In this document: positions 1-64,000 of the stretch, in pieces
Layout of the letters: each line of letters starts with the position of its first letter
Position numbering within the stretch: the stretch's first letter is position 1
NCBI RefSeq assembly: GCF_000340215.1
Contig: NW_006921540.1
Location: forward strand, 3,983,402-4,047,401
Direction of reading: 5' to 3'
Origin: Pseudocercospora fijiensis CIRAD86
Lineage: Eukaryota > Ascomycota > Dothideomycetes > Mycosphaerellales > Mycosphaerellaceae
DNA: 64,000 bases
Notes under the pieces: model-generated
Database searches by the model: none
The model's input: only the letters and a program-made list of their open reading frames with translations
Told to the model about the DNA's origin: nothing
Translations under genes and position numbers: made by a program

Positions 1-1150
1 AGGTTGCCGAGTCGCTAACGGCCTCTTAATACGAGGTTATTATACTATTACTATATTCTTTAATCTACCGCTTATCCGAGATATAAGCCTTCCTCGCTCT
101 ATAGGACTAGAGGCTTTAATAATAGCTAAAGAATATCCGCTCGGTCTATCTACCTCTTATAAATAATAATTAGGTAAACGATTACTAGGATAATTCGGAC
201 GATATTTCGTTTATCGAGTACGTAGAATAGGCGGACTTCGAGTAGTATATTAGGGAGGCGGAAAGAGAGGGCTTATAGTTGCCCTTTCGAAGGATTACGA
301 GGAAGACAATAAAGAGCCTTATCTACGCGGCGGAGATCGTTAAAAGGGCTACTATCTATTAAGAGCGCATCGCTAATAGCCTTTAAAAGGTTTATAGGGG
401 TATAGAGCGCAAAGGAAGGCCTATTCTTCTACTCGGTTCTCGTCGTTACTTCGAATTTAGGAAGAAACTATACTTCTACTTATTCGAGTATAGTTAGGGG
501 CTAAAATCGTAGTGCTCGTAGCGGTAGATATACTTTAGGCGTCGAATAGATAGGGTACTATACCGATTAATCGATAGCGAGGCCGCTAGCGGCGGTAGTA
601 AGGTTGTTATTATTAATTAGGTAGATAATTAGTCGAAGGTCTTTAGTATTCTAGTTTCCGTATCTGCCTCGAGTTTGCGTTATAAGGGTTACGCTAAGCC
701 TAATTAGACTCGCTAACCTATATTCTTAGCTTTCGGATAGCTTTACCGAAAGCGGGCCGCACTTAGCCTCTAAAGTTAAATTTCTAAATCTGTTGCTTCT
801 AATTACAACCTAACTATCTTCTTCCTTATAATAAAGATATAAGAAAATCGTATACCGACCTAACGAGCGCTCGAAAGTTTCCTAAATACCTAAGAATCCG
901 AATAGGAAAGCTAGAAACTACGAAAACGTAAGCGTACGGATAGCGTAGACGAACTAGTACTAAATCCGACTCTAGACGAGCTTTAAGATACCTAGCAATC
1001 GATACCTTCTTTAGCCTTCCTTCTAACTCTAATACTAGCACTAAGGCCTATACTAGCACTAAGGCCTATACTACCGACACTCGCTTAGTAGAAGAAGCTA
1101 CACTTTATAAAGAATAAGATAGACCTAGTATTATAGTCTTATACTCGAGA
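1..1150. other. RIP-degraded sequence, unassigned
   Basis: No intact gene is visible. CpA and TpG are almost absent while TpA and CpG are abundant, the RIP pattern seen in all repeats of this window. The stretch lies upstream of the hAT transposase frame that becomes readable from about position 1,150. It may hold the hAT 5' end or an older element that the hAT entered. A partly open frame exists at about 180-780 on the plus strand, but I do not recognise it. Confidence 0.5.
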
Positions 1151-3017
1151 TCCGTAGGATAGCGAGCCTACTCGTAATAGATACGGTTATAAATACTTCT
1201 ACTATAAGCACTATCTAGTAGATAGTCCTAAGGCATAGAAATTAGTATCTAGCAACGTAGTACTAAGCAGACTACCTTCTTAAGACATATAGCATTGTTA
1301 TCTATCTAGAAAAAGATCCGCTATAAGGCCGTATTAATATCGACAAAATATAGGCAGTAAGCGAGGGCAACGAGGCAAGGCGTACGGCTACTATTCTAAG
1401 GAATATAGCGGAAGCTAATATAGACAAATTTAGGTAGGCAATAGCTCGCTATACTATAGCATATAGTGTCGCTTATTCTTCCCTTGTTTCTAAGGCCTTT
1501 AAAGAGATAATATTAGCGGTTAATCTATATATAGATAAGGCTCTTTTAAAGTTATATACTTTAATAATAGTACGAGTATAGTATAACTTCGAGAACTAGC
1601 GAGAGAGGGTTAAAATAGCGCTTCTTAAGGCTATTAGTTGCCTCTATATTAGCACTAATATATAGAAGGCGCAATACGGCTATAAGCACTTCTAAGCGAT
1701 TAACTGCTAGTATATTAATAAGTACGGCAAGCTTACTTAAGTCCTTCTTAACCTACCGCCGCTATAACGAGGCTCTTATACTAGCGACTTTATTGCTTAG
1801 CTATTAATCTCGTACTTTAAGACCTTCTTAATAGCTTATAAGCTTAGCTAGATAACTGCTAACAATGCCGCTAATAATAATACCCTCTGCGAGTCGATTA
1901 AGCTCTATATATATAAGAAGGGCTATATATACTAGACTAAGTAGAGCCGTCGTCTACGCTACTTTAGCTATATTATTAACCTTATTATACAAGCCTTTAT
2001 GTTTGCTAAATCTATAGAAGTAGCAGAATTAGCCGATTAAAGAGCGCTCTAAGCACGGCAAGTGCTATTTAATAACTAAGCCGAGAGCGATAGCGACAAG
2101 GTCTCTATATCTAGGTAGTTAGATCTTAATATAGAGTGCTTTGCTAAGCAATCTCTACTATAGCGTCTCTACTAGCTAACTAAGGTCCTATAGCGAGAGA
2201 ACGACTTCTATAACGCCTTTAAAGAATTAGCTAAGGTATAGCCGAAGCTGCCCTCTACCTATCCGAAGCCGCTAGGTAAGACTCGCTAGAATAGCTAGTT
2301 ACTAATAATCGAGGAGGCCCTTTAAACAAGACCTATTCTTAACGCCTTGTTTATTAGTATGCTACAGATTAATAAGTACCGGCTTACCGAGTTAGACTAG
2401 CTTATTCTTAAAGAGATACGCCTATTCCTTACACTATTTAAGGAAGCGACTTAACGTTTATAGGGCTATAACGTTACCTTCGACTGCTTCTAAGAGACTA
2501 TAGAATAGTTGCTTACCTATTTCGAGTGTACTAAGAAGCAGCATACTAAGCGAGAGGCTATAATAAAGGCTATTTACGTCTCTTAGTACCTATTTAATAA
2601 ATACTATCGTCTAATCGACGATAGCGGCATCTACGTTACTATAATACTATTATATCTAACTCGCCGTAAGGCATAGCTTCGTAAGCGTTAGTCTAGTAGC
2701 AAGAAGAAGGACTAGTAGCTTATTAATAGTCTAGTAAAAGCAAGAGCCCTATAGAATAAATATTAAGTACGCTATAAGCCTACTTCTAAGGAGTCTACTT
2801 CTATAGCCGCTATAGAAGCTATAGGTTATTTAACGGACATAATAGCGTAGCAATAAGAGCTTAAGAACGACGTACTTACGACTAATATTAATTACTTCGA
2901 GTCCTTTATTACCGCTACGCCTATTAAGCTACTATAAGTTAGTACTAATAAGCGGATAAGCTAACTAATCTATATAAGTCTACTTAAATAGTAGTGCCTA
3001 CCTATATAACGGACGGC
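1150..3017 (+). pseudogene. hAT transposase relic A, 5' part (split by Gypsy)
   Basis: Reading TAG/TAA as lost Gln/Trp codons gives a long frame resembling fungal hAT transposases. It includes the block RLRYFSYIINLIIQAF near 1,945-2,000, which corresponds to the conserved fungal hAT motif R(I/L)RC-x-GH-I-x-NL-x-x-x-A. Downstream come a central helical region and a linker rich in Lys and Gln. The frame stops at a perfect 5-bp duplication (CTATC) flanking the Gypsy element and resumes at 21,985 with the hAT dimerisation domain. It shares its layout with a second relic at 27,022-30,676. The left terminus lies outside the window or in undecoded sequence. Many stops make it non-functional. Confidence 0.75.
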
Positions 3018-3022
3018 CTATC
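3018..3022. repeat. Target-site duplication of outer Gypsy (left)
   Basis: CTATC directly precedes the left LTR and is repeated exactly after the right LTR at 21,980-21,984. A 5-bp duplication is normal for Gypsy integrases. Removing one copy and the element restores the hAT frame. Confidence 0.85.
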
Positions 3023-3198
3023 TATTAAGATATTAATTAAATAGCTATCTAAATTAATAACGAGTTAAAGAAGAAAGAGAGAGAGGCTCTCTCGCGGGAG
3101 AGGCTTTTATCTACTCGGCGGATGCCTTAGGCATTAAGTTATATAACCTTTAGTTACGTAACCTCGAATTGTATATACAAGACGCTAAGATCGTAATA
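3023..3198 (-). repeat. Outer Gypsy LTR (3' LTR)
   Basis: This 176-bp copy is nearly identical to 21,804-21,979. Differences are mainly C/T or G/A changes at CpA/TpG sites, for example a terminal TAATA here against TAACA in the other copy. Confidence 0.9.
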
Positions 3199-3299
3199 GC
3201 ACTCCCTCTTTTCGTAGGCGACGTCTACGGCGCTTTATCTACTCGTTACTTATATAGTATTACGATTATAGCGACTAATAATAGTACGCTCGGTCGTAT

Positions 3300-6200
3300 T
3301 AATATCGCTAAGTTAATAATACGTAGTTACGGCTTACGCGGGTAGCGCTTATAATAGTCCTTTACTACTTCTTACGTATTAGTAGCGTTCTCGGCGGCTT
3401 CCTATATCGGTTTATTATATCTAATCTATTTTACTTTATACTATATATTATCTCCTTTGCCTTTTATATCTAGTATTCTTTCTACCTCCTACTCCTTATT
3501 ACCGTCGATAACTAGCGGCGGCGGTAGCTCGTATCGTTAACTAGGTATACCTATTTTAGGTACTAGTATAAGTAACGAAGTATAGAAGACGTTATAGATA
3601 TATATTAAATTAGGTAGCTTTAGTTAATACGCGTAGGGCGATATTACCTTAGTAATCTTATATAGTCCTAAGTTCTTAACGTCGAGTTTAATATTAGGTC
3701 GATCCGTACTTATACCTTTAAGCGATAGAAAGACTTTATTACTAATACGATAGGTAGGAGTAGGTCGGCGGTATTAGTTAGTCGAGTCTTCTATACGAGA
3801 CTACTAATACCGTATCTATTCGATAAGATATATTTCGAGGCTCTATAGGTAATCGATCTAGACTTAAGTATTATTATCTAATAGTAAATCTTCTTCTAGT
3901 AGGGTTAAAGGTTTACTTCTAAGACGAGGATTGTAACTATAGCTAGCTTAAAACAGTAATAATCCGGTAGTTTCGAAGGGTACGTTATTTATTACGAATT
4001 CGGCGATAGGGAGCTAGAGGCTCTAGTCGTCTTACTCGTAGTTTATATATAATCGGAGATATCTTTCGATAACTTTATTTAAGCGTTTAGTTTATTTATT
4101 AGTCTATAGATAACGAGCGGTCGATAGGTTACGCTTAATACGTAGGCGCTTATATAAGTAGTTCTAGAATTTAGAAATAAACTATATACTACGGTCGGAA
4201 GTAATAGTATTTAGAAGACTATAAAGCTTCTAAATATAGGTAAGGTAGGTATCTACTACTATTTAAGCGTTCGAGCGTCCTTCCTTATATATAAATAGAA
4301 TAAGGTATTATATCTTAGTTAGTCGATCGACGACGATAAAAATCGAGTTATAACTAGAACTATTAGAAAGACTAGTAATAAAGTCTATTATTACGCTTTT
4401 CTATCGAGTAGTCGATATAGATAGAGGCCGAAGAAGTCCTTATTTAGCTTATCTTAAGGATTTAGTCTAGAGGTAGGTATAGTAGGTACTAATATATCGT
4501 TCGACGTTCTTATATATTTATAGCTAGTAGTAGCTATAGCTAATAAGATAGAACGTCTTTATAATACTAGGATAGCTAGTAGTAAAATAGTCGTAGTATA
4601 TATAGATAATATTAGTATAGAGCGACTTATCCGTTTCCTTAGCTTCTAGTATATAAAGATAGTCGTAGTAGAATAGGAAGTTATTATTTTTAATCTTATA
4701 GTTTAAGGGAGATAATAGGAGATTATTAAAAGAGTCCGCTTTACTACGAAGATATCCTTTTACTTACTAAAAGAGAGTATCCTTAATCGAAGTATCGCGA
4801 ATTCGCTTAGTAATATTCTCGGCGTCGATAAAGGTCTCGGCGCTAAGAGTTTCTATAGTAAATATAACCGTACTATTACTCGTAGTATTAATACAGGCTT
4901 TCGTAAATTAAGGTTCGTCGTAACCCTTACCCTAACCCTAACCCTAAGGGTTATCGTCGTAAAAAACGTAAAAGTCGTAAAATTGTCTGTTTCTTCGAGA
5001 ATTGCAATTATTTACCTTAGGGTTACGTAACTCTAACCCTAACCCTAACCCTAACCCTAAGGAGAAGATTTTATATACGGCGGATTAGAGGCCTATAGCT
5101 AGGTTATATAGCTTTAATACGAGCTAATAGTTGTATTTAATATATAGGTTCTTAGCTAATAAAGGTAGGTCGGTAGAGCGGTATATAAGCGAGTTCGGCT
5201 TAGCTCCTTATCTACTAAGATAGTATATAATCTCGAAATTAAACCTACTAAGGAATTTACTCTAGCGAGCTTAGCGGCGATTAAGTTACTTAGTAGATAT
5301 ATAGAACTATAGATTGCGGTAATCGGTAATAACTCGGATAGGCTCCTCGTTAGAGTAGTAACTCTCTAATTCGGATCTCTATAATTTAAAGGCTTTAATA
5401 ATAGCGAGAAGCTCTTTATCGTAGATCTCGTAGTTATATTTAGTAGGCGTTATCTTCTTCGAGAAGTAAGTAACGGGTTTCTATACGCTATCGGTATATA
5501 GTTAAGATATAATACCGGTAGTAATATAATTAGAAGTATTAGTCTCGATTATTACGGATAGGTCTAGGTTATAATAAGCTAATACCGGTATAGAGATAAA
5601 TATAGCTTTAAGTCGTTCGAAGGAGTCTTAGTAGGCTATCGTCTATATAAAGGGCGTATCTTTATATATTAGTAGGACTATAGGCTTAATAATATATACG
5701 AAGTCGCGGATAAAGCGTTAATAGAAGTTTATAAAGCTAAAGAAGGACTATATATCTTTAATATTAGTAGGAATAGGCTAGTCGCGTACGGCTTCGATCT
5801 TCTTATCGTCTATATAGATACTATCGGTACTAATAACGAGGCCTAGGTACTTAACTATTATTACTTTAAACTCTAACTTTAATATATCGGCTTATAGGCC
5901 GGCTTTAAGGAGTGCGTCTATTACTTAGCGAACGTAATAGCGATATTCTTCGATTAAATTAGAGTAGATAAGTATATTATCTAGATATATAGTATAGAAT
6001 ACGTCGAGGAAGGGTTAGAGAGCGTTATTAATATATTACTTAAAGGTTAATAGCGCGTTATAAAGCCCGAATAGTATAACCTTATATTCGAAGAGACTAT
6101 AATAGGTACGGAAGGCTATTTTCTACTCGTAGCCTAGTTCGATACGAAGTTAATTAAAGGCCGAGATAATATCGAGTTTAGTATATATAACTACTTTACT

Positions 6201-7118
6201 TAATCGATTAAGTATCTCTTAAATAAGAGGGATAGGGTATCTATTCTTTACTATAATCTCGTTTAGCTTACGATAGTCTATATAGAACCGTAAACCTCTA
6301 CCGGATTTCTTAATAAATAGTACTAGCGAAGAGTACTATAAGGTTAATACTTAAATAAAGCCCTTATCGAGGTTGTCTTTTAAATAGTTATATAGGACCT
6401 CTAATTCCTCGTACGATATACTATAGAGCGGGCTATACGTCGTTTCCTTACCTTTAATAATATCGATACGGTAGTTCTATCTAGGTCGGTATAGTAGTAA
6501 CTTCTTCGTATCCTCCTACGAGAATAATATTAGCCTACCGTAATAGTACTAAGGGACTTTATCGGCCGGGTTAATATACTTCTTCTTAGCTATTTCTTTT
6601 TCTATATCCCGTAACGACGCAGCGAATACGAATAACTCCTTCTTCTTTATTTACTAGTCGAAGACCTATACGCTTACTAGAGCTATAGTTATACCGGTAA
6701 TATAGATAAGCAGTAGTAATAAGCGTTTCCGTACTAGTCGAGGTAGCGGAATTAGCGGAGGTAAGGGCGGAGATAAGAACTAAGTTAATACCGATCGGCG
6801 CGTAGGACAATCGCGCTATAAGTAGTACTTTCGTATCGAGTCGATAAGCTTTACTATATCGGTATCGTCCGATAGGTTATAAGCTAGTTATTATTAATAG
6901 TACTACGTTACTATAGGTTCGGCGTAAGCTAGTATATTATTATCTTCGCGGTCGGATAAGCCGTAGGCGCGAACGATAGTATACGAGTTATTATAATATT
7001 CCTTATAGTAATCGGAGTTAAACTGTACTCGGTTAAGCTTCTAGTCGATACGAGGGTTATATTTATTAAGCTACGGACGGCCGAGGATAATAGGATAATA
7101 TCCTAATATAGTAAGGTA
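3300..7118 (-). pseudogene. Outer Gypsy pol relic (protease end, RT, RNase H, integrase)
   Basis: Minus-strand reading gives, in order: the end of a retropepsin domain (GYYPIILGRP then LNKYNPRID, about 7,105-7,030); RT motif [20 protein letters not shown] (about 6,300-6,240); the RT active-site box as YLDNIL (about 5,990-5,973), where the second Asp of YLDD has become Asn; RNase H (about 5,600-5,090); and an integrase core ending in a block like FIVVDRLTKIQYY (about 4,330). Stops fall where Gln or Trp codons are expected. The Asp-to-Asn change is G to A after T, as RIP predicts. The linker between RNase H and integrase contains two in-frame telomere-like tracts. Confidence 0.85.
4921..5061. 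repeat. Two telomere-like CCCTAA tracts
   Basis: Tracts of about four CCCTAA units each lie at roughly 4,921-4,949 and 5,030-5,061, separated by about 80 bp. All have the C-rich strand on plus. They fall in the outer Gypsy linker between RNase H and integrase, and the minus-strand pol frame can be read through both, as Leu-Gly repeats in one and stop-Gly (former Gln-Gly) repeats in the other. They may be interstitial telomere repeats or RIP products of TCAGGG repeats. Confidence 0.8.
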
Positions 7119-7124
7119 GTAAAG

Positions 7125-7398
7125 GACGGAAACTAATACTACTACTACTACTTATAGTAATAGTATAGGCTACCGAGGGTAATATAACCTATAGCAATAT
7201 AGGCAGCTATATTTAGCAAGATAGGATAACGAGACTATCGCTTAGGCTAATAACTAGAGCCCTATAATATAGGCATTATAGAAGTGTAATATAAACAATA
7301 TACTATACGAGGTTAATAATCTATCTACTCTATAGAAGGAGGCCTCTTGTATAGGCTTAAAACTAGCCTATAGGTATAGGGCCGGTTACTAGCTAATA
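7125..7398 (-). repeat. Inner Gypsy LTR (3' LTR)
   Basis: About 274 bp and nearly identical to 19,115-19,388. The shared block runs from GACGGAAACTAATAC to GGTTACTAGCTAATA. The outer base of the boundary is uncertain by 1-2 bp. Confidence 0.85.
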
Positions 7399-7507
7399 TC
7401 CCTCCCTTTCTTCGTATCTAACTAGACACGCTTTATATTACGCGCTTAAAACAAACATATATGCATCCTTAGCGCTCTTAGCTAAGGCTATCTTTAGAAC
7501 CCCGTAA

Positions 7508-7530
7508 TAATACCCCTAGGGCAGTATTAA
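7508..7530. repeat. Recurring palindrome, copy 1
   Basis: AATACCCCTAGGGCAGTATT is a near-perfect inverted repeat. It is the first of five copies within the inner Gypsy, placed just beyond the end of the extra frame. Confidence 0.7.
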
Positions 7531-7589
7531 TCCTAGATACTGTAATTATATAAAAACAACTTCCTAAGCAATACTATATAGACTTACTG

Positions 7590-10370
7590 TTGCTTTAACG
7601 CGCCGTAATCCTTACTAGTAATAACCTTATCTACTAGTCGGCTTTCGAAATCTCCTCCGTATACGTTAAAGCTATTAGTACCGAAGTACTATCCCTTATA
7701 GAGAGCTTAATTAACGAGGAGGTTAGTAGCCTTTTCCTTCGTAGTATTCTCCTAATTATATAGATATTCCTTAAGTCCCTCGCTATCGAGCTAGAGGATC
7801 TATTTAACTTCGTTCTAAACAACGTAACTTAACTAAGGAATCCTACTAACTAGGGCGTCGGAGATATAGCCGAGGCCTTCGACTAAGATAGCCGTAGGGA
7901 AAGCGAATAGTACGAAGGAGCTAGAGGCTAGGAGGGCGGTTAGATTGCGGTGCGCTTTAGCAACCTAAGAGACTATTAAGTTCTTATAGCCCTCAACCTT
8001 AGTGCCGTTAATAATACGAGAGTAGCCTAGGTTAATTAATATACGGTTACTCTTAGTCTTTAGATTACTATATAGTAGGTATAGTATCTAGGTAGAGACC
8101 TCGTACTCCTTTAGAGGGTTAAGGATCTACTCCGCTTTGCGCCCCTTACTATTAGGCTAACTATCGAATATATAGTCGAGGTCGTCGTCGGTAAGGTACT
8201 TGTTAGTAAGCTTACCGATCTTACTTAGTAGGACTAGGCTACGAGCCTTAAGCTTCTTAACCTAGCCCGTAAAAACCTCGGGCTAACACACACCTTCGAT
8301 AATAGTAGAGTAGCTAGTCTTATCCTTAGACATAAGGCAGACCTTAATGCGTAGGCAACTAGTACCCTTGCTAGCTACGAGCTTAACTATATCTTATCCG
8401 AGACAAGCAGACTCCTTAGAAGGACAGTTTTTACAAGTACCGCTAACCTTAAAGAACTTAGTAGGCCTAGGGACGGAGATAAGCTTATATACGTAATTAG
8501 GTCGAAGGGCGATAGCTAAGAGCTATAGGGTAGGGTACTAGCGGACGATTTAGTTGCTTATACTATAAGTTTAAAGGGCATTACGGCCTTCTTGCTTAGA
8601 CTTAGGCATTATACGTATATACTAAAGGTACATTTTAAACTCCTTCTATATTAGATCGATAAGAAAGGGAAGATATACTCTACGAGGCTCTTATAACTAA
8701 CTAAAGACTTAAGGGAAGATAGTATTACTAGTCTAGCGAAAGCGGTCGAAGGAGGTGCCTTAGCTAAGGATACCGGTAACGAACTTGCTCTAGCGATCCG
8801 TTAGCGTAAGAGCGCGAGTAATAGTACTAGTAGGGTTAAACGCGTAGAGTCCTAGAGATATTAGGGCGGCAATAGGGCGTCTAGGAAACTAGTTAGTATA
8901 GGCCTAATTAGCCTTAAGGGCAGCGAAGGCATCTTAATTAGCGACATTACGTCTAATCTTTAATAGGCGGCTAATAAGGATACTCGTCTTAGCACTAGTA
9001 TAAAGACTATACGCCTTAGCGGCCTTCTTAATATAGCTAGCATATATAGTAAACGGATCTTCGCCTAGCTTGCTAAGGTCGTCGTACTACTAATAGATAG
9101 ATAGGGCGATAGATGCTTTGCCTATATCGGCCTTATAAACTATATCGATCTCGGTAATAAGATATACGATAGAGTTACCCTTATAGGAACTATAGATGTT
9201 CTTAGTTAATAGCATCGGCGAGAGGCCTCTATACCTACGCTTACTAAAGGAACCTTCGGAAGAAATACTATCTTCTAGTAGCGCATTTAGTATATTAATA
9301 TCCGAGTTACTATAGTTAGTACTAGAAGGTATAGTAGACTTCTTAGCGGCCTTCTAGAATGCCTAGCGAGCCTATAACGCCTTCTAACGCGCTGCTTCTA
9401 CCTTAGCGCGCTTATCTTAAACTTCTTAAGGGACCTTACGGTTACGGGTTAAGCGGCGATCTTATACCTATATCTCTATAGCGAGCGCTAGACTAGTAGC
9501 TATATCGGCTTCCGTCTTAAGGCGAAGGACCTTGCGTTCGAGAATATCTATAATAGGAGCCTCTTAACCCTTAATAATAAAGCCTATACTATTAATACGA
9601 TAGCCCTTCTCTTTTAGTAGATCTTTAGTAGACTAGGCGTTAAGATCTACCTCGGTAATAGCGTCCTTATACCGCTTCTAGTAGGCTATCGTAAAGTCGT
9701 TAAGTACGAAGGTTAAGTTAACTAATTGCTTACCGTACTTCTTACTAGTAGTAGAGACTCGATAGATTATAGTGCGGGAAAGGTACTTTACTTCCTTACG
9801 ACGGACCGGATGCTTGTTAACGAACGACGCAACCTGCTTAGTACGCTCTTGTCTATCGTAGGCGAAGTTAATAAGGCTCTTTAGGAGACTACTCGGACCT
9901 CCCTACTACTTAAAGGCTTAATTGAGGTTCGTAAAGCGTATACGAATCGTAGTGCCTGCTATCTCGAGGCTATAGACGATAGGAAAGGCTTAATAAAGCT
10001 CTATATCCTAAAGAACGTCTCGCTTAAAGATGCGCTCGCTAATATCCTAGCGTAAGTTATTTATACCGTACGATACTAAGATAGTAGCCTTCTTAATGTT
10101 TCGATCGATAACGCGTAGTAAAGTACGAGCGGTCTTAATCTTCTTTTAGGGGTCGTCGATAGCAGTAACGATCTAGAAACAGTGCTCGAGGCTAGTTATA
10201 GCGACTAAGGCGCTATCGGAGGGGGCTTCGATTAGGACTAGTACGCCTAGGTTTAGGGCTTGTAGGTTGTTACTACTACTAGCGCCTAGCGGATTTAGGG
10301 CGCCGGAAGATATCTTAGTCGACTAGAGCGGAAAGGAGTTAGTAACGAGCTTGCAAAAACGTTCGTAGCT
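7590..10370 (-). pseudogene. Extra ORF (~900 codons) of inner Gypsy, unknown function
   Basis: On the minus strand one frame stays open for about 2.8 kb if TAG/TAA are read as former Gln/Trp codons. It is on the same strand as gag-pol, downstream of integrase and upstream of the 3' LTR. The decoded protein is mixed alpha/beta, rich in Lys, Arg and Ser. It has a charged helical middle (about 9,330-9,560) and a small Cys cluster around 8,460-8,400 (CKNCPSKESAC) that could bind zinc. I see no RT, protease, integrase, envelope-type membrane segment or helicase motif. It may be a captured gene or an element-specific accessory protein. I do not recognise the family. Confidence 0.6.
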
Positions 10371-10404
10371 TGTTAATAATAATTAAAGGGTTTAGATAGA
10401 AGAA

Positions 10405-10422
10405 GGGGGGGGGGGGGGGGGG
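10405..10422 (+). repeat. Poly-G run of 18
   Basis: Eighteen consecutive G on the plus strand lie just upstream of the extra frame's 5' end, between it and pol. Such runs are prone to sequencing and assembly length errors. Confidence 0.9.
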
Positions 10423-10745
10423 TAGGCGGTAGTAAGTTAGTTAGTATTTAAGTAGAAGAAAGAGCTTAGAAAGCTCGCCTTAAATAGGGTACGAAGGTAG
10501 CGTAGTCCGTATATTCCGGTAAAGCAAACGGATAACGATTATATATAGACCCTAAAAAGTAAAGCTATATACGAGACTCCTTTGTTAGTAGGGTAGGCTA
10601 AAGTTTAATAATCGATCTAGCTAATTGCTAGTAGCGACTACGCGCCTTTATTAACCTCTAGCTTTCGTAGATTCTCGCGCACTCGAAATGTAACTAGCTA
10701 GTTCGAGCACCTAGTAGTAATCTATAGTAGTAAGGCTAGCGGGAC

Positions 10746-11206
10746 TAATAATACCCCTAGGGTAGTATTAGCTTTTCTCTAGAGATACTCGGTAACTAGG
10801 AGCAAATCGCCTAGGCCTAGCGTAGCTTATATTAGCCTATAGCACTATCGTTATAGATATAGCATTACCTTTTATAGTAGTAAGCATATAAACGTAGCCC
10901 GTACGTTCTTCTTTCTTCTAGATACTAAGCTTAGCGGCCTAAGGTCCCTATTCTTAGAGGCTATAGGCCTAGGTTGCTACGTCTATCTAAGAGCTAGGAA
11001 GGGAGAGGGATCCTCCCTTTCTTAGTATCCTACGTAACTAATACTAATTAGGGTAGGAACAATCTTCTCTAGCGGAGTATCTTGTTATCGTTGCTACCTA
11101 AAGGCGGTTGCTAGAGACTAGGAAACTAGAGGGAAGTAGTCCTAGAAGGGCGGGAGGTTAGGTTCGGCTAGCTTCCGAATACTATCCCCGGGGTATTATT
11201 CGGAAG
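10746..11206. repeat. Recurring palindrome copies 2 and 3, bounding a 460-bp spacer
   Basis: One copy (10,746-10,770) and a longer 33-bp near-perfect palindrome (11,174-11,206, centre CCCCGGGG, arms TTCCGAATA and TATTCGGAA) bound the spacer between integrase and the extra frame. No gene is visible in the spacer. Confidence 0.65.
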
Positions 11207-11599
11207 TCATTCCTCGTATAGTTCTTTCTAAGGAAAAACAAAAAGAGTAAAGCTATAGCAATATTAATCGAAGGCAAAAGACAAAAGAGTAAAACAATAG
11301 ACAAGGTAAAGCAAAGGAGGGCAATAACTAAGAGTATTAACATCTATAGGAACAGGTAGTAAGGACTAAAGCTAAAGGGCAGCGCTCTATATTAATAGCG
11401 CGGAGAATAGTTAATAGAGGCAAGGAAAGCAACGTAGTAGAGGCAGGAAAGGATACACGATTATTTAGTCTCGGGGTCGTCTAGCTATAATTCTAGGCGG
11501 TCTTTATCGCTAGACTAGTTAGGTTCCTCTCCGTTAGAGTTAGATAGCTAGAAGTCTAGTTTACTATTAGAATCGGAATTAATATCGGAAACGCTCTAT

Positions 11600-14500
11600 A
11601 TATAGTTAATCCGTATATAACCCTCCCTTTGTTTTTAAGTTATTCCTAATAGCTTACTAAGACGAATCTAGGGATAGGTATAGTCCTTAGGTAGAACAGG
11701 ATCTATAATAGCGGTAGGATCCTCCTCCCGATAGGCATCTAAGGACGGTAGAGGGTCTATAGAGGCACTAACCTCCTCCTCGGTCGGCGGAGGGTAGGTA
11801 GGTTCTCGTAACTTAACGATCTTCTTTAGATTAGCCCGAGGGTAAGTATGCTTTAAGGTAGCACTATCTAGCTCCTAAAGAAGGTATACGGAACCCGAGT
11901 AAAGGACCTCCTTTACTCTATAAGGACCCTTCTACTTAAAGGCTAGCTTATAGAAGTAACTATACTCTAGTTCGGACCGGTATAGAAGGACTATATCGCT
12001 AACCTTTAGAGGTTCCTAATTAACAGTATTATAGTTATTAAAATACTGCTTAGCCTTTTCCCGCAGCCGACGCTATCGAGTAAGACCCTCTTAAGAAGTC
12101 GTAGTTATATCCTTAAGAGCCTTAGCTCGTAGGGCTAGAAGATCTACCCTAGTACGAATAGACCCCTAATCGTAAACGCCGTACGTACGATAGGACAATT
12201 TAATAGGAAGAACGGCGTCCCTCCTAATTATAAGCTCCGCTAGTATAAGTCTAGTCGTATCGATAATAGTAGTTCGGTCCGCCTAGAGAAGGGCTAGGAC
12301 GCGGGTAGAGATAGGAACTAACCTATCGCTACTATTAGTTATCTTAGATAGGGCATTAATTAACGACCGATAGCCGCGCTTAATAATAGCATTCGACTAG
12401 GGATAGTACGGGGAGATACGAACGTTCTTCGCCCTATACGAAATAAGTAGCGCTTAAACCTCCTTAGCTATATTGTTCGTAGCGTTGTCTAAGATAACCT
12501 CGTAAGGTACTCCCTAGCGGCAAAACAGATCCTTAAATAGGAAGGTAGCTATATTATAGGTATTAATAGCACCGCAACCCTTATAGAAATAATAGGCCTC
12601 CGGCTATCGAGAAAGACTCTCTCGAATAATATATAGGCTATTATTACGGCTAAGATAGACTCTATCGCTATACTACCGCTCCCTAACTAACTAGGTAGTA
12701 GGGATACGTAGCTCTCCTAGACGTCGGTAGCTATTCCTAAAGTTGCACTTAGGATAGCTCTTATAGTAGCGGGAGACATTAGCCTATACGCCGTCCTACT
12801 AGTAGCGTCGACGAAGGATATCGAAGGTGCCTACCGCCGCCCGGTAACCGAGCTTATCGTAAATAGAACGAAGGATTTCTTATCGGGCTACCGGATCGTT
12901 AATAACACGCTAGAGCGGTATATTAACTATAGCCTATCGCTAAAGGATGCGATCCTTAATAAGGAACCTCTAAGAATAGCGAATAATACGACGGTATTAA
13001 CTCTTTAATAGACCGGGAGCTCTCTTCGTATAGGTAAGGAAGTAGGCGATATTATAGGAGTCGTCGGAGTAGACTCTATTAAGGATATTATCCCTACCTA
13101 GTTCGCCCGCCTTAGTATTATCCTAGTCCTCGCCGTTAGTAGTAGGGTCTTCGTTAGGTTAGTTACTAGGTTAGTCGTCGGTAGTAGACCTAGTAATTAC
13201 CGGTATAGCGTTAATATAGAAGGCAGTAAAGAAGGTACGGTTAATAACCGCGTCGATATCCTCTTCTTCTATTATCTCGGCGATGTCCTCTTCTATAGTA
13301 GGCCTTCTAGAAAGGCTATCCGGTCTAGTATGCTTCTTGCTAGGAATATAGAAGACGTCGAAATTAAACAAATAGATCTAGGCAACCTACCGAGCTATTA
13401 TAGAGTTAGGTAGGTCGGAGGCTATACGGTTAAGTTAATAGACTAGCGTCTAAGCGTCGACTTCTAGGCGAAAGAATACTCTAAACAGCTAAGGACGGAA
13501 CTTCTTAAGAGCTTTATAGACACTAAGGCACTCCCGCTTGCCTATATCGTATCGGGCCTCGATTAGTTTCTATAGACCGGACTCGTACCGGATAGGGTAA
13601 CGTAAGGAGGGCTCCTTACGATTATACTATATTAGTGTCTCGCCGTAGCCTTCCCCGCTCGAGTCGATAGCAATAATTAGTAGACCTACGCCTTCCGAGT
13701 AGTTAATAGAGGTAAGCGTAGGCGCGCTAATAAGTGCCTTAGTAACCTTGTTCTTAGCGGCTTAGTAAACGGAGATCTATTTAAACTCTATATCCTTCTT
13801 AAGCAAGGCGTATAGAGGCTTATATACTAACGTAAAGTTTTCGACCTAGATACGGAAGTAGGAGACTACTCTAAGCTAGATCCGGATATCTTTCTAATAG
13901 GTAGGGTCGGGCTAGGATACAATCTTTAGGACCCGTATATTGTTAGGATAGCGGCCGTTCTCGTTAGTAACAAACCCGACAATGTTTATACGCTTATATA
14001 GGAGCTAAAGCTTTTCCCTATATACTATTAAGTTAGCCCGCTCTAAGTCGTAGAGGATACTATCGAGGTTCTAGATATATTTAAGAAAGAACCTCTAAAT
14101 ACTAGGCTCTACTTCTTCGTTATTATACCTAGTTTTAGGCCCTTTAATGCCGATATCGTCGAGGAAAGGCATCGTAGCATAAGGAATACAAGCCGCGAGG
14201 ACCCAGTTTATAACACGTACGAACTAGGCTACTAAGTTAGTCGCCCCTTAGGGAAGAGTAGTTTGTCGGTATAGTCTAAGAGGCGTTTCGAAACTAGTTA
14301 GGTCTCTACTATTAGGGTAGAGAGGTATCTAGTCGTAGCCCGAGAACATATTAACTAGCGAGGCTACTATACAATTAGCAAAGGCTTCCGAGAACCTATT
14401 AGTCTCCGGGGGAAGGTTAGTATCTCTAATCGTAACCGTATTAAACTTTTAGGTAGCGTTAATTAGCCGGTACTTCTTTAGTTCCCTAGGAGCTGTCTTC

Positions 14501-16000
14501 TTCTAAACTAGGAAGTATAGATTGCGATACGAGGCATAGGAAGGCTCTAAGGTGCTAGCCTTTACGCGCTGCCGTATTATATCCTTAACTATACCTCTTA
14601 GGCTTAGGTTTAGCTTGAACCCTAGGTAAGCCTAAGACTTATACTCGATCGTTCGGATCCTCTATAGAGGAGCAACCTCTAGGTTAATCCTGCCTAGATA
14701 CGTAAAGTTATATACTAATACGGCTTTACGGTTATATAGAAGCTCGTATAGCAAATCTAGTTTAAGAGCCGAAAGCTCGATACTAGGTTTAATATTCGCT
14801 AGTCTCTCCGGCGTTAGCCTCGATCCCCTAGGAATAGCGGAGAACTTTTTAGTAATATACCTCTAGTAGTATAGACTATCCCTAGGTATTAATATCGCTT
14901 CGCGGTTAAGGTACTTTTGTCGCTAGTTAGGATTTCCGCTAGGATTAGACCTATCGGTTATATATACGCTACCCTTTACGGGCTTAATCTTGTTAGCTAC
15001 CCTCTTATATAGGGTATATATACTAACCGCTCGTAATACCCGAGCCCTCTCTCTTTAACGTTAGGCCCGGAGATTAGCGTAATAGAACAGCGCGTAAACT
15101 TTATCGGAAGTCTCCTTAAGTCGGTAGGTATATAGCTAGTAGTCCTAATTTATAATTCCGGCGAAAACGTTAGATTCCTAATAATACCCCCGGGGTAGTA
15201 TTCGATCGGCGCTCTAATTAGTTAGTTCGGATTCGGGCTCGGGTAGATCCGCTTCCGGCGGCGATGCCTACGATAGCATTATTACCGAGATTCGTATACT
15301 AGGTAGTTGTTATACTATTATACTCGCTATCGCTTCGAGTATTCGTCTCCTTAGTATAGAGCCTAGAAACTAGCCTTATCGTACGGAGCGGCGTACCTCT
15401 AGATATAACCTATTTAAGCTATATTAACTTATAGCGCAGATTGCCGGTCTTATAACCGCGCTATAGCGTTTCCCGAAGAGCGTTTAGAAGTAGTAAGGAT
15501 ATCCTCGTAGGATTTATAGCTAGTGTTTCCGATATAACTAGTAAATACGACTCGGTTGCCCTTCTAGTTAGCGATAGTTCCTTCCTAGGAGCTATCGTCG
15601 CAGTTGCGCTAGATACCCCGGGTTATACGAGACTATAGACGACCTAGAATAATTAGCGTATTCGGGTTAGCGGCAATCTAGAAGGTAAAGGAAAAGTATA
15701 TACCGAAAGCGTCTACTATAACATTATAGCAGGTACCTACTAGCGTAACCTCCCTATTTACTCCCTATATACTAAGGGAAATATCTCTATTTATTAGCAG
15801 TCGGAGCTGTTTAGCCTAGCGCTTACTTATAATAAGTGACTCTAAACTATTATTAAGCATTACTAGCAACTGCTAACTATAGCTTCCGATAGTAACTTAA
15901 ATATAGATAGCGGGAACGACGGTAAAGGAACGGGTAACTGCGGAAAGGTCTATATTATTAGGGATAGAGTAAAGTTCCTTAGGTTAAGGAGGTCCTACTC
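11600..16000 (-). pseudogene. Inner Gypsy pol relic (protease, RT, RNase H, integrase)
   Basis: Minus-strand decoding gives a retropepsin-like region (about 15,930-15,600, with TLIILGRLQS), RT with MPFLDDIGIKGPK (about 14,170-14,130), followed by LDSILYDLERANL, then RNase H ending in FYIPSKKHTRPDSLSRRP (about 13,350-13,295). Next is an integrase core with GVPYEVILDNATNNIAKE and SPYYPQSNAIIKRGYRSL (about 12,520-12,330). The catalytic Glu of the family motif ERGHR is Lys here and His is Tyr, both RIP-type changes. Each domain matches the chromoviral/Gypsy order. An in-frame palindrome at 15,181 sits between protease and RT. Confidence 0.85.
15181..15203. repeat. Recurring palindrome, copy 4
   Basis: AATACCCCCGGGGTAGTATT lies within the pol frame between protease and RT, where it is translated. 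Confidence 0.7.
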
Positions 16001-16899
16001 GACCGATTTGTTAGCTAGTAAATCGGACAGCCTTAATAGAAACTAAAACTAAAGCAGGGTCGGTATTATTATTATCCCCTCGGCCTATCTCCTTAATCCC
16101 TTCTTCGTTAGCATTATCGATAGTCTCCTAGCTCTCGTAGGTTACTAATTCGCCTTCTACTAACTCCTAGGCCCCTAAAAATTTAGGAAGGAACTATAGG
16201 GAAGAGACGTCGATATAGTCCTCTCGCCCCTATTTACGTTAGAGGGCTATAAGGTCTTTTATAAAGGTAGCATCGTTAGGAATCCGGCTCTAGAACAGGT
16301 TAGTAGGCAAACCGTATACTAGAAGCTCTCCTATAGACACGTTAGACTTAAGGTCTAGGAACTATAAAGCCTAGAAGAGAGTATTTGCCTTTATATCGTA
16401 AGAGTTAGTAGGCCCGGTACTATACTTCTTTATATACCTATTAAAGCGAAAGCTCTTTAGGTCGGCTAACTTTCGTTTATAGGCCGGCGGGTTAGCTAGG
16501 CCTAGGGTACTACTAAGGTCGGTAGTAGCATCCTCTATATCGATATCTAGAGTTTCTAGTACCTCTAGAGTAGCTATACTAGCTCGGGTTGTACGGTCTT
16601 TAGCTGTCTAGAGTGTCTTAGTCTTAGCGACTAATTCTCGCTATTTCTTAGCCTTATTAGCTACCTGCTTCTTAAGTATCCTAGTAGGGGCTGCCGTACT
16701 AGGGCGGGTAGGGTTCTACGGGCTCTTACCCTTGCCCTAGGACTAGGTTTAGGACGACTAAGTTTAGGACCTTATAGCAGCGTAGACATCTATACTGTTC
16801 TTAGTAACCGCGTAAACATTAGTAACTGCGTCCGGGTCCTAAGACATAAAGTTAACTTTAATAGGCTTAGTAGTACCGTTACTACTCCGCTCCTTAACC

Positions 16900-18300
16900 T
16901 GTTTTGCCCTAATCTTCTAAGTTTCTCGTTTAGCAATAGCGGCGAGAGTACTATTCCTAGTATCCTTAAACTCGATCTTGCTACTATACTTCTTCTCTAG
17001 AAGACTTCTAAGTTAAGGCAGCTTCGGGGCTCTACGGTCCTACTCGAAGTTAATCTTGTCGCCGGTATTAGTATAGTAGAACCGACTATTTACTTATATA
17101 ACGAGCTTCCTTTTAAGAAGCTCTTTCTAGATAGGGCAGTCTAATTAAATATGTTTAAAACCGCCGTATATCTAGCACTTGCTATCTAAGTTAGAATAGA
17201 TCTTCCGTATAGTATAGACGTTAACTAAAGGGGCCTTAAGGTAGTTAGGATCGGAAATCTAGTAGACCGGTAGTATATCCTTTAGTATACTAGTATTAAT
17301 GACCTCCCTAACTCGCTATAGTGCTTTCGCATTAAGGTTGAGCTAAGCTAGGGATTTAGCTAAGTCCGTAACGTCCTAAGAGTACTTAGTAATAGTAGGA
17401 GTTACGGTCTTAGGACCGCTCTACGACTTAGGAAGGAACTTAGGTCCTCTACTTCCCGAGGCATCGCTTTTTACCTAAGCTAGGTTATTCTAGTCCTCGC
17501 TATAAATAAACTTCTTCGTATCGGCGGAGCTATTAATATCGTCCTTAATAGCCTCTAGGACCTCTTTGTACTTCCTAAAGGTCTCGGGATTAGCTTCGCT
17601 AAGCTTATAGCGACGGAAGATACGCTTAGCCGTAGACTATAGTAACCCTTTAAGGAGTAGCCTCGTTCTCTAAGAATTCTCGAGGTCCTACTAGTTAATG
17701 CCGTCCGCTAACTTAACAAACTCGCGGACGTACTCCTTTAGGTCGTTATCTTCGGTACGCCTCTCTATATAGAGGTTCTTAAGCTACGTATAACTACCTT
17801 TAATATAACGGCTATCGCGATCCCGATACTCCCTTATAAAGGCCTACTTAAAGACCTCCTAGTCGGTATTAGACTTGTCGTCCTTTTCTAGGTAGCTAAC
17901 TAGGGTTCTAAGAGTTCGGTAAAGCTTAGTAATAGTAGTCCTCGTAAGGGACTAGACCTTGTACTAGTCCGACTCTTCTTCGAGTCCGTACTCGGTTAAA
18001 TTATCCTTAAAGCGTTCTACGTGCGCCGTAGCGTTCTACCCTTCGAATAAAGGGTTCCTACTACTTCCTAGCTCTAGCGGGCGACGCCTATTCTAACGAA
18101 GAAGGTTAGTTTGCCCTTAAATTATCTTTATAACGATATTATAGAGAGCCTCGGGCGTAGAAGGCTCGATAGCCCCTAGGTCGACGGCGCTTATAACAAC
18201 TAGTCGTCGCCTAATTTCTTCGTTAATAGGGTCCGGTAGATTATTAGATTCCGAAGATTCCGCTAATTTGTAATACTCGCTTTCGCTAGAGCTTATTCGA
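16900..18300 (-). pseudogene. Inner Gypsy gag relic
   Basis: The minus-strand frame contains a decayed CCHC zinc knuckle near 17,195-17,150. It reads C-x2-Y-x4-H-x4-C, where Tyr replaces the second Cys (TGT/TGC to TAT/TAC, a RIP change). The upstream sequence, rich in charged helical residues, fits a capsid domain. It lies between the 5' LTR and protease. Many stops abolish function. Confidence 0.7.
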
Positions 18301-18411
18301 TTGTTATAAAGTAGTTAAAATAAAATGCTATAGGAAAGTGTTTTTAGTATATATTATAGGTTTGTTTCGATATTGCTATACGAGAAAATAGTGTACTAGG
18401 CTATTTTCTTC

Positions 18412-18436
18412 TAATGTTACCCCTAGGGTAGTATTA
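18412..18436. repeat. Recurring palindrome, copy 5
   Basis: GTTACCCCTAGGGTAGTATT is on the 5' side of gag. A further partial copy (TACCCCTAGGAG) follows about 40 bp later. Confidence 0.65.
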
Positions 18437-19114
18437 GAGTTTAGCCTCCTAGGGGTCGCCTAGATACCCCTAGGAGCTTTAATTTAGTAAATTTAGACAA
18501 AAAGCCGCTCGGAGGAAGGAACTGCAATCTCTATTTATACCTAGATCCTAGAAACTAGCTACTTTACTAACTATCGTTATCTCCTTTAGCTAGGCGGGGG
18601 GCGGGGACCTTCTTTTTCTAGTAGAAGGCTAAGCACTATCCGAACGAGGCAGCGAATCCCGAAACAATCTACCCGGTTAATAGGGGAACTGTCTAGGCAT
18701 CCGACCTATAATCTAGAAATTGCTATCGTATAGATAGTCTTAGCAAACTAAGTAAGGCCGATAGGTAATTAATCTATCTTCTCCTTAGGCGGGCGGTAGC
18801 TTATCTCGAGTAAGCGGTGCTAAATAGGTCTTCGACCCGGAGCCGAGTCCTTAGAAGCTAGCTATAGTTATAGACTAGGCCCTAAGCTATAACAGTCCTA
18901 AGGGTTTGTAGCTTTTCGAGGTTAAAGCGATGCTCTCGTTAAGAGGTTTCTCTACTTGTCGTAACGGCCCCTTAAGATACTTCGGTATCGTCCGTATCGT
19001 AGGCTCTTATCGTACCCTCGCTTCGGTTATAGCTATTCGTACCTAGAGACTACCTTTAATATACCTAAACCTGTTAGATATAAAGAGATAGCCCTACCTT
19101 CGGCTCTAATAAAC
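18437..19114 (-). other. Inner Gypsy 5' untranslated leader
   Basis: About 680 bp between the 5' LTR and gag, RIP-degraded, with no recognisable gene. A primer-binding site should lie next to 19,114, but I could not match a tRNA end with confidence. Confidence 0.4.
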
Positions 19115-19388
19115 GACGGAAACTAATACTACTACTACTACTTATAGCAATAGTATAGGCTACCGAGGGTAATATAACCTATAGCAATATAGGTAGCTAT
19201 ATTTAGCAAGATAGGATAACGAGACTATCGCTTAGGCTAATAACTAGAGCCCTATAATATAGGCATTATAGAAGTGTAATATAAACAATGTGCTATACGA
19301 GGTTAATAATCTATCTACTCTATAGAAGGAGGCCTCTTATATAGGCTTAAAACTAGCCTATAGGTGTAGGGCCGGTTACTAGCTAATA
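19115..19388 (-). repeat. Inner Gypsy LTR (5' LTR)
   Basis: Partner of 7,125-7,398, about 274 bp. On the minus strand it starts TATTAGCTAGTAACCGG. It is followed on plus by GTAGA, the imperfect partner of GTAAA at 7,119-7,123. Confidence 0.85.
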
Positions 19389-19390
19389 GT

Positions 19391-21700
19391 AGAAGGCCCT
19401 ATATTCGATATAGCTATTAATATTAATAGTCGCTCTAGTATACTAAGTAACGTCTACTACGAAACTACCGTCGAAAGCAGTTAATCTATATAGCTCCTTT
19501 AGGCTATAGATAGGAAGCTAGTATTAGTACGCGTAATATAAGTTAATAAAAGATAAACTAGTATAACCGCAATCGACTATTACTAATAATTAATATTCGG
19601 TATTCTACCCTACGTCTAATATACTAGACTAAGGTTTATTATAAGCCGTTAAAGTATAATATAAGACGAGATATTAATTATCGCCCTCGGGTATAATACT
19701 TCCTAATAATACTAATAAACTAATCTATAAATCTTTCTACTATCGATATTTCCTTCTATAATAGTAGCCTAGGTTCTTCGGTAATAACGGTATAGGTAAC
19801 TCTATCGGTATAGGCTCTTAAACGCGACTTTATCTAAGAGCTATACTTTTCCCTCCTTATCGCTACTATAAGCGTCTTTATTATTAGTAGAAAGTAGATC
19901 GACTAGAGCGGCGGCGGCGGTACTAAATACGGAGATATTAGTATTTAGGCGATTACTACGGCCTTAAGCGCGGCGGATAAGCTCTAGATAGATAGTATCG
20001 GAGTAGATATAATTACTACTATAGAAGCGATATAGTCTTTCGCGGCGGCGACGATCTCTCTCTTCGAGCGTTATACGGCGACGATTACCCTAACCCTAAC
20101 CCTAACCCTAACCCTAAGTAGCGGAGAGGTCTATAGCGTCTAGGTTACGGACAGTCGTAGTCGTAGTAGTAGTAGTACCGTTACTATTCGCCGAGGTAAA
20201 CTATCCTTAGTTGTTATATAGAACGGTATATCCTTATAAAGGGTATCTATTACTAGAGCCGCTAGCGTTATTACTATAGCTACGGCTAGTATTAGGGCCT
20301 TAGTTAGCGGTACTACTAGATCCTAGCTTAGTATTATTACGATTGCTTTCTATACGGTACTAACGGAGCTAGTTATTAATAATAGTTAGTCGGCGATAGA
20401 GTAACGAAAAGTTAGTAGGCTTATTATATATATTGCTAAGCGCTACCTTTAATTTAGAAGACAAGCTACGCTTAAGGGCGTTAACTTAAGCTCGGCCTTT
20501 ATAACTAAGTAAGGCGTTAAGTCGATTAAACTCTACGAGATAGTAAGCAAATTCCTTATTCTTCTACTTTAAGTTATCTATCTTATAGCTAGTAGTAGCG
20601 ACCTCGTTAGGATTACCGAAGGCGTTAACTAATAGGTTACGGAAGTCGTTAAGGTCGTTAAAGTCTATAATTACGCTATATTCGTCGTAACGGACGTATA
20701 GTTAGACTATAGAATAGGCCTTGCTAGTAGTACGACTATACGTATATATTAGTCGGTCCTATAGCGTTAGAAAGCGATTATTGTTAATTATTAACTTAAT
20801 CGTAAGCTTAGTAAGGAAGGGTTTTAGCTTTTTACGGTCTCTATCGTATTTCTCGGGATCTAGATACTTCTCGCTCTTACTATATCTAGTATAGTTATTA
20901 TTATCGTCGATACTATAGTTAAATCGAGAACGTCGGAGAGGCTTAGATTAGTCGCGAAAGGTAAAGGGGTCGAGAGGTCGACGGAATAGAGATCGGCTAT
21001 TATCTAATATAGGTCCTCGACCGATTAGATTATATAATAAAGACGCTTCGGCGTCGCGACGAGCGCAAGCGGCTTATTTACTAGCTCGTCGGGCGATATC
21101 TTCTATAGAAGACTATTATTATTATAGGCGAGCGACCTACTAAGCTAGGTTATTACGCTACTATTGCGTAATAACTAAGGAGTTACGTACTAAATCGGCA
21201 GCTCGACGTTAGTATTCTACTTTAGTCCGAGCCTATACTAGCTCGCTATTAAGATAAGTATTAGTCTTATAATAAGCTTATTATACCTATTCTAATGTCT
21301 TTGCCTCTTACTAGTATTACTAACGAAGTGTAGCTACTAACTAATATAGCTCGGTTATACGCTAGAAGATATATTTAGCGGCCTCCTACTCGTTTACCCT
21401 ATTAAAGAACTAATAGAAGTCTTAGAGGCTACTAGGTAGCGGCTATCGTAGTACGCTATCGATATCGGCGAGACTAGGTCGTAGACCTTACGGTAGTTAT
21501 AGTAGTTCTAGTGCACTATTTAACGGGGCCCTAGCTATTCCTATATAGTTAGGCGTATTCGTATATTCCGAGCCGCTACCGCGATCGGTAGGCGGTCTTA
21601 AAGAATCTATAGCGAATCGGCGGTATTACTATAGTCGGGTAGCTTACTATATCTAATATAGATTAGTATATAGGTCTATTAGCACTATCGTATAATAGGG
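19391..21700 (-). pseudogene. Outer Gypsy gag and N-terminal protease relic
   Basis: Minus-strand decoding gives a gag-like charged region and, next to the nested element, the start of a retropepsin-like domain (VDCGYTSLSFINLYY, about 19,560-19,515, then TAFDGSFVVDVTQYTRA). It ends in EYRAFY exactly at the inner element. The continuation YLTILGYYPIILGRP is found at 7,118 downward. The domain is thus cut in two by the insertion. A five-unit telomere-like tract at 20,089 is in frame with the gag part, as former Gln-Gly repeats. Confidence 0.75.
20089..20117. repeat. Telomere-like CCCTAA tract (five units)
   Basis: About five CCCTAA units with the C-rich strand on plus, inside outer Gypsy gag. 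The minus-strand frame reads repeated TAG-GGT, which would be Gln-Gly before RIP, followed by NRRR. Confidence 0.8.
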
Positions 21701-21803
21701 AGTATAGAAGGGCGATAGCGATCGCCGGCGGCGTAATTCCTTATATAGGCGTATGCGATAGCACCTACGACGTTATCGTAGGTAATAAAGGAACTCGTTA
21801 TTC

Positions 21804-21979
21804 TATTAAGATATTAATTAAATAGCTATCTAAATTAATAACGAGTTAAAGAAGAAAGAGAGAGAGGCTCTCTTACGGGAGAGGCTTTTATCTACTCGGC
21901 GGATACCTTAGGCATTAAGTTACATAACCTTTAGTTACATAACCTCGAATTGTATATACAAGTCGCTAAGATCGTAACA
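21804..21979 (-). repeat. Outer Gypsy LTR (5' LTR)
   Basis: 176-bp partner of 3,023-3,198. It ends TAACA and is followed by the duplicated CTATC at 21,980-21,984. Confidence 0.9.
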
Positions 21980-21984
21980 CTATC

Positions 21985-22250
21985 TAACGCTCTCGCAACT
22001 AGCTATCGACTTATTATCCGCTTTCGCTATATCCGTAGAGTCCGAGCGTACCTTTAGTAGTAGTAGACGTATAGTTTTATAGAACCGAGCCTCTCTTAAT
22101 AGTAATAGTATCCGAATAAGCGAGTATTCTAAGTAATAGCAACGTACTAGCATAGCGGATTTACTAGTAGATATACTATAACTAAGTATAGAAGCGGAAG
22201 ATAATAACGAGTTATATAAATAGCTATAGAACACCCTCCTTCTTAACCCT
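21985..22250 (+). pseudogene. hAT transposase relic A, 3' part (dimerisation domain)
   Basis: Directly after the Gypsy target duplication the hAT frame resumes with AIDLLSAFAISVESERTFSS followed by SRRTVL and NRASL. This matches the hAT C-terminal dimerisation domain (family pattern A-x-SxExERxFS-x-x-RR). The frame joins in phase with 3,017 when one copy of CTATC is removed. It ends in LNPKR, like LNPKH of the second hAT relic. Confidence 0.85.
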
Positions 22251-22380
22251 AAGCGTTACTACTACCCTTACTATCGCTAAGATTGTATTTGAATATAAAT
22301 TGAATATAAATATTTACTAACATTCATTAGTGAATCTGAATACGAGCAGTGAATCTTGAATATTTAGTATTCAATAGCTA
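22251..22380 (+). mobile_element. hAT relic A 3' terminal region
   Basis: AT-rich sequence with repeated TGAATAT/GAATAT motifs follows the transposase end, as hAT subterminal repeats do. CpA/TpG reappear from about 22,270, so RIP fades here. The exact terminus is not defined because the partner end is not visible. Confidence 0.4.
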
Positions 22381-22917
22381 TGCCAGTGCGTAATGTGACT
22401 AACTACGCAAGATACAGCAATGATCCACGTTTTCCTGCATGACAAGGTGGCGGTCTATTACTGTATCTCGCCGGCTGAATTGCACGCGAGAGATGGTGCT
22501 GAGCACGTGAAGCGATGCCGTGTGCCGAGAAAGGGAGGAGAAATGTTCACGATGAGGCCGATACGAAGGAGTATGGATAGTTTTTGATGCATGTGACGAC
22601 TGTTAATGAATAACACAGCAGGTATGGAGGAAGCAGTCCTGTTGACGCTTTCCAATACAGCTTGACATCTTGAACATGCCTCAGCAGCAACAAGTCGAGT
22701 ACGATATGGTGGAATACGTGGCAAACGCAATCGAGGGAACGTGAAATGAGCCCCCCTGGACCTCGGCTCTCCGGAAGGCAGTTGTTCTATCGCGTTGTTG
22801 CGCCCACTCACTCACTCATCAACACGCACGACCATAATAAACACTGCCTCAGCTCACGATCAGGTCAAGAGCACTGACTGCCAGTCTCATCCTCATCAGT
22901 GCAGCAGCGGACTCAAT
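22381..22917. other. Upstream region of FMN oxidase gene
   Basis: Normal-composition host DNA without RIP signature. I see no convincing gene; it probably holds the promoter and 5' UTR of the FMN oxidase gene. The frame is open upstream to an ATG at 22,795, but that extension looks non-conserved. Confidence 0.4.
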
Positions 22918-24252
22918 ATGACGACTCTCAAGGAGGCCAAGAAGTGGAACCAGCCATACGAACTTCCAGATCCAGAAGCATTATCGGCATACCAAAGAGA
23001 CATCTACGGCTCTTTTGCAAAACCCATATTCTCCACCAAGCCATCAGAATGGGAACAGCTGGCCAAGGAGAAAGTCCCCGAGGCGAACTTCGGCTACGTC
23101 TATGGCTCGGCATCGGGCTTCAAGACTTACCAAGCGAACCTGGATGCGTTTGACAAGTACAGGATACGTCCACGGGTGCTTGTGAACGCGACCCGCAGAG
23201 ATTTGAGTGTGGAGCTCTTCGGGACGAAATACAAAAGTCCCATTCTGGCAGCTCCGGTAGGCGTGCAGAACATCATGCACCAGGACGCCGAGGAAGCCAC
23301 TGCCAGAGCTTGCAAAAATGTCCAAGTCCCTATGGTTCTCTCTACAGCTGCTACAAGAACTATCGAGGAGGTTGCAGCAGCAAACGGAGATGGTGATCGC
23401 TGGTATCAATTGTATTGGCCAAGGCCGCAGGAAGAAGCCATCACCGTATCCCTGCTCAACCGAGCCAAAGCGAATGGATTCAAAGTTCTGGTACTAACAG
23501 TGGACACATTTTCTCTTGCATGGCGACCTGAAGATCTCGACAACTCCTACTTGCCATTCCTATGGGGCGATGGCTGCCAAATCGGCCTTTCTGATCCAGT
23601 CTTCCAGGAGCGCTATCAAGAAATGCTCCAAGAGGACACCAGGTCTGCGGGACAAAAACTTGCCGAGCTATGGAGTATCATGAAGCGACCCGGAAATCCG
23701 CTCACGGCAATGCAAATTCTGGCCAATGCTCCTCGCATAAGAAAAGCAAGGGCGTGGACCGAGATTCTGAATTCTGGCACTTATCGGCAGTGGGAGCATC
23801 TGGAGACGCTCAAGAAGCTGTGGGATGGGCCGATTGTGTTGAAAGGCATTCAGAGTGTAGAGGACGCGCACAAAGCGATTGAATATGGTATGGACGGCAT
23901 CATTGTCAGTAACCACGGAGGGCGACAGGTCGATGGCGCCATCGCATCTCTAGATGCCCTCGCCGAAATTGGTGCCGATGACAAGGTCAAGCGATCTGGT
24001 ATCACGATCCTCTTTGACAGCGGCATCAGGACAGGCGCCGATGTCCTGAAAGCCATCGCACTCGGCGCCAAAGCCGTCCTTGTCGCTCGGCCTTATATGT
24101 ACGGTCTTGCAATCCGCGGCCAGGCGGGCGTTGAACATGTCCTCAAATGCATCATGGCTGATACGGACAACATGCTGGGCAACATGGGCAAGCGGTCTCT
24201 GAAGGACCTGAGTAGAGATGACCTACAGTTCGTTCGTGATTCCAAGCTGTAG
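22918..24252 (+). CDS. FMN-dependent alpha-hydroxy-acid oxidase, lactate 2-monooxygenase-like
   Basis: Single-exon gene of 445 aa from the ATG at 22,918. The frame opens at an ATG at 22,795, but its extra 41 residues are polar and unlike the family. FMN-dependent (S)-2-hydroxyacid enzymes are TIM barrels that oxidise L-lactate or similar acids. The monooxygenase-like branch is suggested by WRPEDLDNSYLPFLWGDGC (about 23,525-23,580). The catalytic His333 lies in SNHGGRQVDG; its Arg336 binds the substrate carboxylate. The phosphate-binding end FDSGIRTGADVLKAIALGAK is present. Length is normal for lactate oxidase/2-monooxygenase relatives. No signal peptide is seen, so it is probably cytosolic. 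The reaction would yield pyruvate plus H2O2, or acetate plus CO2; substrate is inferred. Confidence 0.9.
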   Translation: MTTLKEAKKWNQPYELPDPEALSAYQRDIYGSFAKPIFSTKPSEWEQLAKEKVPEANFGYVYGSASGFKTYQANLDAFDKYRIRPRVLVNATRRDLSVELFGTKYKSPILAAPVGVQNIMHQDAEEATARACKNVQVPMVLSTAATRTIEEVAAANGDGDRWYQLYWPRPQEEAITVSLLNRAKANGFKVLVLTVDTFSLAWRPEDLDNSYLPFLWGDGCQIGLSDPVFQERYQEMLQEDTRSAGQKLAELWSIMKRPGNPLTAMQILANAPRIRKARAWTEILNSGTYRQWEHLETLKKLWDGPIVLKGIQSVEDAHKAIEYGMDGIIVSNHGGRQVDGAIASLDALAEIGADDKVKRSGITILFDSGIRTGADVLKAIALGAKAVLVARPYMYGLAIRGQAGVEHVLKCIMADTDNMLGNMGKRSLKDLSRDDLQFVRDSKL

Positions 24253-25134
24253 GGGTTTGGCTTGCAATCTGAAAGTATGCATCACACTACATCCAAAATT
24301 TGTGGTATCTAATAAGTCTAATGTCATGTGATACTGACTGTATTCCCTATTTCAATAGAAAGCTAATGCGGGCACAGTCAAGTCGCGAAAGGCGCGAAAC
24401 GGATCCCGATTCTTCGAGTTCGGCTCAGAGCGCTGGGACTTGCACGGACTGGTTCATGCTGACTTTGTTGGCGGTTGTCCCAAAGCAAGCCGAGCAGTTG
24501 ACGATGAGTAGTGAGACTGCACTAGACCGCCTATCAGAGGCCGCGTACCGAGTACGCACAGGCGAAGGCGTTCTGCTTCACGGTACGGGACGTGGCTACA
24601 ATCCGCGGTGTCAAATGCTCGGCTATGCGCGACGGATCCGCTTCACCTTTCCCAGTCCCACTACAGCTGTCCTTCTCAAGAAGAGACTTCAGCAGTAGTC
24701 TGCAACTCAGGCTTGCGAATCTGCATATACTGGATTGGCATGGCTGCTTATGGCTGGCTGGTGGCGCAACACGTGAGCCGGAAGGCTGCAGGACTTCCAC
24801 TAGACTATGCCTCATCGATCGAAGCTCTATACTGGACGATGTATTGTGCATACCACACCACGCCTCAGCTGTGTTCAACTAAGCCACATGCACGAAAAGT
24901 CTCTCGCGGATTGGATGAAGATATATGATGGCCTGACCGGCAACGCCGTGCAGACTCCATACTCGATCTTCGCATACACCACACCAGCTTCGTTGTACGC
25001 GGGGCTTGTGTCTTTCAACAGCTCCGCAGTAGCTCCTTGCCTCTGAAACAGTGGGCGAGCAGACATAAAGATGCAGACGACCACTCAAGGCTGGAGTCAA
25101 CTTCAACATCCTTCCTGCAAGACGCTGGACGACC
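24253..25134. other. Intergenic region between FMN oxidase and DUF2235 genes
   Basis: About 880 bp of non-RIP DNA. Several short overlapping frames exist on both strands, but none shows a recognisable domain or splice pattern. It probably holds the terminator of the first gene and the promoter of the second. Confidence 0.4.
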
Positions 25135-26900
25135 ATGGCTCAAAGTACAACACACCGTACTGACCACAAGGCACTCGTCGTTGATTCTGTTGCGACCGAT
25201 GCGGTGCTGACGTGCTCGCTGTGCAAAAGAATTGACGCTTCCGGTACTCTTCCAAAGCGACTCATTGTGTGCTGTGATGGCACTTTCAATTCCTCGAACC
25301 AAGGCGTGGAGACCAACCCAACCAATATTGCCAGGCTGAGTCGAGCGATAGCAAACGTGGGCTTTGCGGCCGATGGCTCCAAAGTGCCACAGATTACATA
25401 CTACCAGGCCGGTATAGGTACCGACCAGACGGCATCAGCTTGGACCAAGGCTAGACAAGGTGAGACCTGCTAACCAGGCAATACCCCACCGCTTGTACTG
25501 AACGGTCATTTTCAGGTGGTTTTGGGGCTGGTCTCAATGGCAAGGTTTGCGAAGCCTACAACTACCTTGCAAACAACTATGGACCAGGCGACGAGATCTT
25601 TATCTTTGGCTTTTCGGTATGATCGATGAGAGAAATGGTTGAATGACGCTGACGCACTATCTAGCGAGGAGCCTACACTGCCAGAGTCTTGGCTAGCTTT
25701 CTTTGCCAATTCGGCTTGCTCACGCCGGGTATGAAGGGAAGATTCTGTCTCTAATGCAAGTTACTGACGATTTGATTAGGCATGATGGACTATTTCGATG
25801 AAATCTTCGAGGCGTACAAGACACGAAAGTCGACAGAGTACACATTTGAGGAAATGGCTTGGTCGCAAGGCAAAGCACAGCCAGGCGAGCTTGGCCTGGA
25901 GATTGACAGCAAAGAATCCATCTCTCGCTACGATTGCATCAAGAAATGGGCACATCTACATATCAAGGTCAAAGCGGTCGGCGTCTTCGACACAGTGGGA
26001 TCTGTCGGCATGTCTGGTCACGTAATGCAACCAGGACAAGATATAGACTGGCACTCGACCTCCCTCCACCCAAAGATCGAACGAGCGTTCCACGCAATAG
26101 CTATTGATGAAAATCGTGGTAACTTCCCACCCACCCTTTACTACCAATACGACGCTACCGAGAAAGCTGGCACCATATTGAAGCAGTGCTGGTTCCCAGG
26201 CTACCATGGCGACATTGGCGGCCACAGCGATGCTGACTGGGAGACCAACAGCGTCGATCTCCTAACCTTTGCCTGGATGATCGACCAACTGACGGAAGAA
26301 AACCTCCTCCAATTCAGCAAACACCAGCTCTACTACCCCATCCTCAAACGCATCCACGAAGGTCCCGAGAACCTCGCAGGCATGCCAGCGCCACAGAGCG
26401 TCGAAGAAGCCGGCGAACGACGCATCAAGTGGTCCGATGGCCATCTCATGGAAACCAACAGCTACACCTACTACGCCACCTCCTTCATCGCAACCCGTCG
26501 TTTCAAATTCCTCCGCAGCCCAGGTGAATGGAAACAAGCCAACGGCAAACCCGTCGATCCCACGAACCTTCACGAAACGATCCATCCCAGCGTCTACCAT
26601 CGCACCAAGAACTCCGCATCCCCATACGACCCGGAAGGTCTCCCTAGGAAAGAATGGCAATATCGAGTCAGGAGTGATGGGTGTGGGGAATGGGTGAAGA
26701 TCGTGGGAGGTGAGGAGGTTATTTCCATTCCTGAGTATCGGCTCTTGCAGATTCCGAAGCGGGAGTTTGAGAAGAGGGATCTTTGGTCGGGGTCTTTGGA
26801 GCTGTATTTGGCGCCGGGGGATTTTGTTGGGGAGGAGAGGTATCTGGAACTTAAGAGGGATTTGTTGGCGCAGATTGAGGAGTTGGAGGCGCAGCTTTGA
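25135..26900 (+). CDS. DUF2235 alpha/beta-hydrolase family protein (four exons)
   Basis: Exons 25,135-25,459, 25,516-25,616, 25,665-25,728 and 25,780-26,900 join in phase, giving 536 aa. All three introns (48-56 nt) are GT-AG. The DUF2235 fold is an alpha/beta hydrolase related to the Tle1 phospholipase catalytic domain. N-terminal KRLIVCCDGTFNSS and YYQAGIGT are diagnostic. The nucleophile motif GFSRGAY has Ser142 at the exon 2/3 junction. Likely acid Asp234 is in VFDTVGSVG and likely His306 in PGYHGDIGG, giving a full triad. No signal peptide is evident. Esterase or phospholipase activity is inferred from the family. Fungal members are common, and their substrates are mostly unknown. Confidence 0.9.
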
Positions 26901-27021
26901 ATGAAGTTGGAGAGGTATTGGTTATTTGATTTTTCTACCTTGGCGTTTTGAGCGAGATGGCGCTGTTAAAATTGGATATGGAGACGGAATTTGGAAATTC
27001 GTGGACTTACTGCAGTAGAAG
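26901..27021. other. 3' flank of DUF2235 gene, ending in hAT target duplication
   Basis: Host DNA without RIP. It ends in AGTAGAAG (27,014-27,021), which is repeated at 30,677-30,684 beyond the hAT element. Confidence 0.7.
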
Positions 27022-30000
27022 CATAGAAGTTGATTACTGAGTACTCACTAGTTAGCGGCTGTAATCATAATCATAGTCAATAATAAGTGAGTAATTAGTA
27101 ATCATAATCACGTAATCATATAATCAGTACCTATAGTAATGCTTAGGGTTAAGAACGAGGTGGATCTATAGGCGGTCGTTACTGTCGATAGCGCCTAAGA
27201 CTAAGTATAAGTCCGGCAATAGTCCTTCCTCTTCTACCTCTTCTAGCACGGCTAATTCTAATAGCACCTTAGCAACCCCTGTTCTTATCTAGTTCTTCGA
27301 GCACTCGTTTATACGAATATAGTTACTACTTATACGTATACGGTCCTATCGAGCAGTACGGCGGCTTATACTAAAGGTCCTCTCTAACTCGGCGGACATA
27401 GTAAAGGCTAATAATGTATTAATAGCTAGTTGCTATAACGCTACATCGTAGGTCTTCCGCTATTAAATCTACTAGTTAATAGGACTTATTATAACTAGCT
27501 TCTCGAGGCTAACTAGTAGCAGTGCTATTAGACTAGTATAAATAAAGGCTTCGAAGGGGTCCTAATTAGTAGCAACTAGGTTAGTTTGAGACTCAATTTG
27601 CTAGCGCTTAAGGTCCGATAGTCCTTTAAATAAGCGCTATAGCGTAGACAGTAGTTAATAGCTACGTCCGAAGCGTGTCTTATAGTCCTTCTAAAGCGCT
27701 ATAGACTACAACAAGGTAGTATCTATGTCTACCGCTAAGCGGCCTCTAAGCTAGGCAAGTCGTCGGCTTAGATATAGCAAGACTATAGTAACATATAGAG
27801 GGCTCTTCTAGTTAAGGTCGTAGTACTTGTCGAATAGTACTCTAGCTACATTAATAGACCTAATAAGGACCTTGCGGTAGGTGTTCTTACTAGCTAAGCG
27901 AAGGAAATAGCTTCTTAGGTATTCTATAGACTCTTAATATATATCGAATGTAATAGTATAGCCTTAGAGCCGAAGAGTAACCTCTTTAAATAGACTAAGA
28001 AACTTCCGTATATAGGCAAGGACCTTCTAGTCGTCGTCGGCTAAGCTAAACTCGCGTAGGTGCGGCATTCTATCGAAGAAGGTGTTTAAGATTAGCCTAG
28101 TTTGAATAGCCTCTTCTATTATTAGAAGCTAGCTATTCTAGCGTATTTTACCGGGGATCTTTAGCACTATATATAGCAGTTGTGGCTAGGCCTTACAGAC
28201 CTCTTAGAAGATGTTATTATTGTCGTTCTTACGTAGAAGCTTAGCGAGTGCGAATAACCGTTACAATAGACCTTGTTTAATAAAGGACTTAATATCTATA
28301 TCGAGCTACCTCGAGATTAAGACGCTATCGCTATCGTTGCTAAGCACTTAGTCAAAGTCCTTACTCTTAGTAGCCTCTACGTCCTTAGCAAACATAAAAG
28401 CTATAGTTACACGGTTAAGAATATAGCTAATATAGCGGAGGCGGCGGTTCTTCTAGGAGTAGCCTTACGAGTCTAGGAAGCGCTTAATAGCGGCACTAAG
28501 TGTATTGTTATTAGAGCCGCTATTAGTCGTTATCTAGCTAAGTTTGCTAGCTATCTCGAAGGTTGAGAAGCAAGGCAGGACACTCTTAGTAAGGAAGTCG
28601 CTAGTATAAGAGCTAGGTAGAAGTTGTAGCAAATCTAGTAGTATTTAGACTAGGCGGCCCTATAGGTTAATATACTAGCAATTAACGGCTTAGAAGAACT
28701 TATAGCTATACTAAGACTTCTATATATTAGTATAAAAGTAAATACAACTAAGCGCTGCTAATAGTGCTCGTTTAACCCCTTCTCGCTAGCTCTCGAAGTT
28801 ATATAGAATACGAGGAAATAGTAAAGTATAGCTCTTAAGAAGAACCTCCTCTATATATAGATTAACCGTTAGTATAAGGTCCTTGAATTCCTTCGTAACT
28901 AGCGCAGTATAAGCGATACTATTAGCTATTACAAAGCGAGCGAGGGCGTATCTAAACTTGTTCTTATCCGTAGCGCCTTTAAGTATATTCGTCGTCTTGT
29001 CCGACTTAATAGAGCCTTGCTTCTTCTATAGCGCCGAGAGGTTAATCTTCGTCTACTTCTTATAAGTACCTTTAAGCTTCCGTTTCTTAATGCCGACGAA
29101 TATAAAGTGCTTCTTAGCTAGGTACTAAGGCGCGTTACTAGAATTAGACGCGTATCGATTAGAGTCGTTATCGTCGTAGTATATATAGTAGAATGCCTTA
29201 TACCTACCTCTATCGACCTTTAAAGGCTCTCTATCTTTTAATGCTCTCGCATGCGCCTATAACGCTAGATCTAGCTAGTTCCTACCCCTTCTACGTTTCC
29301 TTAACTTAGTAACTGTAGGCGTAGGTATCGGCTATACTATATTCGAGGACTGCGAGGTAGATAGTCGAATAGAATTAGAAGATTAAAGGAACAAGGTGTC
29401 CTCGTCTAGTGTTAGAGATAGCGCTTTATTAGCTTTAGAGAATAGAAGATCGCTTAGATCGCTCGAATCTTTATAGAATAGTATCCGATCTAGCGGCTCG
29501 TTTTCCTATATCGATGCTTAGATATTTGCGTAATTTTCTAGTACTTTCTAAGTTAGTCTATGCTTCTTACGTAGGTTATCTCGTATATCGAATGTGTTGT
29601 TGTCTTAAACTAAACAATAAATATCGAGATTTGAGTTTGCTAGCGTACGGCTAAGCCGTCCGGACCTTGCCGTCCGTACTAAGCGAAGCTTATCTATTAG
29701 GCTTAGCTAGACCCTAAAGTGCTAATATAACGCGATAGGCAGGTACGATAGCAAGCTCGAATACTAATGTCTACGACTAATTATACCTAATTAATAACAA
29801 CAACCTTACTATCGCCGGTAGTACTATCGCTATCGATTAGATAGTATAGAACCCTATCGATCCGATCCTTAAACAGCGTCTACCGTATCGGATACTACGA
29901 TTTTAGCCCGAGAAAGCACTCTTCTAAGCAGAGGTATAGTTTTCTACTAAACTTAAAGTAGCGACGAGAACCTAGCGCTATATACCTTCCTTTCCGGTCG

Positions 30001-30676
30001 ATGCCCTTACTTACTCGTTAAATACTATTAGCTATACGCTCCTAGTATTCCCCGGCCCTTCGAACGATCTCCGACGTATACCGAAGGCTCTTTATCGTCT
30101 TCCTTATAACCCTCCGATACGGCAACTATAAGCCCTCCTTTTCCGCCTCTCCGATATACTACTCGAAGTCCTTCTATGCTACTTCTTTAATAAAGGACAG
30201 TATACCGGCTTATTAGAAGTGTAGCTAAGCAGGAGTAATATAAGAGTCGGTTTAGTTAAGAGTTAGATAAGTCGCTAGTACGTCCTTTAGCAACAGCTGT
30301 AGGTAATAGCTTTATAGTACTAAGAAGGCTTTAGTTAACTAGTCGGAGGTCTATACTAGCGGTAGTAAGAGGTCTTCCTCTTAAGAAGACACAGACTTAG
30401 TAACCTGTCTAAATTAGCGACCTCGTATACTAATATTCGACTTATATACCTCTCGATAGACGTGCCCTATTTTAGGTATGTTATTATCTATAGAAATAGG
30501 AGGAAACAGTGCGAATTTAAAACCTTCTATAGGTGTAATATATACCCTAGTATTGCCTTAGAATAACCGACTAATTACTAACTATAGTCACTAATTACTT
30601 ACTCTATAATTATAATCGTAGTTACATGTGATTACAGTAACTAGTAATTATTAGTAATTAATAATCAATAACTATA
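27022..30676 (-). mobile_element. hAT transposon relic B (complete, 8-bp TSD)
   Basis: This 3,655-bp element is flanked by perfect 8-bp direct repeats AGTAGAAG (27,014-27,021 and 30,677-30,684), the hAT hallmark. Ends are imperfect inverted repeats: CATAGAAGTTGATTA on the left and TATAGTTATTGATTA on the right complement. C to T at the tip is RIP-type. Subterminal regions are dense in GTAATCA/GTAATTA motifs. The first ~100 bp keep CpA/TpG and the interior is fully RIP-mutated. It encodes a minus-strand transposase relic related to relic A. Confidence 0.88.
27140..29590 (-). pseudogene. hAT transposase relic B
   Basis: Minus-strand decoding through RIP stops gives the hAT block RRLRYISYILNRVTIAFMFA (about 28,455-28,395), where conserved C and H have become Y. 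A central alpha-helical region follows (LFKEVTLRLQGYTITFD, about 27,980-27,930), then a C-terminal dimerisation domain SAELERTFSISRRTA (about 27,400-27,350), ending in LNPKH. The N-terminal part is basic and would hold a BED-type finger, but this is not clear. hAT transposases cut and paste DNA; this copy is dead. Confidence 0.85.
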
Positions 30677-30684
30677 AGTAGAAG

Positions 30685-31336
30685 CGTCCGCAACCTACGC
30701 TATACTTCCTTTTGTTAATAATATAAGTAGCTCCTAAAATCTAGTGTTAACGTAGAACTATATTGTCCTTTGTATTAGCAAATTCCGGAACTCCGATGCG
30801 AGCTAAAGGGGTTTTATAAAATGCCGAAAGAGAAGTTGAGGCATTCGTAGGCCTTTTCTCTACGCGCGAGAGCCTTAGACTAGAAATATTATCCGCAAAC
30901 TTGCTAACAAAGATTTTCATATCGATCTACTCTTTACTTAGGAAGACAGCCGACCTCCTTCTCTTTAGCGCTATAGCCTTTTGCATTACTATAGTCTAAG
31001 ATTCGAGCCGAAGTAAGAATTGAGTAGAGAAAGCTACTCGGAAAGTGCATAGGATATAGTTAGATCTAGAGGAGAGCTTTCTAGGAACTTTAGCATACGG
31101 ACAAGAAGCTAGAAGAGGATTTGTATATTGTGTTCTTAGGCACGTTAGGTTAGAGACATAGTACATTTTGCAGATATTAGTTTAAGGAAAATAGGCTAGT
31201 TATATAAAGGAGAAGAAGACGGAGTAGTGGAATTTGTAGTAACATGTTTGTATATTACAACTTTTATATATCGGCTACGTATTAGTAAAGGAGATTATAG
31301 TCTAGTAGTAGTCTTAGTATAGGAAGAGCTGATTTA
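30685..31336. other. Host DNA remnant between hAT and Copia, partly RIP-mutated
   Basis: This 650-bp stretch lies between the hAT target duplication and the Copia target duplication, so it is pre-insertion host sequence continuing island 1 toward island 2. It has intermediate CpA/TpG depletion, consistent with RIP leaking from the flanking repeats. No gene is recognised. Confidence 0.6.
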
Positions 31337-31515
31337 TGTTACGCACCCTTCCTATTAGTTACATTGTAACACTGTTTTTAAGGGTGTCTATTATAGTAGT
31401 TCTAATTGACTAGTTCTATCTAAAAAGGCGGTAAGAACAGGTATTAATATTTCCCTAGTTTTGCCGAGAGTTACGTACGCTACTAAGAGTTATATAACCT
31501 TAGCTACACGTTATA
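31337..31515 (-). repeat. Copia LTR (3' LTR), RIP-mutated
   Basis: 179 bp, aligned without gaps to 37,608-37,786. It differs mainly by TG to TA and CA to TA changes, for example TATAGTAGTTCTAATT here against TGTAGTGGTTCTGATT. Confidence 0.92.
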
Positions 31516-32157
31516 TGCCCCCTTAGCTTATACAAACTAGGCTTGCCTTCCATTTTAGGCAAGGTAGTTAATGCTTCTTTATATACAAATAAAAGAAAAA
31601 TTAATCTTTTCAACTTCTTATATAGTGCTTTATTAAAACAATAAAAAAATTGGTTTGAATCCACACTATATATAAGAGAGTCTTATTTTATACCCCGATT
31701 ACCCTAGAAGGATATCGTTACATAATCCGGACTGCATATGCACCTTTATATATAGTCCCTATTACTAGGAACTATTGTCTTCCTACGTAGTCTAAGCACA
31801 GACCGACACTATTAAGCCTTATCTAAGTACTCGTATCGTATAGTAAAGTTAGTTCAACTAAATTGAACTAAGCCCTTTATATTATTACTATCGTTTATCA
31901 GATCAATCGTATAGGTAGCGTCTATTTAATTAGACGAAGGATTAAGTAAGGATGTATATTAGTTAAACAGATTTAATAAATTAGGATAGGTAACTTAACT
32001 AAGGACGCTACTCTTAGCTAAGACTACTACACTATTATTACTAGCACTAATACAATCGCCGCAGACTTGTTATTAGTTAGTAGAAGTAACGTTCGAAGTA
32101 ATAATATAGGCGACAATAACGTATTAGGAAGTGAGGTTAGATCCGCTACCCTAGTTA

Positions 32158-32190
32158 GTCGTCGCTATCGTATTAGACACTTTTGCTAGT
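32158..32190 (+). repeat. Dispersed ~31-bp motif, copy 1
   Basis: TCGCTATCGTATTAGACACT then TTTGCTAG, within Copia. Matches at 42,212-42,244 (MULE region) and 60,905-60,935. Confidence 0.7.
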
Positions 32191-32239
32191 ACTAATCGAT
32201 AAAGGTGTACTTAATTGACTTAGTTACAATTAATAGTAA

Positions 32240-35200
32240 ATAGGGGGGGCTACTACTACCTATTATATAGAGTTGTCTTCGTGTAGTTTATTAGCTAGTA
32301 GCCTTAATAGCCTAAGTTGCTATATAAACCTCTATTAGTTCTATAGTCTATAGAGTTTAGTAAGTCTATTAGCTAGTATGTCCTATATAGCTAGGTATTC
32401 GCACTGTATTCGGCCTGCTTTATGTTCTTAGCGGAGCTAATACTAGTAGATATCTATATACCTAAGCTTAGTGTCTAGTTTACTAGCATTAGCCTTAATA
32501 ATACGAATAGTCTAGGTGTTGTCGCAATACAGTACAGGCACCGTATCTAATGTAAGACTAATGTTGTTAAAGAATCGCTTCTACTAGATTAGCTCTAAGC
32601 TAGCATGTAATGCGGCTAGCAGCTTAGCCTTAGTCGTAGATTTAGTAACGGTTGATTGTCTTGCTGCTTTCTAGTCGACTAGGCTATTAAACAGGCTAAA
32701 TAACCATCCTTCTAATAACTGTCTAGTGCCTTTATAGTCGCTATATAAGGCATCGGAAGCTCCGTAGAACTCATTCAACTAATAGCTAGAATGCGCTATA
32801 ATTGCTAGTCCGTCGGCATTGTATTCTAAGCATAGGTCCTTCGTTTGCAGGAGGTATTTAATATACTAATTTGTAGCAGCTATGTCTTCTTGTCGTGGAT
32901 TTTGAAGGGCTTTAGACAGCAGTAATATAGCCTTAGCTATATTAGGCCTAGTCTGTACTGCTGCGAAGTTAAGCGATCCTATACGGCTTTAATAGGCTAG
33001 TACTGCTGTTAAATCTAGGTGTTATAAGGCCTTCTTACCGTCTGTTTTCTTATAGGGCTCGTATCTAGTTAGTAATAGTAAGTCGGCCCTTCTTCTAGTT
33101 CTAGCGTTAATTCTATACCGCTAACCCATTTTTTCTACATAGGCCTTCTATAATAGCTATAGCTTTCGGTAATTACGGTTATACACAACCTAAATACTAA
33201 GAAACTATAATAGTAGACTAAGGTCATTTAGTTCGTATTCCTTTATTAGCCGTTGCTTCAGGTCTATAGCCTTCTATTTATATTAACGGTAATATAATAG
33301 TACTATGTCGTCTATATAGAAGAAGATAAATATATGCTTGTCGGGGTCTGTATATAGGCAGTCGACATTATCGACTAGCTATATACCGAGCTTCTCTAAT
33401 ATAGTAGTAAAGTAATTGTACTACAACCTTAGTAACTCTTGCAAGCTATAGAGAGCCTAAAGCAGCTATAGTACTATACCCTTCCGTTTAAAGCCTTCTA
33501 GTAGCTTCAAGTACAGTATATATAGCAGGCTAGCATTTAAGAAGGTATTAACTATATCTATTTGCTTAGCTTTAAGGTCGAACCTAGTAGTAATAGCTAT
33601 AAGGGCTCGAAACACGCGTACAGCGAGTGTTAAGGTATAGGTGTCTAAGTAGGTGTTCTTCTATAGGTCTCCTCTTATATATACTCTAGCCTTAAACTTA
33701 ACTAGCCGTCTATTAGCATCGCTCTTATATTTGAATACCTAGGTAAGAGGCAGAAGGTATATATTGTCTATTAGTTCCTCTATATCTACCTATTTGAATG
33801 TACCTATCTTTAAGGCCTTATTAAACTCTACTCTTATAGCATGTATCTAATGCTCTTTAAACCGGCTCTTTAACACCTAGCGCTAGTTACGCAGCTCTAT
33901 AGGCAGGTCTAACACCTTCGGTGTAAGGTTTGAATCGTGTTCGTCTCGTAGAAGCGGCGGTAGATTGCTATCGGCTTAATTACTTAATACTAATGCATAC
34001 GTTAATCGGGCTTCGTGCTTAGCCGCTATACAAAGGCTGCTAAATAGTAGGAGGTTTCTCGCTTGTTCTCGATCGCTAATATAATAACGGCCGGCTCGAT
34101 AGATAGCGGCTATTCGCTATCGTTTATTCGGATTGTTAGCTCGATAATACGGCCCTCCTATGTTTAGTAAGTAACGATGTAAAACATTAGCTGCTTTAAT
34201 TGGCATTAGCAATTCAGCTAGTTCCGCTCGTAGTAGGTTTATGTCTATATCGTCTGCGTAACCTAGTGCGTCTACATTGTTAGTAGGGCTATAATTGCTA
34301 GCATCGTTCTTAGTCTTAGGTTGCTAATTAATAGTTAGGTCTACTAATCTATTTAGTATATTATTACGCGGTTATAGTGCTTCGCGTAGGTTAATTAGAA
34401 AGTCCTATTAATAGGTAGGTACTTCCCCTAGTTTAGGCTTATATAATCTCTAATTAGTGAGATCTAAACGTAGCCTCTTCGGCACCTGTACGAGCTGCGG
34501 CTTAGTTAGTAGTATCGGCGATAATTAAGGTAGTTCTTGTCTAATAGGTTTATCTGCTAGCCTTATAGGGTCGACTATTATAAGCCGGCTAGGTCCTGTT
34601 AGTATATCTACCCCCTTAGTTCTAAACCGCACTAGGTCTAGTAGTATATCGTATCCTTCTCGAAGATCGTTAAATTAATGCTCCGAGGCTAGTGCTTATA
34701 GCTCTTCGAGATTACTAAATTGAGCTAGTTCTTAGTTAGTTATAGTAACGCCTAGGTTAGCGTTATATCCATTATAGAACCTAGTCTTATTAAATACAAC
34801 ATCTCTTATACGTAGCACCGTTATTCGTAAAGGTACCTAAATTCGATAGATAGAGTGTCCTTCGTATCTATAGAGGTATCTAATGTGTATTCGTAAGGCT
34901 ACTTTTATAGTATTTAGCAGTATAGCCTTCCTCTTACTATTAGCTATCTCGGTGCCGTAGATTACTAGATATGCTCTTACTCTAAACTAATAGATGTAGG
35001 CTATATTTGGCTTATATCTAGTCCTAATCTCGTATAGTGTACGTATTAGTAGGTTAGCATTACGTAATCTTAGTAACCTATTAGCTAGGAAGGTTGCTAT
35101 ATAAACTGCTTCTAGCTATAGGCTGTATAGGAACCTAGTATGTATTATTAAGGCTCGAGCTACCTTAATAATAGTGCGGCCTGCTCGCTTAGCTAGGTCC

Positions 35201-37500
35201 TGTTCTAACGTGTATAGTGCTATTAGCCTCTAAGTAGTATAGTTATTACGTAGATAGGATCGAAACCGAAAGCCTAATATGCCTCCTTTATTATTAGATG
35301 ACAAACAGATAATATCTCTGCTAATGCTACGTACGAAGGTTGCTAACTAGTTCTAGCACTAAAGGAGTGTTAATTCCTAACGATTACTTATTGTCTATGT
35401 AAAGTGAAGTCTAGTATTTAGGTCGTATGCGTAGAAGATATACTAGTCGCTATTGTAGGCTAGATCTAGTTGCATTAGATTAGTAGCAATGTAGCTATAT
35501 AGTGTAAGAATTAACATATTATGCTTTCGTAGCCTTCTAGATATAAGCTTCTTGCCCTTAGCTTGTATATATACTAGATAAAGTAGTGTTCTTAGTACCT
35601 TATTTCTATATAAGAGGTCCCGTATTATTCTATTAACCCTGTTAACTAGCTCTTCTACTCGCTCTACACCTAGGTGCCTAAAGATCTTATATATCTACTA
35701 AAGAGTGAGCTGCCTCGATAGTAGTAGACGTGCGGAGCGGCGAGCTATTACGTATACTAATAGGAGTTAGAATAGGTATTTAAGTAGTCGACCTTCCGTA
35801 TCGGCTAGCTACTCGGTTAGTAAAGGTGTATTATCTACTATACTAACTATATCAAAGTATAGCATCTAATTATCTAGTCTAATAAACTTAACTAGAGGCT
35901 TCTACTAAGGGTCGTATAGGGTGTTATCAATTTCCTAATGTTTGTATCCTCGCTAGAAGAATAGGGCTCTACCGACTATATTAGTATAGAAGTTTAGAAT
36001 GTATAGGCATTCTCCTAGTTTAATCTATAGGGGCCTGCTACTAACAGCCTTGACCGTAAATAATGCCTTTCTAATAGCTACGACCCTATTATAGCCTATT
36101 CCGGTTACTACTATAGACCTTAATAGTAGGAAGAGAGGAGCAAAGTTAAATCGACCTAGATAGTTAATAATATAGCAATTGGATCTACTATTATATATTA
36201 GTCTATTAAAAGGGTTCCATTTTCTAATAGATATTCCTATACTAACCTGTCTATATCTAGTTGTTCTTGTAAAGGATAATAATAGAGTATTAGGGCTAAA
36301 GAAGCAGGCTAGTAACAACTTGTTAGGCGTATTATTATTAGCCTTGCTATATCTATAATGCTGCTAAGCAATCTTGATAGCTAGTAGGTCCTTATAGAAG
36401 CTAGCTTGTCTTAAATAGAAGTCCTTGTTTCGGCGTAAGTAGCCTTTAAAGTAGTTTAGTTTTCCTTACTATTTGCTATCCTTATTCTTCTCCTTAACCT
36501 TCTCTCGAAGGCGGTAGTTAACTACTAAGCACTTACTACGGTTCTTATATGCCTTCTTCTTACTAACGCTAGTAAGTTCTATACAAGATTTTAGAGTGCG
36601 GGTGCCCTTCTTGTCCTTCTTGTCCTTATCTTTGTCCTTGTTTTCGGAGGCTCCTTAAAGGGCGGCATTGGATTTACTAGTCTCTATGTCGTAGGTGATT
36701 CTAAATAAGGCTCCTCGCTTTATCGATAGTCCTAATATATTTCGGGTATAGTCTCGTACTATACTAATTAGTTAATAGAAGTAGGTAGTGTTTAGTAAGG
36801 CCTAGTGCATTATATAGAGTCCTTTGCTATAGGTTTCATCTATATTAGCTACTATAGTATAGAGGTGAATAACTATATTATTAAGTTCTATATACTATAT
36901 CCTCTTTATAATTTTGTATAGATTAAGCTATTCCTTATACTACTACTTAGGATCCTTTACCTACCTTAAGTTAATTAAACGATTTAGCTCTTTAACTAAG
37001 TTAGTTCTTTGCTACTAAGTATTTAGCGCTAGCTTATCTTTTAGTCGTATTATAATTAATCGAAGGGTTAGTAGGGACAGCTTATTATTATTAGTAATCT
37101 CTAAGTAATAGCGGATATCTATTATAGTTGCTAGGTACTCGAGGGTCTTACTACGGGCCGTTCTAAACCTATTAAACTTAGCTATATAGATATTATAGAA
37201 ATCCTTTTCTAGACGGATTGCCTATTAGTAGACTTAGTCGTCCTATAGGCGTTCTTTATCTATAACTAGTAGAGTAGGCTAAATTGGCTCTATAGGTAGC
37301 GTAGTATACGGATTAGTATATAGCTAGGTCTCGTAATCTGTTAGATAAGTCTTAGTTTGCTCGTACTATCGATCCTAGTCGTTCGGGCCTCGAAGAGTAA
37401 TATATTTAGTACTACTAAGACAGCTAGCTAATAAGAGGGCTATTATTAAAGATATATTAATAATCTTAAAGAGATAGTAGGTGCTTTAGTTAGTTGTTTA
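32240..37500 (-). pseudogene. Copia gag-pol relic
   Basis: Minus-strand decoding shows the Copia RT active site FYIDDIV (33,301-33,321). RNase H (about 32,760-32,440) has GASDALYSDYKGTRQLLEGW, DWKAARQSTVT (Trp from a RIP stop), AALHASLELI and YCDNTQTIRII. These match the Copia order with RT and RNase H last. Integrase and gag lie upstream (about 37,500-34,000) but are harder to place motif by motif. Stops occur at former Gln/Trp codons throughout. Confidence 0.85.
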
Positions 37501-37607
37501 GTATCGTAGAAACTAATTTCCTTTTGCTAATATTGTTACTCGTAAAATAGAAAATTCTTCCTCCTTTCTTAGTCTCTAATACCGCGGGTAAAACCCGGGC
37601 TTATAAC

Positions 37608-37786
37608 TATTACGCACCCTTCCTATTAGTTACATTGTAACACTGTTTTTAAGGGTGTCTATTGTAGTGGTTCTGATTAGCTAGTTCTATCTAAAAAGGC
37701 GGTAAGAACAGGTGTTGATATTTCCCTGGTTTTGCCGAGAGTCACGTGCGCTGCCAAGAGTCATGTGACCTCAGCTATGCGTCACA
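37608..37786 (-). repeat. Copia LTR (5' LTR), largely un-mutated
   Basis: 179-bp partner of 31,337-31,515 that retains CpA and TpG except at its outer left tip (TA for TG). It directly abuts gene island 2 and is followed by ATTCA (37,787-37,791). Confidence 0.92.
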
Positions 37787-38365
37787 ATTCAGCAGAAGTG
37801 GAATGAGCGATCTTCACATAACCATCTACCCCGGCCATTCCCTTCTCCTCTCATTGACCTCAATCTCCCACCTTTGCTCGCTATAAGACCCACCTCTGCT
37901 CGCGATGAGATGGACACCACTCCGAGCAGACCTCACACGAACCGAACGACGCGAGTGAAGAAAAGAAACATCGATTGAATGGAGGAACGGAGGCACGAAC
38001 GAACCAACGAATCTATGCCATCTTTTCATCGGGCACTCTCCCAGACCTATTGTATCATCATTCGACGAAAAGAGCATGGAACACTCGCAGCGGCCGCATG
38101 ATTGTTGTGCTGCATTAAAACAATATACCATACAATGCTATGCGAAGTAGACTCTATGCACAAGCACGGAGCTACAAGTCATACGCGCCGGCCACACCTT
38201 CTCTCAACACTACAAGGCGAGCAACATGTCCGTCACTCCTACCCGGCCAGCACTGGAACTGAACCCGGAGCTTCGACTTTGTGAGACTCATCAGCTCGCG
38301 CAGCGCGATCCTGATGGGCGATGCAATAGCAATGACAGTTATGCGTATCCCGGACAATTGCGGCT
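37787..38365. other. Downstream region of GMC gene
   Basis: About 580 bp of normal-composition DNA between Copia and the GMC stop codon. A 101-codon minus frame exists (38,131-37,826) but shows no domain, and I do not call it. Confidence 0.4.
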
Positions 38366-41255
38366 CTAGAGCTCTTCCGCCGTAAAGGTGGTCTCCGTCC
38401 TCTTGGCCTTGTCTCCTGGAATGGTGTTGGTGTTTTGGATGAGATTAAGACCCAGAGCACTGCCGGCGTCACCCAACAGGCCATTCATATTTGCATCCGT
38501 GCCAAAGCCTGGGGCTCCACCTGTGACAGCGGTGAGAAGACCTGCGGTCAAGCCTTGACCCAGCGTACCGAACATGCCTCCCGCGTCTGGGACAGTGAAA
38601 TATGGGTCGGGTCCTTGTCCGAGAATTGCGTCGGCCGCCTTTTCGCTGATAATGTATGTCGTGAGGCAGAGGAAGAAACCAGGGATCCTGTTGTAGGCTG
38701 AAGCATCGACAACGCGAAGACCATCAACGCCCATGACGCGGAAGTCGCCGTCGAGTACAAGGCCAATGGCGCATGAACAGGACGCATGGTGTCCCCAAGT
38801 GCGGTCTCTGATGTTTTGGGCCAGTGCCGCAGAGCCATCTGGGTATCCCGCCTCGCCTGGGTCGACTTCAACGACAGTATCCAACGAGAGAGGAAGTGCC
38901 GAATGATAGGCGCGTCGAGCTACAGGAAGAATCGTAAAGTCAGCCCAATTTGTCACCGGGGGAGAATCGTCAAGTTTCATACCAAACGCTACAGCTTCAA
39001 CGATAGCTTGCACATCCTTGTCACCTCCAATTGCCAAAGAGTTGAAGGTGATCTGAGGTCTCTCGAGGGGATTGGTCGATCGGAGAGTCACCGTTCCAGC
39101 ATTGTTCCGCGACTGCGCTTTCAAGATCAAGTACAGCCAATGTGTAGCATCTTGGAATGTCTCTCGTGCATAGCCTACAGAGATCTCGGCATCAGCACAC
39201 TTCCCTTGGATATTGGACTTTGATCACTACAAACCTTTGTAATATCCTTGGAAGTAAGCTGGGGCGCCACTGATGTACACATCGGGGACGTTAGTTTCCG
39301 CGACAGAAGACTTGAAGGTTACTGCAAAAGCCTTGAATTGGTTGGTTAGCATTGGCACTTCGAAGGGTATATGGTAGTACTCACAAGACCGTTGGTTGCA
39401 TATACACCACGGGAGGCCTGTGAAAGGTCAGCGATCTGGAGCGAAACACAGACTCTCGAATACCTACAGCGTTGGTGCCGGCGAGATATCTCTCCTTGCA
39501 CGGATCTGGCTCGGAGTAACCGAAGGTGCAGTCCTTCGTGAGTTCGAAAGACGTCGAAGCCTCACCAACGACCGAATACTCGTATCGATCCTGCATATTG
39601 GTTCCCACGTATGGATTGTCGACGATGACTGGAATTCCGAAATGTTGCAGTTCTGCCGCTGGACCGATGCCGCTGAGCTTGAGGAGCTTCGGAGTCTCGA
39701 ACGTGCCGCCTGAGATGATCGTCTCTCGCACGGCATAAGCGTAACCTGGCTGTCCACGAGCACCAGTCCATCTTGGATCAGCTTGGTAGATGGCTTTTCC
39801 CACTTCATACTGAACACCGTAGGCTCTTGGTCGACCGCCAACGCCCTTGTGATCGATCAATACCTTGGTCACAAAGGTATTGAGCTGGACGTGGAGATTT
39901 GGATAGTGCTGAACGGTGTCAACGATAAAGTCTCGCACGCCTGCGGAAGCAATCGTTGATTAGTATTGGGTAGCCTTGTGAGGACCAAAGGAATTCATAC
40001 CAGCTCGCTTAGATGTTGCAGGGTTGACCGAGATGGGCACTTGGAAGATGTTCTCTTCCTCGTCTCGGGTGCGACCCGGTGCGTTCAAGTCAGTGATCAA
40101 GATGTGGGTCAGGCCGGTAACGGTATCGAGCAGACCTGAAGCATATTTGTCAGCGCATCATTCGACAAACAATCGGTTGTCTCATACGAGCTTACCCTCA
40201 ACAATGTTCTGGCGGAATACAAGTCAGCCTCTACCGGACTCCACGTGTTGTGGTAAGCGTCGACAACATACCTTTCCCATCGCTGTTGCAGCAGCCACGA
40301 TCAGCTGAGCGACTTTGAAGTCTTCCAGAACTAGTGTGAGAGCAGTCAGACTCAGGTGCAGCCAACCTTTGTAGCCATGGCCGGCCTGAACCCGCGTCAG
40401 TTGATCCATGATTTTGGAAGTGCGCCCATCGAACTGGGAGACTTACCACACTGCTCGGGATATACTCGTTACGTTCCAACCGGACAAAGTAGGAGCGCAT
40501 AGGGTTGGGACCCCAAGTCCAGTTGCCAGTAATTTTCTCCATATGCTCCCAGTCGGATTCCCAAGGATAGACGTGGATCATGGAATGATGCTGAGAACAT
40601 CCACCGAGAGCACCCGCACGAGGATAGCTTCGAGAGTCAGTAACAAGCCGGATTTGGTGGACCGCCGTTCACTTACAGAACGCCAAGCATCCTGCATCCG
40701 GCGTATGGAGCGAGACCAGTGTAGATTTTGTCCGGACAAGCATAAGATGTCTTGGAGTCCCGCGCCTGCTGCCTCTGATCCGCATAGTGCATCACGTAAT
40801 AGTCCTACAGAACGAGCGATGGTCAGAAGGTGAGTCTCAAGGCATGTTCTCCAGAATTTGCTTACCCATTCCTGCTCAGGCTCCTCGGTAGCTTGAAGTT
40901 GAAAGACAGGAGTCGTAGTAGCGAAGCTGTTGGCAGACGAATCGTCTCCGGCGTCGATCAGCAACACGTTGAAACCTGCTCGAGCCAGACGACAGGCGAC
41001 AGGTCCACCGCCGGGCCCTGATCCAACGACAATGTAGTCGTACCACCCAGCGGGATAGCCGGACTTGGTACCGTACCACGCTGGGATTTGTTTGTCGCGC
41101 TTCACATTTTCTTGCCTCGCCGCTTCCGCTATGCTTTCGTCCCTCTTGTGCTCCTCATGATGGCGCCGCTCATTATGGTGTTGGTGGTGCAGATGTGCAT
41201 CAGATGCCCAACCTGTTGCCAAGAGCGCGAAGTGGAACAGCTGCCGCAGCAACAT
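38366..41255 (-). CDS. Secreted GMC oxidoreductase (FAD flavoprotein), ten exons
   Basis: Ten exons join in phase: 41,255-40,866, 40,804-40,677, 40,627-40,447, 40,385-40,272, 40,208-40,196, 40,135-40,001, 39,940-39,468, 39,417-39,385, 39,331-39,235 and 39,174-38,366. They give 790 aa. I prefer the ATG at 41,255 because it starts a clean signal peptide (MLLRQLFHFALLATG), followed by a His-rich stretch. FAD binding is shown by VVGSGPGGGPVACRLA. The second GMC signature is near GGTFETPKLLKLSGIGP, and the C-terminal active site has TWGHHASCSC (His650/651) and VDASAYNRIPGFF. GMC enzymes oxidise alcohols or sugars, often releasing H2O2. Longer than the usual ~600 aa, with an ~80-residue tail. Exon 5 is only 13 nt. 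Substrate unknown. Confidence 0.9.
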
Positions 41256-41860
41256 TGTCTCAACGCCGGCCGCAAAGCACAACAACCACGATCTCTATTA
41301 TGCTCCGATTATTATGAAACGAGTGACTTGAGAAACGAATGACTGCGGGTGGGCATGAACGAGTGTGGTGGAGTTGCGGCAAGTTAGCAACAACAAATCG
41401 GTCTGTCCAACACAAGAGAGGGAAATGAATTGAAAAGTGAAGTGTTTCACAACGACCAGGGGGCTTTGTGAAAGGACCTCGGGATCAGCTACGAGGTTGT
41501 TGGCGCTATCCTGCATGCTGTAGCTGTACCTCATCATAGCATAGACATCCATCGGGGCGGGGAGACTTGACGCCCCGAAATTGCCTTCGCATTGCAGCAT
41601 CCACTGCGACATGATGAGGGATCAATTGAGCACTGATACACCAACACCCTGCCAGGCCTGCCTGGAGATGCATAAAGAGGTCCACGTATACTGACCAAGA
41701 AGTTAAATTCAAAGTAGCTTCAGCACACCTCGAGGGTTCCATAAGCCCCTGCAAAGTGCCCTGAAACCACGCAAATTAGTGTACAAATCGGGGTACTGCA
41801 AACACCCCTTGTGCAACCCAATTACCTCGGATTTCTACCGTTCCGAACAGCCGTAATCGC
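41256..41860. other. Upstream region of GMC gene
   Basis: About 600 bp of non-RIP DNA before the Mutator-like relic, probably containing the GMC promoter. No supported gene. RIP composition begins at about 41,850-41,900. Confidence 0.4.
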
Positions 41861-42211
41861 TCGAAAACGACTAAGTCTACGCCTGCACCTTAGCACTACT
41901 ACTTCCACCGCTTAGAAGCGACAACCTCTCCTTAGATCCGTCGTTTTAGTAGTCCACTTCTACGAGCGCGTTTCGAAGGTGTTATAGGCTTACTAATTGA
42001 AGGCTTCTAACGACGAGGTTTATAAGGGCTACCTAATAGCTATAGTAAATCAATTGAAGTGTCTTTACTAGGTAACTATACAGGTAATAAATGCTAAGCT
42101 ATAGATAGTGCCGAAGAAGGTAGTAGCTCTATAGAAGGTAGAGGTTAGCGTAGTAGAAACAGCTTACTTAGTAATAGCAAATCGTCTAGTAAGGATTAAT
42201 GCCTTAATACC

Positions 42212-42244
42212 TCGTCGTTATCGTGTTAATCACTTTTGCTAGCG
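42212..42244 (+). repeat. Dispersed ~31-bp motif, copy 2
   Basis: TCGTTATCGTGTTAATCACT then TTTGCTAG. Retains TG where copies 1 and 3 have TA. Confidence 0.7.
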
Positions 42245-42537
42245 TCTTTTAGCAAAGATAGCGGCAATCGACTGCTCTTAAGTCGACTAGCTTTAAGTAG
42301 TATAGATTGTAGAAGGTCTATATCCGATAGGCTATCGAATAGGTCCTTGTCGTTAGCCTCGTATAGAGCGTCGTTATCAGTAAGGTCTGAGAGGTTTACA
42401 TCAGCGTTATTATTAACTGTAATAACGACTAGAGCGAAGTTAACGTTGTCGATAATATTGTCTTTATTAACTAGACTATAGACAGGCAGTATACTGCTAT
42501 TAACGACGATAAATAGCCGCTACGGAGCCTCGACGGA

Positions 42538-42665
42538 AGGTGCTAAAGGTGCTAAAGGTGCTAAAGGTACTAGACTTAGTAGTGCTAGACTTAGTAGTGC
42601 TAGACTCAGTAGTACTAGACTTAGTAGTACTAGACTTAGTAGTGCTAGACTTAGTAGTGCTAGCA
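42538..42665. repeat. Short tandem arrays (GGTGCTAAA and ACTAGACTTAGTAGTGCT units)
   Basis: About three copies of a 9-bp unit are followed by about six copies of an 18-bp unit with A/G variation at one position (GTAGTACT or GTAGTGCT). The array is RIP-altered, and coding potential is unclear. Confidence 0.8.
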
Positions 42666-43699
42666 GTAGTTTAAAGACAGGTTGTTATAGCGGCCTATCG
42701 TCGACTAAGCGCTACTTAGCCTTACGACGAGGTATTAAATAGGCCTACGGAGCGCCTCTATTAAGCTATTATTACATCTGAATATCTATTACTAATTAAG
42801 CTATTTCTAAGTAGTGTGTTACCTACTATAGTAAGGCTTCGTATTGCTACTCGTCGTTTAAGTAAGGCTTAGAAGTCTAGCTATTATAGAAGCGGAAGAA
42901 GGTCTATATAAGACCTTCTTGTATAGAATAGAAGTATTCCTTTACTGCACGGAGCCTATAGATACTAGGGGCTTTGTTTAGGTCGACAAGCTATCTAGTA
43001 GGTCGATAGTTGTTGTTATCGTTAAGAATTAGCTTGCTATTATACTAGTCTAGATAAACGAGGTTGCTATTAGGTCCTTAAAACCGACTAATATAGAGCC
43101 TACAGCGCTAAGCAGTAAGAAGGCTCGTTTTGTCGATATAGAAGCGCTAAATATACTTGCAAGGAAGGTAGTAGCTATGCTAGAAATAGTAGAAGCATTT
43201 AGTACAAGCATCGTCGTCTATAGCAGGTAGATACATCCGCTAGATAGGCTTGCCATTGTCACGGTCCTTGTATGCCTGTATAAGCTTATCTGCTATCTTC
43301 TTCTATATAGAAAGCGGTAGATTCTTAAAGGATAAACAGGATTCGTTTTTCTATAGTAGAAGCTAGCCCTAACCGTCGATCTAGCCGTTTTGAAGCGCGC
43401 GCTCGCAGATGTAATTGTCTAGTTGTATAAGGTGCATCACTAAGCCTAATAACAGTTAGTATAGGCCTTGTTGTTAGTAGAAACAATATAGAATAAACAT
43501 AGTCGAGAAATCTAGATAGCTTAGCGGGAGTACCCGAAAGCCGGTCTAGGGGCTATAGCCGTTCTAAAGAATATAGGCGTAGACTTCTTTTATATAAGAT
43601 TTCGATAGCACTATAAGAATAGGACGAATACGCACCTCGCAAGCTCTATTAGCGCATCTAACGCTTGTCTCGGCGCTTTAAGTGTGCGTAATAGCCCTT

Positions 43700-45350
43700 A
43701 AGTAGTAACGTTATTCGAATCGCTATTAAAAGGGGGTCTCCGAGCCGTACCTAAGTCGCCTATCGATCGCTCTATAAAGCCGGCTAGTTGTTACGGAGGT
43801 ATTCTAGCTTCTTCTTTACCTTCTAAGCCTCTAGTTTAATAGCCGCTCGCCTAATAAAGTGAGCACACTCGTCCTAGTCTCTCGCGATAAATATAGTATT
43901 AGACATAGCCTTAAGCGCCTATAGATGCTTCTTAAACCGCCGTTCGAAGGTCTTTACAACGTGCCGCTAGCAAAGCCGCTGTTCAATATAGTAATCGGTT
44001 AGCGCCTGCTAGATAGCACGTTGCTTACTCGCTAAGTCGTCTATAATAGACTAAAGCGGTATCTAGTTAGACTGTTCCTTATAGAGGTTATCGGAAGCCT
44101 TGCTTGCGTATATAGGCTGTCTAAAGTAGTAGGTTAAGCTATTGCTATTATAAGAGCTCAATTTGACTTAGAAGTCAGTTTTAGCTATAGAACGGAGCGT
44201 TCTTATAGCCTTCTTAATAAGGTGCGCCTACTTACAAGATAGAAGCATATAACTAGCCGGAAGCTACTCGAGATGCTAATTGCGGACGTATACCGTAAAC
44301 AGTAGCTAAAGAGGTTTGTTTGTACTAAATATAGAATCTAGCAAGAACAAGCTACTATAGTTGCGAAGAAGCTATAGTTGCTAGTTAGAGGCCCAAACAA
44401 GGCCTGATTAATACGTGCCCTTCTTGTCGCCTACTAAATAGATTGCCTCCGCCTAACTAGTTAGATTGTCGCTATATAGGCTAAATTTAGCATTCAAGTA
44501 GGCCTAAGCCTATTGTAACTATCGATAGATAGACTCGCTAGCGCTAGACCTACGTTTATCGCTTATTCGAGTAATAGCGGCCTTGCTAGCATTGCGGACT
44601 CGATTACGTATAATTCTTATTGCACCTACGTCTCGCTATACTGTCGCTTGCTTAGGCCTTCTTATTTTATTGACTAGCTTAGAAACGGTCGAAGAGCCTA
44701 GAAACAGGTTAATACTAGTATGTAAGCCGCTAAGACCGCACTTACCTACTCGAAATTCGAGTATTTCCTTCTAAACAGCCTTTATACCGTTATTAACCTA
44801 TATTCTATTAACAAACTCGAGAGTATACGAATAGCTATCCTTTAGCGGTAGGAGGATAATATGCGAGGGCCTTAGCACCGTTATATCCGTAGGTAAGTGC
44901 GCTAGCGCTATATTGTCGAGAAATACCCCTAAATCGCTATTTTAATCCTTCTCGTAGAACTCGAGGATAGTTAATTTCGTAGGGCAGTCGTGCGCCTTCT
45001 ACGTAATATGCTTCCGCCGTAGACACCTCGACGCCTTCTAAGCACTACTACCGCCGCTTTCCGCTCGCTAATAGTCTATAAACCGCTTATAAAGGCGACA
45101 CTCGAATTTCACCCTACGAAATAGCCGCTTTACTAGGTCTATAGATAGCCTATCCGGTCGATTCTTAAGGAACTAAATATTAGTAGCAAACGATCGATAT
45201 TCGTCGTATTCGAAGCCGCTTATTCGTACGCCTTGCTAATTACGTATAACACGACCTAAAGCGAGGCGAATATCGTCTACTTCTAAACGGTATTCGCGGT
45301 TACGAGGGTAGAAGAATTGGTGCCTTTACTAATATATATTTAGTAGAAAA
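43700..45350 (-). pseudogene. MULE-type transposase relic
   Basis: Decoding the minus strand through RIP stops gives a FAR1/MULE-like order. First comes a Cys-containing N-terminal block (about 45,100-45,050). Then a catalytic-domain start LFLLDSIFSTNKPLQLLFTV (about 44,350-44,290), matching the MULE pattern F-x-DSTF-x-TN-x-x-x-PL, with Thr changed to Ile as RIP predicts. Next is VRNQHLEQLPASYMLL, then SIIDDLASKQRAI (about 44,050), the likely second Asp, and IEQRLCQRHVVKTFERRFK (about 43,990-43,935), matching the LC-x-W/R-H-V block. No zinc knuckle is seen. The assignment rests on pattern similarity only. Confidence 0.6.
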
Positions 45351-45690
45351 GGGCTCTAAAACTGCGATAGTAACACCTTAGCGATTATCTACGAGATTAC
45401 GAGAACGACCGACTACGTACCGACTGTTCACACTCTAGCTTACTAAGCAACGCGTTCACATCTTTAGGCGCTAAATGCCTAGAATAATCACCTATACTAG
45501 CGATAGTGAGGTCAAAACAAGGGCGACACGTAACCGCGAGGAAGAGGTAGAATAGGTCGATAAATAAGAGGTAGAAATAGCCGCTAGATAAGGTCTAGTT
45601 TGGCTTCAAAGTGACTCCTCATTTGTAGGCCTATACTATGCGATTACAAGGCTTCAAATTGGCTCGAAATTAGACCTCTTAGCGGTCTAT

Positions 45691-46774
45691 ATATAGCCTA
45701 TAAACAACCATGGAAGTGGACAAGCCGCCGCTGCAAACCTAGCCGCCGTGGCGGTTTACCACCCTCGCATTCTTGGTTAGTATACATAGACCTTGCATAA
45801 AGTCCGCCGCAGGAACCCGTGGCCCTAGCTGGGTGCTCTAGATTACCAGCACGGTGGCTGACGAGGTAAGGTAGGTTATACCGATGCCCTACAAGCACTT
45901 CAGTTTATGGTTGTTGTTGGTATAGAGTGAAAGGAACCAACCACGGGTCACGGCACGGCTGCATTGGACGTTAAAAGTTGGGCATTTGTTGCAATTTTTT
46001 CAATGGGATATGATGAAGATAGGAATTGCTTTTTTTTTTGCTATTCTAGCATCACCGCTGGAAACAGAAGTAATCATGATAGCTTGGCGCTGTGGCACAG
46101 TGCGCGGTGCCTGGACAAGGGTTCCAAATGTTCCACGGGCAGGGATGAGATGGGTTGAAAGCTTGAGGGAATTGGGTGGGTCGAGTGCACAAGCCACGAG
46201 CTGACATGGTCTGGCATTGCCTGCTTGCTTTTGACAGGCGCGCGAACGGCGACCGAGAATAATAAGGAAGCTTGTCTGGATGGATGAAACACGTTGAGCT
46301 GGGGAAGTGAATAGGAGAGGATATTCTTAGGACGTCGAATACGGCGTTGCAGATCTGCACATGGGAGGAGAGGAGACTTTAGTGTATAACAAGTCGAAAA
46401 GTCGCATTCATAGTAGTACGAATGAATAAATCTAGGCCGCAAGCGACGACATTATTAGTTCTATCGCTTTCAATAGGTACCTGTATGGACTTCGCCCAAT
46501 GCGCATTTTGTTTTTCGGCTGAGAACTTCCAGAGACACTGTCCCCCCACTCCAATTGCAAAGGATACCAACTTCAATCCAGGGGTTTCAATCAAACAATG
46601 CACAGGAAGATACCATCTCACTATGATTAATCGATCGCTCGCACTAGTAGTCGCTTTGTTGGGTCTCGGTCGTGCTGACAGTTCCGCGTGTGCCGTGCGA
46701 GCCGTGAGGATGACGCTTTGCGTCTTTGCCTTGTTCCTTGAGTTCGACGAAGTTCTGTTCATTTTGTCTCAGTG
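45691..46774. other. Non-RIP region without a supported gene
   Basis: Host-like composition returns at about 45,690. Several overlapping frames of 60-130 codons occur on both strands, but none shows a family motif, signal peptide or splice structure that I can defend. It probably contains the 3' UTR of the receptor gene. Confidence 0.4.
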
Positions 46775-48701
46775 TTAGGGGGAACAAAATTCTAGATGTG
46801 AATGTGGAGCAATTTTACGTACCTCCGTATCGACGCTCTTGCCGAAGTCGCTGACGGTGAGAGTGCCTAGATCGAAAGCATCAGGATCATCATTCAAAGT
46901 GCGCTGGTGGACGCGCCGGTCAAGACTGGCGAGCCATGGAGACTCACGGCCTGAGAGACCGGATTTTGCGGTAGAGTCGCCTCCTTTGACGGTGTCGCCT
47001 GTGGTGGCTGGAGAGAAGCGACGCTGGATCGATGTTAGCTTTTCTCGGATTGTCTGGACGAGGTGCTACTCACAATGTAGTTTCGAATTGCCGGCATACA
47101 TGCGCAGAGGATGGAAGCATTCAGCTCGAGTTTGGACTGTGGCTTATTAGAAAGAAAGCTTGAAAGCGGAAATTTCCATGACTTCTCTCAGAACCTACCC
47201 AAGCACCGGTGGTTACGTAGACCCAGGTGAAATTGTTGTGATCGGTGTACGCAACCAGGGACTGAAGACGCAAGATACTGAGAATGGTAATGACCAAGCC
47301 TGTGCCGAACATGATCATGACCTGGAGCTTCTTCCGTTTGTTCATTTTCATCTTCCAGAGTTGCGGGAAAGGTAGCCCAATAACGAGGAGATCAAGCAGG
47401 ATGTTAATCGCAGCACTGTAGACCGCCGTACCGTTCCGTCAGTAATCTGTGGTTTACGCAGAGAGGAAAATGCACTTACGCAGGCCACGCGATGTGGTCG
47501 AACTCCATGCAAGTACCTTTATGCTTGCCATCCCATCGGAACCTAGATATCTCCACGTCAGCATGCATGAGGGTGGTCGCCGACCGCTAGATTTTCTTAC
47601 CAAGAGTATTCGACTGGTGTGCATTGAAACAGGAGCGCGAACACGAATGCAATGAGAGCGAGCAAATTCAGCCCGATGACCATGAATACGATCTTTCGGA
47701 ATTTGATATCGGAGAAGAAGCGCAGGTATGTCAGCAAGATGGCGATTTTGACGAAGGCCAGACCGGATATGTAGAAGAGCTCGTTAAAATAAAGAGTCTG
47801 CGATGCGTCAGGTTTTCAAGTCTGGCTATTTGGTGGTGCCAGGAAACATTACCTTTAAGATTTTCGTCAAGTTGTTCTGCGGCGTGATTGTCCAGATGTC
47901 TTGACCGCTGGGTTTCCATTAGCAATCAGCTCGAGGGGATGTCATAGCAACGCACAATCCGTAGTCAGCCACTAATGGCAAAGTCAGCGTGTAGACAGTC
48001 TGGAGGACGCTCTTCACAGCTTACGCTTGACACTCAACAGCATGAATGGCAGATCGACTGCAATCGCCAGTGTGATCACAAAGTCGTCCCACCACAAGTC
48101 CGAGAAGAACACCGCGGAGCCCCATCGCATATGCAGCTTCGACATGACACGAACGGTATATCCGATGAGCGCGACCACCAGACCGCCAATGGCAGTTCCG
48201 GAAACGGTGCTGCGTCGGTCTCGGAACGGTCGGTGGCATATTCTGGACGTAATATTCTTGGTCGCTGGAAGCGGTCTTAGAACGGGGTTTTTTTTCATGA
48301 TGTTGCGCAAGTGTTTCGACACATACTCAGCGCTTCGGGGATTGTGCAAGATGCAAGAACGCAGATTTGCACCTGCGATGCAATTGTCTTGTTGGAACAG
48401 CTACAGGCGTGATCCAGCGGCGAGCACGGTGAAGCTGCAATGGCCGTCTTCAGACAGCCGAGCTGTGCGGTCGCTCAGTCTTTCGTACCGTTTCGGAGTC
48501 TGTCGATGCACTTACACCACACGGCGGGATGGACGCGAGCAGCTTCATGGACTCCTTCGCCTCCTTCTCCTTCTCTGCCGCTGCCGCTGCCGCATCGCTG
48601 CTCTGTCGTGGCATCAAGTCCACGGCATGATGTCGAAGTCCATGCCGTGCCGCGACTGTGGTGGCAACACACAGCGAGATGAGAGTCCAGATGGGCCGCA
48701 T
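46775..48701 (-). CDS. CFEM-domain Pth11-like seven-transmembrane receptor, ten exons
   Basis: Exons 48,701-48,516, 48,462-48,327, 48,264-48,025, 47,971-47,956, 47,907-47,853, 47,797-47,601, 47,542-47,480, 47,415-47,199, 47,136-47,074 and 47,023-46,775 join in phase, giving 473 aa. The N-terminus is a signal peptide (MRPIWTLISLCVATTVAA). A CFEM domain follows (about residues 57-110) with IPPCGLGCLKTAI, SPC, DHACSC, QICVLASC. Then comes a rhodopsin-like helical domain with FFSDLWWDDFVITLA, GQDIWTI, LTYLRFFSD, GLPFPQLWKMKMNKRKK and SILRLQSL. The tail is cytosolic. Pth11-type receptors sense surfaces or host cues through heterotrimeric G proteins. A strong GTACGT donor near the end leaves the last ~20 residues uncertain. 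It is divergent from the peroxidase gene. Confidence 0.88.
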
Positions 48702-50484
48702 GGTAAGGAGTGGAGGAGCACGGCCTCTGGAGAAGCAAAAGGGAAGATCGAAAGATCGAAAGATCAAGGTCGGTGAGTGTTAGCTTGGGACGAAGAGGTG
48801 ATCCAACATATCTTCGGCACTACTGAACGAGAGTTGCTCACTGCTCCAGCATTCTGGTGCTGCCTCAAGGGTCCTTCCCAAGCAAGAAGGTTCAGGTGCC
48901 CTCCCATCGCGCCACGAGAGAGCCCCCCCATTGGGAAGCCATCCATACCGCATGTTGTCGTCGGCCAGAGATTTGCCGGCGCAGAGGTGTACTCCGTATG
49001 GAAAAGCTGCTGTTGAAGTGACATGGACCGTTGCAGACCCCGAAGTCAATGCCACTGTGGCTAAGAAGGGCTAGCCGCAATGCTGGTCCTCTGGGATGTG
49101 CACCCGCGAGACGAAAACCTTCTGGCTGTTTGGGCTCGCGTGCTTGCAAAGTTAATGCGGAGGAGGAGAAACGTGCGGAGGGTTGTGGAGTGGATCCACA
49201 CTGCAACTCGGTCTGGCGAGCCCCTGTCCATGTCAGCCGTGTTGGTCCACTCAAAACCTTGTTCGAACCTCACCTCCCGTTTTCCTCACCTGTTACACTT
49301 TCTGCATCGTCGAGGGCCGCTGCCAGCTGGCCTGGCCCGGTCACGTTACGATGACTGCGATGCATCCAGCCTGTTGTTCAAATGAGCACTTTCAAGTCAA
49401 CCGCATTCCGAATGCGCCATGTAACTTACCCGCCAGCTGGAGCGAACATGGCGCATCCGAGAGCCGTGTTGCGTTGTCGAACCGCTGCGCTGGCCGAGAA
49501 TAATGCTCTTTCGCTTTCGACATCAATGCAGCATCTGCAGGGCTACCACTCGGTCCTCCTGCACGGAGCCTGCAATGCACTGGGTCCTATGCATAATGCA
49601 GTCCACTGAGACACGCGGCTCGGCATGCTTGGCTGGTCCTGGAAGATCATCCAGAATCCTCCGGTTACTCATCCTTTTTTTAGGCTCGCACGCATCTATT
49701 CACTGCTCATACATACATACGCTCAGTGTTCGTTGAAATTCGAACAATGGTTCTCTTAGGCACCTTTGCTGCCAAGCCAACGAACCATGTCGATTGACCC
49801 GAGTCCCGTTCAGACGGTGCTCAGTCATATCATGCCAACATTTTCCAAACTCGCCGACCACCAAGTCGGGCCAGATCCGAGTCATGCAAATAGTGGAGAG
49901 ACTGGACAGCACTGTCTGGCTCGTTTAAGAGCAATGTATAACGCGACGAACGGGCCATCTTGGACAATCTCAACCTCGGAGTGTGTTCGAATTGTATTCC
50001 CGAAACGTTTCCTGGGACCTGCACGCCCGTCGCACGGCTCGACCCTTTCATAATCATAATAATAATATCAACCAACAAATCATATCTTTTTCGGGACTGG
50101 ACCACGGATCACGAGTGATTTCAACCAATAGCTGTCCTTCATCTCGGTTTGAGGGCGAGAGATGGGAGAATTAGACGGCACCCCGGCTTGAGGCTCGTGA
50201 CACGCTCGCCCGGGCATTTCGGAGGCAAAGCCTAAAGCAATTGATCACATCATCACAGCCACAGGTCACTGGGTCCCCTTGTCCCCTTTCATACCGCTGG
50301 GATCCGCGCCGCCTGCAATTTTGCTGCTCAGCAGCGACGTCGTGTGGTTTAGCCGCAGTGCGCAGTGCGTGCTCCTAACCTGACTGACTGACGTTCATCT
50401 TCACTTGCCTGCTTGCTTGCTACCACACCGGCAATGCTAATGCTGCTTACCACCAGCCGGCTTCGTTGATGATTTCGTCCTAAC
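48702..50484. other. Divergent intergenic region between receptor and peroxidase genes
   Basis: About 1.8 kb of non-RIP DNA between the two divergent start codons. Short frames on both strands show no recognisable protein. It probably holds both promoters. A pyrimidine-rich stretch precedes the peroxidase start. Confidence 0.5.
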
Positions 50485-52165
50485 ATGCATACTCACGCTC
50501 GTTTTCCGTCATTCGTTTCCTTGTCGCTCGTTTCGCTCGCATTGCTGTTTGGACATGTCATCGGATTTGCGTATCTTGCCGACCAGCATCATGAACACCA
50601 CCGCAGAGAGTTCATACGACATTTCGAGGAGAGGATCCCGAATCCGGAACAACAGGAACTCTTCAAGAGACAGCTTGCGGGATTGCTTGGTGCTGTGTCT
50701 GGAGCTGCGGGTGGAGGTGGAGGTGGAGGTAGGAAGAGTAGAGTCCGTGGTGGTGATATGCTGTTGCTGAAATTTGTTATACATACAGATCCCCTCAGCG
50801 CTTTGTCTGGTCTCACCGGCTCATTGCCCCTCCTAGGTGGTGGGAGTTTCACGTACGGAGGGGGTTTCATAGAGGTAACGGGAGCGCACGCGTTCGTGCC
50901 ACCGAGTTCTGGTGAGCGTTTGTTTCCTGGCGGAGCGGAACTGCGTGAAATGTGCTGACATTTGCAAAGGTGATCAGAGAGGGCCTTGCCCTGGACTCAA
51001 CGCCGCAGCCAACCACAACTACATCGCCCACAATGGCGTCGTGGGCTTGTTCGAAGTCGTCCATACCATCAATCAGCTCTATGGTGTAGGAATAGATATA
51101 GCGCTTGCCAACGCTCTGATGGCTGTCCTCTCTGCAGGAGATCCCATCACGCTGACTTGGTCCATCGGTGGACCTGATACCAAAGTGGGACCTCCGCTCG
51201 GAGGGCTCTTGGGCCTCCTGGGCGAGCCGCAAGGTCTAGACTTCGCCCACAACCTCGTCGAAGCAGACTGCTCCCTGACCCGCAATGATCTCTTCGACAC
51301 CGGAGACGCCTGGACTCTCGACATCAACCTTTTCCACCGCCTCTACAACAGCGTTCCCGAAGGTCGTCCTTTCACCTTCCATGACATGGGAGCAATTGCC
51401 GCTCGACGTTTTCACGAATGCATCGCCACCAGCCCGAACTTCTACTTCGGACCCGTCTCGGGAATGGTGGTAGCCAACGCTGCAAAGATCTTCGCGGCAC
51501 GCCTTTTTGCGAATTATACGGATCCAGCTCATCCAGAAGGTGAGGAGGAACGAGGGTCTTGGAAGATCAAAAATCTGCTGCGAGGAGATGGCTGATGATT
51601 GATCACAGGTGTCCTGACCCACGATATCCTCAAATCCTTTTTCGGAATCTGTGACTATCCTCGCCCGTTCACCTACAACATCGGCTGGGAGAGGATTCCT
51701 GAGCGTTGGACCAGGCGGCCGGGAGCGTACGGCTTGCTGGAGTTCAACTTCGATCTGATCCAGTGGATTGGTTGGTTCCCCGAGCTCGCCAGCATTGGCG
51801 GTAACATGGGTAGAGTCAACACGTTTGCCGGTATGTCCTTCTCTTCGACGAACCTCCTCTCGTCTACCTACCACTAACTAATTTTGTCAACAGGCATCAG
51901 ATTGGACGATCTAGGCGGAGGAATCATGAACTTGGCGCACCTCCTCGAAGGAAACAATCTCATCTGCTTCGCCCTCGAACTCATCAAGACCGGCTCCCCC
52001 TCCTTCACCAACAACCTGTTCAAGACCTTCTTCGACTTAATCGCAACGACAGTCGAGAGCATCGGCTGCCCGCAAATCGCCGCGTTGACCAAGGGTGGAG
52101 TCCCGCTGACCCAGCATCTTCAGAGTATATATCCTGGAGCCGCCAAGGCGAAGAGTGGACTTTGA
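50485..52165 (+). CDS. Secreted haem-thiolate peroxidase (chloroperoxidase/UPO family), five exons
   Basis: Exons 50,485-50,728, 50,789-50,911, 50,970-51,539, 51,609-51,830 and 51,894-52,165 join in phase, giving 476 aa. A signal peptide (SLSLVSLALLFGHVIGFAYL) is followed by a Gly-rich linker. The proximal haem ligand motif is GPCPGLNAAANHNYIAHNG with Cys129. The family's distal acid region corresponds to EADCSLTRNDLF. These enzymes use H2O2 to halogenate or insert oxygen into organic substrates outside the cell. At 476 aa it is longer than classic chloroperoxidases and fits the longer Peroxidase_2 proteins of ascomycetes. The first intron begins inside the Gly-rich repeat, so its donor could shift by 6 nt. 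Confidence 0.9.
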
Positions 52166-53068
52166 AGAAGCGAAAGTTGGTGCACGCGTGGAGTTTTCGA
52201 GCGGGCGGCGGCGGCGGCGCATGATTGTTTCGCACATGCCCAGAGACGGGATTGATGTCTGCACTCAAGAACTCTTTTAAGTTTCGTGTAGATAGATTGA
52301 GCGCTACCTAATAGTAGTGTACTCGCATGCAAAAAGTGGCCACATCCTGTGCACCATGCGTACTGGTGCTTCAAAACGGGTACTTTGCGTTTAGGTCTTG
52401 ATGAAGCAGGAGCCCTCTATGCATTGCATATCGTACCATGTCTGAGAACGGCCAAGAGTGCTTTCGACGAGTCACTCTCCGAGCAATGCCATGGAACGGC
52501 AAGGATGGCGGGAAGCATAACAAACAGGTCTGACAAAGCTGATGTCGATGGTGAAACGACTATCGTTTTTGCAAAGAATCTGCTTCGACATACTTTGTGC
52601 TGCTTCATTTGTAGTTGCGTCCGATACTGTAGTGCTCTGCAACTGTTGCACACTGCACAGCTAAAGCTGCCACATGGTTGAACAAGCTCGCCACGAGAGG
52701 AGAGACGTGGATGCCATCATAACTAGTCTTTGCTGGTCGCAGCCCAACGCAATGCATCTTGCAAAGTCATGGGGAGACTGTACTCGGCTTTGAGCGAGTT
52801 TTCGGGGACCGCGTCGCTGTTCTTCAAAATTTCATCCTCCTCTGGTCCATACCTCGGATCGAATGACGCAGGCGAGCACAATCAAAGATATGATGTCCGC
52901 TGCGCCGATGTGGTTCGGTGATGTGGTGAGCTCGATACAAGCAGCGTCTGCGCGATGAATGGTCTTCGGATCTACCTCCATTCAGGCTCGTAGGCATGAA
53001 GAATTGAGTTGCGTAGATGTGTAGTGAATGGGGATCATATTGCGACCGAGTGCACGTAATAGATTAGT
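52166..53068. other. Downstream of peroxidase gene, no supported gene
   Basis: About 900 bp of host-like DNA. It includes a CGG-rich patch near 52,200 and short frames on both strands without domains. The RIP boundary follows at about 53,070. Confidence 0.4.
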
Positions 53069-53639
53069 AATTAGGGCTAGCTTCCGAACTTACCGACAAC
53101 CAATCACGAGCACTCTACCCAATTCTTCGCCTACGAGCCTGATATAAACCCGTACGAAACTAGCCTGCCAAACACTAATATAATACTACAACGTATACAA
53201 GACATTCTAAATAGCGGAGGTTATAGCCCTACTAATTGCGCTTTATTCTATCTATTAAACAAGTCTATACGACGTTAGTACGTTAAGTTTTCGCTATTCT
53301 ACTAAGCCGACTCGACTATAGCTATCCGGATTGCTAGGCGGCTAGCTATACTACTAGAAACACCTTAATATATAATATACCGCATCGCCTAGCTAATACT
53401 TAGAGGTCCTTCTCCTAACGCTAGTAATTATTATTTAAATAGGCGAAAATTCCGTCCGATGCCTACTAACTACTCTATAGCCTTCGAGGGCAATCGATAA
53501 CCTTCCTATAGCCGACTCGATACTTCGAGGTCCTTCGTAGACTATTTCTAAACACCTTTTATATATAGTATAAGTCTATCCGAGGTATAGTTATTAAGTT
53601 GCTGCTATATAGTAGACGCGACTCTAAAGCTAAGGTTAA

Positions 53640-53940
53640 AATACCTAAAAGTCGCTACTAGTACTACTACTATAGCTGCTACTACCGCTACTACTACCGC
53701 TAGTAGACCGCTAGCACTACCGCTACTACTATAGCTGCTAGCACCGCTGCTAGCACTGCTACTACTATAGCTACTACTATAGCTACTAGTACCGCTACTA
53801 CTATAGCTGCTACTATAGCTGCTAGTACTACTACTACTACTGCTAGCACTACCGCTAGCAGACCGCTAGCACTATAGCTAGTACTACAGCTACTACTACC
53901 GCTACTAGACCGCTACTACTATAGCTACTAGGCCTCGAGT
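53640..53940 (+). repeat. GCTACTACTATAGCT-type trinucleotide array
   Basis: About 300 bp of imperfect triplets (GCT, ACT, ATA, ACC) consistent with a RIP-altered Ala/Thr-rich coding or satellite repeat. It lies upstream of the long decayed frame. Confidence 0.75.
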
Positions 53941-54199
53941 CCTTTAAGATATCTAACGAACCTTCTAGTAAGATAACGGTATATAATTACGATAATAAAG
54001 GCAATCTAATCCTTCCGTCTTAGTAGTAAGACGATAGCGGCGATCTAATAGACTAGGATTTAGATAATGCGCTACTTCTAGGCTAGCTAGGTTATTAGTA
54101 CGCTCTAGTCGGTCTACCTCTTCCTAGACAGATAGCAGCATTACTAATATACTCTATAAGCGGCTTCCTAAGCGATATACTAGAGACTATCGATTCGTA

Positions 54200-56780
54200 C
54201 GACTAGCGGATATACCTAGGGTTAGCGACTTCGAAGATAAGTAGTCGGAGTCGGAGACTATAAATAAAGACCTTAGCGAAGAAGACGAAGATCTTAGTAG
54301 TAACGAGGAGTTAGATACTCGCGATAAAGACGATACGGTCGATAAAGATAAAGATAAGGATAAAGAGGCCCTAGAAATAGCACGCCGTACTAGTAAAAAC
54401 GTTGCGCTTAAGCGGCTCCTCGACAAGTATTATAAGAAGCTAAAGGATACTATAGTAAAGAACAAGGTTAGTATAACCTACTTCGTTAAGTATCTAGTTA
54501 GTAAGCCGGGCGACAAAGCATCTACGTCTGCTAAAACTCGCAAGACTACTAAGCGCTCTAAGTAATACGAGAAGAACCTCTAGGCTATTATCGATACCTT
54601 TCTAGAAGATCGCCTATTTAGTACTCGTATTGTTCGTAATAAGCTAAAGAGCCTAATTAGTAAGGATTTGTTTAGTATATATAAACTAGAGTTCTATACC
54701 TTCGAAATCGACCTTAGAGATATAGACGATGCTATCTAATAGGTCGCTCCTATATAGTATTAGTTACTCGGCTAGAATCTGCTACCTAACGTACGTCGCG
54801 ATTATTACTAGTACCGGACTAAGTTCGCGGATAAGCGTAATATTATACAGAAGCGTACGACGATGCTAACCTCTTAAGTCCTATATTCTATGTCTTATAT
54901 TAAGGCATTATTCTTTCTAAAGGCCCTTAGAATATTCCTCGTTAGCAATAGTACGAGTCGTCGTACGATCGAGGTCTTAAACAACCTAAACATTACTCTA
55001 GTATATTAGACTATCTAGATCTTAATAGATAAGAATGCTAATTATATAGAGACGCAAATTGCTAAGCTATATAACTACCCCGATAAGTAGTATAGTAGTA
55101 CTATCGACAATTTCAATCGGATATAGAACTATACCGACTAGGCTACTAGGGATACTAACTAGATAGTAGCTATAACTACCTCGTATATAGCCGTTAATAA
55201 GCGTATTCCGAAGGGTAGCCTAAAGAAGAAGATAATCCATTACGACAAGCCGCTAAACGCTAATAATATCTTTAAGAATATCTATAAAAATAAGGTAATA
55301 CGACCGGATAGAGACGAGGTTTCCGATATTAGTATTAAGACTACGCTCTTCTATATCGATAAGGCTATTACGTATATGTTTCTAGAGGCCGTAAAGGCAA
55401 TTTTCGAGAATAGCGGTAGTAATCTAAAGCGACTAGTATAGCTAGTAATCGATAAGTTAGACCCGGCCCGTATAGAGGTGTATTCGTAGCCTGTTTCTTT
55501 TAACGACGAGGCGACTATTAAGGGCATGTGTGCTATATAGGACGAGATCCTACTTAAGTTCTAGGACCTAGACCGTAACAAGGACTTTGCGAGCGGGCTA
55601 GAGGGACCTCTATATATATAGAATAGCGACAATATAACCGTCGTACGTAGGTATAGCGTATATAACGAGAGTGTCGAGAATAAGGACCTATACGACAAGC
55701 GCGACAGCCTCCTTATATCGCTAGCCTAGTTCTATACTATAATAAACTATGTATTTACTATCCTACGTACGCACTAGGATAAGAATAGCGATAGGAAGCC
55801 TCTTCTAAGCGCTTAGATAGCAAAGGGCGATACTATATTCTAGTATAGCGAGAATAAGGTTAGTAGTACTAAGCTAAAATTCTTCGAGATCCTTCGGCTT
55901 CTTAAGACTATATTCTAGGCTCGTAGTATCGGTGCGGCTATTAAGTAGTTATCTAAGCAGGGCCGCGTTGTAATCTCTAGTAAGGAGAGCCGTATAGATA
56001 CAGTTAAGGAGGCCCTATCTAGGCTAACCGCTTAGCAATACCTAGAGATAGTATAGGATATCTATAAGAAGCTCCTATCTGTCGAGGTATAGCGTAGCTT
56101 ACCGTACCGCGTTAGTAAGCCGGTACCTAATGCCTAGTACACTACTATAGCTCGGATAATATAGGAGATTAAGATATTCCTTACCCTACGCCTCGGGGTC
56201 CGTAACGCAGATATTAGTTATCTCCGTCGATCCGTCGACTATCTAATCCCTAGTTTCCTCGATACTAAGTAGGGAAATTATAGTCGGATAATAATATATA
56301 AGCGATAGCTGCTTAGTCTAGGCTATAATAATGTCCTCTAAGAAGCTATTCTGTCTTCTAGTATTATTACTAATAGGAAGAAAGGTTATATAATAGCGGC
56401 GGATAAGTAGCTCGAGATCTATAACTACGAGTACTTAGAAGACATTAATCGTATCGGTAACTCGACTTATAACCTGCTAGCAACCTTTAAGAAGATCGCA
56501 CTTAACCGCGAGCCGGCTCGTATACTACGTAATATAATAACCTCCTTTACTAGTATTAAGCTAAGCAGTTACTATACCTATAAGAATACGGCTATTAACG
56601 TCTTTAGCTGCGTAGAGAAGCTATTCTCGAATAGCTTTATAGCTCCGTATAGTAATAACGGTAGGCATATATCGGACGATATCTAGCAGCTTAGTAGCGA
56701 TTAGATCCGCGAGAAGGTCGCTATATTTAACTAAAGCAATAAGGAGTACTTCGAAGGTCGTTCTACTATTACGGATACAG
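54200..56780 (+). pseudogene. Long RIP-degraded ORF, DUF6589-like
   Basis: One plus frame stays open for about 2.6 kb if RIP stops are read as Gln/Trp, giving roughly 850 residues. It has a charged N-terminal stretch (DKDKDKEALE), a helical middle, the block TIDNFNRI followed by NYTDQATRDTNQI (about 55,095-55,165), and later IIAADK and SSYYTYKNTAINVFS. The run DN-(F/I)-N followed by a TG-like segment and a late AAD/AMD-x-x-x-E block resembles fungal DUF6589 proteins, whose role is unknown and which are common in repeat-rich regions. No DDE or recombinase motif is certain. Identity is tentative; it is certainly non-functional. Confidence 0.5.
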
Positions 56781-57139
56781 TCGTAGAGGATATAGAGGCT
56801 GCTAAGGCTAGTCGTAAGGCTACGACTAATCGTAGTAATATATAGGGTACTACTATTAATAAGACCGACTCTAAGTAGGTCGATACTATCTAACGTACTA
56901 ATAGATAGGCTTAGCTTATCGATGCGGAGGTTGAAGTAGTCGATGCGATAGGCAGTAACTAAGATATAGATAAGGGCAGCGGTTATAGCGACTAAGGAAT
57001 AAATAAATATAGCTTTTGTATTCGTTTATAGTAATCTAACCTGCTATATCTACTATTTAGGCCTTCCTTACTAGCTTTATCTCTTAGGTGCTAGCTTTAT
57101 CTTCTAAGTGCGCTTGCCGCCGACAACGATAGCCCCGTT

Positions 57140-57482
57140 AACTAGGCGGTTAGCGGCGAAGTAGTAGCGGTAGACTAGAGTACGTACCTCGTCGGGGGTG
57201 TTTATAAAGTCGAAGGGTTTAGCTAGGCGTACGATAATAGTTTAATAGCTAGCTACGAAGGGTTTAGCTAGGCGTACGATAATAGCTTAATAGCTAGCTA
57301 CGAAGGGTTTAGCTAGGCGTACGATAATAGCTTAATAGCTAGCTAGGCTAGGCGTATAAGGATAGCTTAATAGCTAATAGCTCCGTAGACTAGAGTGCGT
57401 GCCTAGTAGCGAAGGAGTAGCGGTAGACTAGAGTGCGCGCCTAGTAGCGAAGTAGTAGCGGTAGACTAGAGTGCGTGCCTTT
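57140..57482 (+). repeat. Two interleaved minisatellites
   Basis: A unit of about 43-45 bp beginning CGAAGGGTTTAGCTAGGCGT is repeated about three times (57,208-57,345). It is followed by about three copies of a unit of about 36-38 bp containing AGTAGCGGTAGACTAGAGTG, one copy of which also precedes the first array. RIP-type composition. Confidence 0.8.
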
Positions 57483-58129
57483 AGACTTAGTTCCTATATA
57501 AATTTAGAGCGCCTAATACTAAAGGAGGCCTCCGGTAATTTCGAGAACTAGTAGCAATTCTAGCCTTAGGCATTCGACTAGCAGTCGGCGGCTATTACGT
57601 TACGTTAAAAGTGCGATAATATATAGCCGTTATTGTTGCCTTACTATTATAGCTAAATAGCGCAATCCTATTAGTAGAGGCAAACCTTACCTACGATACG
57701 CTAATATAGACCTACGCTTCCTAGTTTAACTTCTTCTTCTTCTTCTTCTATATATACTAACATACTAATACCCCTAGCAATATACTAGCTATCGGCTTCT
57801 TAGTAATAGTGTCGATACCTCTTTGTCGTATATAGGTAGCTCTATAGCGATTAATACTATTCCTTACTAGTTCTGCGGCTTGCTACCGATAGAGCCGCTT
57901 GTTTAATAGTTAAGGTTCCTCGATCGGTAGAGTTTGTTTAGTCCTTCTTTTAAGGTCTCCGATAGGCTTTGCCGAGTAAGACGTTGCGAAGGCGACTCTC
58001 CTAGCGAGTAGGTTATTTTCTATAGCTTTAGCGGGCGTCGACTACGTATTTAACCGAAAGAGTATAGTTTTTATTAGAATATCGTAGTCTTATCTTAGTG
58101 TAACAAACTGCGGGTCTCGGGTAGATTAG

Positions 58130-58415
58130 CAGAGGTAAAAACTCTTTAGTAAGGTATACCTATAATGCGGCTAACGGTCTAACTCGGTAAAAACTCTTTA
58201 GTAAGGTATACCTTAAGTAGCGGCTCGATAGCGACTCTCCTACTAAGTAGGTTAATAGACTAAGTAGGTTAACAGATAGAGTAGGTTAATAGGTTCGTAG
58301 CATTGCTATAGGTCTAACTCGGTAAAAACTCTTTAGTAAGGTATACCTTAAGTAGCGGCTAGGCCTAACTCGGTAAAAACTCTTTAGTAAGGTATACCTT
58401 AAGTAGCGGCTATAG
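58130..58415 (+). repeat. Minisatellite with AACTCGGTAAAAACTCTTTA core
   Basis: About four copies of a unit of about 45-50 bp carrying GTAAAAACTCTTTAGTAAGG and ACCTTAAGTAGCGGCT, interrupted by a short AAGTAGGTTAA repeat. Confidence 0.8.
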
Positions 58416-58559
58416 GCTTCCTACGTTCGGATTCTTTATAGGATAACATACGCGTATCTAGTTAAGTCGGCGTAACGCCTTTGTTAGGACTGTTAGTTAT
58501 AATAACCTTAGTCGTTACGTAAGGGCCTCTAGTATACTTAAGCCCGAAGGCGCTTAGTC

Positions 58560-58745
58560 TTAGTCTTTACTACTACTATACGACTATAGCACTGCTATAC
58601 GACTATAGCCCTTTACGTATTAAGACTGCTATTCGACTATAGTGCGCCTCCTCTTCTAGTAAGCGTATTAAGACTGTTATCCGACTGTAGTGCGCCTCTT
58701 CTAGCAAGCGTATTAATATTGCTATACGACTATAACGCGCTCGAT
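58560..58745 (+). repeat. Degenerate array with TACGACTATAG units
   Basis: Repeated GCTATACGACTATAGC and GTATTAAGACTGCTAT-like units over about 185 bp, imperfect and RIP-altered. Confidence 0.6.
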
Positions 58746-59079
58746 AACCCTTTTCTACGGTGTCTCTAATACTAAGGGCGCGGCTATACTCTATTGTTGT
58801 CTAGATACTAATAAGTATCGCTTTAGCGAATAAGCTATTGTTGTTTCGCTTAATAAGTCCCTTCCTATATACCTCGCGTACTATAGTTGGTAATAGAATG
58901 CGTTAATTGTTGCGTATTACGCGTAGCATATAGGCTATATAAAATGTGCTCCTAGGCGGCTAGCGCGTGCCTAGAGGAGTGCGAGCGAAGCTTTCGCCTT
59001 ATATATACTAAGCTAATTCGGTTCTTTAGACCTCGAAGCTAGACCTTGAAGCTATTACTATTATTATACGATTTAGTTC

Positions 59080-60300
59080 TATTAGAATAGTTTATTAGGA
59101 ATAAGTATTTTTATATTTTTGTATTACTATTTTTCTTTTCTAGTATTTTAGATACTACTTTATTATTTTTAACTTTATATATATTACTTACTTTTATTCT
59201 AGTTTTCTCTAATTTTTTATATCTATTACTACTTTTTATATTATTAAAAAAACTATTTTTAATTTTTTTCTTTAATGTTTTACAGTTTTTCTATTTAGTA
59301 TCTTACTTGTTTTACTTACCTATTTTATATTTTCTTATTTATTTTTATTATATGTTTTCTTTTTTCTAATACGTCTAAGTCCTCTTATTTATATCCTTAT
59401 TTATTACTTGTTTTCTATCTTACTACTTAGTTTAGTACTAGCTTATTATTTAGTCTATTAATTAGCTTATTATTTAGTTTATTATTTACTTTGTTCTCTA
59501 GTTTTTTATTTAATCTATTATTTGCTTTATTATTTAGTTTCTTCTCTAGTTTATTATTTACCTTCTTTTTAACTTTATTATAAGTTATTTATTTACTAGA
59601 ATATAATTTATTTTATTAATTGTTTAACTAATTGTTTAACTAATTGCTTTACTAATTGTTTAATTAATTATTTAATTAATTGCCTTACTAATTGTTCTAC
59701 TATTGTTTTATTTATTGTTTTATTAATTGTTTTGTTAATTGTTTTGTTAATTGTTTTGTTAATTGTTTTATTTATCGTTTTATTAATTGGTTTATTAATT
59801 AGTTTGTTAATTGTTTTGTTAATTGTTTTATTAATTGTTTTGTTAATTGTTCTATTAATTGTTTTATTAGTTGTTTTATTAGTTGTTTTATTAGTTGTTT
59901 TATTAGTTGTTTTATTAGTTGTTTTGTTTGTTGTTTTGTTAATTGTTTTACTAACTAGGATAGTACCCGTACGTAAGTACTTCTGCTCCTTCTACTTACG
60001 TAGTAATAGCGGTAGCGCCCGCGAGTTTTTAAATTTTATATATACCTAGTATAGCGGAGCCGCGAATTTTAGGGTTCCTCGCTCTTATTCTCGCTCTCGT
60101 TCCTTTAATATTTTTTCGGTAATTTTATAAATTTAAATCGTATGTTTTCTATAATTAAAATTAATTTTTCTATAGGTTCTTTTATTAAAAGTTGTTTTAT
60201 AAATTCTTTTATTAATGTTTTAGTTAATTTTCTTATTAATTTTCTTATTAATTGTTTGTATATTTTACTATATATTTTACTATATATTTGAAGTATTAGA
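59080..60300 (+). repeat. T-rich, strand-asymmetric AT-rich tract with 15-bp tandem array
   Basis: From about 59,080 GC content falls sharply and the plus strand becomes pyrimidine-rich with very few A runs. Within it, 59,700-59,955 is a tandem array of 15-bp units of the type AATTGTTTTATT. Its translation (LLIVLLIV) is an artefact, not a membrane protein. A second AT-rich patch covers 60,100-60,300. Confidence 0.8.
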
Positions 60301-60317
60301 AGGAAGGCAAAAGGCTT

Positions 60318-60420
60318 TACTAGCGGTTGTTCGGGAAGTCGGCGCTTGTTCGGGAAGTCGGCGCTTGTTCGGGAAGTCGGCGCTTGTTCGGAGATACCGG
60401 CGCTAGCTCCGAAAGTCTCC
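60318..60420 (+). repeat. 19-bp tandem repeat CGGGAAGTCGGCGCTTGTT
   Basis: Four or so GC-rich copies of a 19-bp unit directly follow the AT-rich tract. The last copies diverge. Confidence 0.85.
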
Positions 60421-60424
60421 ACTT

Positions 60425-60490
60425 GTAGAAATTGACCAATCAGGTATGCAGGATTCTGAAATCCGGGGTCGGCTTGGCGTTACGTGTAGC
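60425..60490. other. Short patch without RIP signature
   Basis: About 65 bp containing CCAATCAGG, TGCAGG and TGAAATCC retains several CpA/TpG in the midst of fully depleted sequence. No gene is recognised. Confidence 0.6.
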
Positions 60491-60904
60491 TAAGTGCGCA
60501 TTCTAGCAACTTGCTATTATAAGGCGAGCTTCGCTCGCAATAATTCTAGTATACTTCGGAGTGTGTGCTTCTATAGCCGCTTAGTGCCGCTAGTTAATTA
60601 GATCCCCGGACGCTACTATTCGTTTTCTCTGCCTTATATAGTAACTAGTTATTAGAATAATCGTTCTAGGGAGAGTCTAAGCAATAGAGGGCGTTAACGT
60701 AAGAGGGCTATCGTAGCTTCTCGAAGGGTGCTTTTACGAGCGCTCGATATATATTATCGCCCTACGTATCTATCCTTACCGTATATATTATAGTACTAAT
60801 AGCTGCGGTATAATAAGTATAGTGCTAGTATCGCTAGTATCGCTAGTATCGCTAGTATTAGTAACTTCTCGGGTTTCGGAGGCGGTTCTTAGTGCCTAAG
60901 GCGG

Positions 60905-60935
60905 CCGTCGTTATCGTATTAGACACTTTTATTAG
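60905..60935 (+). repeat. Dispersed ~31-bp motif, copy 3
   Basis: TCGTTATCGTATTAGACACT then TTTATTAG. Confidence 0.7.
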
Positions 60936-61159
60936 CGCTATTTGCTAGAAACGCGCTAAATCGGCGTATCTCGCTATATTAGTAATATACTATTATAAAA
61001 GTCGTAAAAGTCGTAAAGTCGGTATTATAAATACGCGGAAGGAAGTAGCTATAACGTTTAATCCTACTAATTAAGCGCTCTACTATACTAGATCCGGGGT
61101 CTTAGCGGGACTCGGTATCCTTATCGCTTCCTCGAATTTACGCTTCTTGCCTAGCTCTT

Positions 61160-61240
61160 ATATGCTATCGATATATACGACTATCGATATATACGACTAT
61201 CGATATATACGACTATCGATATATACGACTATTAATATCT
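61160..61240 (+). repeat. 16-bp tandem repeat ATCGATATATACGACT
   Basis: Four near-identical copies between 61,168 and 61,232, followed by a diverged fifth. Confidence 0.85.
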
Positions 61241-61267
61241 ATAACTATCTATAAACCCTCGTCGCAA

Positions 61268-61400
61268 AGAACACGATAGAAAAGCCTACTTAGCGAGCTT
61301 ATAAGGATACGATAGAAAAGCCTACTTAGCGAGCTTACGAGGATATAATAGAAGAGCCTACTTAGCGAGCTTACAAGGATATAATAGAAGGGTAGTAAGG
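61268..61400 (+). repeat. 35-bp tandem repeat with CCTACTTAGCGAGCTTA core
   Basis: About three copies of a unit carrying GATA(C/T)(A/G)ATAGAA and CCTACTTAGCGAGCTTA. A related single copy recurs at 61,670-61,710 together with the following GGGTAGTAAGGAAGGACC block. Confidence 0.8.
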
Positions 61401-61444
61401 AAGGACCTTATTAAATGCTAATTCTAGCGCCAATTCTAGCGCTA

Positions 61445-61635
61445 GCTCTCGTAGAAGTAGCTTAACTAGGTATCCTATATTATATACCGGCTCTCGTAGA
61501 AGCAGCTAAACTAGGCTAGCTCTCGTAGAAGTAGCTAAACTAGGCATCCTATATTATATACCGGCTCTCGTAGAAGTAACTTAACTAGGCATCCTATATT
61601 ATATGCTAGCTCTTATAGAAGTAACGCGATCGAGC
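61445..61635 (+). repeat. Tandem repeat GCTCTCGTAGAAGTAGCT and ATCCTATATTATATACCGG
   Basis: About four copies of a ~45-55-bp unit, imperfect in length. Confidence 0.8.
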
Positions 61636-61724
61636 GTAGTGTTACGGCTTACTTTTCCGGGGATAGGACAAGGACTTAGCGAGCTTACAAGGATATAATA
61701 GAAGGGTAGTAAGGAAGGACCTTA

Positions 61725-62015
61725 TTAAATGCTAATTCTAGCGCCAATTCTAGTGCCAATTCTAGTGCTATTTCTAGCGCTATTTCTAGCGCCATTTCTA
61801 GCGCCATTTCTAGCGCTATTTCTAGCGCTATTCTAGCGCTATTCTAGCGCTATTCTAGTGCTATTCTAGTGCTATTCTAGTGCCATTTCTAGTGCTATTT
61901 CTAGCGCTATTCTACCGCAATTTCTAGGGCTATTCTAGTGCCATTTCTAGTGCTATTTCTAGCGCTATTCTACCGCAATTTCTAGGGCTATTCTACCGCA
62001 ATTTCTAGGGCTATT
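61725..62015 (+). repeat. Array of ATTTCTAGCGCT units
   Basis: More than 20 copies of a 12-14-bp unit (ATT(T)CTAGCGCT, ATTTCTAGTGCC, ATTTCTAGGGCT) in blocks. Many variants differ only by C/T or G/A. Confidence 0.85.
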
Positions 62016-62299
62016 TCACCGCTAATTGTAGTATTAACGCCTGCTAGGAGAGCTACCTTAAGAGCCTATTATACGTCGACCCGCTTCCGAGAGTCTACGC
62101 TTAGTATACAATATACGACCTCGCTCCTCGTTAGTACGAGAGACGGTACTAAGAATCCGCTTAGCTCGAGTATATACCTATTTAGTAGTCGGATTAATCT
62201 GTAGAGGTAGCTGTCGCCGAGTACGTAGACTAAGACTACTAGATAAGCCTAGGCGCTCCTAGCCTCGAGTTCCTAATACCTAAGTATTACGGCTATAAA

Positions 62300-64000
62300 G
62301 GAGGTTAGCCTATACGCTAGTAGAGCCTACAATACCGCTTCTTAACTTATTTAGAGCAGTAGCGCGCTGCTATAGAGTAAAGGGCATTGTAGGTAGTAGT
62401 ATAGTATCCGATAGACGTATATTTAGGGCGCTACGAGCCGCTTCTCGAGTAGCCTCTTCCTCGGCCTTCTTCTATCTATCTTCCTCGGCCCTCTTCCTCG
62501 TATTATAAATAGCACGCTACTTAGTTAATATCTCTAGACTAAGGCTTTTTAGAGTATCGATTAGCTAAAAGGTAGCGAATAGTTACTCGTACTACTAAAG
62601 CTTCTCGAACTAGTCTACAAATACTAGCGCCTTCTACTTAAGGAGATCCTAATCGATAGTAACACTCTCGTTCTATTTATTAACTAAGTTAGCGGTAGTA
62701 AAGATATTAGCGATATTAGCTAGAATCGGATCGTCTATAACCTTAGTCGATAGAAGGTCGAATCGAATACGGCTTAAATAATCTAGATACTAAAGGGCAG
62801 GCCGCTTTAATATCTAATCCTTTAGTATACTAAATCTAATTGCTAGACGAGTGCCGGCTCTCGGAGCCTTGAATTTCGGGGGAGTAACACCCTCTAGAGG
62901 TATGTCGATATAAAGAGCGTCTAGTTCTAGGTTATAGATGTTATAGCAATCTTCTACTACTAGTAGTTGCTAGGTATATACTGCCTTATCCTTACCGAGA
63001 TAGCGAAGGACGACTTTACGTAGACATATGCCGTATTGTTCGCGTAGATAGTTATTCTAGAACTCCCGCTAAATCCGAGGAATCTTATCGCGAAGCTCTA
63101 TCTCTTTCTTAGTCTAGTAGTTTCTATCGCTATTATTATTATTATTATTAGCGGCTTCTCGAGCACCTAGCGTATTAGTATCTTCTCCTAGAAGCTTAGA
63201 CTAGCGGAGCCCTAATAGCCGGAATGCTCTATACGATCTACGTCGGCGAGGCTTAATTGCCGGGTAGTCAGATTCTAGCCGCGGCTGCTTAAGACGATTA
63301 TCGATATAGTATAGTAGGAAGATAAAGGCTAAACTACGTAGAATAGTACGACCGGTACGGCTAAGACGTTAGATAATATCCTCGATGTCGCGCGTAAGAG
63401 TAAACCTAGTCTAGTAAACAAGCTTAATATCTAGTATATTTAGGCTAATACTAAAAGCAGTAGTAGCAACTATAATCCGGTGTTCCGATAGCCTATCTAG
63501 ATGCTCTACAGTCTTATAGAAGCGGTTATACCGGCGCTTCTAGTCTCGCTTAGCGATACTACTAGTATAGAATATTACTATAGTGTATATATTAACACCT
63601 TTGTTGTCCTATGTGTATCGTTTCTTCTAGTCCCTATACTTAGCAGTCGTTGCGACTAGCTAATACCGAATAATATTAGCTAGATCCTAGACATACTTAC
63701 GACTATTAATAAATAAGAGGGCCTTCTTAATGTTTATCGGCGTAGCTTCCTTAGTCTCTAGGTCGAATACACTATCGATAGCGAAATACAGGTACTCGTA
63801 TAAGCGGAGCTAATTCCTTAGAATAGTACGTAGGATATATATAGTATCTAGACGATCGACACTACTACGAATAATCTTAGTCTAGAATAGCTAATTACTA
63901 ACTAGACGAAATCTACTATATTTAAGTATAAAGTCCTCTATATCCTCGGACATTGTCGTAGAACAGCCGAGCTAAACTGTATTATTATAGAGTAACTTGC
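62300..64000 (-). pseudogene. RecQ-like helicase relic, C-terminal part (runs off window)
   Basis: Minus-strand decoding gives a superfamily-2 helicase C-terminal domain: ALLFINSRKYV (motif IV region, about 63,720-63,690), HRIIVATTAFSISLN then DIKLVY (motif V, about 63,485-63,430), and DIEDII-x-RLSRTGR (motif VI, about 63,390-63,345). A basic linker follows, then a Cys-bearing block YGICLRKVVLRYLG with VEDCYNI (about 63,040-62,930), which could be a zinc-binding domain like that of RecQ. A long Glu/Arg-rich tail ends near 62,300. Layout resembles fungal telomere-linked RecQ helicases. The ATPase N-terminal half lies beyond the window. RIP stops make it dead. Confidence 0.65.

What the first reader, a model, noticed from the sequence alone, without database searches (positions are those of the whole stretch)
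7590..10370. A large Gypsy element carrying an extra ~900-codon frame after pol
Once RIP stops are read as Gln/Trp, a 2.8-kb minus-strand frame appears between integrase and the 3' LTR, on the gag-pol strand. It holds no known retroelement domain and no envelope-like membrane segment, but has a small Cys cluster. It nearly accounts for the doubled element length. This could be an undescribed accessory protein of a fungal Gypsy lineage or a captured host gene.
Basis: partly seen in the sequence, partly recalled or inferred. Interest (0 to 1): 0.75.

Follow-up and report, generated by a model that had tools for sequence, protein, structure and literature searches.

The report
Orphan third gene in fungal retrotransposon
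A high-copy fungal retrotransposon, now heavily mutated, carries a third gene after its replication enzymes; the gene was kept by selection while the element was active but resembles no protein found, so its job in the element is an open question.

Summary
In this RIP-mutated DNA, reading TAA/TAG through leaves one frame open over all 12,272 nt on each strand, so openness proves nothing. Comparing copies does show a gene: in five subfamily comparisons the stated sense frame has the lowest replacement/silent transversion ratio of six frames (0.33-0.47) and the mildest replacements; in 35 other copies indels inside the gene are multiples of three, unlike the flanks. The gene (about 909 codons, pol sense) sits between pol and 3' LTR; 34 of 40 listed pol copies have it at the expected place, 6 unresolved. 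Pfam, NCBIfam, PDB sequences and 5.8 billion proteins gave no significant relative, while pol in the same damaged state found 92. Two structure models failed (pLDDT 27, 29). A 23-nt near-palindrome lies before gag, at the gag/pol junction, after pol, and before and after the extra gene; its pattern occurs 993 times genome-wide against 0 for the reversed control. Best reading: an orphan accessory gene of a Gypsy family, like other post-pol additional ORFs; its function is inferred only. New variant of a known kind.

The parts
7117..7398 (-). 3' LTR (282 nt aligned)
   Evidence: direct repeat with 19107-19388, 97% identical; follows the frame in 38 of 39 fetched loci
19107..19388 (-). 5' LTR
15480..18300 (-). 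gag-pro region (limits approximate, read by eye)
   Evidence: gag homology at 18161-17586 to an ORF of L067, 25% identity, E 4.7e-10; the CCHC knuckle and protease were recognised by eye, not by a call
11662..15027 (-). pol (RT, RNase H, integrase)
   Evidence: Pfam RNase H matches above cut-off, RVT_1 and integrase zinc domain below cut-off; 92 protein relatives; extent
7587..10313 (-). extra gene (about 909 codons), same sense as gag-pol; broken by many RIP stops
   Evidence: codon-position and replacement/silent tests, in-frame indels, presence in copies
10371..11390 (-). spacer between pol and the extra gene
   Evidence: indels of any length and no third-position excess
18413..18435 (-). 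box before gag (degenerate, 3 mismatches)
   Evidence: seen on the + strand
15180..15202 (-). box at the gag-pro/pol junction
11178..11200 (-). box after pol (opposite orientation)
   Evidence: kept in 34 of 39 fetched loci
10747..10769 (-). box before the extra gene
   Evidence: kept in 38 of 39 fetched loci
7506..7528 (-). box after the extra gene
   Evidence: kept in 38 of 39 fetched loci

Best explanation
SHOWN: the stretch is a true third gene of a high-copy Gypsy family (LTR, gag-pro, pol, extra gene, LTR), in the sense of gag-pol, under purifying selection while the family was active, and later broken by repeat-induced point mutation in every copy examined. INFERRED: it makes an accessory protein of about 909 residues for the element's own life cycle, most likely in the nucleus (export of the element's RNA, control of its expression, or delivery of its cDNA), rather than an envelope. 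Its expression may be set by the palindromic boxes at the gene borders, as was proposed for the palindromes before the third gene of plant Sireviruses. Split of confidence: a real resident gene 0.95; useful to the element rather than a passenger 0.8; a nuclear or regulatory role rather than envelope or enzyme 0.45.
For: Transversions by codon position 1/2/3 such as 26/13/41 and 33/30/65 in five comparisons with the window copy (p 1.5e-4 to 8e-3); lowest replacement/silent ratio of six frames in 5 of 5; indels in threes inside the gene in 35 other copies but not in the spacer or LTR side, with the integrase end as positive control and the spacer as negative control; 46 of 49 scored genome matches span residues 1-927; same order integrase-spacer-gene-LTR in the fetched loci; boxes kept on both sides of the gene. 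For the role: no enzyme or envelope family found; analogy with Cer1 CERV, plant and rotifer additional ORFs and Sirevirus palindromes.
Against: Ten comparisons that leave out the window copy have weaker bias (p 0.012 to 0.66), many with few changes; the five that include it share that copy. No domain, fold or homologue supports any particular function; basic composition (K+R 15.3%, D+E 8.7%) is unsafe because RIP can change acidic codons to lysine. The conserved hydrophobic stretch leaves a membrane role open. L049 has a frame-breaking indel and L047 a compensated pair.
Confidence: 0.5

Rival explanations
1. Captured host gene: the element took up a cellular gene once, early in the family, and the copies inherit it; the protein does its old host job or benefits the element only by chance.
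For: Host gene capture by LTR elements is known (passages of PMC7264820, and PMC6431247). The gene starts with its own Met and lies apart from pol.
Against: No relative in 5.8 billion proteins, although fungal records are in that collection. It has been selected through at least three subfamilies. A host relative in the own genome could not be looked for properly (score family copies only).
Confidence: 0.15
2. Envelope-like gene: a diverged fusion or membrane protein in the position of env.
For: Position and sense fit; one conserved hydrophobic stretch near residue 812.
Against: No envelope family in Pfam; a single stretch, near the C-terminus; no signal-peptide-like start was noticed, but no dedicated predictor was run.
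Confidence: 0.1
3. Antisense gene like brtn of Boty: the real gene lies on the opposite strand and the sense frame is its shadow.
For: A fungal precedent in this position is antisense (PMC7264820). Antisense frame 1 is second best in replacement/silent ratio (0.47-0.65).
Against: In 5 of 5 comparisons the sense frame is better, with milder replacements (mean BLOSUM62 -0.06 to 0.21 against -0.39 to -0.87) and codon position 2 the slowest.
Confidence: 0.04
4. Not a gene: an excused frame in RIPped filler DNA, or another element inserted in this one copy.
For: Openness after reading stops through is worthless here.
Against: Codon-position, replacement and indel tests; present in the other copies with the same borders.
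Confidence: 0.02

Closest known systems
Sense additional ORFs between pol and 3' LTR (aORF-3S) of plant LTR elements, e.g. Athila, Bagy2 (PMC7264820; passages read)
   Same: Position, sense, presence across the family, unknown or debated function
   Different: Those are plant elements and often called env-like; here the host is a fungus and no envelope family matched
brtn of Boty-like Gypsy elements of Botrytis cinerea (Zhao et al. 2011, not read; seen through passages of PMC7264820, PMC8365987 and PMC4227169)
   Same: Additional gene in a fungal Gypsy element, between pol and 3' LTR
   Different: brtn is antisense; this gene is sense. Its sequence was not compared
CERV of Cer1, C. elegans (PMC10309623; passages read)
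   Same: Orphan ORF between pol and 3' LTR of a Gypsy-type element, not envelope-like
   Different: CERV is made by splicing and is shown to be needed for RNA export; nothing of this was testable here, and no homology was tested
Palindromic repeated motifs (RM) of Sireviruses (PMC2829016; section 9 and passages read)
   Same: GC-cored palindromes in non-coding parts; in Sireviruses the linker copies occur only in elements with the third gene and lie mostly before it
   Different: Sireviruses are Ty1/copia elements of plants; there also abundant in LTRs, here one at each gene border
ORF3 of bdelloid rotifer LTR elements (PMC5408684; passages read)
   Same: Third ORFs that turned out not to be envelopes
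   Different: Several of those were recognised as enzymes by profile search; none was recognised here

Membership tests
Ty3/Gypsy LTR retrotransposon (the element) | two LTRs around RT-RNase H-integrase in that order | tested here: met
   LTRs; RT 1670-1805, RNase H 1877-1986, integrase zinc domain 2166-2219 in one frame, the first and last below Pfam cut-off; relatives carry the same domains
Ty3/Gypsy LTR retrotransposon (the element) | target-site duplication, PBS and PPT | tested here: inconclusive
   ends printed; a 4-nt match of flanks seen by eye; PBS and PPT not tested
[quoted passage not shown]
Sense additional ORF between pol and 3' LTR (aORF-3S) | in all or most copies of the family, conserved as protein | tested here: met
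   34 of 40 pol copies, 6 unresolved
Envelope-like third gene | signal peptide, transmembrane segment, envelope homology | tested here: inconclusive
   no envelope family; one hydrophobic stretch; signal peptide not tested
brtn-type antisense additional ORF | coding on the strand opposite to gag-pol | tested here: not met
   sense frame better in 5 of 5 comparisons
CERV-type RNA-export accessory protein | needed for export of unspliced element RNA | not testable with these tools
   no expression data; homology to CERV not tested
Captured host gene | a homologous gene outside retroelements | tested here: inconclusive
   no match; own-genome searches list only family copies

The most novel reading that the evidence does not exclude
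A new class of retroelement accessory protein with its own cis-acting site: the orphan third gene product acts on the palindromic box that lies at every gene border of the element (as DNA in promoters or as RNA between cistrons), giving a fungal Gypsy a self-encoded regulatory circuit like those of complex retroviruses.
Probability: 0.15. Interest if true: 0.75.

Novelty: new variant of a known kind. Interest (0 to 1): 0.45.

Why it matters
Additional genes after pol are well described in plants and animals; in fungi the case that I found in print (brtn) is antisense. A large, selected, orphan sense gene in a high-copy fungal Gypsy family, with palindromic boxes at each gene border, is a concrete candidate for how a fungal LTR element regulates itself. 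It also shows a trap: in RIP-saturated DNA nearly any frame looks open once stops are excused, so extra ORFs must be judged by substitution and indel patterns.

Tried and rejected
Openness of the frame as evidence: rejected. Single-copy insertion: rejected. A second gag or an internal duplication: a profile of the frame finds only itself in the window with significance, and nothing in L067, which holds a gag ORF. Structure: two AlphaFold jobs (full length, 15 rows; C-terminal half, 10 rows) gave mean pLDDT 26.9 and 29.4, so no fold search was run. Viral contigs: no relative of the frame or of pol. Prokaryote genome contigs: two pol relatives, L067 and L068; no frame relative in either. Rfam on 7000-19500 and a tRNA scan of the window: nothing. 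The bacterial promoter scan does not apply to a fungus and was not used. One search was meant as a sense query of a third subfamily but took the wrong strand; it serves only as an example that an antisense frame also looks open. Literature searches for an earlier description of this gene: (listings), with the papers named in the text; I saw no report of it. One search was a search for the boxes. Zhao et al. 2011 on brtn was not available and not read.

Full report
What is there. The window lies in a 73.94-Mb genome of 30 contigs. GC-rich gene islands alternate with AT-rich repeats that show strong repeat-induced point mutation (RIP): TpA/ApT 2.13 and (CpA+TpG)/(ApC+GpT) 0.21 in the element, against 0.48-0.68 and 1.20-1.37 in three gene-rich stretches. 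Genome size, largest contig (11.88 Mb) and RIP type fit Pseudocercospora fijiensis as described in PMC4981457 (about 74 Mb, largest scaffold 11.8 Mb, CA to TA bias; passages, section 8). This host name is inferred, not tested.

The element. Direct repeats of 282 nt, 97% identical, at 7117-7398 and 19107-19388 bound a 12.27-kb minus-strand element. Two RNase H models match above Pfam cut-off, RVT_1 and the integrase zinc domain below it, all in one frame. The pol stretch, read with X at stops, matches 92 proteins, the first rows at 36-38% identity over 96% of it. Pol homology runs from 15027 to 11662; gag homology is seen at 18161-17586 in another frame. The element is inserted in an older LTR element (repeats 3021-3196 and 21802-21977).

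Is the frame real? In the frame's own stretch four of six frames have similar numbers of stops, 51 to 64. So the test must come from comparing copies. Between the window copy and five copies of other subfamilies, transversions (which RIP does not make) fall most on third and least on second codon positions (p 1.5e-4 to 8e-3 against equal shares). Over all six frames, the stated sense frame has the lowest ratio of replacement to silent transversions in 5 of 5 comparisons (0.33-0.47) and the mildest replacements. These five share one copy and are not independent. The ten other pairs show weaker bias, p 0.012 to 0.66, many with few changes.

Indels give a second signal. In 35 other copies (26 of group A, 9 of group B) the indels between the start codon and the last 13 nt are +24, +12, +6 and -3 relative to the window; those of 1, 2 or 13 nt lie before the start codon or at the ends of the aligned stretch. 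In the spacer and on the LTR side indels have any length. Three group C copies, 80-82% identical over the frame, agree in the main: L048 has only multiples of three, L047 a compensated pair of 2 and 1, L049 one frame-breaking indel. The integrase end, as positive control, shows the third-position bias in 10 of 10 comparisons and no indels; the spacer, as negative control, shows no such excess in most.

Do the copies have it? With the frame as query, 49 matches were scored out of 537 candidates: 46 span residues 1-927, two begin at residue 5 and one covers 40-926. With a second subfamily as query, 49 were scored of 535 and all span at least residues 5-929 (the two lists overlap). From the pol side 40 copies are listed. 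In 23 the frame lies at or within 800 nt of the expected place. I probed the 17 others with 800 nt each: 11 hold frame sequence, 1 holds integrase sequence (a frame lies 2.8 kb further on), 5 match nothing of the element. So 34 of 40, with 6 unresolved; two of the six are pol matches that are themselves cut short. In 39 fetched loci (L010-L049 without the duplicate L037) the LTR follows the frame in 38, the spacer precedes it in 39 and the integrase end precedes it in 36. These loci were fetched because they hold the frame, so they test the order of parts, not its presence. All lists are capped; several hundred copies are suggested by the candidate counts only.

Its halves re-assort. In blocks of 60 codons the window copy differs from subfamily B copy L039 by 0-1 transversions over codons 540-840 but 8-18 over 60-360; L048 differs from L039 by 0-2 over 60-360 but 5-11 after 480; L047 and L048 differ by 47.7 per kb in the first half and 19.6 in the second. 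Template switching within the gene between subfamilies is the simplest reading (inference). The third position leads in the second half in 7 of 7 pairs and in the first half in 5 of 7, with one tie and one exception.

What does it encode? No Pfam match for the window copy, only a sub-threshold CARME hit in 2 of 15 members, no NCBIfam or PDB-sequence match, and nothing in 5.8 billion proteins by single sequence or 15-row profile (in each only the 7994 candidates sharing most words were scored). The pol control in the same state found 92, so such damaged sequence can find relatives; but pol is more conserved than accessory proteins usually are. Structure prediction failed twice. Composition as read is basic, K+R 15.3% and D+E 8.7%, but RIP can turn acidic codons into lysine. 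The Cys cluster is largely private to the window copy. One hydrophobic stretch is conserved in 13 of 15. Where the window copy has a stop, other copies show Gln most often (42 of 124 readable cells) but not mostly.

The boxes. A 23-nt near-palindrome with a CCCCGGGG-type core occurs five times in the element: before gag (3 mismatches, found on the other strand), at the gag-pro/pol junction, after pol, before the extra gene and after it. On the minus strand 4 were found, against a mean of 0.025 in 40 Markov shuffles; no other was found in the 64 kb at up to 4 mismatches. In the 39 fetched loci the box before the gene is kept in 38, the one after it in 38, the one after pol in 34, and none lies inside the frame. 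Genome-wide the exact pattern occurs 993 times, against 0 for the reversed control; only the first 100 places were listed, so I did not show that all lie in this family. I found the motif by eye first, so the shuffle figure overstates its significance; its conservation among copies does not depend on that, although copies are related. Whether it acts as DNA or RNA is unknown. Sirevirus elements have GC-cored palindromes before their third gene (PMC2829016, section 9).

How it most likely works. A selected, family-wide third gene without envelope or enzyme match fits an accessory role. The best analogue with experiments is CERV of Cer1, an orphan ORF after pol that is needed for export of unspliced RNA (PMC10309623, passages). 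That is analogy; homology was not tested.

Membership and novelty. It meets the tested features of sense additional ORFs of LTR elements (PMC7264820, passages), does not meet the antisense feature of brtn, and is inconclusive for envelope and for captured gene. New variant of a known kind. The odds on a real gene are high; those on any one function are low.

Noticed in passing
18413-18435, 15180-15202, 11178-11200, 10747-10769, 7506-7528: A 23-nt near-palindromic box at each gene border of the element, kept among copies and present 993 times in the genome.
   Followed up: yes
3021-7116 and 19389-21977: The 12.27-kb element sits inside an older LTR element (repeats 3021-3196 and 21802-21977, 97%) with an even lower RIP index, 0.05.
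   Followed up: partly
20087-20117 and 5028-5060: Short telomere-like arrays (ACCCTA x5.2, TAACCC x5.5) on either side of the inserted element, inside the older element.
   Followed up: no
7590-10370 (codons 60-540 of the frame): Subfamilies are mosaics: halves of the extra gene re-assort between them.
   Followed up: yes
432-2362 and 28065-29975: Four pairs of inverted arms, 74-76% complementary, flank the nested elements.
   Followed up: no
59001-60000: A kilobase of 18.5% GC with strong T bias, made of 12-nt tandem repeats.
   Followed up: no
L068:2522-14767: A contig filed as a Deltaproteobacteria MAG holds a decayed Gypsy element of about 12.2 kb with 297-nt LTRs and a related pol; its 3-kb stretch after pol shows no match to the extra gene. 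Presumably eukaryotic contamination.
   Followed up: partly
L067:1-5591: A contig filed as Beijerinckia mobilis encodes a 975-aa ORF and a pol ORF overlapping by 31 nt, related to this element; presumably eukaryotic contamination.
   Followed up: partly
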